DNA of 64,000 nucleotides from Thiomicrorhabdus aquaedulcis. Lineage in GTDB: Bacteria; Pseudomonadota; Gammaproteobacteria; Thiomicrospirales; Thiomicrospiraceae. The notes beneath the pieces were generated by a model, which saw only the letters and a list, made by a program, of their open reading frames with translations, had not been told where the DNA came from and made no database searches. A program made the position numbers and the translations under genes. This document shows positions 1 to 64,000 of the stretch, piece after piece (the stretch's first letter is position 1; the number at the start of each line of letters is the position of its first letter). The stretch spans positions 1,922,001 through 1,986,000 of the forward strand of contig NZ_AP018722.1 in assembly GCF_004001325.1 (NCBI RefSeq). Direction: 5' to 3'.

Positions 1-681
1 GATCAAGCACCCAAATAACCTGACCATCGGGGCGATGAATCCTAAACTCAGCACAATATTTTGAATCGCCTTCAAGACAGTTTTTAAGTGCCGTTTGCAC
101 CTTGGCACGGTCCTCAACCAAAATACACGCTTCAAAATCATCAAAGCTAGACTGACTTTCATTTAAACCCGTTAAGGTGAACCAATACTGGTTGTGAAAC
201 ACTTTTCCGGCATTAATATCCCAATCCCAAACACCTTCTTGTGTTGTTTCAAGCACGTAGTTTAGGCGTTTTTCATTAAACTCGGCTTGAATTTTAAGCC
301 GCTTAATGTCGGTGATATCTTTGGCAATCACCAAAATATTCACCTCTTCATCGGCATTTTTAAAGGGCACTTTGTACGATAAAAAATGCCTAACCTCGCC
401 GGTTTTGGCGTCGGTTGAATCTTCGTAAACCACTTCGGCTTTAAAAGAGCGCATCACCGCTTGAACATTTTCTAAGAAAAAATTGGACTGCTCTTGATTG
501 CCGGTAAAATAGCCATCGTCATGTCCGAGCATTTTATCTGGGGTTGTATTGTAGAGGGTTGCACAGGCTTGATTGGCGTAAATAAATTTACCGTGCCAAT
601 TTTTACAATAATTGGGTCTGTATTGGTGTTGATGATTAGCTCCAAAAAGGCAACTCTTTCTTGCTCTGTCATTGGCTTCAT
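1..681 (-). CDS. PAS/PAC sensor protein, partial and frameshifted
   Basis: The gene begins with ATG at 679-681 and runs off the left edge, so only about 225 residues are visible. They form two consecutive PAS domains. The first holds a YANQACATLY segment and the PAC-like VIAKDITDIKRLK; the second holds GVWDWDINAG and is closed by FRIHRPDGQVIW. Reading is continuous only if one base is added to the T5 run at 600-604 (A5 on the coding strand). Without it the frame ends at 472. The output domain (GGDEF, EAL or kinase) lies outside the window. PAS domains bind small ligands or cofactors; this ligand cannot be inferred. It is separated from prfC by a strong hairpin, so it is probably transcribed on its own. 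Confidence 0.75.
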
Positions 682-828
682 AACACAACACTCTTGCTTT
701 AATGTTTAGTATTGTAGTCTAGCCTAAACGCTTTTAAAAGAGTGCTACATCAAACAAAAACTCAATTCTAAATAAGTCTAAATAAGAACAAAATAACGAA
801 AATAACACTATTTTTAAACCTGACTTTG

Positions 829-840
829 ACCAGGCCTGGT
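829..840. repeat. ACCAGGCCTGGT palindrome, copy 1
   Basis: Exact copy in the intergenic region between prfC and the PAS gene. The symmetry extends to 826-843 (TTGACC...GGTCAA). It sits just beside the terminator hairpin. Confidence 0.9.
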
Positions 841-845
841 CAAAT

Positions 846-893
846 GCCATAAACCAAAAAGCCACTCAATTGAGTGGCTTTTTGGTTTATGGC
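846..893. terminator. Bidirectional terminator, 48-bp perfect palindrome
   Basis: A perfect inverted repeat centred between 869 and 870, with core GCCACTCAATTGAGTGGC flanked by A5 on one side and T5 on the other. It lies downstream of prfC on the minus strand and isolates it from the PAS gene. With a U-tract in both directions it can terminate on either strand. Confidence 0.85.
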
Positions 894-929
894 TGCTGGC
901 TCTTGATTGTTGATTATTGAGAACAACAA

Positions 930-2513
930 TCAGTGTTCGCGAATGGCCACAAATTTAAGATTAGGCCAACGCTCTTCTATTAGGCTTAAATTAACGCGCG
1001 TAGGCGCAATGTACACCAACTGGTCTGCTCCGTCGTAGGCGACGTTTTCGACCACTTTGGCGGTAAATTTTTCAATTTCGGCCGGTTCTCCCACCACCCA
1101 ACGGGCGGTGGAAACGTTAACGGGTTCAAATAAGCAATTTACGTTGTATTCGTCCATTAAACGCTGTGCGACCACTTCAAATTGCAAAATACCCACTGCG
1201 CCCAAAATTAAATCGTTGTTGCTCACTGGGCGAAACAGCTGGGTTGCCCCTTCTTCGGACAACTGCGTTAAGCCTTTTTGCAGCGATTTCATTTTCATGG
1301 GGTCTTTTAAACGCGCCCGACGAAACAGCTCGGGGGCAAAGTTAGGAATCCCGGTAAACTTCAAATCTTCACCCTGGGTAAAGGTGTCACCAATTTTTAT
1401 GGTGCCGTGGTTGTGCAAGCCAATAATATCACCCGGAAACGCCTCTTCGGCCTGTTCACGCTTATTGGCCAAAAACGTAATGGCTTTACTCACTTTAACT
1501 TCTTTACCCAGACGTACGTGTTTAAGCTTCATGCCTTTTTCGTATTGCCCAGAAACAATGCGCATAAACGCAACACGGTCACGGTGCGCGGGATCCATAT
1601 TGGCCTGAATTTTAAAGATAAATCCGGTTAGTTTCTCTTCACTGGGCGACACCGTGCGTGTTTCGGTGTCGCGCCCACGCGGTTGGGGTGCGTATTTCAC
1701 AAATCCGTCCAACAACTCTTGCAAGCCAAAGTTGTTTACCGCCGAGCCAAAAAACACCGGAGTGAGTTCGCCGGCTAAAAATGCCTTTAAATCAAATTCA
1801 TGGCTCGCACCGCGCACCAGCTCAATCTCATCGCGCAACTCTTGCGCCTGAGCGCCAATAAGCTCATCCAAGCGCGGATTATTAATTCCAGCAATTAACT
1901 CGCCTTCGGCCGCACGCAAGGTATCGGTCACGGCAAACAAGCGAATGGTGTCGTTATAAAGGTGATAAATCCCCTTAAAACGTTTACCCATACCAATTGG
2001 CCAGGTCATAGGGGCGCAGTTAATTTTTAACACGCTTTCGACTTCGTCAAGTAAATCAATCGGCTCACGACCTTCGCGGTCCAGCTTGTTAATAAACGTT
2101 AAGATAGGGGTGGTGCGTAAACGACAGACTTCCATGAGTTTAATGGTACGGTCTTCAACCCCCTTGGCCACGTCAATCACCATCAGCGCCGAATCGACCG
2201 CCGTGAGCGTACGATAGGTGTCTTCTGAGAAGTCTTCGTGTCCAGGCGTGTCCAACAGGTTCATCATAACATTGTCGTACGGAAACTGCATGACCGACGA
2301 GGCGATAGAGATACCACGCTCCTGCTCCATCTTCATCCAGTCCGAGGTCGCACCACGGTCGGTTTTACGGCTTTTAACCGCGCCAGCCATCTGAATCGCA
2401 CCGCCGTACAACAGCAGTTTTTCGGTAACAGTGGTTTTACCCGCATCGGGGTGAGAAATAATTGCAAAAGTCCTTCTTTTAGAGGATTCGAGCTGAAGTG
2501 TCGCATTAGTCAT
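930..2513 (-). CDS. prfC: Peptide chain release factor 3
   Basis: A 527-residue translational GTPase that recycles RF1/RF2 from the ribosome after peptide release. GTPase motifs are in order: P-loop SHPDAGKTT near residue 20, DTPGH near 90, and NKLD near 145, followed by EF-Tu-like domain II and the RF3 C-terminal domain ending FVAIREH. Length is normal for RF3 (about 525-530). The ATG at 2513 gives the expected N-terminus just before the G domain. It is monocistronic: a hairpin follows its stop, and the next gene upstream is divergent. Nothing unusual. Confidence 0.97.
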
Positions 2514-2745
2514 TAAATCAATTCTTCTTGTTTTGCACGGTGATCGCAGTGGCTTAAACAGCCACTATTGTGGGGTCGAGAAAGCACAGCTTTGGCATGT
2601 TAATTATTGGCGTGTATTCTCGCTGATATTGACCTAAGACACAATCTAAGGTTTTGAATACGATTGTTTTCTATTTTATTTAGGAACGGCTTGCGCCGCC
2701 TTTAACAGTACAATACACGCAATCAACATTAAGAGTTTTTGTCAG

Positions 2746-3801
2746 ATGTCACAAATATTTAGTAACTCCGCCATCAGCCGAGCCTTATTGTTGCTTATTG
2801 TCGGCTTGGGTATTTACTTTTTTTATGGATTTTTAGTGCCTGTATTGGCCGCTCTCATTATTTACTTTGCTAGTTGGCCACTGTATCAACGCTTGCTAAA
2901 ACGCTGTAATAACAAAAAAATAATCGCCGCCAGCTTGGCGCTTTCGGCCATGATTCTAGGGTTAATTATTCCGTTGACCCTTGTATTTTCTTATGCCATC
3001 GAGGAAGTGCAGGCCTGGGTAGCCTGGTTAACCCATGCCAACCAATATGGTGCCGCTGTGCCTTCATGGATTCAAGCATTGCCTATGATGGGCGATTGGC
3101 TTGGTAAACAATGGACTCTTTACTTAGGTGAGCCACAAGCATTAGGACACATTATTGGCGTGGTTAGCGGTGATCACATTACCGGCATATCTCGCTGGTT
3201 AATTATGTTTGGTTGGGACACCATGGGCTTTATGCTCACTCTATTGTTTATGCTCATTACTTTGTTCTTTTTGTACAAAGACGGCGATGTACTCGCCGCC
3301 CAACTGGACACCATTGGTGAGCGAATGTTACCCACTCGCTGGCAAAGGTTTTCACGAGTGGTGCCAGCCACCGTCAGCTCTACCGTTATAGGCATGACCA
3401 TTATTGCGATTGGCGAAGGCTTTGTACTAGGCATCGCTTATTGGATTGCTGGCGTGCCGTCACCCATTGCCTTTGGGGTGCTAACCGCGTTTATGGCGCT
3501 GATTCCGGGTGGTGCACCACTGGCGTTTACTCTGCTTTCACTCTACCTGGTTGGTACAGGTGATTTTACCGCTGGCGCTGGACTGTTTATGTGGGGTGTG
3601 ATTGAACTCTTTATTGTCGATAAAACCATTAGACCACATCTAATAGGTGGCCCCATTAAGTTGCCCTTTTTACCCACATTTTTTGGATTAATTGGCGGCA
3701 TCAAAACCATGGGCTTAGTAGGACTGTTTGTCGGCCCGGTCTTAATGGCTTTATTGGTAGCGATGTGGCGCGAATGGCTTTTGGATGAAACCGAGGTATA
3801 A
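2746..3801 (+). CDS. AI-2E family transporter (PerM/YdiK-like)
   Basis: A 351-residue integral membrane protein of the UPF0118/AI-2 exporter family. Several hydrophobic segments are visible: two near residues 10-40, one near 65-85, and a C-terminal group from about 205 to 340. The family-typical glycine/proline-rich region ALIPGGAPLAF and the DKTIRPHLIGGPIKLP loop precede the last helices. Members have been linked to export of autoinducer-2 or to ion antiport, but the substrate of this subgroup is not established. It is divergent from prfC and convergent with secF, with its own hairpin between. Confidence 0.85.
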   Translation: MSQIFSNSAISRALLLLIVGLGIYFFYGFLVPVLAALIIYFASWPLYQRLLKRCNNKKIIAASLALSAMILGLIIPLTLVFSYAIEEVQAWVAWLTHANQYGAAVPSWIQALPMMGDWLGKQWTLYLGEPQALGHIIGVVSGDHITGISRWLIMFGWDTMGFMLTLLFMLITLFFLYKDGDVLAAQLDTIGERMLPTRWQRFSRVVPATVSSTVIGMTIIAIGEGFVLGIAYWIAGVPSPIAFGVLTAFMALIPGGAPLAFTLLSLYLVGTGDFTAGAGLFMWGVIELFIVDKTIRPHLIGGPIKLPFLPTFFGLIGGIKTMGLVGLFVGPVLMALLVAMWREWLLDETEV

Positions 3802-3802
3802 A

Positions 3803-3832
3803 AAGCCAGAACCCATATTGCGGTTCTGGCTT
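3803..3832. terminator. Hairpin between the AI-2E transporter and secF
   Basis: Inverted repeat AAGCCAGAACC / GGTTCTGGCTT with an 8-base loop. On the minus strand it is followed by TTTTTATA, so it best serves as terminator for the secF transcript. On the plus strand the T-tract is weak. Confidence 0.7.
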
Positions 3833-3870
3833 AAGTGCCAGATAACATCTTGACCAGGATACCAGGCTTA

Positions 3871-3882
3871 ACCAGGCCTGGT
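3871..3882. repeat. ACCAGGCCTGGT palindrome, copy 2
   Basis: Exact, intergenic, downstream of secF. Symmetry extends to TTAACC...GGTTAA. Two extra half-sites (ACCAGG at 3853 and 3861) lie immediately to its left. Confidence 0.9.
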
Positions 3883-3905
3883 TAAACGTTATTTAGTCAA
3901 TAACA

Positions 3906-4940
3906 CTAAGCTTTATCAACTTGTTTTTGGGCTATCAACGCTTCTTTTTGGGCTTCTTTCGCTTCACGCTTGGCTTCTTGCTCTAAAAAATAGCGCTGTA
4001 ACTCTGCTTCTTCTTGTCCAGAATCTACACCTTCTTTGGGTGCTTTCATTAAGTCTTCGCGTGACAGACCTAACCACAAAGCAACCGACGTGGCCACATA
4101 GGTGGATGAAAAGGTCCCCACAACAATGCCCACAATTAACGCCGCTGCAAACCCACTGATGATTTCGCCGCCTAAGACAAACAAGGCCATTAACACCAGT
4201 AAAGTGGTCATTGAGGTCATGATGGTACGTGAAAGCATCTCGTTAAGCGCCAAGTTAGTGACATCAAAGGGGGTGCCTTCGGTGCGAATTCTAAAGTTTT
4301 CACGCACTCGGTCAAAGACCACAATGGTGTCGTTAATAGAGTAACCAATGACCGCCAAAAGCGCGGCAATCACGGTTAAATCAAATTGCATTTGCGTCCA
4401 AGCAAACAAGCCCACGGTAATGATTACGTCGTGCACCAAGGCCAATACCGCGCCCACAGAAAAACGCCATTCAAAACGTAATGCCACATAAATTAAAATA
4501 CCAAACAGCGCATACAACACGGCTAAAGCACCATCTTCGGTAAGCTCTTCGCCCACTTGTGGCCCTACAAATTCAACACGACGTAACGTCATGTTGGCTT
4601 CATCCATTTTTAAGGTGTCCATAATTTGGTTACTGAGTTGCGCCGAGTTTAATCCTTCACGCGGGGCAATTCTAATTAACACCTCTTCAACTGAACCAAA
4701 ATGCTGCACCACCGCATCGCCATAGCCATTTTGGGTTAAGCGCGTTCTAATTTGCGACAGTTCAACCGCCTGAGGATATGAGACTTCAATCAGTGTGCCA
4801 CCGGTAAAATCAATACCCAGATTTAAACCTTTAAACCATAAACCCCCTAAAGAGCCAATAATTAAAATGGTCGATAGAACAACCGCATAAAAGCGTTTGC
4901 CCATAAAATCAATAGTTTTGTTGGTTGTTTGATTACTCAT
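3906..4940 (-). CDS. secF: Protein translocase subunit SecF
   Basis: A 344-residue RND-like membrane subunit that, with SecD and YajC, uses the proton-motive force to assist late steps of Sec protein export. Visible signatures are the first transmembrane helix near residues 15-35, the LGIDFTGGTLIEV segment, and the conserved transmembrane motif GYSINDTIVVFDRVREN near residue 200. The charged, Lys/Glu/Gln-rich tail is cytoplasmic. It follows secD with an 8-base gap, as in the usual yajC-secD-secF order. Confidence 0.96.
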   Translation of the reverse strand: MSNQTTNKTIDFMGKRFYAVVLSTILIIGSLGGLWFKGLNLGIDFTGGTLIEVSYPQAVELSQIRTRLTQNGYGDAVVQHFGSVEEVLIRIAPREGLNSAQLSNQIMDTLKMDEANMTLRRVEFVGPQVGEELTEDGALAVLYALFGILIYVALRFEWRFSVGAVLALVHDVIITVGLFAWTQMQFDLTVIAALLAVIGYSINDTIVVFDRVRENFRIRTEGTPFDVTNLALNEMLSRTIMTSMTTLLVLMALFVLGGEIISGFAAALIVGIVVGTFSSTYVATSVALWLGLSREDLMKAPKEGVDSGQEEAELQRYFLEQEAKREAKEAQKEALIAQKQVDKA

Positions 4941-4948
4941 GTTACATC

Positions 4949-6835
4949 CTAAATTGAAATTTTAGTCACGTCACGTTTGTTGCCGTACAGTAAGTTAATA
5001 ATGGCACGCGAACCTACAATGGCGGTAAACATCGAGGTTAAAATCCCGATTGACAACGTAATTGCAAAGCCTTTAACCGGCCCTGAACCAAAGCTAAATA
5101 ATAATACAGCCGCCAATAGGGTTGTAATATTGGAGTCGGCAATGGTCACAAACGCTTTTTCATAACCAGCATGAATGGCCGCTTGTACCGATCCATTTTT
5201 AAGCTCTTCACGAATACGCTCAAAAATAAGCACGTTGGCATCCACCGCCATACCCACGGTTAACACAATTCCGGCAATACCAGGCAACGTCAAAGTAGCT
5301 TGCAACATAGACAGAACCGCAACAATCACCACTACGTTAAGCATGAGCACTACGTTAGCCACCAACCCTGCGACTTTGTAGCGCCAAACCATCAAAATTA
5401 ACACTAAAACAAACCCAACAATCACCGACATAAGTCCTTGGTTAATGTTGTCTTGCCCTAGGCTTGGCCCCACGGTACGTTCTTCAACAATTTCCATGGG
5501 CGCGGCTAAGGCTCCGGCGCGCAACAATAACGCCAAATCTTGTGCTTCTTGCGGTGAATCCAAACCAGTAATTTGAAAACGATCGGCAAACTGTCCACGA
5601 ATCACAGCGGCATTAATCACGTCTTTTGTGGTGATACGCACTTTGGTCTTTACACCGTTTTCTTCGACCGTTTCAACGCGGTTTTCAATAAACACCACCG
5701 CCATACGATTACCGACATTTTGCTTGGTGGTGGCCAACATTTTACGTCCACCCGCACCGTCCAATGTCACGTTAACCATGGCCGAGCCTTGTTGCGAATC
5801 AATGCCCGATGAGGCGTTAATCACGTTTTCACCGCTAACAATCACACTGCGTTGCAATAAAATTGGCTTGCCATCTCTAAACTGATACAGCAATGCCCCG
5901 TTGGGAGCAAAGCCGCTTTTTTGCGCGCGATACGGGTCGCCTTTTTCTTCGACCATTCTAAATTCAAGTGTGGCGGTAGCGCCTAAAATCTCTTTAGCGC
6001 GTGCGGTGTCTTGCACACCGGGTAATTGCACGACAATACGGCGATCGCCCTGTTGCTGAATAACCGGCTCGGCTACGCCTAACTCGTTAATACGATTGCG
6101 TAACGTGGTTATGTTTTGTTGCAATGCAAACTTTTGAATTTCGGTGGCGGCTTTAGGCAACAAAACCAGTTTAACAGTAGGTGCAGCCGTGTCTTCTACA
6201 GTGGTGGTGCTAAATTGCTCACTGTATGTTTCGGTCAGTTTAAGCAGGCCTGCTTGCAAGGTTTGCATATCTTTAAACTGAACATTTAAGGTACGGTCTT
6301 GTACTTCTACATTAACGTAGCGCACGGCGGCTTCACGCAACACGCCTTTAATTTCGTCTACATGACGCTCATAAGCTTTGTCGACTGCCGCGTCCATGTC
6401 TACGTCCATTAAAAAGTGGACACCGCCGCGTAAATCAAGCCCTAAATACATGGGTTTTGCGCCCAGTGCACTTAAAAAATCGGGGGTTGCTGGCGCTAAA
6501 TTTAGTGCGACTACCGCTTGACGGCCTAAGGTTTCTTTAACCACTGACTGCGCTTTAAGCTGGTCTTCGGTATTATTAAAACGAATTAAAAAACGACCAT
6601 TTTCAAACTCTAACGACTTAACCGCTAAACTGGCTTGGCTTAAGGCTTTTGTTACGCTGTCTTGCGTGTCGGCATTAAATACCATCGATTTTGCTGGGGT
6701 AATTTGCACCGCAGGATCATCACCAAATAAGTTGGGTAACGCGTAGGTTAAACCAATGATGGTAACCACAATCAGCAGCAGGTATTTCCATGCCGGATAA
6801 GTGTTGGTTATGAGGGTTTGTCGTGTTTGAAACAT
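4949..6835 (-). CDS. secD: Protein translocase subunit SecD
   Basis: The large RND-like partner of SecF. An N-terminal transmembrane helix is followed by a periplasmic P1 domain with LGLDLRGGVHFLMDVD, the SecD head region, and five C-terminal transmembrane helices with the motif VGMAVDANVLIFERIREEL. I place the start at the ATG at 6835 (MFQTRQTL), just before the first membrane segment. An in-frame TTG at 6889 would add an unusual polar extension, giving 646 residues. It is downstream of yajC and directly upstream of secF. Confidence 0.94.
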   Translation of the reverse strand: MFQTRQTLITNTYPAWKYLLLIVVTIIGLTYALPNLFGDDPAVQITPAKSMVFNADTQDSVTKALSQASLAVKSLEFENGRFLIRFNNTEDQLKAQSVVKETLGRQAVVALNLAPATPDFLSALGAKPMYLGLDLRGGVHFLMDVDMDAAVDKAYERHVDEIKGVLREAAVRYVNVEVQDRTLNVQFKDMQTLQAGLLKLTETYSEQFSTTTVEDTAAPTVKLVLLPKAATEIQKFALQQNITTLRNRINELGVAEPVIQQQGDRRIVVQLPGVQDTARAKEILGATATLEFRMVEEKGDPYRAQKSGFAPNGALLYQFRDGKPILLQRSVIVSGENVINASSGIDSQQGSAMVNVTLDGAGGRKMLATTKQNVGNRMAVVFIENRVETVEENGVKTKVRITTKDVINAAVIRGQFADRFQITGLDSPQEAQDLALLLRAGALAAPMEIVEERTVGPSLGQDNINQGLMSVIVGFVLVLILMVWRYKVAGLVANVVLMLNVVVIVAVLSMLQATLTLPGIAGIVLTVGMAVDANVLIFERIREELKNGSVQAAIHAGYEKAFVTIADSNITTLLAAVLLFSFGSGPVKGFAITLSIGILTSMFTAIVGSRAIINLLYGNKRDVTKISI

Positions 6836-6913
6836 CGCATTCTTCTCGTATTGATTCAAAAAACCGTTGCTCTTCTTAATACTGGTCAACGTTCTCTAGA
6901 AACTAAAAACAAC

Positions 6914-6936
6914 AAAAGGGGCTTAAAGCCCCTTTT
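6914..6936 (-). terminator. Hairpin between yajC and secD
   Basis: AAAAGGGGCTT / AAGCCCCTTTT stem followed on the minus strand by a T-rich tract. It probably attenuates read-through from yajC into secD, or terminates a yajC-proximal transcript. Confidence 0.6.
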
Positions 6937-6950
6937 AATGAAACGGCAAT

Positions 6951-7279
6951 TTACTCGCCTTTTAAGGTGCCTTTTGGCAATAAACGCGAAATAGTTTGAC
7001 GCTCGATTTTAACCACCACATTGTCGGCGATTTCAACGTCGCAAAAGCCGTCGTTCATTTCACGGACTTTACCGGCCAAACCGCCGTAAGTGACCACTTC
7101 GTCGCCTTTTTTAATGGCTTCAACCAACGCTTTGTGTTCTTTTACTTTTTCTGTTGTGGGCGAATTAATAAAAAATAAAACACCACAAACAACAATACTA
7201 AAGGAATAATCCCTTCCCAACCGCCGCCTACGCTGGTGGCCGCGCCTTCTGCCATTGCATCACTAATAAAAAAACTCAT
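6951..7279 (-). CDS. yajC: Preprotein translocase subunit YajC (one-base frameshift)
   Basis: The small membrane subunit of the SecDF-YajC complex. From the ATG at 7279, with a good Shine-Dalgarno (AGGAG at 7286-7290), the protein starts MSFFISDAMAEG, has one transmembrane helix (IPLVLLFVVFYFLLI), then RPQQKK and the conserved VTYGGLAGKV segment. The frame breaks after RPQQKK at a T5 run (7146-7150). One extra base restores a normal 109-residue YajC. Because yajC is well conserved and both halves are perfect, this is more likely a sequence error than a real mutation. Confidence 0.9.
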
Positions 7280-7351
7280 GCTTTTCTCCTAAGGTTAAAA
7301 AATTAATCGCGCTATTTTGGCACAGCCTGCTTAAAAAATCTGCTAAAAATA

Positions 7352-7363
7352 ACCAGGCCTGGT
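7352..7363. repeat. ACCAGGCCTGGT palindrome, copy 3
   Basis: Exact, intergenic, between tgt and yajC. Confidence 0.9.
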
Positions 7364-7394
7364 GACTTTAATGCGCTTAGTGGGGTTTAGATCA

Positions 7395-8531
<1,137 letters not shown>

Positions 8532-8541
8532 TTAGTGTTTG

Positions 8542-8553
8542 ACCAGGCCTGGT
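8542..8553. repeat. ACCAGGCCTGGT palindrome, copy 4
   Basis: Exact, in the short gap between queA and tgt. Symmetry extends to TTGACC...GGTCAA. An intact copy inside an operon argues against a simple terminator role. Confidence 0.9.
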
Positions 8554-8562
8554 CAACTCAAG

Positions 8563-9620
8563 TTAACGTGTTGTCGGCGATACGGCGGGCTTTGGAAACA
8601 CCAGCATGGCGTCACCGTAACTAAAAAATCGATAGTGCTGTTGCACCGCGTGTTGATACGCCGCCATGGTGCGCTCATACCCGGCCAACGCCGACACCAG
8701 CATAATCAAAGTTGATTCGGGCAGATGAAAATTGGTGAGCAACACATCCACTTGTTTAAAGTCGTAGCCTGGGGTAATAAAAATATCGGTTTCACCTTGA
8801 TAGGGTGCTAACTGTCCGCTCGGCGACAAGCGCGAGGCACTTTCTAAACAGCGAACCGACGTAGTGCCCACCGCAATCACTCGACCGCCGTTAGCGCGTG
8901 CCGTGCGCACTTGATCCACCAATGTTTGCTCCACCTCAAGGTATTCGGAATGCATGACGTGCTGAGCAATATCGTCCACCTGCACGGGTTTAAAGGTGCC
9001 CGCGCCGACGTGCAAGGTGACAAAACCTATATCAACCCCCAGCGCGGCAATGTCGGCCAACATATCGGCATCAAAATGCAACCCCGCCGTGGGTGCGGCC
9101 ACCGCACCTGGTTTGCTGGAATAGACGGTTTGATAGCGCGTTTTGTCGGCCAATTGGTCTTCAGTACGCTCAATGTACGGTGGCAACGGCATATGACCGT
9201 GCGCCTCAATTAAGTCTAAAGCGCTCTGGTGATGATGGACTTTAAGCACAAATAACGCGTCTTTTCGACCCAACACTTCTACTTCAAACGCGTTTTCAAT
9301 GATGAGCCGCGCCCCCACTTTGGGCGCACGACTGGCGCGAACATGTGCCAGCACCGTGTGCTCATCTACCACGCGTTCAATGAGAAGTTCAATTTGACCG
9401 CCACTGGCTTTTTGCCAAATAAACGCGCTGGAATCACCCGTGTGTTGTTAAACACCAATAAGTCATTAGGCTGTAAAAAGTCCAATAGGTCAGGAAACTG
9501 CGCATCTTGCAACGCGCCGTCTTCGGTTAATACCAACAAACGACTGCCGCGGCGTTGCGCGGAGGGTTGCTGGGCAATTAGATTGGGTGGCAGTTCAAAA
9601 AAGAAATCTTGGCGTTTCAT
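8563..9620 (-). CDS. queA: S-adenosylmethionine:tRNA ribosyltransferase-isomerase (one-base frameshift)
   Basis: Converts the preQ1 base in tRNA to epoxyqueuosine using the ribosyl group of SAM. The first 75 residues ([19 protein letters not shown]... [14 protein letters not shown]) and the remainder ([13 protein letters not shown]... [13 protein letters not shown]... [15 protein letters not shown]) are in different frames. Adding one base to the T5 run at 9409-9413 joins them as [21 protein letters not shown], the usual QueA sequence, and gives about 352 residues. Likely intact in the organism. Confidence 0.92.
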
Positions 9621-9756
9621 GCGCTCTCAAAGGCTTCGCGCGCACCTGTTTATGGATTTTAACCAGGCTAACGCTTCAATAAAAGGGCGTTATTTTGACT
9701 GATTGCACCTGTATTTTCAAGCGCTTATCGCATGCTTAATTATGGCATTTAAACGT

Positions 9757-11703
9757 TTAAACCTTTTTACCAGGCCTGGTCATTGTCATGTCGCGCTGAT
9801 TTATAACAATAAACTCGCTTAACGCCTCAGGGCAAATGGGTCGGCTAAACCAATACCCTTGCCCCACATCACACCCCAAGTCGGACAATACTTGACGTTG
9901 CTCATCGGTTTCAATCCCTTCAGCCACCACCGTCATAGACAAATCGTGCGCCAAATGAATCATGGCTTTTGCAATCGCAAATTGACGTTTATCGTCAATA
10001 ATATCAATTACAAACGCACGATCAATCTTTAAGGTATCAAACGGAAACAGCGTTAAATAGTGCAAAGATGAAAAACCGGTACCAAAATCGTCTAAAGCAA
10101 TTGAAAAACCCCTAGACTTTAACAACTCAATTTTTTCCAAACTGCGCTCTACATTATTAAGTAAAACACTTTCGGTCAGCTCAATTTGCACTCGGGCCAA
10201 ATCGACACCCAACCGCTCAAACTGCTCAATAGCCCGTTCACAAAAGACCTCATCCGCAAATTGGCGCGCCGAAACGTTAATAGAAAACTTAATATCAACA
10301 CCCAAAGCCTGCCATTTAGCAATATCCGCACCCGCTTGCGCCATTAAGGTTTCGCTTACCGCACCAATCAAACCCGTTTCTTCTGACACAGGAATAAACA
10401 CGCCCGGCGATGGCCCATGCGATCCATCGGGTAAAATCCAACGCGCCAACACTTCTGCGCCCACCATTTGACCACTCTTTAACTCAATCAATGGCTGATA
10501 ATACGGCTTAATACAGTCGGTTTTTAAGGCAGCGCGCAAGCGCGTTTGCATGTCCACCATTTCGGTGGCGTGTTCGGCCATTTCATGAGCAAAAAATGCC
10601 ATGCTTAAACCCTGGCTTTTGGCCTTAAACATAGCCGCATCGGCGTGCTGAATCAGCGCTTCGGGTGTAACGCCATCGCGTGGATACACCGCAATTCCAG
10701 CTGTCGCGCCTATGCTTAAACGATGCCCCTCAATTCTAAAAGGTGCTTCAAGTAACTGATTTATGCGCAACACACAACCTTGTAAAGCGGCGCTGCTAGT
10801 TGATTGCTGCGTTACCAACACAAACTCATCACCGCCAAAGCGCGCTATCATGGCTTGCTCTACCTCTAAACAACTGTGCTTAAAACGCCCCGCGACCTCT
10901 TGCAATAACGCATCGCCAATTGAGTGCCCATAAGCATCGTTGACATATTTAAACCGATCCAAATCAATAAACAGCACCGCAAATTCACCTGCATGCTCAC
11001 CATGAATGGTTAATTCGTCAAAATACGTGCTGTTTTGCGCAATTAATTTTTGCATATAATCGCTTAAATAACGTCGATTAGGCAAATCAGTAAGCGGATC
11101 AAACAAACCCAAGTGCTCTAACTGATGCTCGGCCAACTTACGCTCTGTAATGTCAATATTAATGGAGCGCACCCCAATAACATGCCCCGAAGGGTCTCTA
11201 ACCGTGCCGCACAAATGCTCAAGCCAGCGCACCTCGCCATCACGTTTAACCACTCTAAATTCAACTTTTTCAGGCGCGCCATCATCGTTCATGTGATGCG
11301 AATGACTTAACCAGGCCTGGCAATCGTCTTTGTAAATAATGGAATCCATAAAGCTTGGGGTTTGATAAAAATCTTCTGGCTGATAACCCGTAATAGACAA
11401 CACTGCGGGCGACACATACTGATACACACCCTCTACGGTGCGCAACGACACAAACTCTAATGAAAAGTCAGCCACCGCTTTAAACAAAAGTTTTTCGCGT
11501 TGATGCTGCTCATTACGCTCATAAATCCACCCCCAAGCTACACCCAAAAACACACTGGCAAACAGCGGTATTAACCAGCCAACTAACCCAGAATCAGACT
11601 GAATTACACTATTTTGAATGTACGCAAACGGCAAAATAAACACAAACGCCCAAAACACCGTTTTAACGTAACTTACGCGCGCCAATTTCTTAAACATTTT
11701 CAC
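9757..11703 (-). CDS. Membrane PAS-GGDEF-EAL c-di-GMP protein
   Basis: A 648-residue two-domain c-di-GMP enzyme. Two N-terminal membrane helices (about 14-30 and 40-58) are followed by a PAS/PAC domain (about 80-190, ending INIDITERKLAE), a GGDEF domain (about 200-375, intact ARFGGDEFVL) and an EAL domain (about 385-630). The EAL signature reads EVL, but the metal/catalytic stretch ALDDFGTGFSSLHYL and the closing EGIETDEQR are intact. It could act as cyclase, phosphodiesterase or both. No RxxD inhibitory site is seen before GGDEF. The gene contains two copies of the ACCAGGCCTGGT palindrome, one spanning codons close to its stop. Confidence 0.9.
   Translation of the reverse strand: MKMFKKLARVSYVKTVFWAFVFILPFAYIQNSVIQSDSGLVGWLIPLFASVFLGVAWGWIYERNEQHQREKLLFKAVADFSLEFVSLRTVEGVYQYVSPAVLSITGYQPEDFYQTPSFMDSIIYKDDCQAWLSHSHHMNDDGAPEKVEFRVVKRDGEVRWLEHLCGTVRDPSGHVIGVRSINIDITERKLAEHQLEHLGLFDPLTDLPNRRYLSDYMQKLIAQNSTYFDELTIHGEHAGEFAVLFIDLDRFKYVNDAYGHSIGDALLQEVAGRFKHSCLEVEQAMIARFGGDEFVLVTQQSTSSAALQGCVLRINQLLEAPFRIEGHRLSIGATAGIAVYPRDGVTPEALIQHADAAMFKAKSQGLSMAFFAHEMAEHATEMVDMQTRLRAALKTDCIKPYYQPLIELKSGQMVGAEVLARWILPDGSHGPSPGVFIPVSEETGLIGAVSETLMAQAGADIAKWQALGVDIKFSINVSARQFADEVFCERAIEQFERLGVDLARVQIELTESVLLNNVERSLEKIELLKSRGFSIALDDFGTGFSSLHYLTLFPFDTLKIDRAFVIDIIDDKRQFAIAKAMIHLAHDLSMTVVAEGIETDEQRQVLSDLGCDVGQGYWFSRPICPEALSEFIVINQRDMTMTRPGKKV
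9769..9780. repeat. ACCAGGCCTGGT palindrome, copy 5
   Basis: Exact, inside the last codons of the PAS-GGDEF-EAL gene, where it encodes TRPG in the divergent C-terminal tail. Confidence 0.9.
11310..11321. repeat. ACCAGGCCTGGC, one-mismatch copy of the palindrome
   Basis: 11 of 12 bases match, inside the PAS domain of the PAS-GGDEF-EAL gene. There it encodes CQAWL, a different frame from the copy at 9769. Confidence 0.7.
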
Positions 11704-11931
11704 TTAAAACAACAGCCTTTTTAAATTCATTAACTACGATTAATCCATGCAAAAAAGTCACAGACTAAAAATAAAATTTTGTAGAGTATTAGTTATATTT
11801 ATAGCAGAGTCAAAACAGCATTTTTTATTTGCCGATAAGTTTTAAACCTAGGTAATTATTCTGCCCACACACTTTGGCGGTCACTAACGAACCCATTATT
11901 CAAAATTAAGGCATTGTTTTGGTTTTTACAG

Positions 11932-11960
11932 TTGACAGGCTTAAAACAAGCCACTATAAT
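11932..11960 (+). promoter_or_regulatory. Sigma-70 promoter for tRNA-Leu and tRNA-Val
   Basis: Consensus -35 TTGACA (11932-11937) and -10 TATAAT (11955-11960) with a 17-bp spacer, 19 bases before the tRNA-Leu 5' end. It probably drives both tRNAs. Confidence 0.9.
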
Positions 11961-11979
11961 TCGCGACCACAACATGCAC

Positions 11980-12066
11980 GCCAGTGTGGTGAAATTGGTA
12001 GACACGCCGGATTCAAAATCCGGTGCCTTTAAAAGCGTGTCGGTTCGAGTCCGACCACTGGTACCA
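11980..12066 (+). tRNA. tRNA-Leu (anticodon CAA)
   Basis: An 87-nt class II tRNA. Acceptor arm GCCAGTG pairs with CACTGGT (one G-U), the anticodon loop TTCAAAA gives CAA, a long variable arm is present, the T-loop is GGTTCGAGTCC, and CCA is encoded. It reads UUG leucine codons. Confidence 0.95.
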
Positions 12067-12122
12067 TTAACTTATCGCAAGTTAATGTTTTTTGTTTTGC
12101 ACAAATCGTTTCACCTCTTTAT

Positions 12123-12199
12123 ACAACCGTAGCTCAGTTGGTTAGAGCACTACCTTGACATGGTAGGGGTCGGTGGTTCGAATCCACTCGGTTGTACCA
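12123..12199 (+). tRNA. tRNA-Val (anticodon GAC), integration target
   Basis: A 77-nt tRNA. Acceptor ACAACCG pairs with CGGTTGT, the anticodon loop TTGACAT gives GAC, the T-arm is GGTGGTTCGAATCCACT, and CCA is encoded. Its 3' 47 bases recur at 25477-25523, so this is the attachment site of the integrative element that begins immediately downstream. The gene itself remains complete. Confidence 0.95.
12153..12199 (+). repeat. attL: 47-bp core inside tRNA-Val
   Basis: The 3' part of tRNA-Val from CCTTGACATGG to the terminal CCA is repeated without mismatch at 25477-25523. The match stops at both ends, which defines the crossover region of a tyrosine recombinase. Confidence 0.92.
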
Positions 12200-12272
12200 A
12201 ATAAACGTTTAAAATCAGTAAGTTACAAAAAAATAAGCCACACATCCCTTCTCGATTCACACGCCAATTAAA

Positions 12273-12293
12273 AAAACTACACGAAAACTACAC
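12273..12293 (+). repeat. Putative integrase arm sites, tRNA-proximal end
   Basis: Two direct repeats of AAAACTACAC (12273-12282 and 12284-12293) with an 11-bp period, 74 bases inside the element. The same pair in the same orientation occurs inside the opposite end (25337-25357), which is the arrangement of arm-type binding sites. Confidence 0.65.
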
Positions 12294-12821
12294 GCTGACC
12301 AATAAACCACATTCGTTGATTTGTAACCAATGTTGCAACCAAACTCATGTCTTCTAGAAAATCTTAACTTATATAAAAAATAGAATTGATTTCAACTGCT
12401 TTCTAGACTGGGAGGAGGTTATAAAGATTAGTGCTGAAAGATGTCTATGACGCTCAACAGAGCTCCCATCAATGAACGTTGATGAGTTACTGCTAATAAA
12501 TAAAATTAATTGCCTCATAAAATAAAAATAATTCATTTATAAAATAAACTTAAGAAATTACTATTTTTTAAAACTAAAGCTTAATAAGATGCAATCAAGC
12601 AAATGAAAACCCGTCAAAATGACGGGCTAATTTTTCAAGCATTACAGTGCTTAAGAGATAAATGCTTCGCAAAGTACTGAGCCATTGTGAATTCGCATTT
12701 TTTTGAGATATGCGATTAATATTCTAAAAAATAAACGCTTGTTTAGCAATTTTTTAATTTTCACAATAAAGAGCTAAGTACCTTTTTAATTATTATTTTT
12801 ATTGTTAAAGGAAATTAAAAC
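12294..12821. other. AT-rich region without a convincing gene
   Basis: About 530 bases of AT-rich DNA between the arm repeats and the AlpA-like gene. I see a hairpin with T-tract at 12610-12636 and no open frame with a credible ribosome binding site. Left-end integrase or excisionase sites could lie here. Confidence 0.5.
12610..12636 (+). terminator. Hairpin terminator in the island left end
   Basis: CCCGTCA-AAA-TGACGGG stem-loop followed by CTAATTTTT. It may stop read-through from the tRNA operon into the island. Confidence 0.6.
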
Positions 12822-13124
12822 ATGATACAAAAAAACTTATTCGATATAGTATCTATGCAAGAAGAAGATTTAAAAACGCTAATAAGATTTGTTATTTCTG
12901 AAGTCGCAGCAAAAACACAACAAGAATTGACCGCTAAAAAATCTGAAGTTCTTCGGCCTAAACACGTGCAATGTTTGTTGGGGTGCTCTCGCTCGCATTT
13001 AGATCTGCTAAGTCAAAAAGATCCAAAATTTCCAAAAGTCATTCGGCTGGGCTCACGATGGACGGGCTATTTAAAATCGGATATAGATACTTACCTGAAA
13101 ACTCTGGGCTCAACCATTCATTAA
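12822..13124 (+). CDS. AlpA-like small DNA-binding protein (possible excisionase/regulator)
   Basis: A 100-residue protein. Residues about 48-95 (VQCLLGCSRSHLDLLSQ... FPKVIRLGSRWTGYLKSDIDTYL) match the MerR/AlpA-type winged helix pattern: a recognition-helix segment, then a G-x-R-W turn, then an acidic helix. AlpA-family proteins regulate integrase genes or act as excision factors in P4-like elements. The N-terminal 45 residues are amphipathic and unassigned. A clear Shine-Dalgarno (AAAGGAAA) precedes the ATG. Position near the tRNA end supports an element-maintenance role, but excision activity is inference. Confidence 0.65.
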   Translation: MIQKNLFDIVSMQEEDLKTLIRFVISEVAAKTQQELTAKKSEVLRPKHVQCLLGCSRSHLDLLSQKDPKFPKVIRLGSRWTGYLKSDIDTYLKTLGSTIH

Positions 13125-13264
13125 ATGTATCTTATATACAAGACGACGATCAAAATATTGACGCCGTCTTAAAACACTAACGCGCTTTGACCACCTTCAA
13201 TTTTTTAAACAAAACAGCCTTTTAATAAAAAATTAATTAAAGACACAAAACAAATAAATAATTA

Positions 13265-13423
13265 GAGACCTTTGCACGAGTCAATGCACGAATAAAAATG
13301 GTTAAAATTCACCTGATTTTTGTTGAAAAACTTGCGAATAGCTCGCTATTCACTGCGTTTTCCGCCGCAATCAGGCAAATTTTTCCTCATTTTTCTTTCG
13401 CACCTGACTCGTGCAAAGGTCTC
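13265..13423. mobile_element. 159-bp MITE with 18-bp terminal inverted repeats
   Basis: Perfect terminal inverted repeats GAGACCTTTGCACGAGTC at 13265-13282 and 13406-13423, flanked on both sides by AATTA (13260-13264 and 13424-13428), a likely 5-bp target duplication. It has no coding capacity. An internally deleted relative is at 43409-43487, a lone terminus at 23349-23366 and a short degenerate end near 43881. The parent transposase is not in the window. Confidence 0.8.
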
Positions 13424-13466
13424 AATTAATTAATTATATTATTTAATTTTTTAATTAATTTTTTAA

Positions 13467-13603
13467 TTAATTTCGCGACTTTAATTCTTTCAAAAACTCT
13501 ACGCCGCTACTAGCGAAATCACGAGCAATCACTTCCACAAAATGCTGTTAGGGATTTCAGAAAACTTATTTTCAAGCCCTTGTTGTAGTTGTTTAATATC
13601 CAT
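13467..13603 (-). pseudogene. Small hypothetical protein, about 45 aa, frameshifted
   Basis: From ATG at 13603 the frame reads MDIKQLQQGLENKFSEIPN and then breaks. One base later the same strand continues HFVEVIARDFASSGVEFLKE to a stop at 13467. Adding one base gives 45 residues. I do not recognise the family. It follows the polyvalent-protein fragment on the same strand and may be a relic of the same mobile gene cluster. Confidence 0.4.
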
Positions 13604-13680
13604 TTAGTGTCTTTATCCAGTTACTTACCAAGGTTAACGTTATGAGGAAGTCGCTATCTTTGTTAGGGATTGTTTGCTTA

Positions 13681-14093
13681 TCAGGAAGTGTCACGTTCCG
13701 GCGCGTGCAAAGCGTAAAGATACAGCCCCATAACCTCACTGGTAATGCTGTTTTTAGACATGCTTGTTATGGACTTTTCTACCTGGCGGCCAAAGTCTTG
13801 CACCTTAGAAGGTAAGATGGCTAAGAAGCGTTGAATACCGCTGTAAATGTCCGGCGCTTTGCCTTTGGTTTCTGTATCAAGCGCATCTTGCAACTGCTTA
13901 ACGCGCTCAAAGCGGTCGTACTCGTTTTTCTTAATCTCTTCTGCCTTAGTCCATTTAGCCAATAATTCATTAGCCTCTTGGTCAGTAGGCGCGGCAACTT
14001 CTTCTTGCGGGTCTTTACGGCTAAACACTAGGTTAGGTGAATCGGCTTGGTCTGGGTCGAATGCGGCGTTGATTGAGCGGATTTGGTTTGGCT
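13681..14093 (-). pseudogene. C-terminal fragment of a large polyvalent-type mobile-element protein
   Basis: An open frame without a start, ending at 13681. It contains INAAFDPDQADSPNLVFSRK near its beginning and EVMGLYLYALHAPERD at its end. Such segments are typical of the very large multidomain proteins carried by conjugative elements and phages, where the INAAFDP-like string links an upstream toxin/enzyme domain to downstream parts. The frame is cut at 14094 by the left end of the composite IS. It is a remnant and not expected to function. Confidence 0.5.
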
Positions 14094-14159
14094 TGTAATG
14101 GTCTAATAAACCTGTAGGGTTTCATAGCCTATAATTACCTCAACTATAGGATATGGATC

Positions 14160-14446
14160 ATGACCGATAACAGCAGAAAAGATCGCATTAATGTAACGCC
14201 CAAACAAAAACACGAATACGCCAGATTGATGGTGCAAGACAATTACACCAACAAACAAATTATGGAAATTTCCGGCGCGGCCGCCCCTGCAGTCACGCGT
14301 TGGAAAAAGCAATATCTCGCTGAACAACGCGGTGAAATGATCGAAGGCAAAATCCCCTTGGATGCCGATAAACGGCTCATACATGAGCTCAAACAAGAAC
14401 TCGCCGAGGCAAGAGAGGATATACGACTATTAAAAAGGCCACAGCC
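14160..14446 (+). pseudogene. IS3-family OrfA, truncated by IS insertion
   Basis: Residues 1-93 are a normal IS3 OrfA: a helix-turn-helix (VTPKQKHEYARLMVQDNYTN...) and a leucine-rich coiled coil ending EAREDIRLLK. At 14447 the terminus of another IS enters and the frame runs into foreign sequence, ending at 14492. The normal programmed frameshift site is lost. Confidence 0.75.
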
Positions 14447-14518
14447 TGGACTGGCTACAATCCTTCGTACACAAAGACACGTTAAAATGTGACTTAAAAA
14501 TACGAATAGGAATTGAAC

Positions 14519-15286
14519 ATGAAACATCAAAAACGCTATGACGACCAACTCAAACAGCAAGCCATTGAAATGGCGCTAGAAGGTTCAAAATCCGTGGCAC
14601 AAATCGCCCGAGATTTAGACATAAAAGACAACACTCTTTACGGTTGGGTTGATAAACATCGTCGTGATAATCCTGATAAAGCTTCAACTAAACTGGTTGT
14701 CGCAAAACGCCCCAAAAAACCGCACTATTATCCCGTGGGTAAAGAATTGCCAAACATTCCCAATCACCTAAATCGAGAATTTAATCCGCCTAATATCAAC
14801 ACCCACTGGGTCGGCGACATTACCTACATTCGTTCACATCAAGGATGGAGTTATTTGGCCACGGTGATGGACTTAGGCAATAAGGAGATCGTTGGCTATG
14901 AGATCTCAAAAACCCCCGATGCTCAGTTAGCCAAGCGCGCCTTAATCAATGCCATTGCCAAGCATCAACCGGATACAACGCAATTAATGTTTCACTCAGA
15001 TCAAGGGGTGCAATATACAGCCAATCTGTTTAAGGATTGTTTAGCGTTACACAAAATCACCCAAAGCATGAGTCGTCGCGGGAATTGTTGGGACGATGCG
15101 GTACAAGAGCGATTTTTTCGCAACCTAAAAACGGAGTACCTCAATGACTTGAGTTTTATAAATCATCAATCCGTTGTTGATGCGGTTGAAAAATACATTG
15201 GCTTTTACAACCATAAAAGACTCAACTCGGCGATTGATTATTTAACCCCAGTCCAAAAAAGACTGGAAATGCAAAAATTGGCTTAG
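14519..15286 (+). pseudogene. Chimeric transposase: OrfA of one IS fused to OrfB of another
   Basis: Residues 1-62 (MKHQKRYDDQ... STKLVVA) are nearly identical to the OrfA at 59890-60189. From KRPKKPHYYPVGKE on, it is an rve/DDE integrase domain with the acidic residues in GDITYI, FHSDQG and QERFFRNLK. The fusion is in frame, so a 255-residue hybrid could be made, with the DNA-binding domain of one IS and the catalytic core of another. The OrfB N-terminal domain is missing, so transposition is doubtful. Confidence 0.75.
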
Positions 15287-15330
15287 AAAGCCTACAGAAA
15301 TACTTGACCATTACACAGAGCAAGGCCGGT

Positions 15331-15675
15331 TCAATTTTTAGATGCCCTTTGACGCTTGTTCTTGATTTTCTTTTGTTGTAGCTCAAATCGTTCCTGAAGG
15401 CTAATCTCAGGCTCAACATACAAGCTAAGTAAATCTTTAACCATCAATAAGGGTATCATTACCTTTATCATATTTTCAGTAGAAACGGGTCTGCCTTGTT
15501 CCAGCCGTTTAATCGTTCCCACGCTCACGCCAGTATGAACAGACAATTCTTCTTGAGTGACATTCATGCTTAATCTTTTTGCTTGAATCACGTTGCCAAG
15601 CTGCTTAACAGCCTGTTCGATAGGCATGTTATTACCCGGTACATATCGACCACCTAGTTTGCTATTGGTATTCAT
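15331..15675 (-). CDS. hipB: HipB-like antitoxin/XRE regulator
   Basis: A 114-residue helix-turn-helix protein. The Cro/CI-type domain spans about 20-78 (KQLGNVIQAKRLSMNVTQEE... GVSVGTIKRLEQGR) and the C-terminus is basic (KKIKNKRQRASKN). HipB proteins bind the operator of their own operon and neutralise HipA. Its ATG overlaps the hipA stop by 4 bases, so the two are translationally coupled. Here hipB is downstream of hipA, opposite to the E. coli order. Confidence 0.8.
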   Translation of the reverse strand: MNTNSKLGGRYVPGNNMPIEQAVKQLGNVIQAKRLSMNVTQEELSVHTGVSVGTIKRLEQGRPVSTENMIKVMIPLLMVKDLLSLYVEPEISLQERFELQQKKIKNKRQRASKN

Positions 15676-16985
15676 AATCCGAACTCCATACCATTTGAAT
15701 CCGTCTCAGGTTGGCTATCCGATTCAGAGTCCAACTCAATTAACGCCTCGTTAATATGCTTTTCAATCGCCTCTTTCTTGGCTTGTTTTACATCAGCTTT
15801 ATAGGCAAAGACGCTCCATTGTTTTACGGCATCTTTAACCTGTTCAATAACGGTCAGTTTTTGAGTGTCGTCAAGCGACAGAGCCGCTGACTCTGCAAGT
15901 AAGTCACCCAAGTGAATATTCAAACCCTTGCCGTTAATAAGCAGGTTGTGCTCTCTTGTCCAAGCGTTTGGATTTCTCTCATTATAGGCATGAGTCACAT
16001 CATAAGCCGGAGCCAATGACCAACGACCTTCTTTTGAGAGAATGAATGAGAAGTTTTTAGTGTGATCGTCACGATTGACCGCTAGAACATTAAACACCAT
16101 TCGTCTAAAAGCTTCCTCCTGGTCAGATAACGGCAAGTCAAGATTAACAACGGATGCAAAATAATCACGATAGCTGCCTGATTGGAATTCATTGAAATCA
16201 ATGCCGGTTAAGGCGCATAAGGTTTGAACGTGAATCTTTTCATTATTAACACGATCAAAACGTTTAGTAACAAAATGTTTTCTATCTCCATCACCTAGTA
16301 AATAGCAATCCATCATGTCAACCTTGGCTTCTTTTGACATTAAAAAATAGGCGTATTCAATGTTTGAGTAGCCTTGCGGGTCACAGTCAATGCTATTAGC
16401 ATCTACACCATCAAATTTAATAAGGTAATGCTCAAATCCTTCGGGAACATCATATTGTCCAGAAATGATGTTCTTAAATCCTTTATCCGCTCCGATAAGT
16501 GCTTTTGGCCTTGCACCACCCGCTGATGAGCCAATGGAAATTAATTCACTTGATACTTTGCAGATATTTCCGTTTATGGCACTTCTTGCATCTTGAACAA
16601 GTTTATTAACTTGCAATGAAACTTGATAGTTACTTTTATAGGACTCTTGGGGCTCAAACTCTAAAGCACCAATGGCTTTTTTGCCAACATAAGAAAGGCG
16701 TTGAAGAGCATTAATACTTATAGCTGAAACCCCTTTTTTAGCATAATAAGAGTTAATGACCTGATTACCAAACCGGTCGGGCAAGGCATCGGAAATGAAT
16801 TCAGGAAGGCCTTTAAAGGTATTGTTAGAAACTCTGTTGCTATATCGTCCTTGTGATAACGGCATCAAAAACGGAGAGATTTCCAGCCCATTTCTTTGAT
16901 AAGAATAATCGTACTCAAAGACAATCTTTCCGTTATCTATCGCCAAGTACCCAACGGTTTCCCCATATAATTTAACAGACAACAT
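15672..16985 (-). CDS. hipA: HipA-like serine/threonine kinase toxin
   Basis: A 437-residue HipA-family kinase, full length. Visible are the N-subdomain (VKLYGETVGYLA... LPDRFGNQVINSYY), the Gly/Ser-rich nucleotide loop SIGSSAGGARPKALI near residue 150, the catalytic-loop motif VNRDDHTKNFSFI near 300, and the Mg-binding APAYDVTHAYN near 330. E. coli HipA phosphorylates glutamyl-tRNA synthetase and induces dormancy; this target is not known. It heads a two-gene operon with hipB in the island and would promote element retention. Confidence 0.85.
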   Translation of the reverse strand: MLSVKLYGETVGYLAIDNGKIVFEYDYSYQRNGLEISPFLMPLSQGRYSNRVSNNTFKGLPEFISDALPDRFGNQVINSYYAKKGVSAISINALQRLSYVGKKAIGALEFEPQESYKSNYQVSLQVNKLVQDARSAINGNICKVSSELISIGSSAGGARPKALIGADKGFKNIISGQYDVPEGFEHYLIKFDGVDANSIDCDPQGYSNIEYAYFLMSKEAKVDMMDCYLLGDGDRKHFVTKRFDRVNNEKIHVQTLCALTGIDFNEFQSGSYRDYFASVVNLDLPLSDQEEAFRRMVFNVLAVNRDDHTKNFSFILSKEGRWSLAPAYDVTHAYNERNPNAWTREHNLLINGKGLNIHLGDLLAESAALSLDDTQKLTVIEQVKDAVKQWSVFAYKADVKQAKKEAIEKHINEALIELDSESDSQPETDSNGMEFGL

Positions 16986-17332
16986 ATCAACCTCTAAAGC
17001 AAATATTAAATATTAATAGATAATATATTAGACTTTATTTAAGTATAGTCCAGCTAATTTGAGTCCAAAGCTGAAATGACTTGAGATGGGTGGTGTAGGT
17101 GTGATTGGGAGAGATTGAAAGCAATCTAATGTCGGACAGGCTGTTAACGTGTTTAAACACCTTTTCGGGTTAGGCGTGGATTGGGTAGATTAAAGCACTA
17201 AAACTAATTTCAATAAGGTGTATGGCGCTTACTCTGTCAATGTCGTATTCAATAGACCTTAATTAACTGGAGTGGTTACACTATTTCGTACCTAGATGAT
17301 GTTATAAAATCACCATCCAAAGGAGACCCGAA

Positions 17333-17620
17333 ATGGCCAATGCAAAATACGACCTTGAACTTAAAAAAGAAGTTATTGACGCCATCGTCAATGGTGGAAG
17401 AAGTTCAGCTCAAGCCGCAAGAGATTATGAGTTACCCGTTACCGTTGTTTACACTTGGGTTCGTGCACATAAACTTAAAAATGATTTGGCTGTGATTCCA
17501 AAACTCTCGGAATCTCTAGAACAAGAAAATAAACGGCTTAAAAAAGAACTCGCTCAAGCCAAAATGGAGCGAGACATCTTAAAAAAAGCCACCGCATACT
17601 TCGCCAGTCTCGAGAAATAA
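17333..17620 (+). CDS. IS3-family OrfA
   Basis: A 95-residue helix-turn-helix protein (ELKKEVIDAIVNGGRSSAQAARDY... VVYTWVRAHK) with a leucine-zipper-like coiled coil in the C-terminal half (LEQENKRLKKELAQAKMERD). It binds the IS ends. A -1 frameshift on the A7 run near its end produces the OrfAB transposase. Confidence 0.9.
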   Translation: MANAKYDLELKKEVIDAIVNGGRSSAQAARDYELPVTVVYTWVRAHKLKNDLAVIPKLSESLEQENKRLKKELAQAKMERDILKKATAYFASLEK

Positions 17621-17667
17621 AGTATGCGTGGATACAAAAGCATCGAGAAGAATTCCCGCTTGTACTG

Positions 17668-18525
17668 ATGTGTAAGGTATTAAACGTGCCCGTCAGCAGC
17701 TTTAATAGCTGGCTAAAATTAGACCCCACAGATAAGGCAGCCGAACAAAAAGAGAATACTGATTTGGTTAAAGAGACCTTCGGCATCTTAAAAGGAAATG
17801 CAGGAGCAAGAGGCATAAAAGGTTATTTAACCAACGAAAAGAAAGTGACGATGAGTCGGCGTAAGATTGCTCGAATCATGCGAGAACAAGGCCTAATCGT
17901 CCACACTCGTAAGAAGTTTAAGAAAGCCAGCAGTGCGGCCATTAATGACCCAAAAATACAGCCAAACTTACTCAAACGGGAGTTTAAAGTCAGCTACCTC
18001 AACCAAGTATGGGTCGGTGACATAACGCAAGTTAAAACCCAGCAAGGCTGGATGTACTTGGCCACCTACATTGACCTCTACTCAAGAAAAGTAGTCGGAT
18101 GGGCATTGGAATCGCATATGCGCTCAGAGCTCATCGAAACCGCATTAAAAAGAGCACTGTGGAATCGTAAACCACCAAAAGGACTGATGGTTCACACGGA
18201 CCAAGGCAGTCAATTTATCAGTAATGCTTACCGCAAGCTGATTGCCCATTGGGGCATTAAGCAAAGCATGAGTCGTCGCGGAAATTGTTGGGATAATGCC
18301 GTTATTGAAAGCTTCTTTAAGTCTTTCAAAACAGAAACCGTTTATCAGCTTACAAAATTAATCGACCAACAAGAAATGCGTTGGCTGGTTTCGGAATATA
18401 TGGGGCACTACAACCACATCAGGCCACACAGCTCGAACGGTTATATTGCGCCTGCAAAGTTCGAGCAAATAAGGCTAGACCGACTAAAAGAAATTGAAGA
18501 AAATCTAGGTACGAAAAAGTGTTGA
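17668..18525 (+). CDS. IS3-family OrfB transposase
   Basis: A 285-residue frame from the ATG. The frame continues upstream (KYAWIQKHREEFPLVLMCKV) to the slippage site, so the natural product is an OrfAB fusion. It has an HTH_21 domain followed by the rve catalytic domain, with DDE residues in VWVGDITQVK, VHTDQGSQF and ESFFKSFKTE. Complete and probably active. Confidence 0.9.
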   Translation: MCKVLNVPVSSFNSWLKLDPTDKAAEQKENTDLVKETFGILKGNAGARGIKGYLTNEKKVTMSRRKIARIMREQGLIVHTRKKFKKASSAAINDPKIQPNLLKREFKVSYLNQVWVGDITQVKTQQGWMYLATYIDLYSRKVVGWALESHMRSELIETALKRALWNRKPPKGLMVHTDQGSQFISNAYRKLIAHWGIKQSMSRRGNCWDNAVIESFFKSFKTETVYQLTKLIDQQEMRWLVSEYMGHYNHIRPHSSNGYIAPAKFEQIRLDRLKEIEENLGTKKC

Positions 18526-18532
18526 CACTCCA

Positions 18533-19120
18533 GTGTTGCTCAGTACCGGCTAAGGTGAAACTTCCTTGCATCGTACTTGCGTCCACAAATTCGCGTTCTA
18601 ATCCTAGTGCGCTTGCAAGGCTAAGTAAAAACTCCGTCTTGCCAATTCCAGGCTCTCCAACGATCAGCACGGGGGTAATGTGCAATGGCTTCTGGCCGTG
18701 CTGACAGACCCGCAAGCTAGTCGCGACAATATCGACTACCGGCGTAAAATTTGGGAATTTCTTTGAAAGTGCTTTTACACGCGACACTAAGTCATCGTCA
18801 ACGATACGCTCGTCTTTCATAAGGGAATGGTCTAAATACGACTTTAAAAGCTTTGCAATGTGCGTGAGATAAGGCTTATCTCTTTTTAAACGTGCGTCAA
18901 GCATGACCTCTTCGGCTTTCAATACTAAGCTCGGGGCAATGCTGATCATCTGTCGCTTAGTGTGTGTCGATGTCTCAAGTGTACTGACCATTACATCTTC
19001 CATTTTTGAGGCAAGCTCAATGTCATCTTCTTCGTCTTCAATGTTTTCAAAAAGGGCATCGTGACTTTCATGTTCCATTCGACTATGTAATTTTCGTATC
19101 CGCTTCTTTAAATCATTCAT
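18533..19120 (-). pseudogene. AAA+ ATPase, truncated by the adjacent IS
   Basis: The first 196 residues of an ATPase. A charged, helical N-terminal region (about 1-140) precedes a Walker A motif (VGEPGIGKTEFL near residue 165) and then ALGLEREFVDASTMQGSFTL. At GTEQH the frame meets the IS terminus at 18532, so Walker B and all later motifs are missing. The pattern resembles Lon/MoxR-like AAA+ proteins. It is divergent from the HsdS-like gene across a 180-bp region, so both may have belonged to one module. Presumed non-functional. Confidence 0.65.
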
Positions 19121-19303
19121 AAACCTTCTCCCAGATCAATATTGACTATCCCGACTTATAAAACTATTTTTAATTTAGTTTTTATACGACTTCACAATAG
19201 CAAACTTTCTCAAGAATGAAAAGTATTTTTTTTTACGTGTTTTAAACATCTTCTGCTACAATCTTTTTAAACCTTAAACTTATGACTAAAAGGCCATTTA
19301 TTG

Positions 19304-20005
19304 ATGCACATAGACTTTCTGCTGTTTAAAGAGCACAAAATGTTAGTTGAACCCGTTCCTGAATCCTTTCATGGCAGCACCACCCTGGGTGAGATTTGCG
19401 ACATTTCCGCTGGACTGTCTTTGGGCAAAGTTGAGAGCGTCCCGTTTCAACCGAATACCAGTCAAGACTCAATACAGTTAATTCGCCCTCAAGACCTGGC
19501 TCATAGCAATTCGTTGGAGGCTAAGCAGCTAGAAAGCCTTGATACGATTGTTCTGACCGATGAGATTTCTGATCGCTTGCAAGCCCACCACTTTGTGATG
19601 GTAGGTGACATCATAATTTCTGCACGCGGCACGCTCTACCATGCAGCTTTAGTCAAGTCACTTCCCGATGAGGCCAATATTATTCTGTTGAACAACATGA
19701 TCTGCTTGAGACCGAGGATAAGGCTTCCCGAGGTAATATTGCTTTACCTGAACTCCGCTTGGTTTAAAGAGCACGTGATTGAAAAGGACTTTCCCAAGAT
19801 GCTGTCGCTCACCGTAAAATGGTTAAGAGCACAAAAATTTATTTTGCCTACACTGGAAAAGCGTCAAATGATGGTCGATTTAATCGCGCACCAACAAAGT
19901 CATAAGAGTGCGCTTGAGAAGATGATGAAGGCCTCACAAGATCTGGTGGAAGGGGTTTTATTTGAAGCGATGCGGGAAGCCAGTCCACAAGAGGAAGATA
20001 ATTGA
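19304..20005 (+). CDS. HsdS-like specificity protein with a single target-recognition domain
   Basis: About 233 residues. LGEICDISAGLSLGK at the start, GDIIISARGTLYHAAL in the middle and LPTLEKRQMMVDLIAHQQSHK before the C-terminal helix match one TRD plus one coiled coil of a type I specificity subunit. Normal HsdS has two such halves, so this is a half-subunit that could dimerise. I take the ATG at 19304; a TTG lies just before it. Its stop overlaps the start of the HsdM-like gene by one base, so the two are coupled. No HsdR is present. Confidence 0.7.
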   Translation: MHIDFLLFKEHKMLVEPVPESFHGSTTLGEICDISAGLSLGKVESVPFQPNTSQDSIQLIRPQDLAHSNSLEAKQLESLDTIVLTDEISDRLQAHHFVMVGDIIISARGTLYHAALVKSLPDEANIILLNNMICLRPRIRLPEVILLYLNSAWFKEHVIEKDFPKMLSLTVKWLRAQKFILPTLEKRQMMVDLIAHQQSHKSALEKMMKASQDLVEGVLFEAMREASPQEEDN

Positions 20006-21575
20006 TGCATTTTATTTCTAGAAATGACCAGCTACTCGACCCGGTTGAAACCGAGTTTAATAAAATACTCAATACATTAGAAGACTCCGCATACCGCGAA
20101 AATGAACTCGATAAAGTGATTGGGGTTTGCATAAACCCTCGCGAAGATGAAAGACATGCCGCCCTTTTTTCGCGCACCGTAGCAAAACTTGGCTTTGAGG
20201 ACTTAGCGACCAACCTCAGCGTTTTTTTAAGCCTGGTTATTGCGTATCAAGATAGCTCACCTTTTATGACTCCAAGCAGACGCCCTTTCTCAAATTGGCC
20301 GGATAGTCCTCTTGCAATGGTGTTTTTAGAACACTATCAAAAGAATCATTGGCCTATACCTCTCCATCAAGCGGCTTTGGATGACTCAACTGAAGTACAC
20401 AAAAATATAAAATTGAGTCCTGAAGAGGTGCTGAAATCGTGGAATAGCGTGGAGACTTTAATTGACGCGCTGAATTTTATTCAAAGAGAGTACCAACCAG
20501 AAAACAATTGGCGACTTAAGCTGGCGGATGACATCAGACATTTTTTGGATAAAAAGGCGCGTGCTTTTGAGTGGTATGGCTTTAACCAAGACATACTGCA
20601 GATGATTGCGCACATTCTTGAAGTGGCTGATGTGAACAATCAGTCAGTGATTCAAGATGGTTGCGCGGGTTTGGGTCTACTGAGCTTACAATTACCGTTG
20701 CATAATGATACACATCCTGAACTTAGACTTGAAACAACCACCCCGATTTTTCAACAAATTACAATGCAAATGGCTCAAATTCAAGCGTTAAACCGTATCG
20801 TGCACTGCCATACTAACAACCCGCTTTCCACGACAGAATTAAAATTCACAGCAAAACAAGCGGATGTAATTCTAAGCTTTCCTAAGATGCCTTATGTACT
20901 GAGCCGGGTTGAAAGAAGCATTGAGCAACCTTTTTTAAAGATTAGACGCTATGAAATCTTACCAGGGTACGCCAGTGACGCTCTCTGGGTTCAATATGCA
21001 TGGCATCATCTAAAAGATGGAGGCATTGCTTTTTGGCCGTGCAAGAAGGGTTTTTACGTCGCGGTGGGTACGACCAAAGTGTGCGTAAGTATTTAATCGA
21101 CCGCAGCGCGGTTAAATTGGTTATTACGCTTAACGCAAATCAGGCGCGTCAATCACAATACAACCAAGTTTACTTGCTGATGCTGGTCAAAAATAGTGCG
21201 CGCGGTCACGTTAATAATGACTCACTTTTTGACAACGAGGGTGTCATGTTTATAGACTTTCGTGAAATTCAACGACTTTACGATAGAAAGGGTACGAGCT
21301 TACTCAATCTCACCACGCTGCCCTTCTGGGATGATGAAAAATACAAGCAAATGACTGACCATTTCAATCTGGGAAGTGTTCGTATTTTTAAGTCTAATCA
21401 TGAGATAGTTATGAACAATTGCAATTTATTGATTGGAAATTATCAAGATAAACCTGGCCAAAATGACTTTCCAAACCTAGCACAGGCAACGTTGTATTAC
21501 GATGAATCGGCCAAGCACTTAGAGCAGTGCTTTGAAGAGTTTAATGCGGTACTTAAAAAGTTTAAAATTATCTAA
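20005..21575 (+). CDS. HsdM-like methylase with degenerate catalytic motif (one-base frameshift)
   Basis: About 523 residues after adding one base at the T5 run 21030-21034, which changes GGIAFWPCKK into GIAFLAVQEGFLRRGGYDQS and restores the second half. A helical N-terminal domain is followed by a Rossmann methylase fold. The SAM-binding motif I reads QDGCAGLGLLS (near 215). The position of the N6-adenine motif NPP[YF] reads LSFPKMPY (near 292), so Asn and the second Pro are lost. It resembles the HsdM C-terminal half (DALWVQYAWHHLKDGG, YLIDRSAVKLVITL). SAM binding is possible; methylation is unlikely. Follows an HsdS-like gene. Confidence 0.65.
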
Positions 21576-21600
21576 CAAAGGCACGTCACCGTTGAATAGA

Positions 21601-22191
21601 CTATAAATCATCCCCCGTTAGAATCAGCCTTGCTAGGATGGGGCAACGATTGATACCCCTTGAAATGTCATTGAAACGCTTTGACATTCACCCAGCTCTG
21701 CCATCATGCGTACGTGACTGCGAAATCGTAGCACGCTCCATAATATCATCACAGCCAGCTAATTTCTGTCTGGGCTTACGGGCACAGATAACATTGCCTT
21801 CACTTTATTTTACAAGTTGCTGTAATAACAACCCGGCCGGTTCAAATCGCAGTGATTTAAACTCTATTTTCAAATCAAAACGGAGCATGGCAGTAGAATT
21901 GATATTATCCATCAAATTATTTGAGGCGATAAACACCCCTTCGTAACTTTCCATTTGAATTAACAATTCATTCACTTGAGTCACCTCCCAGCTGCTCTGC
22001 GCTTTCTCTCGACTTGGCAAGAAAATATCGACTTGATTGAGCGACAATTATCTTGGCCGATTGATCTGATAAATTTCAGTACAGCAAAACGGAGAGTTTG
22101 CTGTACCGGGAATAAAAACCTCAAATCGATTTGCAATTTAATGGACTTCCAATTAATGAATTGATTGGGTTTGTCTAACTCAGCAATGGCT
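21601..22191 (-). pseudogene. Decayed AAA+ ATPase C-terminal region
   Basis: Minus-strand remains of a second AAA+ ATPase. The piece at 21805-22047 reads SSWEVTQVNELLIQMESYEG and VFIASNNLMDNINSTAM, the Walker B-to-sensor 1 region of SpoVK-like ATPases, followed by LRFDLKIEF at the arginine-finger region. Walker B is altered (NQVD for DEVD). Downstream, another frame reads ILARLILTGDDL, resembling the LARL-LTPGD ending of the family. Upstream to about 22190 an open frame without a start is present. Several frame changes mark it as a relic. Confidence 0.55.
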
Positions 22192-22461
22192 TCTTGCTGA
22201 TGAATGCAGGCATCGGCAAGAGAGGTTTAAGTTAGGTTTTCCAGGCCATTTTAATGCTCCATTTTTCATGGAATGCTTATTAAAAGTTAACATCTTTTCG
22301 CATCAGAATATTTTGAGTTTTTCAAAGGGTTCTCTTGCAAAGTCTTCTCATTAAAAACAAAAGGTAAAGAAAGTATTTCATATTAATGATTTATTTAGAT
22401 AATCAATTTATTACTTAAATAACTAAACCAGCATACTCATATATAAAATAGGATAATCTAA
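22192..22461. other. AT-rich spacer before the MobA-like gene
   Basis: No gene seen. As the region just upstream of a relaxase gene it is where an origin of transfer would be expected, but I see no hairpin or nick-site sequence that I can name. Confidence 0.3.
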
Positions 22462-23327
22462 ATGAAAAATGTTTTTTTAAAATAATTAAAGGCAAGCGCT
22501 TAAATGACTTATCATCAACAGAGAAAAAAAACGCTAAATGTAAAAGTTCGAGCATAAGTTCACTTGAACCCTTGCACTTAATGAATTATCTTTTGCGTAC
22601 AAAAGAATCTAAAACGAATAAGAATGATTTAATTGAATATGAAATACTAAACTTACCGATTTGGAGTTCTGACTATCAAGAATTCTGGTGCCAATGTTTT
22701 GAAAGTGAAAGAAAAAATAGCGTTTTGTACAGACACATCATTATTCCTCTTCCAACTGGAATTTCGTTAGAAAAAATAAAACCGGCGGTTTATGGCTTTG
22801 TACACTACATGTCAAATAAACACTTTAACTCTAAAATACCGCTTATGTGGGCCTTGCACTCCGGCGTAAAGCAAGATTATAAACACATTCATATCCTGCT
22901 ACACGACCGACCCATTGACACAAAATTAAATAAAGAAGAACACTTCACTACAAAAAATCCAAAAGTGAAGGGTATAAACGCACTAAGCTCTTCCTTTCTA
23001 GATGAAATAAAACAATGCTGGATCAATTTCATCAACCCCTTACTAGCCGATTCAGACAAATTCCAACTTCAAAGTAAAGCGAAGAAATACTCAACAGATC
23101 CGGTAGAAATACGCACCTCCTCAAACTTCGTCAATTATTCACAACCAAGCCTTGAGCAAACTAATTATAAAAACTCATATGAGTTTATGATGAGTGATGA
23201 ATTTAAACTGTCGTTTTTAAATGGAATTAGAATTAATTTTGACGCAATATTAAGGGATGGACTTAACATTTCACATAATACAAAACAAACACAAGAACTA
23301 GAAAACTCTAACAGCATACGTCACTAA
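22462..23327 (+). CDS. MobA/MobL-like relaxase protein (putative frameshift near start)
   Basis: The clean frame from 22572 gives 251 residues. Adding one base to the T7 run at 22472-22478 extends it to an ATG at 22462 (MKNVFFKIIKGKRLNDLSS) with AGGA upstream, giving about 288 residues. Key segments are YRHIIIPLPTGISLEKIK and WALHSGVKQDYKHIHILLHD, which match the MobA/MobL pattern in which paired histidines bind the metal of an HUH relaxase. The usual N-terminal catalytic tyrosine context is not obvious. It could nick an oriT for mobilisation of the island. Family assignment is by motif only. Confidence 0.5.
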
Positions 23328-23348
23328 ATTGACTTTATAAAATGTTAT

Positions 23349-23366
23349 GAGACCTTTGCACGAGTC
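23349..23366 (+). repeat. Lone MITE terminus
   Basis: GAGACCTTTGCACGAGTC, identical to the ends of the MITE at 13265-13423, but without the body or a second end. The antitoxin stop codon falls inside or at the edge of this sequence, so its 3' end appears to have been trimmed by the element. Confidence 0.75.
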
Positions 23367-23664
23367 AAGTTAATGAGCGCTGTGGCTGTAATCGAAACTC
23401 TAACCCGAGCGCAGTAATGACCTTGTAAACGGTTTCGAATCGAGGGTGCTTGCCTTCACCGAATGATTTGTAAAGGCTTTCTCGCCCTAGCCCGGTTCGC
23501 TTGCTAATTTCGCTCATACCCTTAGAGCGTGCCACCACGCCAAGCGCATAAATGAAAAACTCCGGATCATTTTCTTCTAAGCAGGCCTCAAGATAACCGA
23601 TTACATCCTCCGCCGTATTGAGGTAATCCGCCGAATCATAGGCTACAGATTCAAGTTTTTTCAT
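23365..23664 (-). CDS. Antitoxin of a RelE/HigB-like module (HTH)
   Basis: A 99-residue protein of the 'addiction module antidote' type: ADYLNTAEDVIGYLEACLEE at the N-terminus, then a Cro-like HTH (GVVARSKGMSEISKRTGLG, ESLYKSFGEGKHPRFETV) and a short strand ALGLEFRLQP. It would bind the toxin and repress the operon. It overlaps the toxin stop by 14 bases. The last codons coincide with a lone MITE terminus, so the original C-terminus may have been slightly longer. Confidence 0.85.
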   Translation of the reverse strand: MKKLESVAYDSADYLNTAEDVIGYLEACLEENDPEFFIYALGVVARSKGMSEISKRTGLGRESLYKSFGEGKHPRFETVYKVITALGLEFRLQPQRSLT

Positions 23665-23959
23665 TTAACCAGCTCCTTACTGTTTGAATGTCTTCAGCTT
23701 GTTTGGGCTTGTCACCCACCAGCATCAGTAAAATAATTTGACCATTCTCATGGGTATAGTAAACGCGCCAGCCCTTACCTACATCAATCCGCAATTCATA
23801 AAGCTGGGCATCAAGTTGTTTATAATCGCCCGGATTGCCTTGAGCTAAGCGGTCTATCCGCATAATGATTCTTGCTTTGGCGCGGTCGTCTTTAATCTGC
23901 TGAAAGCGTTCATCAAAGGGAGTCTTGCCGTTACGTTGGTATTTATTGATTTTCTTCAT
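23651..23959 (-). CDS. RelE/ParE superfamily toxin (HigB-like)
   Basis: About 102 residues from the ATG at 23959 (a TTG at 23974 would add five). The sequence has FDERFQQIKDDRAKARIIMR, LAQGNPGDYKQLDAQLYELR, GWRVYYTHENGQIILLML and GDKPKQAEDIQTVRSWL, the pattern of the HigB/YoeB-like 'addiction module killer' family. Members are usually ribosome-dependent mRNA endonucleases. Toxin precedes antitoxin, as is usual for this subgroup. It stabilises the island. Confidence 0.87.
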   Translation of the reverse strand: MKKINKYQRNGKTPFDERFQQIKDDRAKARIIMRIDRLAQGNPGDYKQLDAQLYELRIDVGKGWRVYYTHENGQIILLMLVGDKPKQAEDIQTVRSWLNEKT

Positions 23960-23994
23960 CGCTATTGTATCCAATTTTATACAGCAAAGCCTGG

Positions 23995-25320
23995 CTATTT
24001 TATCTGTTGTCTCGGTTGGCTAATGATCACATCAAATGCTTGTAGCGCACCTTTAGCGCGGTCAGGAACAAGATGACCATAATGCTTTTCAATCATCTTT
24101 GTAGACTTGTGGCCGGCCATGCGCGCCACTTGAAGCAGGTTCTCGGTTTGAAGCAAGGTGCTAATCCAGTGGTGGCGTAATGAATAGAAGTCTAAATCAT
24201 CCGGCAGACTTGCGAATGCGCGAATCTTTTCCCAATGAGTGATGTGCGCGTGTTTGTCATAAGCTTTACCAGTAATGTCAGATGGAAATACTAAGGCGGT
24301 GACCGGTGATTTGCCTTGTTGCTGATGCCATTGAGTCATTAGCTCGATAATTGAGTCGGGTAAATCCAGCGTAACTATAATCGGATCCGCGTGATGCCGT
24401 GTTTTGTTGGGCGTGAAACTCAAGCGTTTAAAGTTGAGGTTCAGGTTTTGCCATGTCAAAGATTTGATGTCGCCGGTGCGCATACCTGTGTAATACGCCA
24501 AATAAGTGAACGGAATTGACCAGTGCGCAAAGCGTTTATCGGCAAGTGGCTCAAGATAAGTGCGGCCACGCTGAATAGAATGCACTCTTTGGCGCTTTAG
24601 GTCAGTATTATAGGCTTCAATACCATCAAATAATTGTGTAAGTTCTGCTTTGGTGAGAAGTCGGCGTTTACTTTGGCTGTCGAGTTGTTTATCAACTTCT
24701 TCATAGTGTGGGCGCTCCAAGGGTGATTTGGCTGGCAGCGGATTGGTCTCAAGAATACCTTCCTCAATCGCCTTGTTGAGCAATGTCTTTAGTGCACCAT
24801 AAGCACGTTGAATGGTGGAGAAGGCGATTTCTTGCTCACGTTGTAGTTGCCATAACTTAATGTCAGTCGCTTTAATGCTTGCCATGTCTTTTTCAAGCAG
24901 GTGTGCAAAGTTATTGCGGATCATATTAAGTGTTTCGTGACCGGAACGCTTGCGAGCTTGGTGCTTGGCGTAAAGACCATCAAGATAATTACCAAGGGTG
25001 CGTTGACTGGCGCGCTGCTGCTGTTCAAAGAAATTTTTCTTCTTATCAGCCGCTTCGCGTAAAGGATCTGCGTCAGTTGCTATAATTTTTAAGGCTTTCT
25101 CTGCCGCTTGCTGAGGTTTCAGATGAGTTGATTTAGCAATAACTTTATTTCTAACCTTGCCACTAATATCAGTGTAACGAAGGCGGTAACTTACACAGTT
25201 GGGATTCCGGTAGAGATGAAAGCCCGAAATCATTTCACATTGAAGCCGCTCTTTAGGCCTCGAGCTATTTTCAAATTGAGCAAGCTTAGCCAGTGTTATG
25301 CTGGTTACCTTTTGAGCCAT
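23995..25320 (-). CDS. int: Tyrosine recombinase/integrase of the island
   Basis: A 441-residue site-specific recombinase. An N-terminal arm-binding region precedes a SAM-like core-binding domain (about 105-200: TLGNYLDGLYAKHQARK... TLLNKAIEEGILETNPL) and the catalytic domain (about 220-430). Catalytic residues are visible in YTGMRTGDIKSLTW (Arg), YSLRHHWISTLL (His/Arg), MAGHKSTKMIEKHYGH (His and the Tyr nucleophile). It starts 156 bp inside attR, close to paired repeats that look like its arm sites. It is the enzyme expected to have inserted the element into tRNA-Val. Confidence 0.93.
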   Translation of the reverse strand: MAQKVTSITLAKLAQFENSSRPKERLQCEMISGFHLYRNPNCVSYRLRYTDISGKVRNKVIAKSTHLKPQQAAEKALKIIATDADPLREAADKKKNFFEQQQRASQRTLGNYLDGLYAKHQARKRSGHETLNMIRNNFAHLLEKDMASIKATDIKLWQLQREQEIAFSTIQRAYGALKTLLNKAIEEGILETNPLPAKSPLERPHYEEVDKQLDSQSKRRLLTKAELTQLFDGIEAYNTDLKRQRVHSIQRGRTYLEPLADKRFAHWSIPFTYLAYYTGMRTGDIKSLTWQNLNLNFKRLSFTPNKTRHHADPIIVTLDLPDSIIELMTQWHQQQGKSPVTALVFPSDITGKAYDKHAHITHWEKIRAFASLPDDLDFYSLRHHWISTLLQTENLLQVARMAGHKSTKMIEKHYGHLVPDRAKGALQAFDVIISQPRQQIK

Positions 25321-25336
25321 CGCGACCTTCCTTCTA

Positions 25337-25357
25337 AAAACTACACAAAAACTACAC
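25337..25357 (+). repeat. Putative integrase arm sites, integrase end
   Basis: AAAACTACAC at 25337-25346 and 25348-25357, an 11-bp period, identical to the pair at 12273-12293. They lie in the promoter region of the integrase, 120 bases inside attR. Confidence 0.65.
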
Positions 25358-25476
25358 AGTAACCGAAGTATAACACGTTAAAACTAGTGAAAGCTAAGGA
25401 ATCAATAATACATTAACTCTATGATAAACATGATATTTTATATGTAAGCATCTGTTTTAACACGCTTCTTATAATG

Positions 25477-25523
25477 CCTTGACATGGTAGGGGTCGGTGG
25501 TTCGAATCCACTCGGTTGTACCA
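25477..25523 (+). repeat. attR: 47-bp tRNA-Val 3' end duplicate
   Basis: Perfect copy of 12153-12199, starting CCTTGACATGG and ending with CCA. It lacks the 5' half of a tRNA, so it is not a gene but the far boundary of the element. Confidence 0.92.
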
Positions 25524-25592
25524 GTTTTTATCCATATTTTTCAATAAGTTACAAAGTCCTTATCTCCTGTTAAATTTCTTAGATCTACTCTC

Positions 25593-25621
25593 TGTGCCCA
25601 TCCTGTGCCCTCTTTGTGCCC
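25593..25621 (+). repeat. Three TGTGCCC repeats with 11-bp period
   Basis: TGTGCCC at 25593, 25604 and 25615, 70 bases beyond attR. The distance from the core and the 11-bp period mimic the arm sites of the resident island at its left end, suggesting the left end of a different, older element. Confidence 0.5.
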
Positions 25622-25669
25622 AACACTTTTTCTTGCCAAAACTATCGCTCTATAATTTTGACCACTACC

Positions 25670-25846
25670 CTAAATTTCTTTATCGCTTTCATGCCTAATA
25701 AATTCTGCAAGATCACAGACTGAACAATCAAAATAGCCACACAACTTTTCTATATTGTCTGTTGTCGTGTTGTAGTCCAACTGCTTTGCCATTTTTGACA
25801 AAGTTGTACGATGGATCCCTGTCTCTACATCTGCATCAAGCTTTTC
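25670..25846 (-). pseudogene. C-terminal fragment of an XRE/Cro-type regulator
   Basis: A minus-strand frame without a start: VETGIHRTTLSKMAKQLDYN then TDNIEKLCGYFDCSVCDLAE and a stop at 25670. This is the second half of a Cro-like helix-turn-helix followed by the usual helix, as in small mobile-element repressors. It is cut at about 25846 by the YhcG fragment. Confidence 0.6.
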
Positions 25847-26106
25847 CCGATCTCAAAGGTTTCTCGCGCACCAATTTACTTTACATGCGTTCGTTTGCTG
25901 AAAATTGGGCGGATTTTGAGCAAAATCCAATTGTCCAACAGGCTGTTGGACAAATTCCCTGGGGACACAATCTGGTTTTACTCACCAAATTAAACGAACC
26001 ACAAACACGTCTTGCCTATGCGCGTTTGTGCATTCAACACCGCTGGTCGCGCAATGCGCTTTAACATCACATCGAAAGCGGTTTATTGCAACGTCAAGGC
26101 AGCGCC
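25847..26106 (+). pseudogene. Fragment of a YhcG/DUF1016-type PD-(D/E)XK nuclease-domain protein
   Basis: The plus-strand frame reads FPDLKGFSRTNLLYMRSFAE and IPWGHNLVLLTKLNEP, then CIQHRWSRNAL followed by a stop. After the stop, HHIESGLLQRQGSA continues in frame. These match the N-terminal DUF1016 region. Both ends are missing and there is an internal nonsense codon. It is a remnant of a mobile or defence-associated gene. Confidence 0.65.
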
Positions 26107-26278
26107 ATGACTTGAATTTTATGAATCATCCATCCATTGTTGTTGTGGTTGAAAAATAGATTGGCTTTTACAACCATAAAAGACTCAACTCGGCTATTGA
26201 TTATTTAACCCCATTCCAAAAACGACTGGAAATGCAAAAAGTGGCTTAGAAACACTACAGAAATACTTGACCATTACA
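26107..26278 (+). mobile_element. IS3-family remnant (right end only)
   Basis: About 170 bases matching the last part of orfB and the right inverted repeat of the element at 14094-15315, with several substitutions and an in-frame stop. It ends at the same CCATTACA terminus. It marks the right limit of the mobile debris; the MYG1-like gene follows at once. Confidence 0.75.
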
Positions 26279-26288
26279 CAATGCCAAA

Positions 26289-27131
26289 TCACACACTGCG
26301 CGCCAAAATTAGGGCACTGTCTAGACTTTTACACACGGCCATAAAGCCCGATTTATGGCAAAACACGGCGTCTTGCAAACCGCTAATAGCATTGAGTTCG
26401 TCGGCGCGTAAACCTCTAAAACGTTCGGGTAAATGGTGTATTGAGCCATTGCAAAACACCCCAAAACCTTCATTGCCTTTTGGGTAAACTACGCGAGTGA
26501 TGTCGGTACGATGGCGAATAAAATCTTTAAAGGGCAAATTTTTGTCCAGCAATAACACTCCAGCGGTGACGTTTTGGGCGTGCGCTTCTAACTCCACCAC
26601 CACTTCGGCCTCTTTTATGGCCGCTTTAATAAAATTGGCTAAAATCCCAGTGGTAAATTCAATGGCTTTATCAAACGCCGCCTGCTGTTGCGCCTCGTCG
26701 TCGGTGGAAGAAACGTTCATCATGGCCACCAACATTGACACCGATGGGCGTGGATTGTCGCTGTACCAGCCGTTATCAACCGCATCAATGTCTTTAATCA
26801 GTTTGTCGTCCACCCACTGCAAAGCAAATGCGGTTTCATACTCACCTTTTAGACCTTTTAACGCCAAAATTTGTGCGCCAAAATATTCCCATACCAAACC
26901 TGCCGTCGCAAACGGCACGCCGTCTTCGCGGGTTTTGGTAAAACTGTTTTGATGATGGTCAAAGCGTAGCGTAGCGGGATCATAGTGCGCGCCCACGTCC
27001 AACACAATGTGCGCCTGCTCAATAATGGCCTCGTCGCGCGTTCTAACAACGGCACGTTCTTCGAGCATTAAAAGCATCGAAATAGCAAAAACTTCATCGG
27101 CATGAAAACGGCCAGAGTGGGTAACAAGCAT
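26289..27131 (-). CDS. MYG1 family protein (UPF0160, DHH-like hydrolase)
   Basis: A 280-residue protein of the widely conserved MYG1 family. It begins LVTHSGRFHADEVFAISML (metal-binding His/Asp as in DHH phosphoesterases), then VLDVGAHYDPATLRFDHHQN with the DHH-like triad near residue 60, and ends GLQDAVFCHKSGFMAVCKS. Eukaryotic MYG1 is reported as a 3'-5' RNA exonuclease; the bacterial role is not settled. The C-terminus is complete although mobile debris starts 10 bases beyond the stop. Confidence 0.85.
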   Translation of the reverse strand: MLVTHSGRFHADEVFAISMLLMLEERAVVRTRDEAIIEQAHIVLDVGAHYDPATLRFDHHQNSFTKTREDGVPFATAGLVWEYFGAQILALKGLKGEYETAFALQWVDDKLIKDIDAVDNGWYSDNPRPSVSMLVAMMNVSSTDDEAQQQAAFDKAIEFTTGILANFIKAAIKEAEVVVELEAHAQNVTAGVLLLDKNLPFKDFIRHRTDITRVVYPKGNEGFGVFCNGSIHHLPERFRGLRADELNAISGLQDAVFCHKSGFMAVCKSLDSALILARSV

Positions 27132-27246
27132 GTGGATTCCTTGTGGGGTTAATTGGCCTTAATGGCACGGGGGTTCGTAATTTGTACTAATTGATACACA
27201 CGGCTTTTTAAAACGTAACAACATAGCCACGCAGCAACGCAATCAT

Positions 27247-28644
27247 TTAACTGCGCGCATAAATATCTTCTAAGCGCACAATGTCGTCTTCGCCCGTGTA
27301 TTCGCCCACTTGCACCTCGATCATCACCAAGTCAATTTTGCCGTCGTTTTCTAGGCGATGAGTTTGACCCATTTTTATGTAAGTGGATTCGTTGGGGCGC
27401 ACCAGCATAGTGGTGTTGTCTACTGTTACCGTGGCAGTGCCCGACACGACTATCCAGTGTTCGTTGCGGTGAAAGTGTTTTTGCAGGCTTAAGCGTCCGC
27501 CGGGTTTGACCACAATGCGCTTAACTTTATAGCCTTTGGTGTCAACCAACACTTCGTACGTGCCCCAAGGTCTAAACGCTAAGCGGTGTATTTCGGCTAA
27601 TTCTGGGGCTTGTTTTTTTATTTGTGCGACGACGTTTTTGACTTTTTGCGAACTGCCTTTTTTTGAGATTAAGATGGCATCACTGGTGTCTACCACCAAT
27701 AAATCATCCACATCAATCAGTGCGATGGTGCGTTCTCGGGTCACAATGAGGTTGTTGTTGGCATCAATGCAAATGGGTTGGGGTGAGTTGTCTAACCTTG
27801 ATAAAACTGCATTGACCAGGCCTGGTTGTTTGATTTCGTCGAACAGCGCATCAAAACTGCCTAGGTCTGACCAGCCCATGTCGCAGGGTACGACTTTTAC
27901 AATGTGCGATTTTTCCATCACAGCATAATCAATGCTGTCTTCGGGGATGGCGTGCATTTTGTCTAAATCGATACGAATCTCTGTGTGGCAATTTTCTTGT
28001 GGCAGAGCCTCTTTACAGGCCTGGTAGATGTCTGGCGCATAGGTTTGCAACTCGTGCAAAAACACCCCGGCTTTAAAACAGAACATGCCTGAGTTCCAGT
28101 AGTAATTGCCTTGGTCAATATACGATTGTGCGGTGGTGGCATCGGGTTTTTCTTTAAACGAGATGACATCATTGCCTTGGTGTTTATCGGCTTCAATGTA
28201 GCCAAAGCCAACTTCGGGGTAGGTGGGTTTTATGCCAAAGGTCACCAAGTAACCTTGTTGAGCCAGCGCTTTGGCTTGCAACACCGCGTGCTCGTAGGCG
28301 GCTTGGTTTTTTACCAGGTGGTCGGATGTGGTCACAAACACCAAATCATCTGGGTCTAATGCCATACACGCCAGCGCAATGGCCGGTGCGGTGTTTCGAC
28401 CAATGGGCTCTAATAAAAACTGGGCTGTGTGTGAATTAATTTGGCTTAATTGATCCACCGCCAAAAAGTATTGCTCGATATTAGACACAATTAAACTGTG
28501 CGAACAGACGCTTTGGTTACGCAACACCGTGTCTTGAAACAAAGACTTACCGTCAAATAAACGCACAAATTGCTTGGGTAACATGGTGCGACTTAACGGC
28601 CAAAGACGTGTACCTGATCCGCCGCATAAGATGATGTTAATCAT
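27247..28644 (-). CDS. manC: Mannose-1-phosphate guanylyltransferase / mannose-6-phosphate isomerase
   Basis: A bifunctional type II enzyme of about 465 residues that makes GDP-mannose for polysaccharides. The nucleotidyltransferase domain opens with CGGSGTRLWPLSRTMLPKQF, and the C-terminal cupin (about 350-465) contains RPWGTYEVL and LSLQKHFHRNEHWIVVSGTA, the metal-binding isomerase region. I start at the ATG at 28644, which has an AAGGA site and begins MINIILCGG; an upstream start at 28680 would add 12 unlikely residues. It follows lptG closely on the same strand. A palindrome copy lies in the coding region at 27815. Confidence 0.93.
   Translation of the reverse strand: MINIILCGGSGTRLWPLSRTMLPKQFVRLFDGKSLFQDTVLRNQSVCSHSLIVSNIEQYFLAVDQLSQINSHTAQFLLEPIGRNTAPAIALACMALDPDDLVFVTTSDHLVKNQAAYEHAVLQAKALAQQGYLVTFGIKPTYPEVGFGYIEADKHQGNDVISFKEKPDATTAQSYIDQGNYYWNSGMFCFKAGVFLHELQTYAPDIYQACKEALPQENCHTEIRIDLDKMHAIPEDSIDYAVMEKSHIVKVVPCDMGWSDLGSFDALFDEIKQPGLVNAVLSRLDNSPQPICIDANNNLIVTRERTIALIDVDDLLVVDTSDAILISKKGSSQKVKNVVAQIKKQAPELAEIHRLAFRPWGTYEVLVDTKGYKVKRIVVKPGGRLSLQKHFHRNEHWIVVSGTATVTVDNTTMLVRPNESTYIKMGQTHRLENDGKIDLVMIEVQVGEYTGEDDIVRLEDIYARS
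27815..27826. repeat. ACCAGGCCTGGT palindrome, copy 7
   Basis: Exact, inside manC, encoding part of KQPGLVNAV. Confidence 0.9.
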
Positions 28645-28684
28645 GAGTTTTTCCTTAAATTTTAATACGATTACTCTCAACCAT

Positions 28685-29854
28685 TTACCGCGCCCTGCTT
28701 AACCAAAACAGGGCTACCAGCAACACGCTTAACGCCGGCAATAGTGCGCCAAGCACTATAGGAAAATGGTAAATAACGGTTAAATTTCCAATCAATTGAT
28801 TAAGCAGATGAAATCCCATGCCAATCAGCACGCCAATAAACACGCGTTGCCCCATGGTAACTTGGCGCAATGAGCCAAATATAAGCGGAAACACAATGGC
28901 AATCATGGCTGCTACTACCAAAGGTAATGTTATTTTTCGCCAAAGTTCCAGTTGATACAATCCCGATTCTAGTTGATTGGTGTCTAAAAAATTAATGTAT
29001 TGATACAAGTTCCAAGCGCTTAAGTAACGGGTTTCAATGTTTAAGTTAACCAGTTCTTCGGGTTTGAGTGGAAACGTTTCGGCAATGGTCTTAAGCGCTT
29101 GGCTTTGCAATTGCAGTTTTGCGGTCGGACTTTGTACGTTTTCGCCAAGGGGTACATTCACAGAGTCCGTGCTTAAGAACCCCGGCAACGCGCTAAAACC
29201 CAGTGTTTGTTCAACCGCTTGACTAAACACCCAGGCCTGTTGTTTGGCATCAAACGTGGCGCGTTTAATTTGCACCACACGACTTAAAACTGGGGTCATT
29301 CGCGTATCCATGGTTTGTTCGTAAACACTAATGTCTTTAAGCTCGGTGCTGGACAGTACTTGTTTAACGTGAATAAATCGCTGGCCATCGCGCAACCAAA
29401 ACCCGCTGGCAGAGCCCATGCCCGCGTCCACCGAAAAGCGTTCGTTTAGTGCTTCTGCTCTAATTTTTTTGGCATACGCTTCGCTGTGCGGTGCCAACCA
29501 TTCGCCCACCACCACCATAAACACCCAAATTAACAGAGCCGTTTTAAGCACCGCCCATAAAATGCGTTTAATAGACCAACCGGTCACGCGCAAAATAGTC
29601 AGCTCTGATTGATTGGCCAAACTGCCCAATCCCATTAAGGTACCAATGAGCAGCACCACCGGAAATATCTCATAACTGTAAACCGGTAGTTTTAAAAGGG
29701 TATACCATGCGCCCAGGCCCAGGGTGTAGGTGTCGGTGAGCTTACTTACTTGGTTCATAAACTCAAAAAAAGCCAAAATAACCAACAACACCAGCATCAC
29801 CAAAAAGGTGTAACTCACCACCACCCCGCCCAAATAGCGTTCGATACGATTCAT
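28685..29854 (-). CDS. lptG: LPS export permease LptG
   Basis: A 389-residue inner-membrane permease that, with LptF and the ATPase LptB2, extracts LPS for transport to the outer membrane. Four early and late helices bracket a periplasmic beta-jellyroll (about 130-280). Family segments include SYEIFPVVLLIGTLMGLGSLA near residue 60 and the C-terminal helices GVLIGMGFHLLNQLIGN. It is a little longer than E. coli LptG (360). The start overlaps the lptF stop by 4 bases. Confidence 0.93.
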   Translation of the reverse strand: MNRIERYLGGVVVSYTFLVMLVLLVILAFFEFMNQVSKLTDTYTLGLGAWYTLLKLPVYSYEIFPVVLLIGTLMGLGSLANQSELTILRVTGWSIKRILWAVLKTALLIWVFMVVVGEWLAPHSEAYAKKIRAEALNERFSVDAGMGSASGFWLRDGQRFIHVKQVLSSTELKDISVYEQTMDTRMTPVLSRVVQIKRATFDAKQQAWVFSQAVEQTLGFSALPGFLSTDSVNVPLGENVQSPTAKLQLQSQALKTIAETFPLKPEELVNLNIETRYLSAWNLYQYINFLDTNQLESGLYQLELWRKITLPLVVAAMIAIVFPLIFGSLRQVTMGQRVFIGVLIGMGFHLLNQLIGNLTVIYHFPIVLGALLPALSVLLVALFWLSRAR

Positions 29855-30941
29855 TTTTGGCCTCGGGTAAAATTGATTGCTGGCAGTTTAAACCACTCAG
29901 GCACTTTAAACTGCCAAAAAGCAAACAGCAAAAACAGCACTGGAATAGGCCACAAACCTAGCCAAACCGGCCAAGAACCATCGGCCATGGTGTCGCGTCC
30001 TACGACTAAAAACTGGTTGTAAATAATGTACAACACCAGTGCCAGCAAAATTTTAGCAAAGCGCCCTTGGCGCGGCCCAGTTTTGCTCAGTTTTAAGCCC
30101 AACAAGCCCAACACAATCAACCCCATTGGCGTTACTAACCGCCATTGCAACAAGGCTTGATGCTCTAAATCGCTAGAACCCCACAAAAGTTCAGTGGCCA
30201 CTTCGTATTTTTTAGGCTTTGTGGGTGCGACACTCAGTTCGGGCAAGAACCCTTCAAAGCGTGTAAAATTTTGCACCACTAAGTTCTGGTTAAATGTATG
30301 TAAATTTTGATAACTGTAACCGTTCTCTAACACCAACACCACGCGTTCGTTAACCCATTCAAACTGACCGGTAGGCGCCATCAACACTAAGTCTTTTTCG
30401 GTGTCTTTAAGCTGAATCCACACCCCTTGCATTTGGCCATTTTTCTCAATTAACTTAGCGTAAATAACCCCGTCACCTCCCGGAATACTGTTAAATTTAC
30501 CCGGCACCAACCCCGAAACGGGGGCCACTACTTGCGCTTGGCTCATTAAATTACGCTCGGCCGTATAACTCCACGGCGACACATACAAGGTAATCCAAGC
30601 GGTTAACAACGCCAGCGGCACTAGAAAAATCACAATGATTTTTTGAAAATACTTAGGTGCCACACCACAACTGTTGAGCACCACCATCTCTTGGTCTTGA
30701 TACAAACGCCCCACCGCCAACATCACGCTTAACAGCGCCACCAAGGGCATAATCACCTCAAGCGCGGGGGGATTTTAAGCAGCAACACTTGCATAACAAC
30801 CGACGCGGGTAATTTACCCTGCACCGCCAAGGCCAATAGCTTGGTGGCCTCGGTGCCAAAGGTTATGAGCAACAGCACCGTTAACACGGCAAAAAAGGTC
30901 GCCAACAACTCTTTTAATAGGTATTTGTCGAGAATTCGCAA
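29851..30941 (-). CDS. lptF: LPS export permease LptF (one-base frameshift)
   Basis: The partner permease of LptG. Residues 1-60 (MRILDKYLLKELLATFFAVL... LLLKIPP) and the remainder (LEVIMPLVALLSVMLAVGRL... onwards) are in different frames. Adding one base to the G6 run at 30766-30771 joins them as LKIPPALEVIMPLVALL and gives about 363 residues, the normal length. LptF is essential in most LPS-bearing bacteria, so a true null is implausible. It is divergent from pepA, a frequent arrangement. Confidence 0.92.
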
Positions 30942-31113
30942 AAAACAACTCCACTCACGTTAAAATAAGCTCCATCAAAAACTGAGCAAAGAGGCTCATT
31001 ATAGTCTAAAGAGTGCAGCAAACCACGCCAAAACACGCCGCACCAACCGACTCAATCTATCCACGCGCAGGCCATTTAGCGCCTGCGCCCACTGCATAAA
31101 AAGGTAACCAGAG

Positions 31114-32613
31114 ATGAAAACCATACAATTTGCTTGCAACCACGCCCCCGATTTTAACCAGTTTGACACCTTAATTGTCCCGGTAGGCCAACAAGGTACA
31201 CTGCCCAGCTTGGCCAGCGAACTGCCGCAATACGCCGCGTTGGCCAGTTTGGTGCACGACCTGTTTGAGTCGGGCGATTTTTTAGGCAAAGTGGCCAAAA
31301 CCTTATTATTGGTGCGCCCTGCGGGCTTTGATGTGCAACGTATTTTGTTAGTGGGCATGGGTGATTTGGCCACGCTGAGCGTTAAAAACACCTTAAGCGC
31401 GCTTAAAGCCGCCGCCGACGCGCTCGACCATTGTGGTACGGTTAACGCCCTTAACGCCTGTGTATTAGTCAACCCAAATGAAACTAACCAGGCCTGGTCA
31501 GTTCAACAAAACGCCCAAGTGTTTCAAAAAAGCTTTTACGACTATGCCCATGAAAGCCGTGGAGCGACACCGCTTAAAGACCCCAAACTCAACACCATGA
31601 CCTTCACCTGTGAAGCCACGGCACAAAACCTTGCGGCCGTTCAACAGGGTCAAGCCACGGCATTGGGCATGGCGCTTACCCAAGAACTGGCCAACATGCC
31701 CAGCAACTTTTGCACCCCCAGTTATTTGGCCGACACCGCTGTGCAACTGGGTAATGAATACGGATTTGAGGTCACTATTCTAGAACGGGAACAGATGATT
31801 GAAATGGGCATGGGCTCGTTTATGGCGGTCGCTCAAGGCAGTCACACCCCGCCTAAAATGATCTGTTTGTCTTATAAAGGCAGCGACGCCCAAACCGCCC
31901 CCATTGCGCTGGTGGGTAAAGGCGTTACCTTTGATACAGGCGGCATTTCACTTAAACCAGGTGAAGCCATGGACGAAATGAAATACGACATGGGCGGCGC
32001 GGCCACGGTACTGGGTGTCTTTAAAGCCCTAGGACAACTTAAACCCGACCTAAACGTGGTGGGCGTGATTCCGGCCACCGAAAACATGCCCTCGGGCAAC
32101 GCCATTAAACCGGGCGACGTGGTCACATCGCTGTCGGGTCAAACCATCGAAATTTTAAACACCGACGCCGAAGGCCGTCTTATTTTATGCGACGCACTCA
32201 CCTACACCCAGCAAACCTATCACCCCGCTAAAATCATCGACATGGCCACGTTAACGGGCGCGTGTATCATTGCGTTGGGGCATCATGTGTCGGCGTTAAT
32301 GGGCAACAACCAAGCGTTGGTAAACGACTTATTAAGCGCAGGCCTGGCCACTTACGACCGTTTTTGGCAAATGCCCTTGGGCGAAGAGTGGGACGAACAA
32401 TTAAAGTCTAACTTTGCCGACATGGCCAACATTGGCGGACGTCCAGGTGGCGCTATTACCGCCGCGCAATTTTTAGCGCGTTACACCAAAGATGTACCCT
32501 GGGCGCATTTAGACATTGCCGGCACCGCGTGGGTAAGCGGCGCTAACAAAGGGGCTACGGGTCGTCCGGTGCCTGCGTTGGTGCAGTATTTAATGCAACA
32601 GGCGCGTGGCTAA
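31114..32613 (+). CDS. pepA: Leucyl aminopeptidase (M17 family)
   Basis: A 499-residue dizinc aminopeptidase. The N-terminal domain (about 1-170) is variable. The catalytic domain contains LVGKGVTFDTGGISLKPG (metal and active-site Lys/Asp) and NTDAEGRLILCDALTY near residue 345, the M17 signature. In E. coli PepA also acts as an accessory protein in site-specific recombination and as a repressor. A palindrome copy is in the variable domain (TNQAWSV). It is followed after 9 bases by holC, a conserved pair. Confidence 0.96.
   Translation: MKTIQFACNHAPDFNQFDTLIVPVGQQGTLPSLASELPQYAALASLVHDLFESGDFLGKVAKTLLLVRPAGFDVQRILLVGMGDLATLSVKNTLSALKAAADALDHCGTVNALNACVLVNPNETNQAWSVQQNAQVFQKSFYDYAHESRGATPLKDPKLNTMTFTCEATAQNLAAVQQGQATALGMALTQELANMPSNFCTPSYLADTAVQLGNEYGFEVTILEREQMIEMGMGSFMAVAQGSHTPPKMICLSYKGSDAQTAPIALVGKGVTFDTGGISLKPGEAMDEMKYDMGGAATVLGVFKALGQLKPDLNVVGVIPATENMPSGNAIKPGDVVTSLSGQTIEILNTDAEGRLILCDALTYTQQTYHPAKIIDMATLTGACIIALGHHVSALMGNNQALVNDLLSAGLATYDRFWQMPLGEEWDEQLKSNFADMANIGGRPGGAITAAQFLARYTKDVPWAHLDIAGTAWVSGANKGATGRPVPALVQYLMQQARG
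31487..31498. repeat. ACCAGGCCTGGT palindrome, copy 8
   Basis: Exact, inside pepA, encoding NQAW in the non-conserved N-terminal domain. Confidence 0.9.
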
Positions 32614-32622
32614 TTTAACGCT

Positions 32623-33126
32623 ATGACCTCTACGACGCCCTTAAATAACGCTCACGACACCGCTCACAATAACTTGCCCGACGCGCGCAACCCAACGCGC
32701 GCGCCGCAAGACGTACTGTTTTATGTGCTAAACAGCACCGACACCCCCGCACGTGAAGCCTTTTTAAGCAAACTGCTTAAAAAAATTAACCGCGAAAAAC
32801 GTCTGTGCGACGTACGCTTTGACAGCGATGATAACGCCCTGCGCTACGATTTAACCTTGTGGAACATTGAACCACACAGTTTTATCGCCCACAGCGTACA
32901 AGCCCAAACCCCCGCGCCCATTCAACTGTATGGCGCGCACATTGGTCAACCGTGTAAAGATGTGTTAATTAATTTACACCCCGAATTGTTTAGCGCTTTT
33001 GGCGTCTATCAACGCACCATCGAAATTTTAGACCAAAGCGACTACCTCATTAAAATGGGGCGCGAACGCTACAAAGCCTACAAACAACAAGGGCTTGAGC
33101 CCACGGTGCATAAAATTGGGTTTTAA
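32623..33126 (+). CDS. holC: DNA polymerase III chi subunit
   Basis: A 167-residue protein. After a disordered, Thr/Asn/Pro-rich leader of about 30 residues, the chi fold begins with VLFYVLNS and continues FLSKLLKKINREKRLCDVRF, LTLWNIEPHSFIAHSV and DVLINLHPELFSAF. Chi links the clamp loader to SSB. The extended N-terminus is unusual for HolC (E. coli 147 aa). Conserved position after pepA; valS, often next, is not here. Confidence 0.9.
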   Translation: MTSTTPLNNAHDTAHNNLPDARNPTRAPQDVLFYVLNSTDTPAREAFLSKLLKKINREKRLCDVRFDSDDNALRYDLTLWNIEPHSFIAHSVQAQTPAPIQLYGAHIGQPCKDVLINLHPELFSAFGVYQRTIEILDQSDYLIKMGRERYKAYKQQGLEPTVHKIGF

Positions 33127-33172
33127 GTTTTAGTTTTATCAACCCGCAACATCTACTTCGGGAGAATCGGCA

Positions 33173-34210
33173 ATGGACATCACTCAGCTTTTAGAATTTA
33201 GTTTTCAGCAAGGCGCCTCCGACTTGCATCTGTCAACCGGTCAGCCGCCTATTTTAAGAATCGACGGCGACATTCAACGCATTGAAGCACCTAATTTTGA
33301 AGCCGAAGAGTTGTCCACCATGATTTATGACATCATGAACGACGAGCAACGACGCGGTCTAGAAGCCAGTTTAGAAGCCGATTTTTCATTTGAACTGCCC
33401 AACATTGCGCGATTTAGAGCCAACGTGTTTTTTCAAAATCGCGGCATTGCTGCGGTGTTTAGAACCATTCCCAGCACCATTTTGACCTTAGAAGAGTTAA
33501 AAGCCCCCAGCATCTTTAAAGAAATTGCCAGTTTTCCGCGCGGTTTGGTGCTGGTCACTGGGCCGACGGGCTCGGGAAAATCCACCACATTGGCCGCCAT
33601 GGTCGATTACGTCAACAAAAAAGACGCCGCGCACATTTTAACCGTGGAAGACCCCATTGAATTTGTCCACCAACCGATGCGCGCGCTCATTAACCAACGT
33701 GAAGTACACCGCGACACCCAAAGTTTTAGCAACGCCCTACGTTCGGCACTGCGTGAAGACCCAGACGTCATTTTGGTAGGCGAAATGCGTGACTTAGAAA
33801 CCATTCGCCTGGCGCTCACCGCCGCCGAAACGGGTCATTTGGTGTTTGGCACCTTGCATACCAGCTCGGCGGCCAAAACCATAGACCGCATTATTGACGT
33901 GTTTCCAGCCGACGAAAAAGAGATGGTGCGCGCCATGCTGTCCGAATCGTTGCGCGCGGTAATTTCACAAGCCCTGCTTAAAAAAGTAGGCGGTGGGCGC
34001 ATTGCCGCGCACGAAATCATGCTGACCACCACCGCCATTCGCAATTTAATTCGCGAAGGCAAAGTGCCACAAATGCAGTCGGTACTGCAAACGTCCACCC
34101 AACTGGGCATGCAAACCCTCGACCAAAACCTAAAAGAACTGCTCACCAAAGGGCTGATTACCCGTGAAAACGCGCGCGCTAAAGCTGTGAACAAAGACGC
34201 GTTTATCTAG
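33173..34210 (+). CDS. pilT: Type IV pilus retraction ATPase PilT
   Basis: A 345-residue hexameric ATPase that drives pilus retraction and twitching. It has an N-terminal PAS-like domain, Walker A GPTGSGKSTTLAAM near residue 130, the Asp box around TVEDPIEFVH, Walker B VILVGEMRDLETI near 200 and the His box GHLVFGTLHTSSAAKTIDRI. The C-terminal AIRNLIREGK segment (PilT AIRNLIRE motif) needed for retraction is present. It is followed by pilU 20 bases later. Confidence 0.96.
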   Translation: MDITQLLEFSFQQGASDLHLSTGQPPILRIDGDIQRIEAPNFEAEELSTMIYDIMNDEQRRGLEASLEADFSFELPNIARFRANVFFQNRGIAAVFRTIPSTILTLEELKAPSIFKEIASFPRGLVLVTGPTGSGKSTTLAAMVDYVNKKDAAHILTVEDPIEFVHQPMRALINQREVHRDTQSFSNALRSALREDPDVILVGEMRDLETIRLALTAAETGHLVFGTLHTSSAAKTIDRIIDVFPADEKEMVRAMLSESLRAVISQALLKKVGGGRIAAHEIMLTTTAIRNLIREGKVPQMQSVLQTSTQLGMQTLDQNLKELLTKGLITRENARAKAVNKDAFI

Positions 34211-34230
34211 CTCTATTTGGAGTATTTACC

Positions 34231-35388
34231 ATGAACAATGACACCTTAAACGATTTGCACGCCTTACTGACCTACTTTAGCCAGCAAGGTGGCTCCGATT
34301 TATTCATTACCGCCGGTCGCCCCGCGTCCATGAAAAAAGACGGCAAAATTATCGACATTACCGAAGAAAAACTCACCCCTGCCATTGCCACTCAACTGAC
34401 TCACGCCATTATGAACCACGACCAACTGGCGTCGTTTCAGACCACCCAAGAGTGCAACTTTGCTTATCACATCAGTGGGCTGGCGCGGTATCGGGTTAAC
34501 GCGTTTATTCAACGCGGCACACCAGGCCTGGTCATTCGTTCGGTACACACGCACATTCCGTCGTTTGAAAGCTTAAAGTTGCCGCCCATTTTGCGCGACA
34601 TTATTTTAGAAAAACGCGGTCTAGTATTAATTGTCGGTGGCACAGGCTCAGGTAAATCGACCACACTGGCCAGCTTAATTGACGTACGCAATCGAGAAAC
34701 CCAAGGCCACATTATTACCATTGAAGACCCCATTGAGTTTATTCACTCACATCAAAACTGCATTGTGACCCAACGCGAAGTGGGCGTGGACACCGACAGC
34801 TACTCAACCGCCCTTAAAAACACCTTGCGCCAAGCACCCGACGTGATTTTAATTGGTGAAATTCGCAGCCGCGAAACCATGGAACATGCCATTGCGTTTT
34901 CAGAAACCGGTCATTTATGCCTGTCCACCCTGCACGCCAACAACGCAAACCAAACGCTTGACCGCATTGTTAACTTTTTTTCATCCGCCGAGCGCGCCCA
35001 TATTTTGATGGACTTATCGCTCAACATCAAAGCCATTGTGTCGCAACGATTAGTGCCTAAAATCGGCGGCGGCTTGGTGGCCGCCATTGAAGTATTAATC
35101 AACACCCCGCGCATGGCCGAGTTAATTTTTAATGGCAAGGTGGGAGAGATAAAACAGTTGATGTTGGCCTCAGAAGCCCAAGGCATGCAAACGTTTGACC
35201 AAGCCTTATTTGAACTGTATGAAGCGCAAAAAATCACTTACGAAGACGCTCTGCGCAACGCCGACTCCACCAACGATTTACGCTTAAACATCAAACTAAA
35301 CAGCCAGCTGCCGCCCCCCAACGCCGAATACGAAGAACAAAAAGCCCAACCCACTCCCACGTTTAGCCTACGCACTCACGTTGATTAA
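34231..35388 (+). CDS. pilU: Type IV pilus accessory retraction ATPase PilU
   Basis: A 385-residue PilT paralogue. Walker A is VGGTGSGKSTTLASL near residue 137, the Asp box ITIEDPIEFIHSHQN, Walker B VILIGEIRSRETMEHAI, and the His box GHLCLSTLHANNANQTLDRI. PilU works with PilT to increase retraction force. The C-terminus carries an extra Pro/Gln-rich tail typical of PilU. A palindrome copy encodes TPGLV near residue 98. Confidence 0.95.
   Translation: MNNDTLNDLHALLTYFSQQGGSDLFITAGRPASMKKDGKIIDITEEKLTPAIATQLTHAIMNHDQLASFQTTQECNFAYHISGLARYRVNAFIQRGTPGLVIRSVHTHIPSFESLKLPPILRDIILEKRGLVLIVGGTGSGKSTTLASLIDVRNRETQGHIITIEDPIEFIHSHQNCIVTQREVGVDTDSYSTALKNTLRQAPDVILIGEIRSRETMEHAIAFSETGHLCLSTLHANNANQTLDRIVNFFSSAERAHILMDLSLNIKAIVSQRLVPKIGGGLVAAIEVLINTPRMAELIFNGKVGEIKQLMLASEAQGMQTFDQALFELYEAQKITYEDALRNADSTNDLRLNIKLNSQLPPPNAEYEEQKAQPTPTFSLRTHVD
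34521..34532. repeat. ACCAGGCCTGGT palindrome, copy 9
   Basis: Exact, inside pilU. Confidence 0.9.
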
Positions 35389-35432
35389 TGGTTAAAGTAG
35401 AATTTAAGCAGTGAGTTTAAAAATAAGCTTTT

Positions 35433-35444
35433 ACCAGGCCTGGT
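35433..35444. repeat. ACCAGGCCTGGT palindrome, copy 10
   Basis: Exact, in the gap between the convergent pilU and VapC genes. No conventional terminator is seen there. Confidence 0.9.
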
Positions 35445-35479
35445 TACATTCTTTTTGCGGTGCGTTACCCAACAAATTG

Positions 35480-35920
35480 CTAGCAGGCCGTAAACCAGTT
35501 TTCTAACCTAAGACCTTCAACCCCTTTAAAGTCTTTTTGATTACGCGTGACCAAAACTAATCCATTTGAAATCGCGATGGCGGCAATTTGCCCATCGACA
35601 AAAGGTAAAACGACCCCTTTCTTTTGACAGTCTATTCTAATTTCAGCATGCACTCGAGCGGCTTTGACATCATAAGTAAAGCAAGGATAGTGCGTAACCA
35701 CTTGTGAGAGATAAGCGCCTATCGCTTGCTTTTTAGCGCCATCGGGCATTCTTAGCCATCCAAAACGCAGCTCATGCAGCGTGATTGAACTTAAGCCACA
35801 CAGCTCGCTCAATCCACAGAGTTTGTCCATCACGCCAAAATCAGGTTGTAGACGAGACGGTTCTGAAATCACATTGGTGTCCAATAAATAGCCAATTTGC
35901 TCGATATTATTTTCTACCAT
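35480..35920 (-). CDS. VapC-like PIN-domain toxin
   Basis: A 146-residue PIN-domain RNase. Acidic active-site residues are visible in GYLLDTNVISEPSR (first Asp), ITLHELRFGWLRM (Glu) and VLPFVDGQIAAIAI (Asp), with LVTRNQKDFKGVEG at the end. VapC toxins cleave tRNA or rRNA. It overlaps the upstream antitoxin by 7 bases and sits in the core between pilU and uvrB, bracketed by palindrome copies. Confidence 0.88.
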   Translation of the reverse strand: MVENNIEQIGYLLDTNVISEPSRLQPDFGVMDKLCGLSELCGLSSITLHELRFGWLRMPDGAKKQAIGAYLSQVVTHYPCFTYDVKAARVHAEIRIDCQKKGVVLPFVDGQIAAIAISNGLVLVTRNQKDFKGVEGLRLENWFTAC

Positions 35921-36228
35921 GAAAAATCACGACCCAAATCACGACCCAAATCACGATTTGCGTCACAACCTAACTCATTTTCGCGAACCGCTGCCCAGTC
36001 GTCTAAATCGTTTACTGTGCTTTCCGCTTCCTCTGCGAGGTATTTTTGACGCCAAGCAACAATCGCATCAAACACTGGCACACCCTGTCCAGCGGCGTTA
36101 GCAATGGGCATTAAAACTGCACACGGCTTTCCGTGTTTGGTAATCGTGACCGATTGGTGATCACAGGTAACCGTCTCCATAACCAACGCCAAATGATTAC
36201 GAAAATCGGTAAAACTTTGTGTTTGCAT
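35914..36228 (-). CDS. Phd/YefM-type antitoxin
   Basis: A 104-residue antitoxin paired with the PIN toxin. The N-terminal DNA-binding domain reads TDFRNHLALVMETVTCDHQ and SVTITKHGKPCAVLMPI. The C-terminal toxin-binding tail ends in a short repeat (RDLGRDLGRDFSW), encoded by a 12-bp tandem repeat at 35925-35960 that runs up to the toxin start region. Autoregulation with VapC is expected. Confidence 0.85.
   Translation of the reverse strand: MQTQSFTDFRNHLALVMETVTCDHQSVTITKHGKPCAVLMPIANAAGQGVPVFDAIVAWRQKYLAEEAESTVNDLDDWAAVRENELGCDANRDLGRDLGRDFSW
35925..35960 (-). repeat. 12-bp tandem repeat, three units, in the antitoxin 3' end
   Basis: Units AATCACGACCCA, AATCACGACCCA, AATCACGATTTG. Being a multiple of three it keeps frame and encodes RDLG repeats in the C-terminus, so copy number could vary without breaking the gene. 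Confidence 0.8.
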
Positions 36229-36322
36229 AACGTCACCCTCTTTTTAATGTACACATAAATTGTACATTTATTATCTAAATTCAGGAATAAAAATCGCCAA
36301 GTCATTCAATTGCTAACACGTT

Positions 36323-36334
36323 ATCAGGCCTGGT
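36323..36334. repeat. ATCAGGCCTGGT, one-mismatch copy of the palindrome
   Basis: 11 of 12 bases match. Intergenic, between the antitoxin start and the uvrB stop. Confidence 0.65.
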
Positions 36335-36354
36335 TAAATCCATTTGCACGTTTT

Positions 36355-38397
36355 TTAACGCAAATCCCCAATGCCTACCAAGGTGTTTTTTAGGGTTTTG
36401 AGTTCGTCACGCAGTTGTGCGGCGGTTTCAAATTCCAGTCCTTTGGCGGCTTGATACATCTGTTTTTCAAGTTTTTTAATGTGGCTGGCAATTTGCGCGG
36501 GTGTCATGGTTTTGTGATGGGCGGCGTAGTCGGCTTGCGCTTGTGCCACTTTGGCGGTTTGCGCCGCAGTGCTGGGGCGCGACGATTTAGAGGCGTACGG
36601 CGAGTCTTCTAAAATGTCGCTGACTTTTTTGTTTAAGCCTTTTGGGGTAATGCCGTGCTCTAAGTTGTAGGCTATTTGCATGGTGCGGCGGCGTTCGGTT
36701 TCGTCTATGGCGACTTTCATTGACTTGGTGATTTTGTCAGCGTACAAAATGGCTTTGCCGTTCACGTTGCGCGCCGCGCGACCAATGGTTTGAATCAACG
36801 AGCGTTCTGAGCGTAAAAAACCTTCTTTGTCGGCGTCTAAAATGGCCACCAAGGCCACTTCAGGAATGTCTAATCCTTCGCGCAACAGGTTAATGCCCAC
36901 CAACACGTCAAACACCCCTAAACGTAAATCGCGAATAATTTCAATGCGCTCGACCGTGTCAATGTCCGAATGCAAATAACGCACTTTTACGTTGTGATCT
37001 TCTAAATATTCGCTTAAATTTTCGGCCATGCGCTTGGTTAGGGTGGTGACTAAAATTCGCTGCTCTAGCACCACGCGCTGTTTAATTTCGCCCAATAAAT
37101 CGTCTACTTGGCTTAAGGCTGGGCGCACTTCAATAATGGGGTCTAATAAACCGGTGGGGCGCACCACTTGCTCTACAATTTTGGACGAATGTTCGGCCTC
37201 GTATTTGGCCGGCGTGGCCGACACAAAAATCGCTTGCGGCATGAGTTGTTCAAATTCGGCAAACATCAAAGGACGATTATCCAGCGCAGAAGGCAATCTA
37301 AACCCGTAGTTAACCAAGTTTTCTTTCCGCGAACGATCGCCTTTGTACATGCCGCCAATTTGCGGAATGGTGACGTGACTTTCGTCAATGACCAGCAAGG
37401 CGTTTTTAGGAAAATAGTCCATCAAGGTCGGCGGCGGTTGGCCAGCGTCGCGCCCCGACAAATAGCGCGAGTAGTTTTCGATGCCTTGGCAATACCCCAA
37501 CTCGAGCATCATTTCGATGTCTAAGCGCGTGCGTTCGTCCAGGCGTTGTGCCTCGACTAATTTATGGTGCGCGCGCAGGTCTTCTAAGCGCACTTTAAGC
37601 TCTTCTTTCACCGAATCCAGCATGTCCAACACGCGTTCGCGCGGCGTAACGTAGTGCGACTTGGGATAAATAGTGACCCGGGTGGGTTTGCTAATCACCT
37701 CGCCGGTCAGCGGGTCAAACCACGCAATGGCCTCCACTTCGTCGTCAAATAAGGTTAAGCGCACCGCAAACTCTTCGGCTTCGGCCGGAAACACATCAAT
37801 CACATCGCCGCGTACTCTAAACGTGCCGCGCCACAACTCAACATCGTTGCGGGTGTATTGCATCGAAATTAACCGCGCCAACACATCGCGTTGCGGTAAT
37901 TTGTCGCCTAGGCGCACCTGCAAAATCATCTTTAAATACATTTCGGGGTCGCCCAAACCGTAAATGGCCGACACGGTGGCAATTAAAATCACGTCTGGGC
38001 GTTCTAGTAAGGCTTTAGTGGCGGATAAACGCAGCTGTTCAATTTGCTCGTTCACCGACGAGTCTTTAGAAATATACGTGTCCGACGCGGGAACATACGC
38101 CTCGGGTTGATAATAGTCATAGTACGACACAAAATATTCCACCGCACTTTTAGGAAAAAAACCTTTCATTTCACCGTACAGTTGCGCGGCTAAGGTTTTG
38201 TTGTGCGCCAAAATAATGGTGGGTCGTTGCACCTGCACAATCACATTGGCGATGGTAAAGGTTTTGCCCGAACCCGTTACGCCCAGCAGGGTTTGAAACG
38301 CTTCGCCGTCTTGCAAACCTTCCACCAATTGTGCAATGGCTTTGGGCTGATCACCATCGGGTTGATAGTGCGAAACCAGTTCAAACAATTTAGACAC
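36355..38397 (-). CDS. uvrB: UvrABC system subunit B
   Basis: A 680-residue damage-verification helicase of nucleotide excision repair. Walker A is [15 protein letters not shown] near residue 40, the DNA-clamping beta-hairpin [12 protein letters not shown] near 95, Walker [11 protein letters not shown] near 335, and helicase motif [17 protein letters not shown] near 540. The C-terminal UVR motif ([20 protein letters not shown]) binds UvrC/UvrA. Full length and monocistronic. Confidence 0.97.
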
Positions 38398-38549
38398 AAT
38401 TATTCCTTTAAATAAGACACAAAAATCCAGTAAAATAGCCGGTATTGCCTATTACAACGTGTTTTAACGTGCGCCCAACGCTATAAACGCCCAAACGCAC
38501 CCAACCAACCATTATACAGGCTCCTTTATTTTCGGAGAAAAACATTAAA

Positions 38550-39731
38550 ATGACCAGCTTATCGGATCGCGTTAACAGAGTAAAACCCTCACTGACTCTA
38601 GTGATTACGGCCAAGGCCGCTGAACTGAAACGCGCAGGCAAAGACATTATTAGCCTTGGCGCGGGGGAACCCGATTTTGATACGCCCGATCACATTAAAG
38701 CCGCTGGCATTAGCGCTATTCAAACTGGCCAAACCCGTTATACAGCGGTGGACGGCACCCCAGAGCTGAAAGAAGCGGTGCGCGCCAAGTTTAAACGCGA
38801 CAACCATTTGGACTTTGCCATGAACCAAATTTTGGTGTCGTCAGGCGGCAAACAAAGCTTTTTTAACTTGTGCCAAGCGGTGTTAAACGACGGCGATGAG
38901 GTGATTATCCCCGCACCCTACTGGGTCTCTTACCCAGACATGGCGCTGTTAGCCGGTGGCGAGCCAGTGATTATTGAGGCAAACATTGAGCAAGGTTTTA
39001 AAATCACCGCCGCACAACTGCAAGCGGCGATTACCCCTAAAACCAAAATAGTGGTTATCAACAGTCCGTCCAACCCAACTGGAGCCATTTACACCGCCGC
39101 CGAGCTCAAAGCCTTGGCCGAAGTGTTAATTAACTACCCTAATATTCTCATTGCCTCGGACGACATGTACGAACACATTTTATTAACCGACTTGCCTTTT
39201 ATCAATATTTTGCAAGTTTGCCCAGAACTAACCAATCGCACCATTGTGCTAAATGGCGTGTCTAAAGCGTATTCCATGACGGGTTGGCGCATTGGTTATG
39301 CGGGTGGCCCGGTTGAAATCATTGCCGCCATGCGCACCGTACAGTCGCAAAGCACCTCTAACCCATGTTCTATTTCGCAAGCTGCGTCGGTTGAGGCGTT
39401 AAATGGTTCGCAAGAGTGCATTCAAACCATGTTGGTCGAGTTTAAAAAACGCAACGAATTTGTGACCGAGCGCGTCAATCAAATCCCCGGTTTTAAATGC
39501 ATTAAAGCCGATGGTGCGTTTTACGCTTTTATGGATATTTCGCACGCCATGGATTTAAAAGGCTACGCAACCGACGCCGACTTTGCAAATGCGTTGCTTG
39601 AACAGCAATTGGTGGCGGCGGTTCCTGGCTCGGGCTTTGGTGCCGACAAACACCTGCGCATTTCGTTTGCGACCAGCATGCAAAATTTAGTCAACGCGCT
39701 CGATCGTATTGAGGCGTTTATGCAAAGCTAG
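38550..39731 (+). CDS. Class I pyridoxal-phosphate aminotransferase (aspartate aminotransferase type)
   Basis: A 393-residue fold-type I aminotransferase. It has the substrate-loop ISLGAGEPDFDTPDHIK near residue 35, NSPSNPTGAIY (cofactor Asn) near 170, and the PLP lysine in NGVSKAYSMTGWRIGYAGG near 235. The Ib-type aspartate/prephenate aminotransferase subgroup fits best; its exact substrate is not resolvable. It has a Shine-Dalgarno TCGGAGA and is divergent from uvrB. A strong hairpin follows. Confidence 0.9.
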   Translation: MTSLSDRVNRVKPSLTLVITAKAAELKRAGKDIISLGAGEPDFDTPDHIKAAGISAIQTGQTRYTAVDGTPELKEAVRAKFKRDNHLDFAMNQILVSSGGKQSFFNLCQAVLNDGDEVIIPAPYWVSYPDMALLAGGEPVIIEANIEQGFKITAAQLQAAITPKTKIVVINSPSNPTGAIYTAAELKALAEVLINYPNILIASDDMYEHILLTDLPFINILQVCPELTNRTIVLNGVSKAYSMTGWRIGYAGGPVEIIAAMRTVQSQSTSNPCSISQAASVEALNGSQECIQTMLVEFKKRNEFVTERVNQIPGFKCIKADGAFYAFMDISHAMDLKGYATDADFANALLEQQLVAAVPGSGFGADKHLRISFATSMQNLVNALDRIEAFMQS

Positions 39732-39770
39732 GGTTGAGGTTGACCTATAACCGCTAACACGCTTGATTTA

Positions 39771-39810
39771 CCAAAAGCCCGCGACGATTAAATTGTCGCG
39801 GGCTTTTTGG
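39771..39810. terminator. Bidirectional terminator between the aminotransferase and ligase genes
   Basis: Stem CCAAAAGCCCGCGAC / GTCGCGGGCTTTTTGG with T-tracts in both directions, enclosed by a second inverted repeat (TATAACCGCTAA near 39746 and TTAGCGGTTATA near 39814). Confidence 0.85.
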
Positions 39811-39832
39811 TTTTTAGCGGTTATAGCTGTTA

Positions 39833-40765
39833 TTAACGACTATTCTCACCACACCCATCGTTGCGCACTCTTAAAAACACCGGAAAGCGCGGCAAGCCTT
39901 TTTGGGTTAGCCCCATATATTGAAAGGTCACGCAACTTCCGAATGGCGGCGGCGTGGCGCGCAACGCGTCGGTTAAACCACTGCCAATTTTAAGCACTCT
40001 AAGCTCGCCCACCAAATGAGCAAACTGCCCAGTTGGTAACGCACACAGCAACGCACCAGCTTGTTGGGTGTATTTACCTTTACCGGCTGTTACTCCCTGC
40101 ACCACGCATTCGGCATCCTGTTTAAGTTTGACCTTTTGCGCCGACGCCAAACGCCCCACTTGGTAATCGTGCTGGGGATTGCGCACCACCACGCCCTCGC
40201 CGCCTTGTGCCAACACCGTATGCAGGTAACGTTGTACGTCGCTGTTTTCAAGAATAGGGGCTTGCGCCAAAACCCGCAAATACGGTGCGGAATGCGTTTT
40301 AAGATAATCATTCACCACCGCCAAGCGCGCCAATAATCCACCGGGCTGGTACGGCACTTCAAATACCTGATAGGTTAATGTCTGCCAACCAGAATGCGCG
40401 GTCAGTTGATTAACAACCGACACGGTTTGTTCAAACTGGCCACGCGCCAACCACAGTTCGCCATCTAACGCAAAAGGTGGAAAACCGGCAATAAACCACT
40501 CGGGCACGGCAAACACCAAACCATTGCGACTGATCAGCTGCTTGCCATCCCACAGCGCACGTACGCCATCGAGTTTTTCGCTCATGACCCAACCGTTTAC
40601 CTCTTGCGTGTTTGAGTACTCGGTTAACAGCATAATGTTAGGACGCTCTACCGCACCTAATGACGGCATGGGTACTGCCAGTATGCACACGGTTATAACC
40701 TTTAAAATTAATCTTACCAGGCCTGGTGGGTTTGCTTTTGAGTGTTTACTTAATATGAGTGTCAT
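39833..40765 (-). CDS. Periplasmic ATP-dependent DNA ligase (LigE-like)
   Basis: A 310-residue ATP-type ligase with a signal peptide (hydrophobic VRLILKVITVCILAVPMPSLG ends near residue 38). The adenylated lysine is in SEKLDGVRALWDG near 62. Further nucleotidyltransferase motifs are ISRNG, ALDGELWLARG, EGVVVRNPQHDYQVGR and KVKLKQDAECVV. Small exported ligases of this kind occur in Haemophilus, Neisseria and other Gram-negatives, and may act on DNA in the periplasm, for example during uptake or extracellular DNA handling. Role here is inferred. A palindrome copy lies in its signal-peptide region. Confidence 0.85.
   Translation of the reverse strand: MTLILSKHSKANPPGLVRLILKVITVCILAVPMPSLGAVERPNIMLLTEYSNTQEVNGWVMSEKLDGVRALWDGKQLISRNGLVFAVPEWFIAGFPPFALDGELWLARGQFEQTVSVVNQLTAHSGWQTLTYQVFEVPYQPGGLLARLAVVNDYLKTHSAPYLRVLAQAPILENSDVQRYLHTVLAQGGEGVVVRNPQHDYQVGRLASAQKVKLKQDAECVVQGVTAGKGKYTQQAGALLCALPTGQFAHLVGELRVLKIGSGLTDALRATPPPFGSCVTFQYMGLTQKGLPRFPVFLRVRNDGCGENSR
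40716..40727. repeat. ACCAGGCCTGGT palindrome, copy 12
   Basis: Exact, inside the signal-peptide region of the DNA ligase (NPPGLVRL). Confidence 0.9.
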
Positions 40766-40831
40766 AGCAATGCCTACGTCTTATTAGTAAGATAACCATC
40801 ATAGCAAAAGCACGTATTTTTTACAGGCATA

Positions 40832-40859
40832 AAAAAACCCGCACCAAGGCGGGTTTTTT
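40832..40859 (-). terminator. Terminator of the rplM-rpsI operon
   Basis: AAAAAACCCGC / GCGGGTTTTTT hairpin directly after rpsI, with a T-tract in either direction. Confidence 0.85.
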
Positions 40860-40890
40860 AACAGAACCAAATACGGTAATAAATAAATTA

Positions 40891-41286
40891 TTAACGCTTT
40901 GAGAACTGAGGACGACGACGCGCTTTGCGAAGACCGACTTTTTTACGCTCAACTTCACGAGCGTCACGCGTTAGTAAACCACGTGCACGAAGTGCTGGGC
41001 GGTTAACTTCATCGTATACGCACAATGCGCGAGAAATACCGTGACGAACGGCACCGGCTTGGCCGGTAGTACCACCGCCTAACACAGTGATATAAATATC
41101 AAACGTCGTTAGGTTTTGAGTGGCTTCTAATGGCTGATTAATAACCATTAAATCGGTATCGCGCGCAAAATATTCATTAATTGCACGACCGTTTACCGTC
41201 ATTTTGCCAGAACCTGCACGCATAAATACGCGCGCTACTGAGCTTTTACGACGACCTGTTCCGTAATACTGCTGTACTGTTGCCAT
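40891..41286 (-). CDS. rpsI: 30S ribosomal protein S9
   Basis: A 131-residue protein that begins [17 protein letters not shown] and ends in the very conserved basic tail [17 protein letters not shown], which contacts P-site tRNA. Length is normal. It is 11 bases after rplM in the usual order. Confidence 0.98.
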
Positions 41287-41297
41287 AATAATTCCTT

Positions 41298-41726
41298 TTA
41301 CAACTCAAGTGCTTTAGGTTGTTGTGCTGTATGTGGGTGTTCGGTACCTGCATACACTTTTAGCTTTCTGAACATGTCACGGCCTAAAGGACCTTTTGGC
41401 AACATCCCTTTTACTGCAAATTCAATTGGACGCTCAGGGGCTTTTTCAATTAACTTTTCAAAGTTAGTTGATTTTAGGTGACCTACATAACCAGTGGTGT
41501 GATAGTACATTTTATCTTTGCGCTTGTTACCGGTTACGGCTACTTTTTCGGCATTGATAACAACAATGTAATCGCCACAGTCAGTGTGTGGTGTGAATTC
41601 TGGCTTATGCTTGCCACGTAAACGTGAAGCGATTTCAGCCGCCATACGCCCTAAAGTTTTACCTTCAGCATCTACAATGTACCAGTCGCGTTTAACTTCA
41701 GCCGGTTTTGCAACAAATGTTTTCAT
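41298..41726 (-). CDS. rplM: 50S ribosomal protein L13
   Basis: A 142-residue protein starting [20 protein letters not shown] with [18 protein letters not shown] and [20 protein letters not shown]. It is the first gene of the rplM-rpsI operon. Confidence 0.98.
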
Positions 41727-41965
41727 AATTTGTTCCTAAATAATTTAAATAATCCAAATCCAAAAGATTGTTTGATTAGCGATTGATTTCAACCAGTTAA
41801 TCAAAAATCCACTTACTGTTTTAACGGGCAATAAGGGGGAAGGGATTAACGAGCCGCAAATTATACAAAGTTATGAATTAAGTTTCAATATTATTTACGA
41901 CTATTTTGTTGGGTTTAGATGAATTTGACGTGAACTTGATATGTATTTAAAACAATTTGGCCTTG

Positions 41966-41977
41966 ACCAGGCCTGGT
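41966..41977. repeat. ACCAGGCCTGGT palindrome, copy 13
   Basis: Exact, intergenic between rplM and the porin gene. Confidence 0.9.
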
Positions 41978-42042
41978 GAGTTTAAAAATAGCTTTTAAAC
42001 GTATTTTTAATCATGCTTAAACTCTTTACACACTTTAAACAC

Positions 42043-42070
42043 AAAAAAACCAGCAAAATGCTGGCTTTTT
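42043..42070 (-). terminator. Terminator of the TorF porin gene
   Basis: CCAGCA-AAA-TGCTGG stem flanked by an A7 run on the left and a T-run on the right, downstream of the porin stop on the minus strand. Confidence 0.75.
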
Positions 42071-42098
42071 TGGTTTACAACTTGCTTACAATTTTAAA

Positions 42099-42791
42099 TT
42101 ACATTAAATCAAATGACTTTGATAAACCGACTACAAAGTAAGTCGTGTCATTGGTGTTTGCACCACTCATGATAACGTTTGCGCCGAAATCAAACCCTTC
42201 AACTTCTGTCGAATAACCAATGTCAAAGTAAGCCGCTGCGTCTGCTTTATCGTATTTAGTTTCGCCATAAGTCAAAGAAACCCCTTCAGCCACTGCGCCA
42301 GCGTCTAACGACACAGAGTAATGCACATACTTATCTTCAGCCGTAGATTCAACAGTATTATCTTGACCTAAGTCATAAGTTGCTGAAAGTGGTCCAAAAC
42401 CTGTTGATAAATTAATTTCCTCAAACGCACCAGCTTTTCCACCATAGATTTTTTTATCTGTGTAACTGTAGCTTGTATAAGCCGCGCCTAAATCAACGCC
42501 ACCAAAGTTACCACCCCAACCAGCATATAAATCGTATTCAGCACCATGCTCCATGGTTGAACCCCATACGCCAGCAAACAATCCAGAATCATGTTCGTAA
42601 TCCAAACCACCTTGCAATGCTGGTGATGGCGTATCCTCTTGCTGATTAAAACCACGAAAAATATAATCGGTTACAAACCCAGCATTGGCCGAAACACCCG
42701 CGTGAGAGGTGGCGGGAGCAACCGCCATAGCCGCAGAACCAGCTAGCGCCATTGACATCAATACGGTTTTTAATTTAAGTGTTTTTTTCAT
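42099..42791 (-). CDS. TorF-family putative outer-membrane porin
   Basis: A 230-residue protein with a Sec signal peptide (MKKTLKLKTVLMSMALAGSA..., cleavage likely after SHA near residue 31). The mature start NAGFVTDYIFRGFNQQEDTP matches the TorF / TIGR02001 family, followed by alternating beta-strand segments rich in Gly, Tyr and Asp and ending with aromatic-less FDLM. The family is found in proteobacteria; transported substrate is unknown. Monocistronic. Confidence 0.85.
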   Translation of the reverse strand: MKKTLKLKTVLMSMALAGSAAMAVAPATSHAGVSANAGFVTDYIFRGFNQQEDTPSPALQGGLDYEHDSGLFAGVWGSTMEHGAEYDLYAGWGGNFGGVDLGAAYTSYSYTDKKIYGGKAGAFEEINLSTGFGPLSATYDLGQDNTVESTAEDKYVHYSVSLDAGAVAEGVSLTYGETKYDKADAAAYFDIGYSTEVEGFDFGANVIMSGANTNDTTYFVVGLSKSFDLM

Positions 42792-42973
42792 TTGTGTTAC
42801 TCCAACGTTAAAAATAAATTAAATTGTTCAATAACCTTATAACCAAATAAGTGCCAATATTAAAATTAATTATATAAATCAATAGCATAAAAATAAAAAC
42901 ACTGCCCACCACTTTTTTAACTCTCTAAAATCGCCTCGTTTCGCACAATTTAAAACAAAGTTGCACCAAAATA

Positions 42974-43365
42974 TTACAACTCTTCAAGAGCATGACTCGC
43001 TGTCATTAAAAACTTTTGTAAATCGTCTTCAAGCTCTCTAAAGCATTTAATCAATCGCTCAGCCTTGGCCGTTAATTGCGTGCCACCACCCGACTTACCA
43101 CCCTGCACTTTTACCACCAGTGGTTGATCGTACATGCCGTTAAGCTCTTCAATTAGTTTCCAGGCTTTTTTGTAAGACATGCCCATCTGCTTTGCCGCTT
43201 GGTTAATAGAACCAAAATGCGCAATGTGCTCTAACAACTCAATTCGTCCAATGCCCACGTAACTGGCTTTTGTACCTGTAATCCAAAAACGCGCTCTTAT
43301 GTTTTAGAATACCCTTCACCAGGCAATTTAATTTCAAGCTCTGTGGGCACGGTTGAAATGGACAT
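42974..43365 (-). CDS. ModE N-terminal-type winged helix regulator (one-base frameshift)
   Basis: With one base added to the T4 run at 43302-43305 the gene starts at ATG 43365 with AAGGAAG upstream and encodes about 130 residues. It reads GEGYSKNIRARFWITGTKAS, then VGIGRIELLEHIAHFGSINQ AAK, KAWKLIEELNGMYDQPLV and VQGGKSGGGTQLTAKAE, the pattern of the ModE DNA-binding domain. The molybdate-binding MOP domain of full ModE is absent, so the ligand is unknown. Without the correction only 94 residues from a GTG remain. Confidence 0.8.
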
Positions 43366-43408
43366 AAATAAATCTTCCTTAGCAAAAACCCTATTGTAAG
43401 ATAATTTA

Positions 43409-43487
43409 AGCCATTTGCACGCGTGAGACGCGAAAGAAACATGAGGTAAAATTTACCTGATTAAGGCGACTACTTGTGCAAAGGCTT
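43409..43487. mobile_element. Short MITE relative, internally deleted
   Basis: Ends AAGCCATTTGCACGCGTG and, reversed, AAAGCCTTTGCACAAGTA. The inside shares GCGAAAGAAA-ATGAGG-AAAATTT-CCTGATT with the reverse strand of the 159-bp MITE at 13265. About half the length of that element, and its outermost bases differ (AAGCC for GAGACC). Confidence 0.65.
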
Positions 43488-43564
43488 TATAAAATATGTT
43501 AGCGTATTAATTGACCTTGTATGAATGCATAGGCGCTATTTAAATTCTATTTTGGAGAGTACAC

Positions 43565-43765
43565 ATGAACGTTGGATTATTAGACCGTATCATCAGAATC
43601 ATTGCGGGGTTGGCGCTAATTGCTTTAGCTTTTTTTGATGTTTTAGGGGCCTGGGCTTACATTGGGGTTATTCCATTGGCCACCGGATTGCTTAAATGGT
43701 GCCCGTTGTATACCTTGCTGGGCGTGCAAACTTGTGCAGTACACGAGCACATTAATTATAAATAA
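43565..43765 (+). CDS. DUF2892 (YgaP-like) small membrane protein
   Basis: A 66-residue protein: MNVGLLDRIIRIIAGLALIA, a second helix (AWAYIGVIPLATGLLKWCPL), and Cys at WCPLYTLLGVQTC. It matches DUF2892, which occurs alone or fused to rhodanese domains. It has a GGAGAG Shine-Dalgarno and its own terminator. It lies between two MITE fragments. Confidence 0.85.
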   Translation: MNVGLLDRIIRIIAGLALIALAFFDVLGAWAYIGVIPLATGLLKWCPLYTLLGVQTCAVHEHINYK

Positions 43766-43790
43766 GCGCTTATTAAGAGCTATAAACACA

Positions 43791-43824
43791 AAAAAGCCAG
43801 GGATAAATTATCGCCTGGCTTTTT
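43791..43824 (+). terminator. Terminator after the DUF2892 gene
   Basis: AAAAAGCCAGG / CCTGGCTTTTT stem, enclosing GATAAATTATC. Confidence 0.8.
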
Positions 43825-43880
43825 ATGTTTAACCCTTTTTATATGGCTTTTTTAACGGTTTTTAAAACCCGTTTATTTGC

Positions 43881-43907
43881 AACCTTTGCACAAGTGAAGT
43901 GCGAAGA
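43881..43907. repeat. Degenerate MITE end fragment
   Basis: ACCTTTGCACAAGTGAAGTG then CGAAG resembles the first 27 bases of the reversed 159-bp MITE (ACCTTTGCACGAGTCAGGTG then CGAAA). Short, so only suggestive. Confidence 0.4.
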
Positions 43908-43909
43908 TC

Positions 43910-44485
43910 TTATTTAGCATAAAACGCCTTAAATTTAGCTCTTAACTCAGTAGGCTGTTTTTCACTATTGGCTTTAGTTTGCGCAAATACAATGGTTTCG
44001 CCTTTTAGCCCCGCGCCCACTTCGGTCACTCTAAACGCCACCTCGTGATTGGCTAAATACTCTTGCAATAATGCCCAGTTATCAAACACATTAATACGAC
44101 CTTCGTGTCTAATTTCACCGTAAAATTTTTCAGCGGGCGCTAAACGCCCTTCTAACATTTCAACTGAAGGAATACCGCTGGCTTTTTCACTGTCTTTTTT
44201 GGTTAGACCGTGCATCACTGTTTCGCCCTTTGGACCAGCACCAATCATAGTTTTACGAAATGTAGCTTCGCCTACAGACAAAAAGCTTTTGTATAATTCT
44301 GCTTCATAAAACACATTTAAACGACCGTCTTCTATGACCACATAAAAATCATCGTTGTTTTGAGCAGTCGAAGTTGCCGCCGCTTCTGCTTTAGCCATAT
44401 TTTTGGGTTCTTCAGTGGTTGTTTCGTTGGCCGTACATCCGCTCAATACTCCGGTTGCCATGATTGCTAACAGTAATTTTTTCAT
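43910..44485 (-). CDS. Lipoprotein with an internal domain duplication
   Basis: 191 residues. A lipoprotein signal MKKLLLAIMATGVLSGC places the lipid-modified Cys at residue 17, followed by a disordered linker. Two homologous halves follow: GRLNVFYEAELYKSFL... GAGPKGETVMHGLTKKDSEK and GRINVFDNWALLQEYL... GAGLKGETIVFAQTKANSEK. I do not recognise the family. The residue after the Cys is Thr, so it should be sorted to the outer membrane. Confidence 0.75.
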   Translation of the reverse strand: MKKLLLAIMATGVLSGCTANETTTEEPKNMAKAEAAATSTAQNNDDFYVVIEDGRLNVFYEAELYKSFLSVGEATFRKTMIGAGPKGETVMHGLTKKDSEKASGIPSVEMLEGRLAPAEKFYGEIRHEGRINVFDNWALLQEYLANHEVAFRVTEVGAGLKGETIVFAQTKANSEKQPTELRAKFKAFYAK

Positions 44486-44890
44486 TTAGGTTCACCTATT
44501 TATTAAGAACATTAAGAATATCTAAGAATAGTAAGACGTGTTTTACCCAACCGCCCATTACTCAATACAATGCACGAGGGATTTAAATGTGGTCACGATT
44601 AAAACGACCTAATTTTAAAAAGGCTATGTAACAAATACATTAAAACCATGTTACAAATAGATGAACACCAGCGCCTAACTACTCTCAAAAAACATCAAAA
44701 GCCCACAAAATGGTCGCAGAGTTTAGACTCCAAAATAAAAACCTTAATTAAATAACCCTACTGGCGATAATTGCTTGCAATCGCGGCCGATAAAGCTAAT
44801 ATTATTACTTAGTAACCAATCCGCTACAAATTCAATCACCGCTTACACAATGGTCTTTTAAACGTTATTACCTAGGCTTAACACTTAATT
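44486..44890. other. Divergent intergenic region
   Basis: About 400 bases between the lipoprotein and the diguanylate cyclase genes. It contains an inverted repeat TGTAAC...GTTACA near 44626-44657 that might be an operator. No credible gene; a 36-codon ORF at 44649 lacks a ribosome binding site. Confidence 0.4.
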
Positions 44891-45952
44891 ATGGCTCAAA
44901 CTAACATGCCCAAAACTCAGCATCAAATTATTGAACGTTTTGGAGCTTCACATTCAGACAAAAATTTACCCAATTTAACCTTGTCTAAAATTAACGCTTT
45001 AAAGCTCAACGCTAATCCTATTCACTACACCCTTATTTACGAACTGCTAAGCCGGGCTGACCCCTACTTTACCGAAGAAATTAGCAATGCCATAGAATTT
45101 AACAACTATAACGACCAAACGGCTCAAGGGCTTTTTATAGAGCTTATTACTAATATTATTCATAAACAAATACCCACCGAAGAAGTAGGAAAACTGCTCA
45201 ATGGCTTGCTTAACGACATTGAAAACTGGGTAAAACGCGCTCAAAGCAAACAGCTTAATTTACGCGATGAAATGCAACACATTAGTGAGCACAACGAGCT
45301 TCCCGCCTCTATTGCCGAACGTTTACGTACCCGAATTTTTCCGGCTTTAGATGAATTTTATGTTGAAACCTCGCAGTTGCAGCAACAAGTAAGCGCTTCT
45401 GCAATCGAAATTAAACAGCTTAAAGATGAGTTAGAGCAAGCTACTTCTATTGCCAAAACCGACGAGCTAACCAACATTCCTAATAGGCGTGGTTTTAACG
45501 AAATCATTCAACGCCTCAAAAACAAGGCCTTACAAGAGCAAGCCACGTTTGCGTTAATTATTTTAGATATTGACCATTTTAAGAAAGTTAACGATATTTT
45601 TGGCCACTTAATTGGCGACAGTGTTTTACGTTATATTGCCAAATTACTTAAAGAAGAAACCAAGGGACGTGACTCAGTAGCGCGCATAGGCGGCGAAGAA
45701 TTTGTGGTGCTGTTGCCCAACACCCATTACGGCGAGGCACTTAAGGTTGCCAACAATTTACGTTTAAAGGTTAATAGCAAAACCCTGAGCGTTAAAAACA
45801 ACAGCACCCCTTTAAGTTTAAGCATCTCGGCAGGAGTGGCCATGTATCAAATGGACGAAGACATTGAGAGCCTAATACACCGTGCTGATTTATGCCTGTA
45901 TAAAGCCAAAAACTCCGGTCGCAACAAAGTCTGTGGCGAAGCAGAATCGTAA
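44891..45952 (+). CDS. Diguanylate cyclase (GGDEF)
   Basis: A 353-residue cytoplasmic protein. Residues 1-170 are helical with no membrane segment. A coiled coil (QLQQQVSASAIEIKQLKDEL) leads to the GGDEF domain (about 185-345), with TDELTNIPNRRGFNEI, the intact active site ARIGGEEFVVLLP and HRADLCLYKAKNSGRNKVC. The RxxD inhibitory site is not present (KGRD occupies the position). The helical N-terminal domain likely senses or dimerises. It makes c-di-GMP. It precedes the large membrane sensor at 46025 on the same strand. Confidence 0.9.
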   Translation: MAQTNMPKTQHQIIERFGASHSDKNLPNLTLSKINALKLNANPIHYTLIYELLSRADPYFTEEISNAIEFNNYNDQTAQGLFIELITNIIHKQIPTEEVGKLLNGLLNDIENWVKRAQSKQLNLRDEMQHISEHNELPASIAERLRTRIFPALDEFYVETSQLQQQVSASAIEIKQLKDELEQATSIAKTDELTNIPNRRGFNEIIQRLKNKALQEQATFALIILDIDHFKKVNDIFGHLIGDSVLRYIAKLLKEETKGRDSVARIGGEEFVVLLPNTHYGEALKVANNLRLKVNSKTLSVKNNSTPLSLSISAGVAMYQMDEDIESLIHRADLCLYKAKNSGRNKVCGEAES

Positions 45953-46024
45953 CATCTTTAACTTAACACCCATAAGACTGTTTGCACACCAACACAATTA
46001 AAAACAGGTTAACCAGGAGGAGTC

Positions 46025-46138
46025 ATGCTTCAAAAAACATATACTTTTGAACCCCAAATAATCGTTAATTCAAACGACATTAACCTGTTAAACCTGCCTA
46101 CAGGTCTAACCAGCCCAAAAAAAGGTATCGCATTGTGA
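46025..46138 (+). CDS. 37-codon ORF with strong ribosome binding site (leader or gene start)
   Basis: ATG preceded by CCAGGAGGAGTC. It encodes MLQKTYTFEPQIIVNSNDIN and more, and its TGA overlaps the GTG at 46135. Either it is a translationally coupled small ORF or it is the true N-terminus of the sensor, shifted by a missing base in the A7 run at 46117-46123. I favour the second because that kind of error recurs in this window. Confidence 0.45.
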   Translation: MLQKTYTFEPQIIVNSNDINLLNLPTGLTSPKKGIAL

Positions 46139-49100
46139 CTCGTACCAGATTTAAGGCACTCTTAAATCGGTATATTGCCCATTACAAACTGTGGCTGCTT
46201 ATTTTAGTCAGTTTATTGTTAACCGCACTGCTGTATCAAAAAACTGAATCGCCCTTATTAGAACAGCGCGCCAGCATACTGAAACAAACCTTTATGCTTA
46301 ACGAACTCCAAAGAGCCATATTAGACAGCCTGGACACTCCTCAAAACCAAACGATTAATCATTTTGACACCCTAAATTACCAAAGTGTGGCTTTACAAAG
46401 TCATTTAATGACGCTGATTAAAAATCCTGCCATACACACCAATAACGTCTTAGACAAAAGCCTGCAAACACTGCTCATTTTGTCGCAAGAACAATCTGAG
46501 TTAGTAAATCAATTTAAAACCAATTATTTAGTATTGCATAACTCTTGGGCCTATTTTCCAAGCACCTTTGACCAATGCTTTACCGTGTTACACGCCCAAT
46601 CACATCAAGAACTTGAACCCTTACTAATAAAAACATTTATGTCGGGTGTAACCTTAAAACAGGCACTCAATGACGCCTCTTTACAATCTTTTAACGACCA
46701 CCTAAACCAGCTTAAACTGGCCACACAAGATGTTCAATGTAAACCCTTTATGCAACACAGCGACCTAATTTCTCGTTACACACCCGTTTTGCAAAAGACT
46801 CACCAAACCTTATTTAGCTTGCCCATAGGTTCAGAGATTGCCCAGTTTTACAGTTTGCTTGAGCAAGCCATTAGCGCTCTTGACCAACGTAATAAACACA
46901 TTTATCTGCTTATTTCACTTTTTTAGGGGGGTTACTGCTTTATATTGGCCTAACCTTAAACACGCTGTTTAAAAAAAATATACAGTTGCAAACGGCTCTT
47001 AAAAACCTTTCTAATCAAAAAACCATGTTTGCAGCGCTTATTAAAGCCAACTCGGCCATTATGGACGTTACCCATAAAGAAAGTTTGTATCAAAAAATTT
47101 GTGACATCGCCACGCACGATGCCCAATTTGACAGCTGCTGGATTGGCGAGATTCAATCCAACAAAAGCGTAAAACCCATTACCACCGCTGGCTTGGGCGG
47201 GGCTTTTTTAAAAACATTAACCGTTTCAGTTGACCCTAATACGGCCGAAGGCCATGGTGCAGTTGCCGAAAGTTACACTAAACGACAAGCGATCATTACC
47301 AATAATCATGTTGCAAAAATTCGCGGCACGCCATGGGAAAAAATCAGCCAGGCCTGGGGGGTTAAAGGCAGCGCCACGTTACCTATTTTTGTGGACAAAG
47401 AAATCATTGGTTTTTTGTGGTGTACACCGGAACAGCTGACTTTTTAACGATGAAAACGCTCAACTACTGCAACAATTAGTCAATGATTTGGGCATGGCTT
47501 TACAACGTATCGCGCTTAAGCAGACCCAGCAACAAGACCAGCAAAACTTGGCCATTGCCTCTATTGCCTTTGAAAGCCATGAGGCCATTATTATTACCGA
47601 CACGCACGGGCAAATTATTCGCAGCAACCAAGCCTTTAGTGATTTAACCGGCTATCGCCGCGACGAAATTATAGGCAAAACGCCACGGGCGTTTAAATCG
47701 GGCTTACACAACGTCGAATTTTACGCCTCGTTATGGCACAGCGTCATGGCTAAAGGAAAATGGCAGGGCGAAATTTGGAACCGTAAAAAAGACGGCACTC
47801 TTTACCCAAGTTGGCTTAGCATCAGCGCCGTGCATAATGCCCAAGGGGTTATAACACATTACATTTCGCACGCATCAGACTTAACCCGTGACAAAGAATC
47901 TGAGCGCAAAATTCACTATTTATACAATCACGACAACCTCACCAATTTGCCTAATCGTGTTTTATTATTAGACCGTTTAGAGCAACAATTATTAAGCCAA
48001 GACAGCCACTATAACGCGCTGTTTTTAATTAACATTTACCGTTTTAAAATGTTTAATGAATCGTTAGGCCACGCGGCGGGCGATGCTATTTTAGTGGCGG
48101 TAGCCGAACGCTTAAAAAACTGCAAAATTGACGACGTTCTAAACACTAATGTCGCGCGCATAGGCAGTGATGAATTTACCTTGCTGGCCAAAACTGATGC
48201 CGCTGACAGCATCTCTACCACTCACCTTGCGGGACGCATAGCTCGGCGTATTCAAGAAAAGCTTAGCGAACCTTATATCATTAATGGTCAGTCGGTCATT
48301 ATTGACACCACCTTAGGCATTACAGTGTTTAATGCCGGCTTACAAAAGGCCGAAGAAATTATTCAAGAAGCCCAAACGGCGCTGCATCGCGCCAAATTAA
48401 ACGCCAAACACTCCCGTCTTAGCACCTTACAATTTTACGAGCCGGCCATGCAGTTGCAGGCGCAAAAGCGTTTGCAACTCGAAACCGATTTGCGCCGCGC
48501 GCTAACGCAAAATGAGTTTGTTTTGTACTTTCAGCCACAACTTGACCTTAAAACCAATACCATTTTGGGTGCCGAATCACTCATTCGTTGGCAAAAAAGC
48601 CCAGGTCAACTCGTCCCACCTAACGAGTTTATTCCGGTGCTAGAAGAGACTGGTTTAATGGTGCCAGTAGGCTATTGGATTTTAGAAGAAGCGTTAAAAC
48701 AAGCCGCTAAAATTCATTTAACGCACCCCAACTTTACCGTGGCGGTAAACTTATCGGCGATGCAGTTTAACGACGAACATTTGGTTGAAAACATTCAAAC
48801 TCGTTTAAGCGCACTTAACTACCCTGCCAGCCGAATTGAACTGGAAGTCACCGAAAGCATTTTAATGATAAACGCCACCAGTACACTCGACAAACTCAAC
48901 GCGCTGGCTGAGCTGGGCATACACATTGCTATTGATGACTTTGGTACTGGATACTCATCATTAGCCTATTTAAAACGTTTTCCGGTAACCAAACTTAAAA
49001 TTGATAAATCGTTTATTGACGACCTTAACAGTCACCTGCTCGCCGATACGGCTATTGTGCAAGCCACTATTGACATGGCTCGGGCACTCAACATAAAAAC

Positions 49101-49242
49101 CATTGCCGAAGGGGTCGAAACCGCAGAGCAAAAAGCTCGACTAACGTCCATGCAATGTGATCAAATACAGGGCTATTATTTAGCCAAACCCATGCCAATT
49201 GAATCATTTTTACACTTTATTAACGCAGGTAATACCGCTTAA
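46025..49242 (+). CDS. Membrane GAF-PAS-GGDEF-EAL protein (two or three frameshifts)
   Basis: One gene broken in the sequence. A helix near residue 60 and a second near the T6 run (46919-46924) flank a periplasmic helical sensor domain. Then come GAF (NSAIMDVTHKESLYQKICDI... VKGSATLPIF), PAS (DTHGQIIRSNQAFSDLTGY), GGDEF and EAL. Adding one T at 46919-46924 and correcting the T5 run at 47441-47445 rejoins all parts into about 1035 residues from the GTG at 46135. The cyclase site reads IGSDEF, so cyclase activity may be lost. EAL reads ESL with an intact IDDFGTGYSSL. A start at the ATG at 46025, with AGGAGG, needs an added A in the A7 run at 46117. Confidence 0.8.
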
Positions 49243-50540
49243 TGGCTCTTAATCTTGGCGACGCTTCAATGACGTTAACCCTTACTAAACCCACAGCGGT
49301 TAATTTAATTACTGGCTCATTAGGCGCGGGTAAAACCACGTTATTGCGCCATTTAATCGCCCACAAGCCAGCCCACGAACATTGGGTTATTTTGGTAAAT
49401 GAATTTGGCCTAGTGGGAATTGATGGAGCCATTTTAAGCGAACACCCCAGCGACACGTTGCGCGTTAAGCAAATTCCAGGAGGCTGCATTTGTTGCAGTG
49501 CGTTAGGCGAACTAAAAGAAACGCTGCAAAACCTGGTTAATGAGCAAAAACCCGATCGAATATTAATTGAACCCACCGGATTGGGTGAGCCAGACAGCCT
49601 AGTTGACGTGCTAAAAAGCCCAGCTTTAGCACACTATTTTGATGTGCAAACCGTGTTTGCAGTGTTTGACGCCACACAAGTCACGTCTGATGATTTTGCG
49701 CTTTACACCATCTTGCAAAACTTAGCCAACATGGCCGATGTCATTATTTTTAATAAACAAGACTTAACCATAAACCAGCCACAAGGCTCGCCTCAACGTC
49801 TGCAATTTGAAAAACTGCACGACTACGCAAGCCAACTTTATCCGCCTAAAGCGCACATTATTTATACCCAACAAGCACAAATTGATGCCAATTTAATACA
49901 CCTTTCATCGCTTAACAAAACCACTCACCTTATGCGAAACACTTGGCCAGTCCACAGTGTGTTGTCTGAGCACATGACCAGGCCTGGTCAAAGTTTAGAC
50001 AATGCGTTGCCATACTGCCCACAAACGCTTAACCATTTAATAGAACGACGTTATCGTCAAGATATAAATTTAATTACTATAGGTTGGTTATTTGATGACA
50101 AAGCGTGCTTTGATTGGAAAAAAATACACACTTTGTTTGAGTCATTAAACTCATTTGAACGATTGTTGAATTCACCAGGCCTGGTGCAAAATCAGGGATT
50201 AACGCCCATGCCGCGTTTACAACGCGCCAAAGGGGTGTTTAAAGTAGGAAAACCCAGCATGTTGTTTCAATGGGTTAATCAACACACCACCCGCGAACTC
50301 ATCGCCTATCGGCGTGATTCTAGGCTAGAGCTGTTAATTAATCATTCTGTCTCGACAACCTCAAATTTAGAACCTTTACAAACCATAAACACAGGCACAA
50401 GCTCAGACTTAAACGCAAACGAACGACCTAAAATTTCTACGATCTCTACGCCATCAGAAGCATTAAAACCATCCGATGTGTTTGATTTTGCAGCATTTGA
50501 AAATGCCTTAGCTCAGTGTTTAATGCCAATGTCTAATTGA
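49242..50540 (+). CDS. CobW/COG0523-family G3E GTPase metallochaperone
   Basis: A 432-residue G3E GTPase. Walker A is GSLGAGKTTLLRHL near residue 30, the metal-binding CXCC motif is GGCICCSALGEL near 80, EPTGLGEPD is near 110, NKQD (guanine specificity) near 160, and there is a C-terminal CobW_C domain. Family members deliver zinc, cobalt or other metals to enzymes; the client here is unknown. Two palindrome copies fall in the linker and C-terminal domain. Its last 28 bases overlap the convergent GGDEF-EAL gene. Confidence 0.9.
   Translation: MALNLGDASMTLTLTKPTAVNLITGSLGAGKTTLLRHLIAHKPAHEHWVILVNEFGLVGIDGAILSEHPSDTLRVKQIPGGCICCSALGELKETLQNLVNEQKPDRILIEPTGLGEPDSLVDVLKSPALAHYFDVQTVFAVFDATQVTSDDFALYTILQNLANMADVIIFNKQDLTINQPQGSPQRLQFEKLHDYASQLYPPKAHIIYTQQAQIDANLIHLSSLNKTTHLMRNTWPVHSVLSEHMTRPGQSLDNALPYCPQTLNHLIERRYRQDINLITIGWLFDDKACFDWKKIHTLFESLNSFERLLNSPGLVQNQGLTPMPRLQRAKGVFKVGKPSMLFQWVNQHTTRELIAYRRDSRLELLINHSVSTTSNLEPLQTINTGTSSDLNANERPKISTISTPSEALKPSDVFDFAAFENALAQCLMPMSN
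49977..49988. repeat. ACCAGGCCTGGT palindrome, copy 14
   Basis: Exact, inside the CobW-family gene (MTRPGQSL). Confidence 0.9.
50174..50185. repeat. ACCAGGCCTGGT palindrome, copy 15
   Basis: Exact, inside the CobW-family gene (SPGLVQ), only 186 bases after copy 14 and in a different frame. Confidence 0.9.
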
Positions 50541-53313
50541 TCAATCGGCACGGGACGGCCAAAAAAGTAGCCTTGATAATAACGACATCCCATTTTCAAC
50601 AACGCCAGTTTTTGCGCTTCGGTTTCAACGCCTTCGGCTATAACCGCCAAGCCCAAGCTTTCGGCCAGAGCAATAACCGCTTGGGCTATTGCCGCATCGT
50701 TAACATCTTCAATAATATCGCGCACAAACGACTGGTCAATTTTTAACTGATCTAACGGCAGTTTCTTTAAATACGACAAAGACGAATACCCAGTACCAAA
50801 GTCGTCTAACGAAAACCCAATGCCATGATGCTTTAACTCGCTCATTTTTTCGACCACCAAATCTATTTTGGTAAGCAACATACTTTCGGTCAGCTCAAGT
50901 TTAAGCTGCTTGCCTGGCGCACCACTGTTTATCAAATTAAGTAAAGTCGAGCTCACAAAGTTTGCTTGCAAAAACTGCCGAGCACTCACATTAACCGATA
51001 AAGTGAGTGCCATGGTTGCGGGATGCATCGCCCATAACGCCAATTGCTGACACGCTGTACGAATCACCCAATCGCCTATTTCAATAATTAAACCGGTTTC
51101 TTCGGCCAAGGGTATAAATTCAGCCGGTGAAATTGCGCCTTTAACAGGATGCGTCCATCTAATTAACGCCTCAACACCCTGCATAACACCGTGCTGGTCT
51201 ACTTGCTTTTGATAATACAGCGCAAACTGCTCAGATTGAATCGCCTGGCGTAAATCCAGCTCAAGATTAGCCTTGTAGCTTACTTCGGCCTGCATTTTGG
51301 GGTCGTAAAAACGTATGGCGTTGCGCCCCATTGCTTTGGCTTGATACATGGCTAAATCGGCACGTTTAAGCAACTCATCAACCGACATTTTATGATCTGA
51401 AAACATCGTGACACCAATACTGGGCGTACTTAAATAATTATGCCCCATTAGTCGATAAGGTTGATTTAAGGCTTTTAAAACTTTTTCGGCTATGTTTTCC
51501 GCGTAAAACGCCGCCACCGAATGGGCTGTATCGAGCTCGCACAGCATAACCACAAACTCATCCCCGCCTAAACGTGCCACGGTATCCACTTCACGAACAC
51601 ACGACGACAATCGTCCGGCTACTTGCTGCAACAACTGATCTCCCACATCGTGACCCAAAGTGTCGTTTAGAGTTTTAAAGTTATCCAAATCAATAAACAT
51701 CAACGCACCCAGTCGAGGGTCACGCGCCATTTTAGACACCGCTTGTTGCAAACGATCCTGTAATAAACGTCTATTAGGCAGATGTGTAAGCGGGTCGTAA
51801 TACGCTAAGTTTTTAATGGCTTCTTCGGCGTCTTTACGCTGGGTAATGTCCGACATGGAGGCTACATAATGCGTAACTTCGTTTTGAGTATTTTTGACCG
51901 CCGTAATGGTTAACCATTCGGGATAAACTTCGCCATTTTTGCGGCGATTCCACACCTCACCTTGCCAACCGCCGGTGCGATTAATCGTCGCCCACATAGC
52001 TTGGTAAAAAGCATCCGAATGCCTGCCTGAATGCAATATAGAGGGATTGCGCCCCAATACTTCTTGAAAACTAAAGCCCGTCACTTGCGTAAAGGCATTG
52101 TTGACACGCAAAATTCGTTGATTCAAATCGGTAATGCACATGCCTTCTTGCGTTTCAAAGGCGGCGGCGGCAATGCGCAAATCAACCTCGGTTTGTTTTT
52201 GAGCTGTCACATCAAGCAAGCTTCCCATCATGCGCAATGGCTGTCCGGCGGCATCGCGCTCTACCACATCACCACGGTCTTGTACCCAAATAATGCCACC
52301 ATGAGCATGGTGCATACGATATTCTTGGCGATATGCACCTTGACCGTTTAAGCACGCCTCAATACTGTGCAACACCATGGGTCTATCTTCTTCAAAATTA
52401 AGGCTTTGAATGTGTCGGCATCGTGTTCAAGAAATGCAGCATCCAAGCCTAAAATGCTGCACCATCGCGCATTGTGCACCACATTATTGCGCGCAACGTC
52501 CCAATCCCAAATGCCCTCGCCCGTAACCGCCATTACTTGATTAAGACGTGACTCACTGCGTTGCAAGGCCGCGCTGGATTGCTCTATTTCAAGATCTCTC
52601 TTAGCCAAGGTATCCAGCATGGCGTTAAACTGCCGTGCCAACTTAGCCGACTCATCGTTGCACGTTAAATACGCCCGCGCAGTATGATTACCCAACTTAA
52701 CCTGATCAATCACGTCCTGAATTATATACAAACGACGCGTTAATCGATTGGCTGCAATTAAGGCAAAAAGCCCTGCCAATAACATAGCCAATAACGTAAA
52801 AATAGTTGCGTTTTTTCCAATATCACTTAACCGCTTGCTAATTGAGTCACTGCCCAAGCCAATCCTAACCCAACCAATTGCGTGCTCATTGAGCATTACT
52901 GGGTGCGCTACATCAACCAGGCCTGGTTGATCGCTTATTACATGCATTTTAGCGGCGGCGGGCAAATCCGTTAAATACTGACTACGACGTTTTAAATCGG
53001 TATGCGCCAATACTTGACCACTCATGTCCAATACAATGACGTGTTTTAAATCGGGGTAAGTGGCCACGCCATTCACAATTTCTTGCAACCCGCTTAAATC
53101 GCGAGCGGCGACCCAAACTGAGCTAGAAGCGGCTACGTTTTGCGCCAAGGCAATCGCGTGGGCAGAACGTTCCTCTAAAATAATATTTTGTTGCATTCGG
53201 GTCACTTCCCACGCAAACAAAGACATGGTAATGCTCACCACCAATACAATTCCTACCACCAACTGGCGCTGTAATGAATCAAACAACCAAGATTTAATGG
53301 CCTTAAATGTCAT
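50513..53313 (-). CDS. Membrane HAMP-PAS-PAS-GGDEF-EAL protein (one-base frameshift)
   Basis: A membrane sensor split at 52394-52397 (A4 run). Adding one base joins TFKAL to IFEEDRPMVLHSIEACLNG and gives about 933 residues. Order: a transmembrane helix near residue 20, a periplasmic sensor, a second helix near 170, HAMP, a coiled coil, two PAS domains (VTGEGIWDWDVA; EGMCITDLNQRIL), GGDEF with intact ARLGGDEFVVML preceded by an RxxD inhibitory site (REVD), and EAL with GVEALIRW and SLDDFGTGYSSL. Both catalytic sites look functional. It starts 4 bases inside the end of a PhnD-like lipoprotein gene, so the two are probably coupled. Confidence 0.85.
52916..52927. repeat. ACCAGGCCTGGT palindrome, copy 16
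   Basis: Exact, in the periplasmic sensor region of the GGDEF-EAL gene (DQPGLVDV). Confidence 0.9.
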
Positions 53314-54275
53314 GGTGCGCTCACCGGTCTAACCTCTTTTTCAAACTGCGCTATGTAATCACGCACTTTGTTATAGCTTTGATCGTTGCCCGCAACAAAC
53401 CCAGCGGTTTCAATACCCTCTAAAATAACTGCTCCACCCTTAGATTGCTCAGACAGCGCCAAGAGCCTTTGTTTAACATGCTCTTTAATAGACTCAGGCA
53501 CACTTTTATGAGCCATTACCGAATTATTGACAAGCGATGGTGTTTCCCAAATAACCTTTAGCTTTGCAGCCTGATCAGGGTGCGACTTTTGAAAACTCCG
53601 CCACGGTGGTGGCCAAGTAGCACCCGCCGTGGCATGACCTAAATACACATTCATAATAGAAGATTCTTGTGAACCTACATAAATGTTGTTTAAGTCATTC
53701 ATTACATCTAGCCCAGATTTATGCAAAAAATACTGCGGCATTATGGCGGCGGCTAATGCCGTTTGAGAAGGGTAACTAACTGTTTTACCTTTTAAATCGA
53801 GGGGTTTTTTAATAGCACTGTCTTTACGAACAATTATAAGACCTTTAAAGTCTTCGTTTTGCCCCGCCACCGCAAGCACCTCATAGCCATGCGTCATAGC
53901 CTGTAATGTTTGCCAGGGATTAGGCAAAATAAATGCAGGGGCTTCTTGCTGAATTTTTTGTTCAAACACTTGATAATCACGTGAGGCTTCTAACTCGAAC
54001 TGAACATGTGGCAACCCTTCGCTTAAGTATTGCATTAAGGGTTGATAGGCTTGACTAAGCTTTTGGGGATTATGCAAAGGATGCACCGCAAAACGATAAA
54101 TTACAGTTTGACTGCTGGGCGGCTGTAAGCTGTATTGCAACTCGGTAGCCGCAGCCTCAGGGCGATCGCAACCTTGCAACATTGCCACCCATAATAAAAA
54201 GATAATCGGTGCAATCAAATTTATATTGGGCATAAAATTTGCCAGCATCACTCTATTTTTTAGATGTTCCGTCAT
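53310..54275 (-). CDS. PhnD-like periplasmic binding lipoprotein
   Basis: About 321 residues from the ATG at 54275 (a GTG at 54308 adds 11). The signal ends in the lipobox LQGC, so it is a lipoprotein. The mature part shows the PhnD / phosphate-phosphonate-binding pattern: YRFAVHPLHNPQKLSQAYQP, FILPNPWQTLQAM, IIVRKDSAIKKPLDLKGKTV and PSQTALAAAIMPQYFL. Stop and start overlap (4 bases) with the GGDEF-EAL gene downstream, so it may feed a signal to that membrane sensor rather than an ABC transporter. No permease or ATPase is nearby. Ligand unknown. Confidence 0.82.
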   Translation of the reverse strand: MTEHLKNRVMLANFMPNINLIAPIIFLLWVAMLQGCDRPEAAATELQYSLQPPSSQTVIYRFAVHPLHNPQKLSQAYQPLMQYLSEGLPHVQFELEASRDYQVFEQKIQQEAPAFILPNPWQTLQAMTHGYEVLAVAGQNEDFKGLIIVRKDSAIKKPLDLKGKTVSYPSQTALAAAIMPQYFLHKSGLDVMNDLNNIYVGSQESSIMNVYLGHATAGATWPPPWRSFQKSHPDQAAKLKVIWETPSLVNNSVMAHKSVPESIKEHVKQRLLALSEQSKGGAVILEGIETAGFVAGNDQSYNKVRDYIAQFEKEVRPVSAP

Positions 54276-54308
54276 GCCTACACCCGCCTTAATTAAACGC
54301 CTACCCAC

Positions 54309-54592
54309 TCACTAACACACAAAGCGTTAAGCCATTTAATAGGCCACTTGATGCTTTAAGTACGTGTTAATAATACTCGAGTTTTTGAAGCAAAATTTAA
54401 CTTAAACCATTTAAAATTTTAAAAAAAATTAACTAAAAACCCTTTATAGGTAAAAACTAAGACAAAAATAAAGAAAATTAACCAATTAAAGCCATTATTT
54501 ACGTAAAACTAGGGCGAGGATAACAAACGTTAAAGCCTACCGAGTAAGCAACGGGTAAATAAAACGAGGCAGCCTAGGTTAACAAACCCTAA
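54309..54592. other. AT-rich intergenic region
   Basis: No gene seen between the PhnD-like gene and the tRNA-Asn terminator. It contains the promoter region of the PhnD-like/GGDEF-EAL operon. Confidence 0.5.
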
Positions 54593-54633
54593 AAGCAAAA
54601 AACCCCAGGTTAATGAATAACCTAGGGTTTAAT
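54593..54633 (-). terminator. Terminator of tRNA-Asn
   Basis: On the minus strand AACCCTAGGTTA / TAACCTGGGGTT with a short loop and a T6 tract, just after the tRNA. Confidence 0.75.
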
Positions 54634-54637
54634 AATT

Positions 54638-54713
54638 TGGCTCCCCAACCAGGACTCGAACCTGGGACATACGGATTAACAGTCCGGTGTTCTACCAACT
54701 GAACTATTGGGGA
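54638..54713 (-). tRNA. tRNA-Asn (anticodon GTT)
   Basis: 76 nt with encoded CCA. Acceptor TCCCCAA pairs with TTGGGGA, the anticodon loop CTGTTAA gives GTT, and the T-arm CCAGGTTCGAGTCCTGG is complete. Confidence 0.95.
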
Positions 54714-54746
54714 ATAGTAGTTCAAGCGTGTTGCTCGATGTGGCGT

Positions 54747-54774
54747 ATTATAGAGATTTGAAAAACCTTTGCAA
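54747..54774 (-). promoter_or_regulatory. Sigma-70 promoter of tRNA-Asn
   Basis: Minus strand: -35 TTGCAA (54769-54774) and -10 TATAAT (54747-54752), 16-bp spacer. Confidence 0.75.
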
Positions 54775-54872
54775 TCCCTTTTTGCAAAAAAAATTATCTT
54801 TTTGTCTCTAGCAGACTGCTGGTATCTTTATACAACGTTTTTATTTAAAACGCGCATAAGCCTGGGGTGCAT

Positions 54873-57743
54873 TTAAAGCCGGTGTTCGGCCTTCCAGCTT
54901 GCCAACCAATCGTTACTGGCTTGGGGTTTTGCCAGTAAAAATCCTTGTAGTTCTAAATGCTCTAGTTCAGACAATTGGTTGAGTTGTTCTTGGGTTTCGA
55001 CCCCTTCGGCCACCACGGTTAACTTCATTTTTTGACCCATTGCGTAAATTGAGGCCACTAAACTGCGCTCAAACCCATACTGAGTCATTGCTAGCAAAAA
55101 TGCGCGGTCAATTTTAAGTTCATCCACTGGCAAATGTTGTAGGTAGCTTAATGAAGAGTAGCCTGTTCCAAAGTCATCAATTGAAAAACGAATCCCTAGA
55201 GCTTTAAGTTGATTCATTTTATCAACCACTTCATCAAACTCATCTAAAAATAGGTTTTCAGTAATTTCTAGCATTAATCCATGAGGATTTGCACCCGTTT
55301 GTGCCAGTATCGTTTGGCAGGTTTGTATAAAGCCTGCCTGTCTAAAATGACGTGGACTTATATTAACCGCCACACGCAAGGCTTCATGCGTGGATTGTAA
55401 CTGCGTTAGTAACACGCACGCTTGGCGCAAAACCCAATTTCCTAAAGACACAATAATGTCCGACTCTTCGGCCAGAAGAATAAAATGAACGGGCAACAAC
55501 AAGCCTTTTTGGGGATGTTGCCAGCGCACTAAGCACTCTAAGCCTACTAAATCTTTACATTGATTAAACTGTGGTTGAACAAACAAACGTAACTCATCTT
55601 TTTCTATTCCCGCGGCCAACGCTTGCTGTAATTGGTGTTTTTCAACTGAGTCTGTCATTAATGCCTCATTAAACACAACCAGTTGATTGGCCCCTTTTTG
55701 CTTGGCCTGCTTTAATGCCATTCCAGCTTGATTAAGTGTGTTATTAATGGCTTCTGCGCTGCCCGCTTTGTTTACCATTAAGGCGGATACTCCAACACTT
55801 AGCTGTAATTTAAAAAATTCTCCTTTAACTTCGAGCGTTTGTTCAAATGTCAGTAATGCGCGCTGCCCCATCATTAACAGCCATTCGTCAATTTGCTCAA
55901 AATCGGCTTTGTTGTCACAAAACACGGCAAAATCGTCTGCCGCTAAGCGCGCCACCAATCCTGTTTGGGCATAGGCCTGTTCTAAACGTTGAGCCATGGC
56001 ACTTAACACGGCGTCGCCTACATCGACACCGTGCAACTGATTTACAAATTTAAACCGTGCTAAATTGAGCAATACCAAACAACCTTTGACCGGTGCCACG
56101 CCCGTTCGATGCAACGATTTATCCATTACTTCTAACAACTTATTGCGGTTGGCCAACCCTGTCACGCTGTCAACATACAGCAACTCTTGAATGCGTTGCT
56201 CGCGGTTTTTTCGTTGTGAAATATCGTGCTGAATGGCTAAAAAATGGGTTGTATGACCACTTTCGTTTTTAACAGGTGAAATAATGGCCTGACTTGGATA
56301 AAGCTCACCATTTTTACGTTTGTTTATTAATTCACCGCGCCATACTTTGCCGGTATTTAGCGCCTGCCACATAGACTCGTAAACCGATTTTGGTGTTTGA
56401 CCGGATTGTAAAATGCGTGGATTTTGGCCTTTTACCTCATCCATTTTATAGCCGGTAATCAGTTCAAACATTGGGTTCATGTACGTTACGCGCCCTTGTG
56501 TGTCGGTAATTACCAGCGATTCGGGACTTTGTTCTACCGCTTGATTTAATACCCTAACCTGCTCTAACGCGTTCATTAATCGATTACGTTCTAGTTTTAA
56601 TTGACGCTGTTGTTTAAGCAGTAAACTAATAATTAAGGTAATGGCTACCAAAAAGACTATAAGCCCAATCAACAGTTCGACAAACCACCATTCAAGTACT
56701 TCCTTAATGGAATAACCCAAGTTATTAAAGGGTTCTAACTGCAATTCACGCATTAATACATCAATGGTGCGATAGTCACCTGATATGGTAAAACCAGCAA
56801 TATCCATCGAACTGGCCATTGCCCCTTCTCTTGGCATGGCCAATAAAGCCGAGGAGACTTGACGAGCCATATCTTTATTAACAAAAGGCTGGGCGGCAAA
56901 CGGCCATTCAGGGTACAAAGGTGTGCTGGTCACAAAAGGAAAATCGGGGTAGCGTTGGGCATTGAGTAATTTAAGGCGCGACATGTCTAGCTCACCGCGT
57001 TTAACCAAATCTTCTATAACCCCAGTACGAACAAAACCTACGTCAGCGCGTCCAGAAAGCACGGCATCAATGGCATTACGTTGCGGTTGTCCGGTTTCAA
57101 CGACTTTGGCATCTCGGGGTAACCTAATGCCATGTTGCAACAGTTCAAAAGCCTGCATTTGATACGCTCCCAATGACGTTGTTGAGGCCCCGGCCACCAA
57201 TTTGCCTTTAATATGTTTTAACGTTGTTATGTCATCACGGTGCGCAAGCGTAAAAATTACCCCACCAAAGTGCTCGGTAACAAAGTCGCCTTCTAGATTT
57301 AACATAGACGCTAACGGTGACGTTAGACTGCTACGATAGGTTAACAATACATACTGAGCGGGCTGAGTCAAAACAAAATCAACGTCGCCTGCGGCTACGC
57401 GCTGTTCCATTTCATCGTTATGAAATGCCGCTATGCTAAAGTTTGTGCCGACAATGCTTGCTTGTAAATAGTCGGCTAAAGGTTGCCATCGTAACGCTGT
57501 TTGAGCCTTATCCCGAAAAGCTAATACCCCGATAACATAGGATGACTTAACCGACTTTTTAACAGGCGTATCAATAGGCGAGTTAATAACTGCATTTACA
57601 GGCGTATTGACAGACATATTTACTGAGGCGGCTACCAACGATTGCTCAGCTGTATTTTCAACTTGCGCCCAGGCCACGCCCATAACGTTTGCACTTAACC
57701 ACAGCCCCAATGTCCAAAACGTTATTATTTTTTGCACGTTCAT
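54873..57743 (-). CDS. PhnD-PAS-GGDEF-EAL transmembrane protein
   Basis: 956 residues. A signal peptide (to about 27) leads to a complete PhnD-like binding domain (about 65-330: SYVIGVLAFRDKAQTALRWQ... FVLTQPAQYVLLTY... LVAGASTTSLGAYQMQAFEL). A transmembrane helix (LLIGLIVFLVAITLIISLLL) near 350 leads to a PAS domain, a GGDEF domain whose site reads AADDF, and an EAL domain (ECL, SIDDFGTGYSSL intact). It is probably a phosphodiesterase or receptor, controlled by a periplasmic ligand. Its ATG overlaps the upstream hybrid kinase stop by 4 bases. Confidence 0.9.
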   Translation of the reverse strand: MNVQKIITFWTLGLWLSANVMGVAWAQVENTAEQSLVAASVNMSVNTPVNAVINSPIDTPVKKSVKSSYVIGVLAFRDKAQTALRWQPLADYLQASIVGTNFSIAAFHNDEMEQRVAAGDVDFVLTQPAQYVLLTYRSSLTSPLASMLNLEGDFVTEHFGGVIFTLAHRDDITTLKHIKGKLVAGASTTSLGAYQMQAFELLQHGIRLPRDAKVVETGQPQRNAIDAVLSGRADVGFVRTGVIEDLVKRGELDMSRLKLLNAQRYPDFPFVTSTPLYPEWPFAAQPFVNKDMARQVSSALLAMPREGAMASSMDIAGFTISGDYRTIDVLMRELQLEPFNNLGYSIKEVLEWWFVELLIGLIVFLVAITLIISLLLKQQRQLKLERNRLMNALEQVRVLNQAVEQSPESLVITDTQGRVTYMNPMFELITGYKMDEVKGQNPRILQSGQTPKSVYESMWQALNTGKVWRGELINKRKNGELYPSQAIISPVKNESGHTTHFLAIQHDISQRKNREQRIQELLYVDSVTGLANRNKLLEVMDKSLHRTGVAPVKGCLVLLNLARFKFVNQLHGVDVGDAVLSAMAQRLEQAYAQTGLVARLAADDFAVFCDNKADFEQIDEWLLMMGQRALLTFEQTLEVKGEFFKLQLSVGVSALMVNKAGSAEAINNTLNQAGMALKQAKQKGANQLVVFNEALMTDSVEKHQLQQALAAGIEKDELRLFVQPQFNQCKDLVGLECLVRWQHPQKGLLLPVHFILLAEESDIIVSLGNWVLRQACVLLTQLQSTHEALRVAVNISPRHFRQAGFIQTCQTILAQTGANPHGLMLEITENLFLDEFDEVVDKMNQLKALGIRFSIDDFGTGYSSLSYLQHLPVDELKIDRAFLLAMTQYGFERSLVASIYAMGQKMKLTVVAEGVETQEQLNQLSELEHLELQGFLLAKPQASNDWLASWKAEHRL

Positions 57744-57951
57744 TTATCTTCTGCCTTGGTGTCTTGCGTCAGTTGTTTTATTTTATTTTGTGTTTGCTCA
57801 ACACAACTTTGTAACGTATGCCAAAACAGTTCGTTGGGCACCACTCGGTGAGCCATTAAATCTTCTAAACTTTCCAACCCTCTCACCAACCGCGTTGCGG
57901 CCAAATTAGCACTAATGCCTTTTAAACTGTGCACAGCCGATTCAATTGTTA

Positions 57952-57963
57952 ACCAGGCCTGGT
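57952..57963. repeat. ACCAGGCCTGGT palindrome, copy 17
   Basis: Exact, inside the HPt region of the split hybrid kinase (NDQAWLTI). Confidence 0.9.
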
Positions 57964-58851
57964 CATTAGTTAACGCGGTGTGTGCAATATTGTATTTAAT
58001 AGACAAAAAGTCTTGCGGCAACTGCTGCGAAAAAGACGTTAACATGGCGTGGTAAAAGGTTTGTTTACCGCCCAACATTTTCAACCCAACCGCCTCATCA
58101 ATTAAACTTAAATTGTCTTGGTCGGCAACGCTTACATCTGGTTGCACTGCACACAACTGATCGTTAAGCATTATAGGCTGATCTAGCCAGCGCGCTAAGG
58201 TTAGCGCCAGTTTACGTGAATCAATAGGCTTGCTGAGATAATCGTTCATGCCGGCTTTCGCAGCCAAAGCACGCTCTTCGCCCATAGCCGAGGCCGTTAA
58301 CGCTATAATTGGAATGGTGGAATGAAAGGCTCTAATTTTTTGAGCGGCTTGATAACCGTCCATTATTGGCATTTGCTTATCCATTAATACCAAATCAAAA
58401 TGTTCTTTGCCAAAACGCTCTACCGCTTCTTGCCCATCGGCAACCAAAACAACCTCAAGTCCAAAATCAACCAGCAACTCAGTAATAACTTCTTGATTAA
58501 TAGGGTTGTCTTCGGCCACCAGCACCTTACCTTTTAGGCACACGTCACTTAAAGGCTTAGCCAAAGCACGAGATTTAACCCTTGACAGTTCAACCACGTT
58601 TTTAATTTCGTCATCAAAGCACATTCCCAAGGGCAGCTTAAAAGAAAATTCGCTCCCTTTACCTGGCCGGCTTGTTACTTCAATTGGATGACCGCCCATT
58701 AACAGCACCAAGTTTCTACTGATAACCAACCCCAAACCGGTTCCGCCATATCGACGTGAAATAGACTCGTCACCCTGACTAAACGCCTTAAACAAACGTT
58801 CTATTTGCACTTCATTCATGCCAATGCCGCTGTCCTGCACTTCAAATAACA

Positions 58852-58863
58852 ACCAGGCCTGGT
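58852..58863. repeat. ACCAGGCCTGGT palindrome, copy 18
   Basis: Exact, inside the HATPase region of the split hybrid kinase (HQAWLLFE), 900 bases from copy 17. Confidence 0.9.
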
Positions 58864-58957
58864 GGTTTTCACCGCGTAAATTTGTAATGCTTAAACGCAC
58901 ATACCCCTGGTCGGTAAACTTTAATGCGTTACCCAGTAAATTAGTCAAAATGGACTG

Positions 58958-59827
58958 TCAACCCTTTTTCGTACACAAAGACGCCCATTTTTTATCTAAG
59001 TCCTTCATGGCTTTGATCCATTGATTTTCATACTCTACTGGCGAATAATCGTCATTGGTACTGTGCATTCTTTTGTGGTTGTACCAACCAATATATTCGG
59101 TCACGTCGTACAATGCTTCTTTACCCGTGCTGTAGGTTGTCCGATACACTCGTTCCTTTTTCAAAGAAGCAAAAAAACTTTCTACCACCGCATTATCCCA
59201 ACAGTTTCCGCGACGGCTCATGCTGGGTTTTATGCCCCAGTGTTTGAGCACGTTACGATAGGCCTTGGAGACAAACTGACTGCCTTGATCCGTATGGATA
59301 ATCAACCCGCGCTTGGGCTTTCGGCTCCACAACGCTCTCATTAAAGCGGTTTTTACCAGTTGGGCACTCATGTGTTTATCCATAGCCCAGCCAACCACTC
59401 GGCGTGAATATAGATCGATAAACACGGCTAGATATTGCCAGCCTTCCAGCGTGCGGATATAGCTAATGTCGGCGACCCATTTTTGATTCGGGCCTTTAAC
59501 ATTAAATTCGCGCTTGAGTACATTGGCCGCAATCCGGTCATCGTCAATGGCCGCCACATTGCGATTACGGTAACGCTGGCGTGTGACGACTTTTAACTCT
59601 AAGGTATTCATACGCTCAATAATATGTCGGCGACTGACGATGAGCTTATGCTTGCGCTTGAGGGCGGTTTTAATGCGTCGCGCACCAATGGTGTTTTTGT
59701 AGTCCTCGACCATCTTCGTGATGTGCTGATCTAGTTCGTTTAACCTCTTCTGTTGCTGAGCTTGCTTTTTGGTGCGCTCAGGCTGCGATTGAAGATGACT
59801 GGTGTAACTACTGCGTTTGAGATCCAT
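58958..59827 (-). CDS. IS3-family OrfB transposase
   Basis: 289 residues from the ATG. The frame is open upstream (AKYAWIDEHKAHYGICRLC) back to the slippage site at 59920-59926, so the product is OrfAB. HTH_21 domain, then rve domain with DDE in KWVADISYIR, IHTDQGSQF and ESFFASLKKE. Complete. Confidence 0.92.
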   Translation of the reverse strand: MDLKRSSYTSHLQSQPERTKKQAQQQKRLNELDQHITKMVEDYKNTIGARRIKTALKRKHKLIVSRRHIIERMNTLELKVVTRQRYRNRNVAAIDDDRIAANVLKREFNVKGPNQKWVADISYIRTLEGWQYLAVFIDLYSRRVVGWAMDKHMSAQLVKTALMRALWSRKPKRGLIIHTDQGSQFVSKAYRNVLKHWGIKPSMSRRGNCWDNAVVESFFASLKKERVYRTTYSTGKEALYDVTEYIGWYNHKRMHSTNDDYSPVEYENQWIKAMKDLDKKWASLCTKKG

Positions 59828-59889
59828 TAATCGGCACAGTCGGCAAATTCCATAGTGGGCTTTATGTTCGTCTATCCAGGCGTACTTTG

Positions 59890-60189
59890 CTACTTGTGAA
59901 CCGCAAAGTACGCCGCCGCCTTTTTTAGGAGTTCAACGTCCTCCAATGCACGAGCGAGTTCGCGTTTGAGTTTGCGGTTCTGTGCCTCTAAATCGACTGG
60001 TATTGCGACAACCAGTTTAGTTGAAGCTTTATCAGGATTATCACGACGATGTTTATCAACCCAACCGTAAAGAGTGTTGTCTTTTATGTCTAAATCTCGG
60101 GCGATTTGTGCCACGGATTTTGAACCTTCTAGCGCCATTTCAATGGCTTGCAATTTGAGTTGGTCGTCATAGCGTTTTTGATGTTTCAT
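59890..60189 (-). CDS. IS3-family OrfA
   Basis: 99 residues from the ATG at 60189. HTH (KLQAIEMALEGSKSVAQIARD), linker and a C-terminal coiled coil (AQNRKLKRELARALEDVELL). The A6G heptamer at 59920-59926 near its end allows -1 frameshifting into OrfB. Confidence 0.92.
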   Translation of the reverse strand: MKHQKRYDDQLKLQAIEMALEGSKSVAQIARDLDIKDNTLYGWVDKHRRDNPDKASTKLVVAIPVDLEAQNRKLKRELARALEDVELLKKAAAYFAVHK

Positions 60190-61818
60190 GTTCAATTCCT
60201 ATTCGTATTTTTTAAGTCACATTTTAACGTGTCTTTGTGTACGAAGGATTGTAGCCAGTCCAAAACCTGACCTAAACGCTGACTGTCGCCGCGATACACT
60301 GGCAATAAGTCAGGCGAAGACTGCATCACAAAATCCAAACCTTTTTGTTCGGCCAATGCACTAAACTGATTATTAAGCTGTTCAAATACATCGGCTAAAC
60401 TAAAAGGCACTCTGTTAATCAGCAACTCTCCGGCCTCAATTTTTGACACATCTAAAATATCGTTTAATAAAGCCAATACCAATTGACCCGATTGGTTAAT
60501 CTTTTGCAACGCACCTAACATTTTTTGTGAATTATTAGGCACTCGCAAACCCAGCTCACTCAACCCCAATACGGCATTCATTGGTGTCCGAATTTCGTGA
60601 CTCATTGAGGCCAAAAATGTCGATTTCATTTGATTTGCTTGCTCGGCTTTTTGTATGGCTTGAGCCAACTTTTTCTGATTATCATTTTGCTGAATAATTA
60701 AACAATTAACCGATTGAATCAGCCGACCCACTTCGTCTTCGGTGGTGTGCACTAACGGCTGCAAAGACGATTGCTGATGAACCATTTTAGTAATGTGATC
60801 GCTGGCCTGACGTAAGGGTGTAAATTGCCTACGCATTAACAAATACAACAACGGAACGCTTAAAAAAACAATACCCCTCCGACAATCAGCACATTTAACA
60901 ACATTGTGCGCGTAGGCTCTAAAACCTGTTCTCGATGCGTGCCCGACACAACCCACCAATCGACGTTTTTTAATTTTTGTGCATTAAAGAATAGTGGCAC
61001 GCCATCAAAACCCACGGCTTCGCCATGATGCTCGCCTTGCTCTAGCTTTTGTAAAAGTGGTGATGACATACGCTCACCCATCGCTTGAAACACAAAGCCC
61101 TTATCAGTTGAATTAATGAACATTTTATTTTTTAAATCAAGCACAAAAAACTGACTCTGATGATTTAAAAATCGTTGCGCTAATTGCGTGAGCAGATGAT
61201 CCTCTTTAAGAATACTAATGCCAATCATGTAGCCCAATAATTTATTTTGATCTGATAAAACAGGTACGTTTACAATAAAAATAGGGGTTTTTAATCGACG
61301 CCCCATAAAAGGCGAGGACGTATACGGTTTTAAATACATCTTTACCCATTGCACATGCTCGCGGTCATGGTAATGGGTGCCCACACGGTTAGGAACTATA
61401 GGAGAATCAACCATTCCAACGGCTTCTGAATCTAATAAAAGCAAGCCGCCGTTAAAAAACTGATGCAATAACACGCGATCGTCGAGCATGGCTTGCACGG
61501 TTTCTTTCGGCTTTAATTGTTGACCGTTGTGCAGCATAGCCGCAAACTGGGTAAGCGACTCGGTGCGCATTTTTAACGAATCGTCAATTAAATGCGATAC
61601 CGCCTCAATTAACGCTGTTTTTTCGAGCATAAATCGTGTTTTAGATTCTTGCAAAAACAACTGGCTAACCAATCCCAACAGCAGCACTAAAAAGACCACT
61701 GTAAATGCAACCGCAATAAGCAAAATACGCACACTCAAATTGTGAGTAATGGCCTTAATCATTCGTTGTTTTTACCCAAAATTTGCACTCACAATAGACA
61801 CCCATACATTCAGCCGCA

Positions 61819-64000
61819 TTAATCGTTAATCTCAATATTAACTTTAAACGTCTTTTGCAACGCTTCTACCACATCGGTCAAGTTAGGCCATTGACTTGAT
61901 ACCATGACCTGCTTAATTTCTGGGTGTTGCGTTAGGATAGTGTTGGCTTTTTCGACTTGGTTGGCAACCAACAATCTGGCTTTGCCTTGATACGCATCGG
62001 CAATTTTTTTGATGCGCAGTCGGTCTGTTTCTAACACCAAAATGGTTTCAATCGGGCTTAACGGCATAGGCGTACCGGGTTTGAGCCAATGAACCAATTT
62101 GGCGTACAGCACACTTTTTTCAATGGGTTTACTTAAATGGTCATTCATCCCCACTAAAAGCGCTTTATCACGATCCTCAACCATGGCCGCCGCGGTAAGC
62201 GCAACAATAGGTATAAACGAATTAAACTGACGAATAAGTTTTGTGGCCTGATAACCGTCCATTATAGGCATTTGAATATCCATTAACACCAAATCAAATG
62301 TGGCTTCTTTTAACTTATTTACCGCCTGTTCACCATTTGAGACTAACTCAAACGTCAACCCTAGTTGCTTAAGCATTTCGCTAGCAACCTCTTGATTAAT
62401 TTCGTTATCCTCTACCAACAACACTTTTGCATTGCCAAAATCAGCTTGTTTTAGTACCAATGAGGGTTTGGTATTGGATGCCAGTTGCTGCATTTCTTTG
62501 GCGTTAAGCATTTGAAAAGGCACACAAAAATAAAACAAACTGCCATGCCCAAGCTCTGATTTCAACTGTATGCCATCGCCGCCCATTAAACACACCAACT
62601 TATCACTAATAACCAACCCCAAACCTGTGCCACCGTATTCGCGGGTAATAGAACCATCGGCTTGCGAAAAAGGTTTAAACAGCCTTTTTTGCTGTTCTAG
62701 GCTAATGCCGCGACCGGTGTCTTGAATTTCGAATTTTAACCATACTTTTGACTCATTATCAGCGGCATTGGACGCATTAATATCCGCGTCACTGGCCATT
62801 TTAATGCGTAAAATCACCGTGCCCCGCTGGGTAAATTTAATGGCATTGCCCAATAAATTAGTTAAAATTTGACGTAATCGTAAGTCATCGGCCGCGTACC
62901 CCTTGGCCACAGAAGGGTCAATTTCTGCCAAAAATTCAATGCGCTTTTCATGCGCACCCAGACGATATACACCCATTAAATCGTTAACCAAATCGGTTAC
63001 GCTAAACGCATGCAACTCCAGCGATAAACGACCCGCTTCTATTTTAGAAATGTCTAAAATATCATTAATAATGCCCAACAATAAGCACCCCGAATAATGA
63101 ATTTTTTGCAGGCGCTTATGCAAACCAACCACATCTTGCTCTTTTAAGGCCAGTTCACTTAAGCCAATAATGCCATTCATGGGGGTGCGAATTTCATGGC
63201 TCATATTGGCTAAAAAATCAGACTTTGCTTTATTGGCTTGCCCAGCCAAATGAGTTTGCTCGGCTAAACATTGATTGCTGATTTCAAGCTCTGTTATATC
63301 AACCATTGTGATTAAGTAAAGACCTAAGCGATTGCTGAAAACCGCATTAACTTTAAAAAAGGTGAGTTTTCCATTAAAGCTTACAATCGCTTTATGCTCT
63401 GGCTGTGCTGTATTCATCAGTGCGGTTATCCACGACTGATTAGGATGGTTAAACAAATACCCTTCACGCAAAACAAATAATTCGCAGATGCATTTATGCT
63501 CTTGTTTAAACGCCGCTAAAGACTCAAAGTAACCTGCAAAAAACGTATAAAACCCGCCACTCACATCCACCAACTCATCGCCGCTGTTAATCAAAACAAT
63601 TTGCTCTTGTGATGCCAACAACTCATTACTGTACAGCCCCGCGGTGCGGACTTTTTTAAACCAAATGGCTAACAAGATTAACGCCAATATTAACGCCATT
63701 GCTAAACTCACTACCCAGGCAATGGCCAGGCCGTATTGTGCTTTTAAATCAACCCAAGTTATGGCTTCACGCTGCTCAAACGGCGGAACGCGCAATGTGC
63801 GTGAAAGAGATTCAACACTTAAATAATCCGCCGGAACACTAAATCCATAAATCATGTCTTGACCAATCACCAACTCTTCAAACTCAAGACTGAGCAATGC
63901 GGATGTAATGTGTCGTTTGGCTTTTTCTGACACATGCGACAATGCAAAAACCGGCCACTCGGGGTACAGTCTGGTCGAAACTACGTGGGGAAAATCTGAC
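61819..64000 (-). CDS. PhnD-like sensor hybrid histidine kinase, partial at the right edge
   Basis: The open frame continues past 64000; an apparent TTG start at 63942 is not the real one. The first visible residues (SDFPHVVSTRLYPEWPVFAL) match the end of the PhnD-like domain in the protein at 54873. A transmembrane helix (VVSLAMALILALILLAIWF), a PAS-like domain, HisKA (NMSHEIRTPMNGIIG), HATPase (TNLLGNAIKF, REYGGTGLGLVIS) and REC (VLLVEDNEINQEV, LMDIQMPIMDGYQATK) follow. The C-terminal 60 residues carry no HPt, so phosphate may pass to the HPt of the adjacent kinase. It lies upstream of the split kinase on the same strand. Confidence 0.88.
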   Translation of the reverse strand, partial: SDFPHVVSTRLYPEWPVFALSHVSEKAKRHITSALLSLEFEELVIGQDMIYGFSVPADYLSVESLSRTLRVPPFEQREAITWVDLKAQYGLAIAWVVSLAMALILALILLAIWFKKVRTAGLYSNELLASQEQIVLINSGDELVDVSGGFYTFFAGYFESLAAFKQEHKCICELFVLREGYLFNHPNQSWITALMNTAQPEHKAIVSFNGKLTFFKVNAVFSNRLGLYLITMVDITELEISNQCLAEQTHLAGQANKAKSDFLANMSHEIRTPMNGIIGLSELALKEQDVVGLHKRLQKIHYSGCLLLGIINDILDISKIEAGRLSLELHAFSVTDLVNDLMGVYRLGAHEKRIEFLAEIDPSVAKGYAADDLRLRQILTNLLGNAIKFTQRGTVILRIKMASDADINASNAADNESKVWLKFEIQDTGRGISLEQQKRLFKPFSQADGSITREYGGTGLGLVISDKLVCLMGGDGIQLKSELGHGSLFYFCVPFQMLNAKEMQQLASNTKPSLVLKQADFGNAKVLLVEDNEINQEVASEMLKQLGLTFELVSNGEQAVNKLKEATFDLVLMDIQMPIMDGYQATKLIRQFNSFIPIVALTAAAMVEDRDKALLVGMNDHLSKPIEKSVLYAKLVHWLKPGTPMPLSPIETILVLETDRLRIKKIADAYQGKARLLVANQVEKANTILTQHPEIKQVMVSSQWPNLTDVVEALQKTFKVNIEIND

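Follow-up and report, generated by a model that had tools for sequence, protein, structure and literature searches.

The window, that is, the whole 64-kb stretch of DNA analysed here (64,000 nucleotides), spans C1:1922001-1986000 of the Thiomicrorhabdus aquaedulcis genome (G000; 2,537,035 bases in 2 contigs). At window positions 13265..13423 it carries a full-length MITE copy of 159 bp, an unstranded feature consisting of one fold-back hairpin. Its terminal inverted repeats are 19 bp each, at 13265..13283 (+ strand) on the left and 13405..13423 (- strand) on the right, and lie between two copies of AATTA, the 5-bp target duplication, at 13260..13264 and 13424..13428 (also unstranded). The original prediction described an element with perfect inverted ends of 18 bp between AATTA flanks. 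The ends are indeed perfectly inverted and AATTA is present on both sides; the repeat here is 19 bp rather than 18, and it is the whole element, not its ends only, that folds back. The right-hand AATTA is the start of a AATTAATTAATTA run, so that the duplication of this copy is by itself weak evidence, and it is the family-wide duplications that make the case strong.

In the ORF list of the window, no open reading frame of at least 60 aa lies within the 159-bp element. No Rfam family matched the element at gathering thresholds, searches of plasmid and phage collections gave no BLAST match at E 0.001, and the exact two-end pattern was without match in viral contigs. A twin with identical sequence and different flanks is present elsewhere in the same genome (G000:C1:2169463-2169621).

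The exact 18-bp end occurs three times in the 64-kb window, at 13265 (+), 13406 (-) and 23349 (+), compared with a mean of 0.03 in shuffles. Two of the three relatives predicted in the window were borne out: an internally deleted, decayed copy at 43409..43487 (- strand; profile match 43410-43472, E 2.4e-12), and a lone end at 23349..23371 (+ strand), exact over 18 bp with a profile E of only 0.024, from which the remainder of the element is missing. The third, a weak end predicted near 43881, corresponds to a possible decayed mini-copy or lone end at 43882..43906 (unstranded; weak, E 0.024). The window also holds a 5' fossil of an IS5-family insertion sequence (IS) with the same type of end (22128..22347, - strand), in which a decayed end lies near 22347 and transposase residues 4-41 are readable at 22241-22128 (63% identity over 38 residues). 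Two IS3-like transposase gene sets (14160-15286 and 17333-18525; seen as ORFs only, family assigned by eye) lie near the MITE in an island-like stretch.

Copies, insertion sites and distribution

Genome-wide, the end with up to three mismatches was matched 94 times in forward and 91 times in reverse orientation, a total of 185 matches, with 0 for a reversed-pattern control; matches with three mismatches may include a few chance ones, although the control was 0. Of these matches, 53 are lone ends; the others form 66 pairs, of which 45 span exactly 159 bp, and the family has about 120 traces in all. All of them are on C1 and none on C2. About 7 would be expected on C2 (about 97 kb) by length alone; the matches are paired, which makes this absence suggestive only.

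With the window copy as a BLAST query, 136 candidates were obtained, and all 40 that were scored align over positions 1-159 with 86-100% identity. The 45 copies of 159 bp have a median nearest identity of 96.9% and terminal inverted repeats with a median of 17 bp (range, 2-36). Two pairs of fully identical copies occur at different sites, one pair including the window copy; some copies in this genome are therefore young. Shorter two-ended copies measure 28, 33, 41, 42, and 48 bp and 77, 85, 86, and 108 bp. Duplications flank several of them, such as the 28-bp copy at 2046479 (TAAAA) and the 41-bp copy at 1441889 (ATTTA). Under a loose rule, a decayed second end was found near 12 of the 53 lone ends. 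Internal deletion, proposed as the way in which copies differ, thus occurs, but as a minority feature, given that 45 of the 66 pairs are 159 bp. Longer copies of 178-186 bp (G000:C1:307705-307883, 2356170-2356347, 2434050-2434228, 1639290-1639475, and 1332359-1332542) hold short internal additions, some palindromic; three have much the same addition, AGTACCCCTTGAGGGTA or its complement. One pair, 2266 bp at 1163337-1165602, was considered as a possible IS; it has no duplication, is probably not an element, and was excluded from the context and duplication counts below.

Gene context was assigned to the other 65 pairs from crude ORF calls (non-overlapping ORFs of at least 80 aa). Thirty-two pairs lie between tandem, 11 between divergent and 9 between convergent genes, 10 within predicted ORFs, and 3 at stretch edges were unclassed. 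Insertions are thus mostly intergenic (55 of 65 outside predicted ORFs; by the same method 13% of the window is intergenic) and show no preference for convergent gene ends. Of the 10 ORFs that hold pairs, seven have 81-135 aa and are possibly spurious, and three have 211, 265, and 314 aa.

Flanks were taken from 110 stretches around all end matches. Among the 56 pairs of 157-186 bp in this genome, 32 have flanks whose longest exact match is 5 bp; it is 4 bp for 11 pairs, 3 bp for 7, and less for the remaining 6, whereas re-dealing the flanks gave chance means of 1.14, 1.72, and 4.55 for 5, 4, and 3 bp, respectively. Copies in congeners (genomes presumed to be of Thiomicrorhabdus) behave similarly: of 79 (80 best BLAST matches, so that their fixed length is partly by choice, minus L306 at a contig edge), 40 have an exact 5-bp duplication (chance mean, 1.73) and 5 a 4-bp duplication (2.35), while 25 share one flanking base or none. 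The duplicated sites are AT-rich. The genome-wide collection of ends with their 5-bp flanks, recommended in the original prediction, has therefore yielded duplications at many sites, and the possibility raised there that other copies would lack them is not what these 56 pairs present.

Across genomes, a 17-bp end with up to two mismatches is present in 60 of 142, the T. aquaedulcis genome included. The richest congener is G016 (217 forward plus 220 reverse matches), with G012 (94 + 90) and G004 (51 + 50) also rich; six nearly complete congeners (G003, G014, G018, G019, G026, and G031) have 0 matches. Carriers outside the family include G137 (20 + 17), G131 (6 + 5), and G093 (2 + 3). Among 19 genomes picked from other genera for having end matches, 13 match the 159-bp element itself at E 0.001, with a best identity of 94%. 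Among the matches listed, MITE copies mostly have 75-88% identity to the T. aquaedulcis copy used as query; for the genes adjoining two tested copies, DNA identity between congeners is about 66-75%.

Orthologous sites of these two copies were examined by locating the flanking genes and searching both strands. At the first (L072), the element lies between the flanking genes in 0 of the 21 congeneric loci that hold both genes; in L195, L200, and L215 it occurs further out, beyond a gene. At the second (L046), it lies between the genes in 1 of 27 congeneric loci, that of G016, where it has a different distance from the genes, the opposite orientation, and other flanks. Neither insertion is shared among congeners, and at these two sites the concern that the element might occupy the same place in distant relatives did not materialise. 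Support for the predicted 159-bp MITE with a family of relatives comes from the copy number, the common ends, the many duplicated sites, and the sites not being shared. In a tree of 86 copies, most of those from T. aquaedulcis fall into three groups (with weak backbone support); one group adjoins all nine G016 copies used and another contains G030 and G021 copies. This grouping suggests several lineages that are older than, or have crossed between, species, with bursts within species.

A candidate parental insertion sequence

The search for an IS with the same ends, suggested in the original prediction, succeeded: intact copies exist in other genomes, and fossils remain in this one. A PF01609 search of 30 relatives gave matches in 13 of them, and 30 loci were scanned for MITE ends. 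Two congeners contain such ISs, of 1,254 bp (G029) and 1,244 bp (G007), with transposases of 328 or 326 aa that score 262 and 260 bits to NF033581 (transpos_IS5_4) and also match PF01609 and PF05598. The NF033581 cut-off is 140, and these scores place the ISs in the IS5 family. Transposase matches occur in 5 of 31 congeners (G007, G013, G017, G019, and G029); they are intact with these ends only in G007 and G029, those of G013 and G017 being fragments, and two G013 matches (32-33%) and the G019 matches being distant relatives.

A scan of genome contigs for this transposase gave 43 loci, some repeating the G007 and G029 loci, in records of Thiomicrorhabdus, Thiomicrospira, Cycloclasticus, Nitrincola, Endonucleobacter, Methylophilaceae, Methylococcaceae, Thiomargarita, Marinomonas, and others. 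Of the 43, 41 have a GAGACCTTTGCA-type left end (at most 2 mismatches in 12), which precedes the beginning of the protein match by 69-131 bp; of the two exceptions, one begins at a contig edge. The right end was found in 19 of the 22 loci searched on that side, and 17 loci have both. An exact 5-bp duplication flanks seven of the 17 (L154, L156, L157, L158, L159, L167, and L191, several from the same genome), which in L191 is AATTA; the other 10, including the intact copies of the G007 and G029 ISs, lack one. These ISs of about 1.25 kb have the outer 15-16 bp and, in part, the duplication size in common with the MITE. By eye, similarity ends after those 15-16 bp, and the interior of the MITE does not appear to derive from the IS.

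In the T. aquaedulcis genome, PF01609 had 0 matches, and a search with the IS protein for an intact parental transposase gave only two 5' fossils. One is that in the window. The other, at 762275-762454, has 82% identity over 60 residues, and its end at 762559 shares 16 identical bp with that of the MITE. Within 300 bp of the latter (L041; G000:C1:762275 and below) lies sequence that by eye resembles parts of an IS3-type transposase, and the fossil may have been broken by another insertion. G016, the genome richest in ends, likewise has no match to the IS5 transposase. Its own DDE_Tnp_1 ISs were rejected as a source, as none of the 21 loci searched (of 22) has a transposase between a pair of these ends, a result that rests on the end search, with the automatic boundary search having worked for one IS type only. 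In three of these loci a MITE-sized pair lies beside the IS, and in two a lone end.

We consider it highly likely that the family is a 159-160-bp non-autonomous fold-back MITE moved by an IS5-family transposase. Its ends, duplications, copy number, and unshared sites, together with the fossils and the ISs that have the same ends and duplication size, are direct observations; that this particular IS lineage moved the element is our inference, and judged from the sequences the mobiliser was very probably of IS5 type. A transposase of the NCBIfam transpos_IS5_4 type would recognise ends reading GAGACCTTTGCACGAG... and move the element into AT-rich, mostly intergenic sites, where a staggered cut of 5 bp (sometimes 4 bp) would leave the flanking duplication. 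With the IS of this genome reduced to two 5' fossils, copies would stay immobile until a further IS of this kind enters the genome. Once inserted, the long palindrome would decay, losing its middle to leave two-ended remnants of 28-108 bp or a single end. Against this explanation stand the lack of an intact transposase in T. aquaedulcis although some copies are young, and the lack of a match in G016, where none of the 21 DDE_Tnp_1 loci searched offers a substitute. The 10 two-ended IS loci without an exact 5-bp duplication and the restriction of MITE-IS identity to the outer 15-16 bp also count against it.

The end-rich genomes G016, G012, and G004 without a match to the IS5 query (G012 and G004 are incomplete, 93 and 92%) could also mean that another, unseen transposase, with ends that read GAGACCTTTGCACGAG by chance, moved the element and that the likeness to IS5 is coincidental. 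We regard such a coincidence as improbable in view of the 15-16 bp of identity, the duplication size that some IS copies share with the MITE, the IS fossils in the T. aquaedulcis genome, and the presence of IS and MITE together in G007 and G029.

The fold and its possible meaning

The full-length fold has a free energy of -65.3 kcal/mol; the average for 200 shuffles is -29.5 (z -10). Two-sided changes were examined in 86 distinct of 92 159-mers (43 from T. aquaedulcis, 43 congeneric), a set from which 25 copies were dropped for being 160 bp long and 7 for having other lengths, and which never included T. aquaedulcis copies of other lengths. RNAalifold predicted only 26 pairs, in the interior, and left the invariant ends unpaired, so pairs were taken from the consensus fold, which has 62 pairs and in which 90.8% of cells pair. 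Two-sided changes were observed in 25 pairs and 160 cells, compared with means of 14.1 and 59.8 (highest, 19 and 76) in shuffles that ignore relatedness, for a structure drawn from the consensus of the same sequences. In slid versions, pairing was 38-51% and two-sided changes reached no more than 17 pairs and 84 cells. Within the reach of these controls, the fold is preserved beyond column make-up, whether by selection, copying between arms, or partly shared descent. One copy, at 1274375, differs from a relative at 2378327 by nine differences at positions 18-29, and each of the nine brings its left arm into line with the right, so that the two are perfectly complementary over 36 bp. Arm-to-arm copying is the likely cause; the mechanism of this apparent rewriting, like that of the deletions, is inferred.

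Host use has been proposed for some REP and Correia elements, and a hairpin of this stability with two-sided changes above those of shuffles, a length and interior kept across species, and a largely intergenic location would fit a repeat spread or kept for service to the host, as a bidirectional terminator, an RNA-processing hairpin, or a chromosome-structure site. The gene contexts of the 65 pairs are not terminator-like and gave no sign of such a role, two tested sites are unshared between species, six nearly complete congeners have no end match, and the duplications show transposition, so that a host-serving origin has, in our judgement, little chance of being right. Spread of an ordinary repeat by recombination or duplication, at which the closeness of some copies (e.g., 909403 and 912071) might hint, is almost certainly not the explanation and is already contradicted by unrelated flanks with their own 5-bp duplications.

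Returning to the IS5-mobilised MITE, we suggest tentatively, as a possibility that we hold to be doubtful, a genus-wide fold-back element of near-fixed length without an enzyme of its own, with a fold kept up either by arm copying or by selection, acting on transposition or on RNA folding. Such an element would be amplified in bursts whenever an IS5-type element passes through the genome, the IS afterwards being lost. The burst-then-loss part of this suggestion comes from the many-copy genomes (G016, G012, G004, and T. aquaedulcis) without an intact IS.

ERIC elements likewise form a long hairpin, and their target duplication is TA, compared with the 5-bp, AT-rich duplication here. By analogy, ERIC may be regarded as a fair parallel in copy number, setting, and form. 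In PMC10969869, ERIC and Correia elements appear as short, mostly intergenic MITEs, each spread over numerous species of its group; copy number differs widely, ERIC ranging from 30 to 711 copies per genome. They have other sequences and ends, and here a candidate parent IS has been identified. The same text describes QMITE2 of Coxiella burnetii, of which there are 78 copies, ten of them full length, with truncated ones that resemble palindromic repeats; it is a different family, of about 190 bp, and a target for IS1111 (PMC10969869). According to PMC4596501, BrickBuilt of Porphyromonas gingivalis and ATR of Neisseria meningitidis (with ISNme1) are MITEs with IS5-family GAGACCTTTGCA ends, 19 copies each, for which an IS5-family parent was proposed from the ends, with no transposase; BrickBuilt is also intergenic. 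BrickBuilt contains 23-nt tandem repeats (PMC4596501), in contrast to one full-length hairpin with a usual length of 159-160 bp, and 66 two-ended places, here. MITEs of Thiomargarita, considered as a possible match, are described with 10-bp repeats or TATAG ends (PMC4853749) and do not resemble the present family. In a literature search by title and start of abstract, with subscription papers mostly outside it, no description of this MITE family was recognised.

The family is thus a large, tidy, and abundant case of known mobile DNA, an IS5-type MITE widespread in its bacterial family and orphaned here. For Thiomicrorhabdus and its relatives, it adds an ERIC-like repeat family for which there is a candidate parent lineage and which has many copies of different ages. 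A natural contrast exists among genomes in which more than 400 end matches and no IS were found, those that have an IS, and those lacking any end match, making this a good system for how MITEs outlive their transposase and whether the hairpin is under selection. For annotators, it gives an identity to many small intergenic repeats of these genomes.

Besides the MITE, a second repeat was observed. The palindrome ACCAGGCCTGGT has 718 exact occurrences in the 2.54-Mb genome (reversed control, 0), and its density is 0.315 per kb in stretches of this genome compared with 0.049 in congeneric loci. The window contains 16 exact occurrences, at 829, 3871, 7352, 8542, 9769, 27815, 31487, 34521, 35433, 40716, 41966, 49977, 50174, 52916, 57952, and 58852, and 18 with at most one mismatch, where 0.08 would be expected; it is missing from 11322-27814, the island-like stretch. 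The wider consensus is about TNACCAGGCCTGGTNA (92 sites, from stretches of which two overlap the window and were counted twice). It resembles a HIP1-like or uptake-type highly iterated motif.
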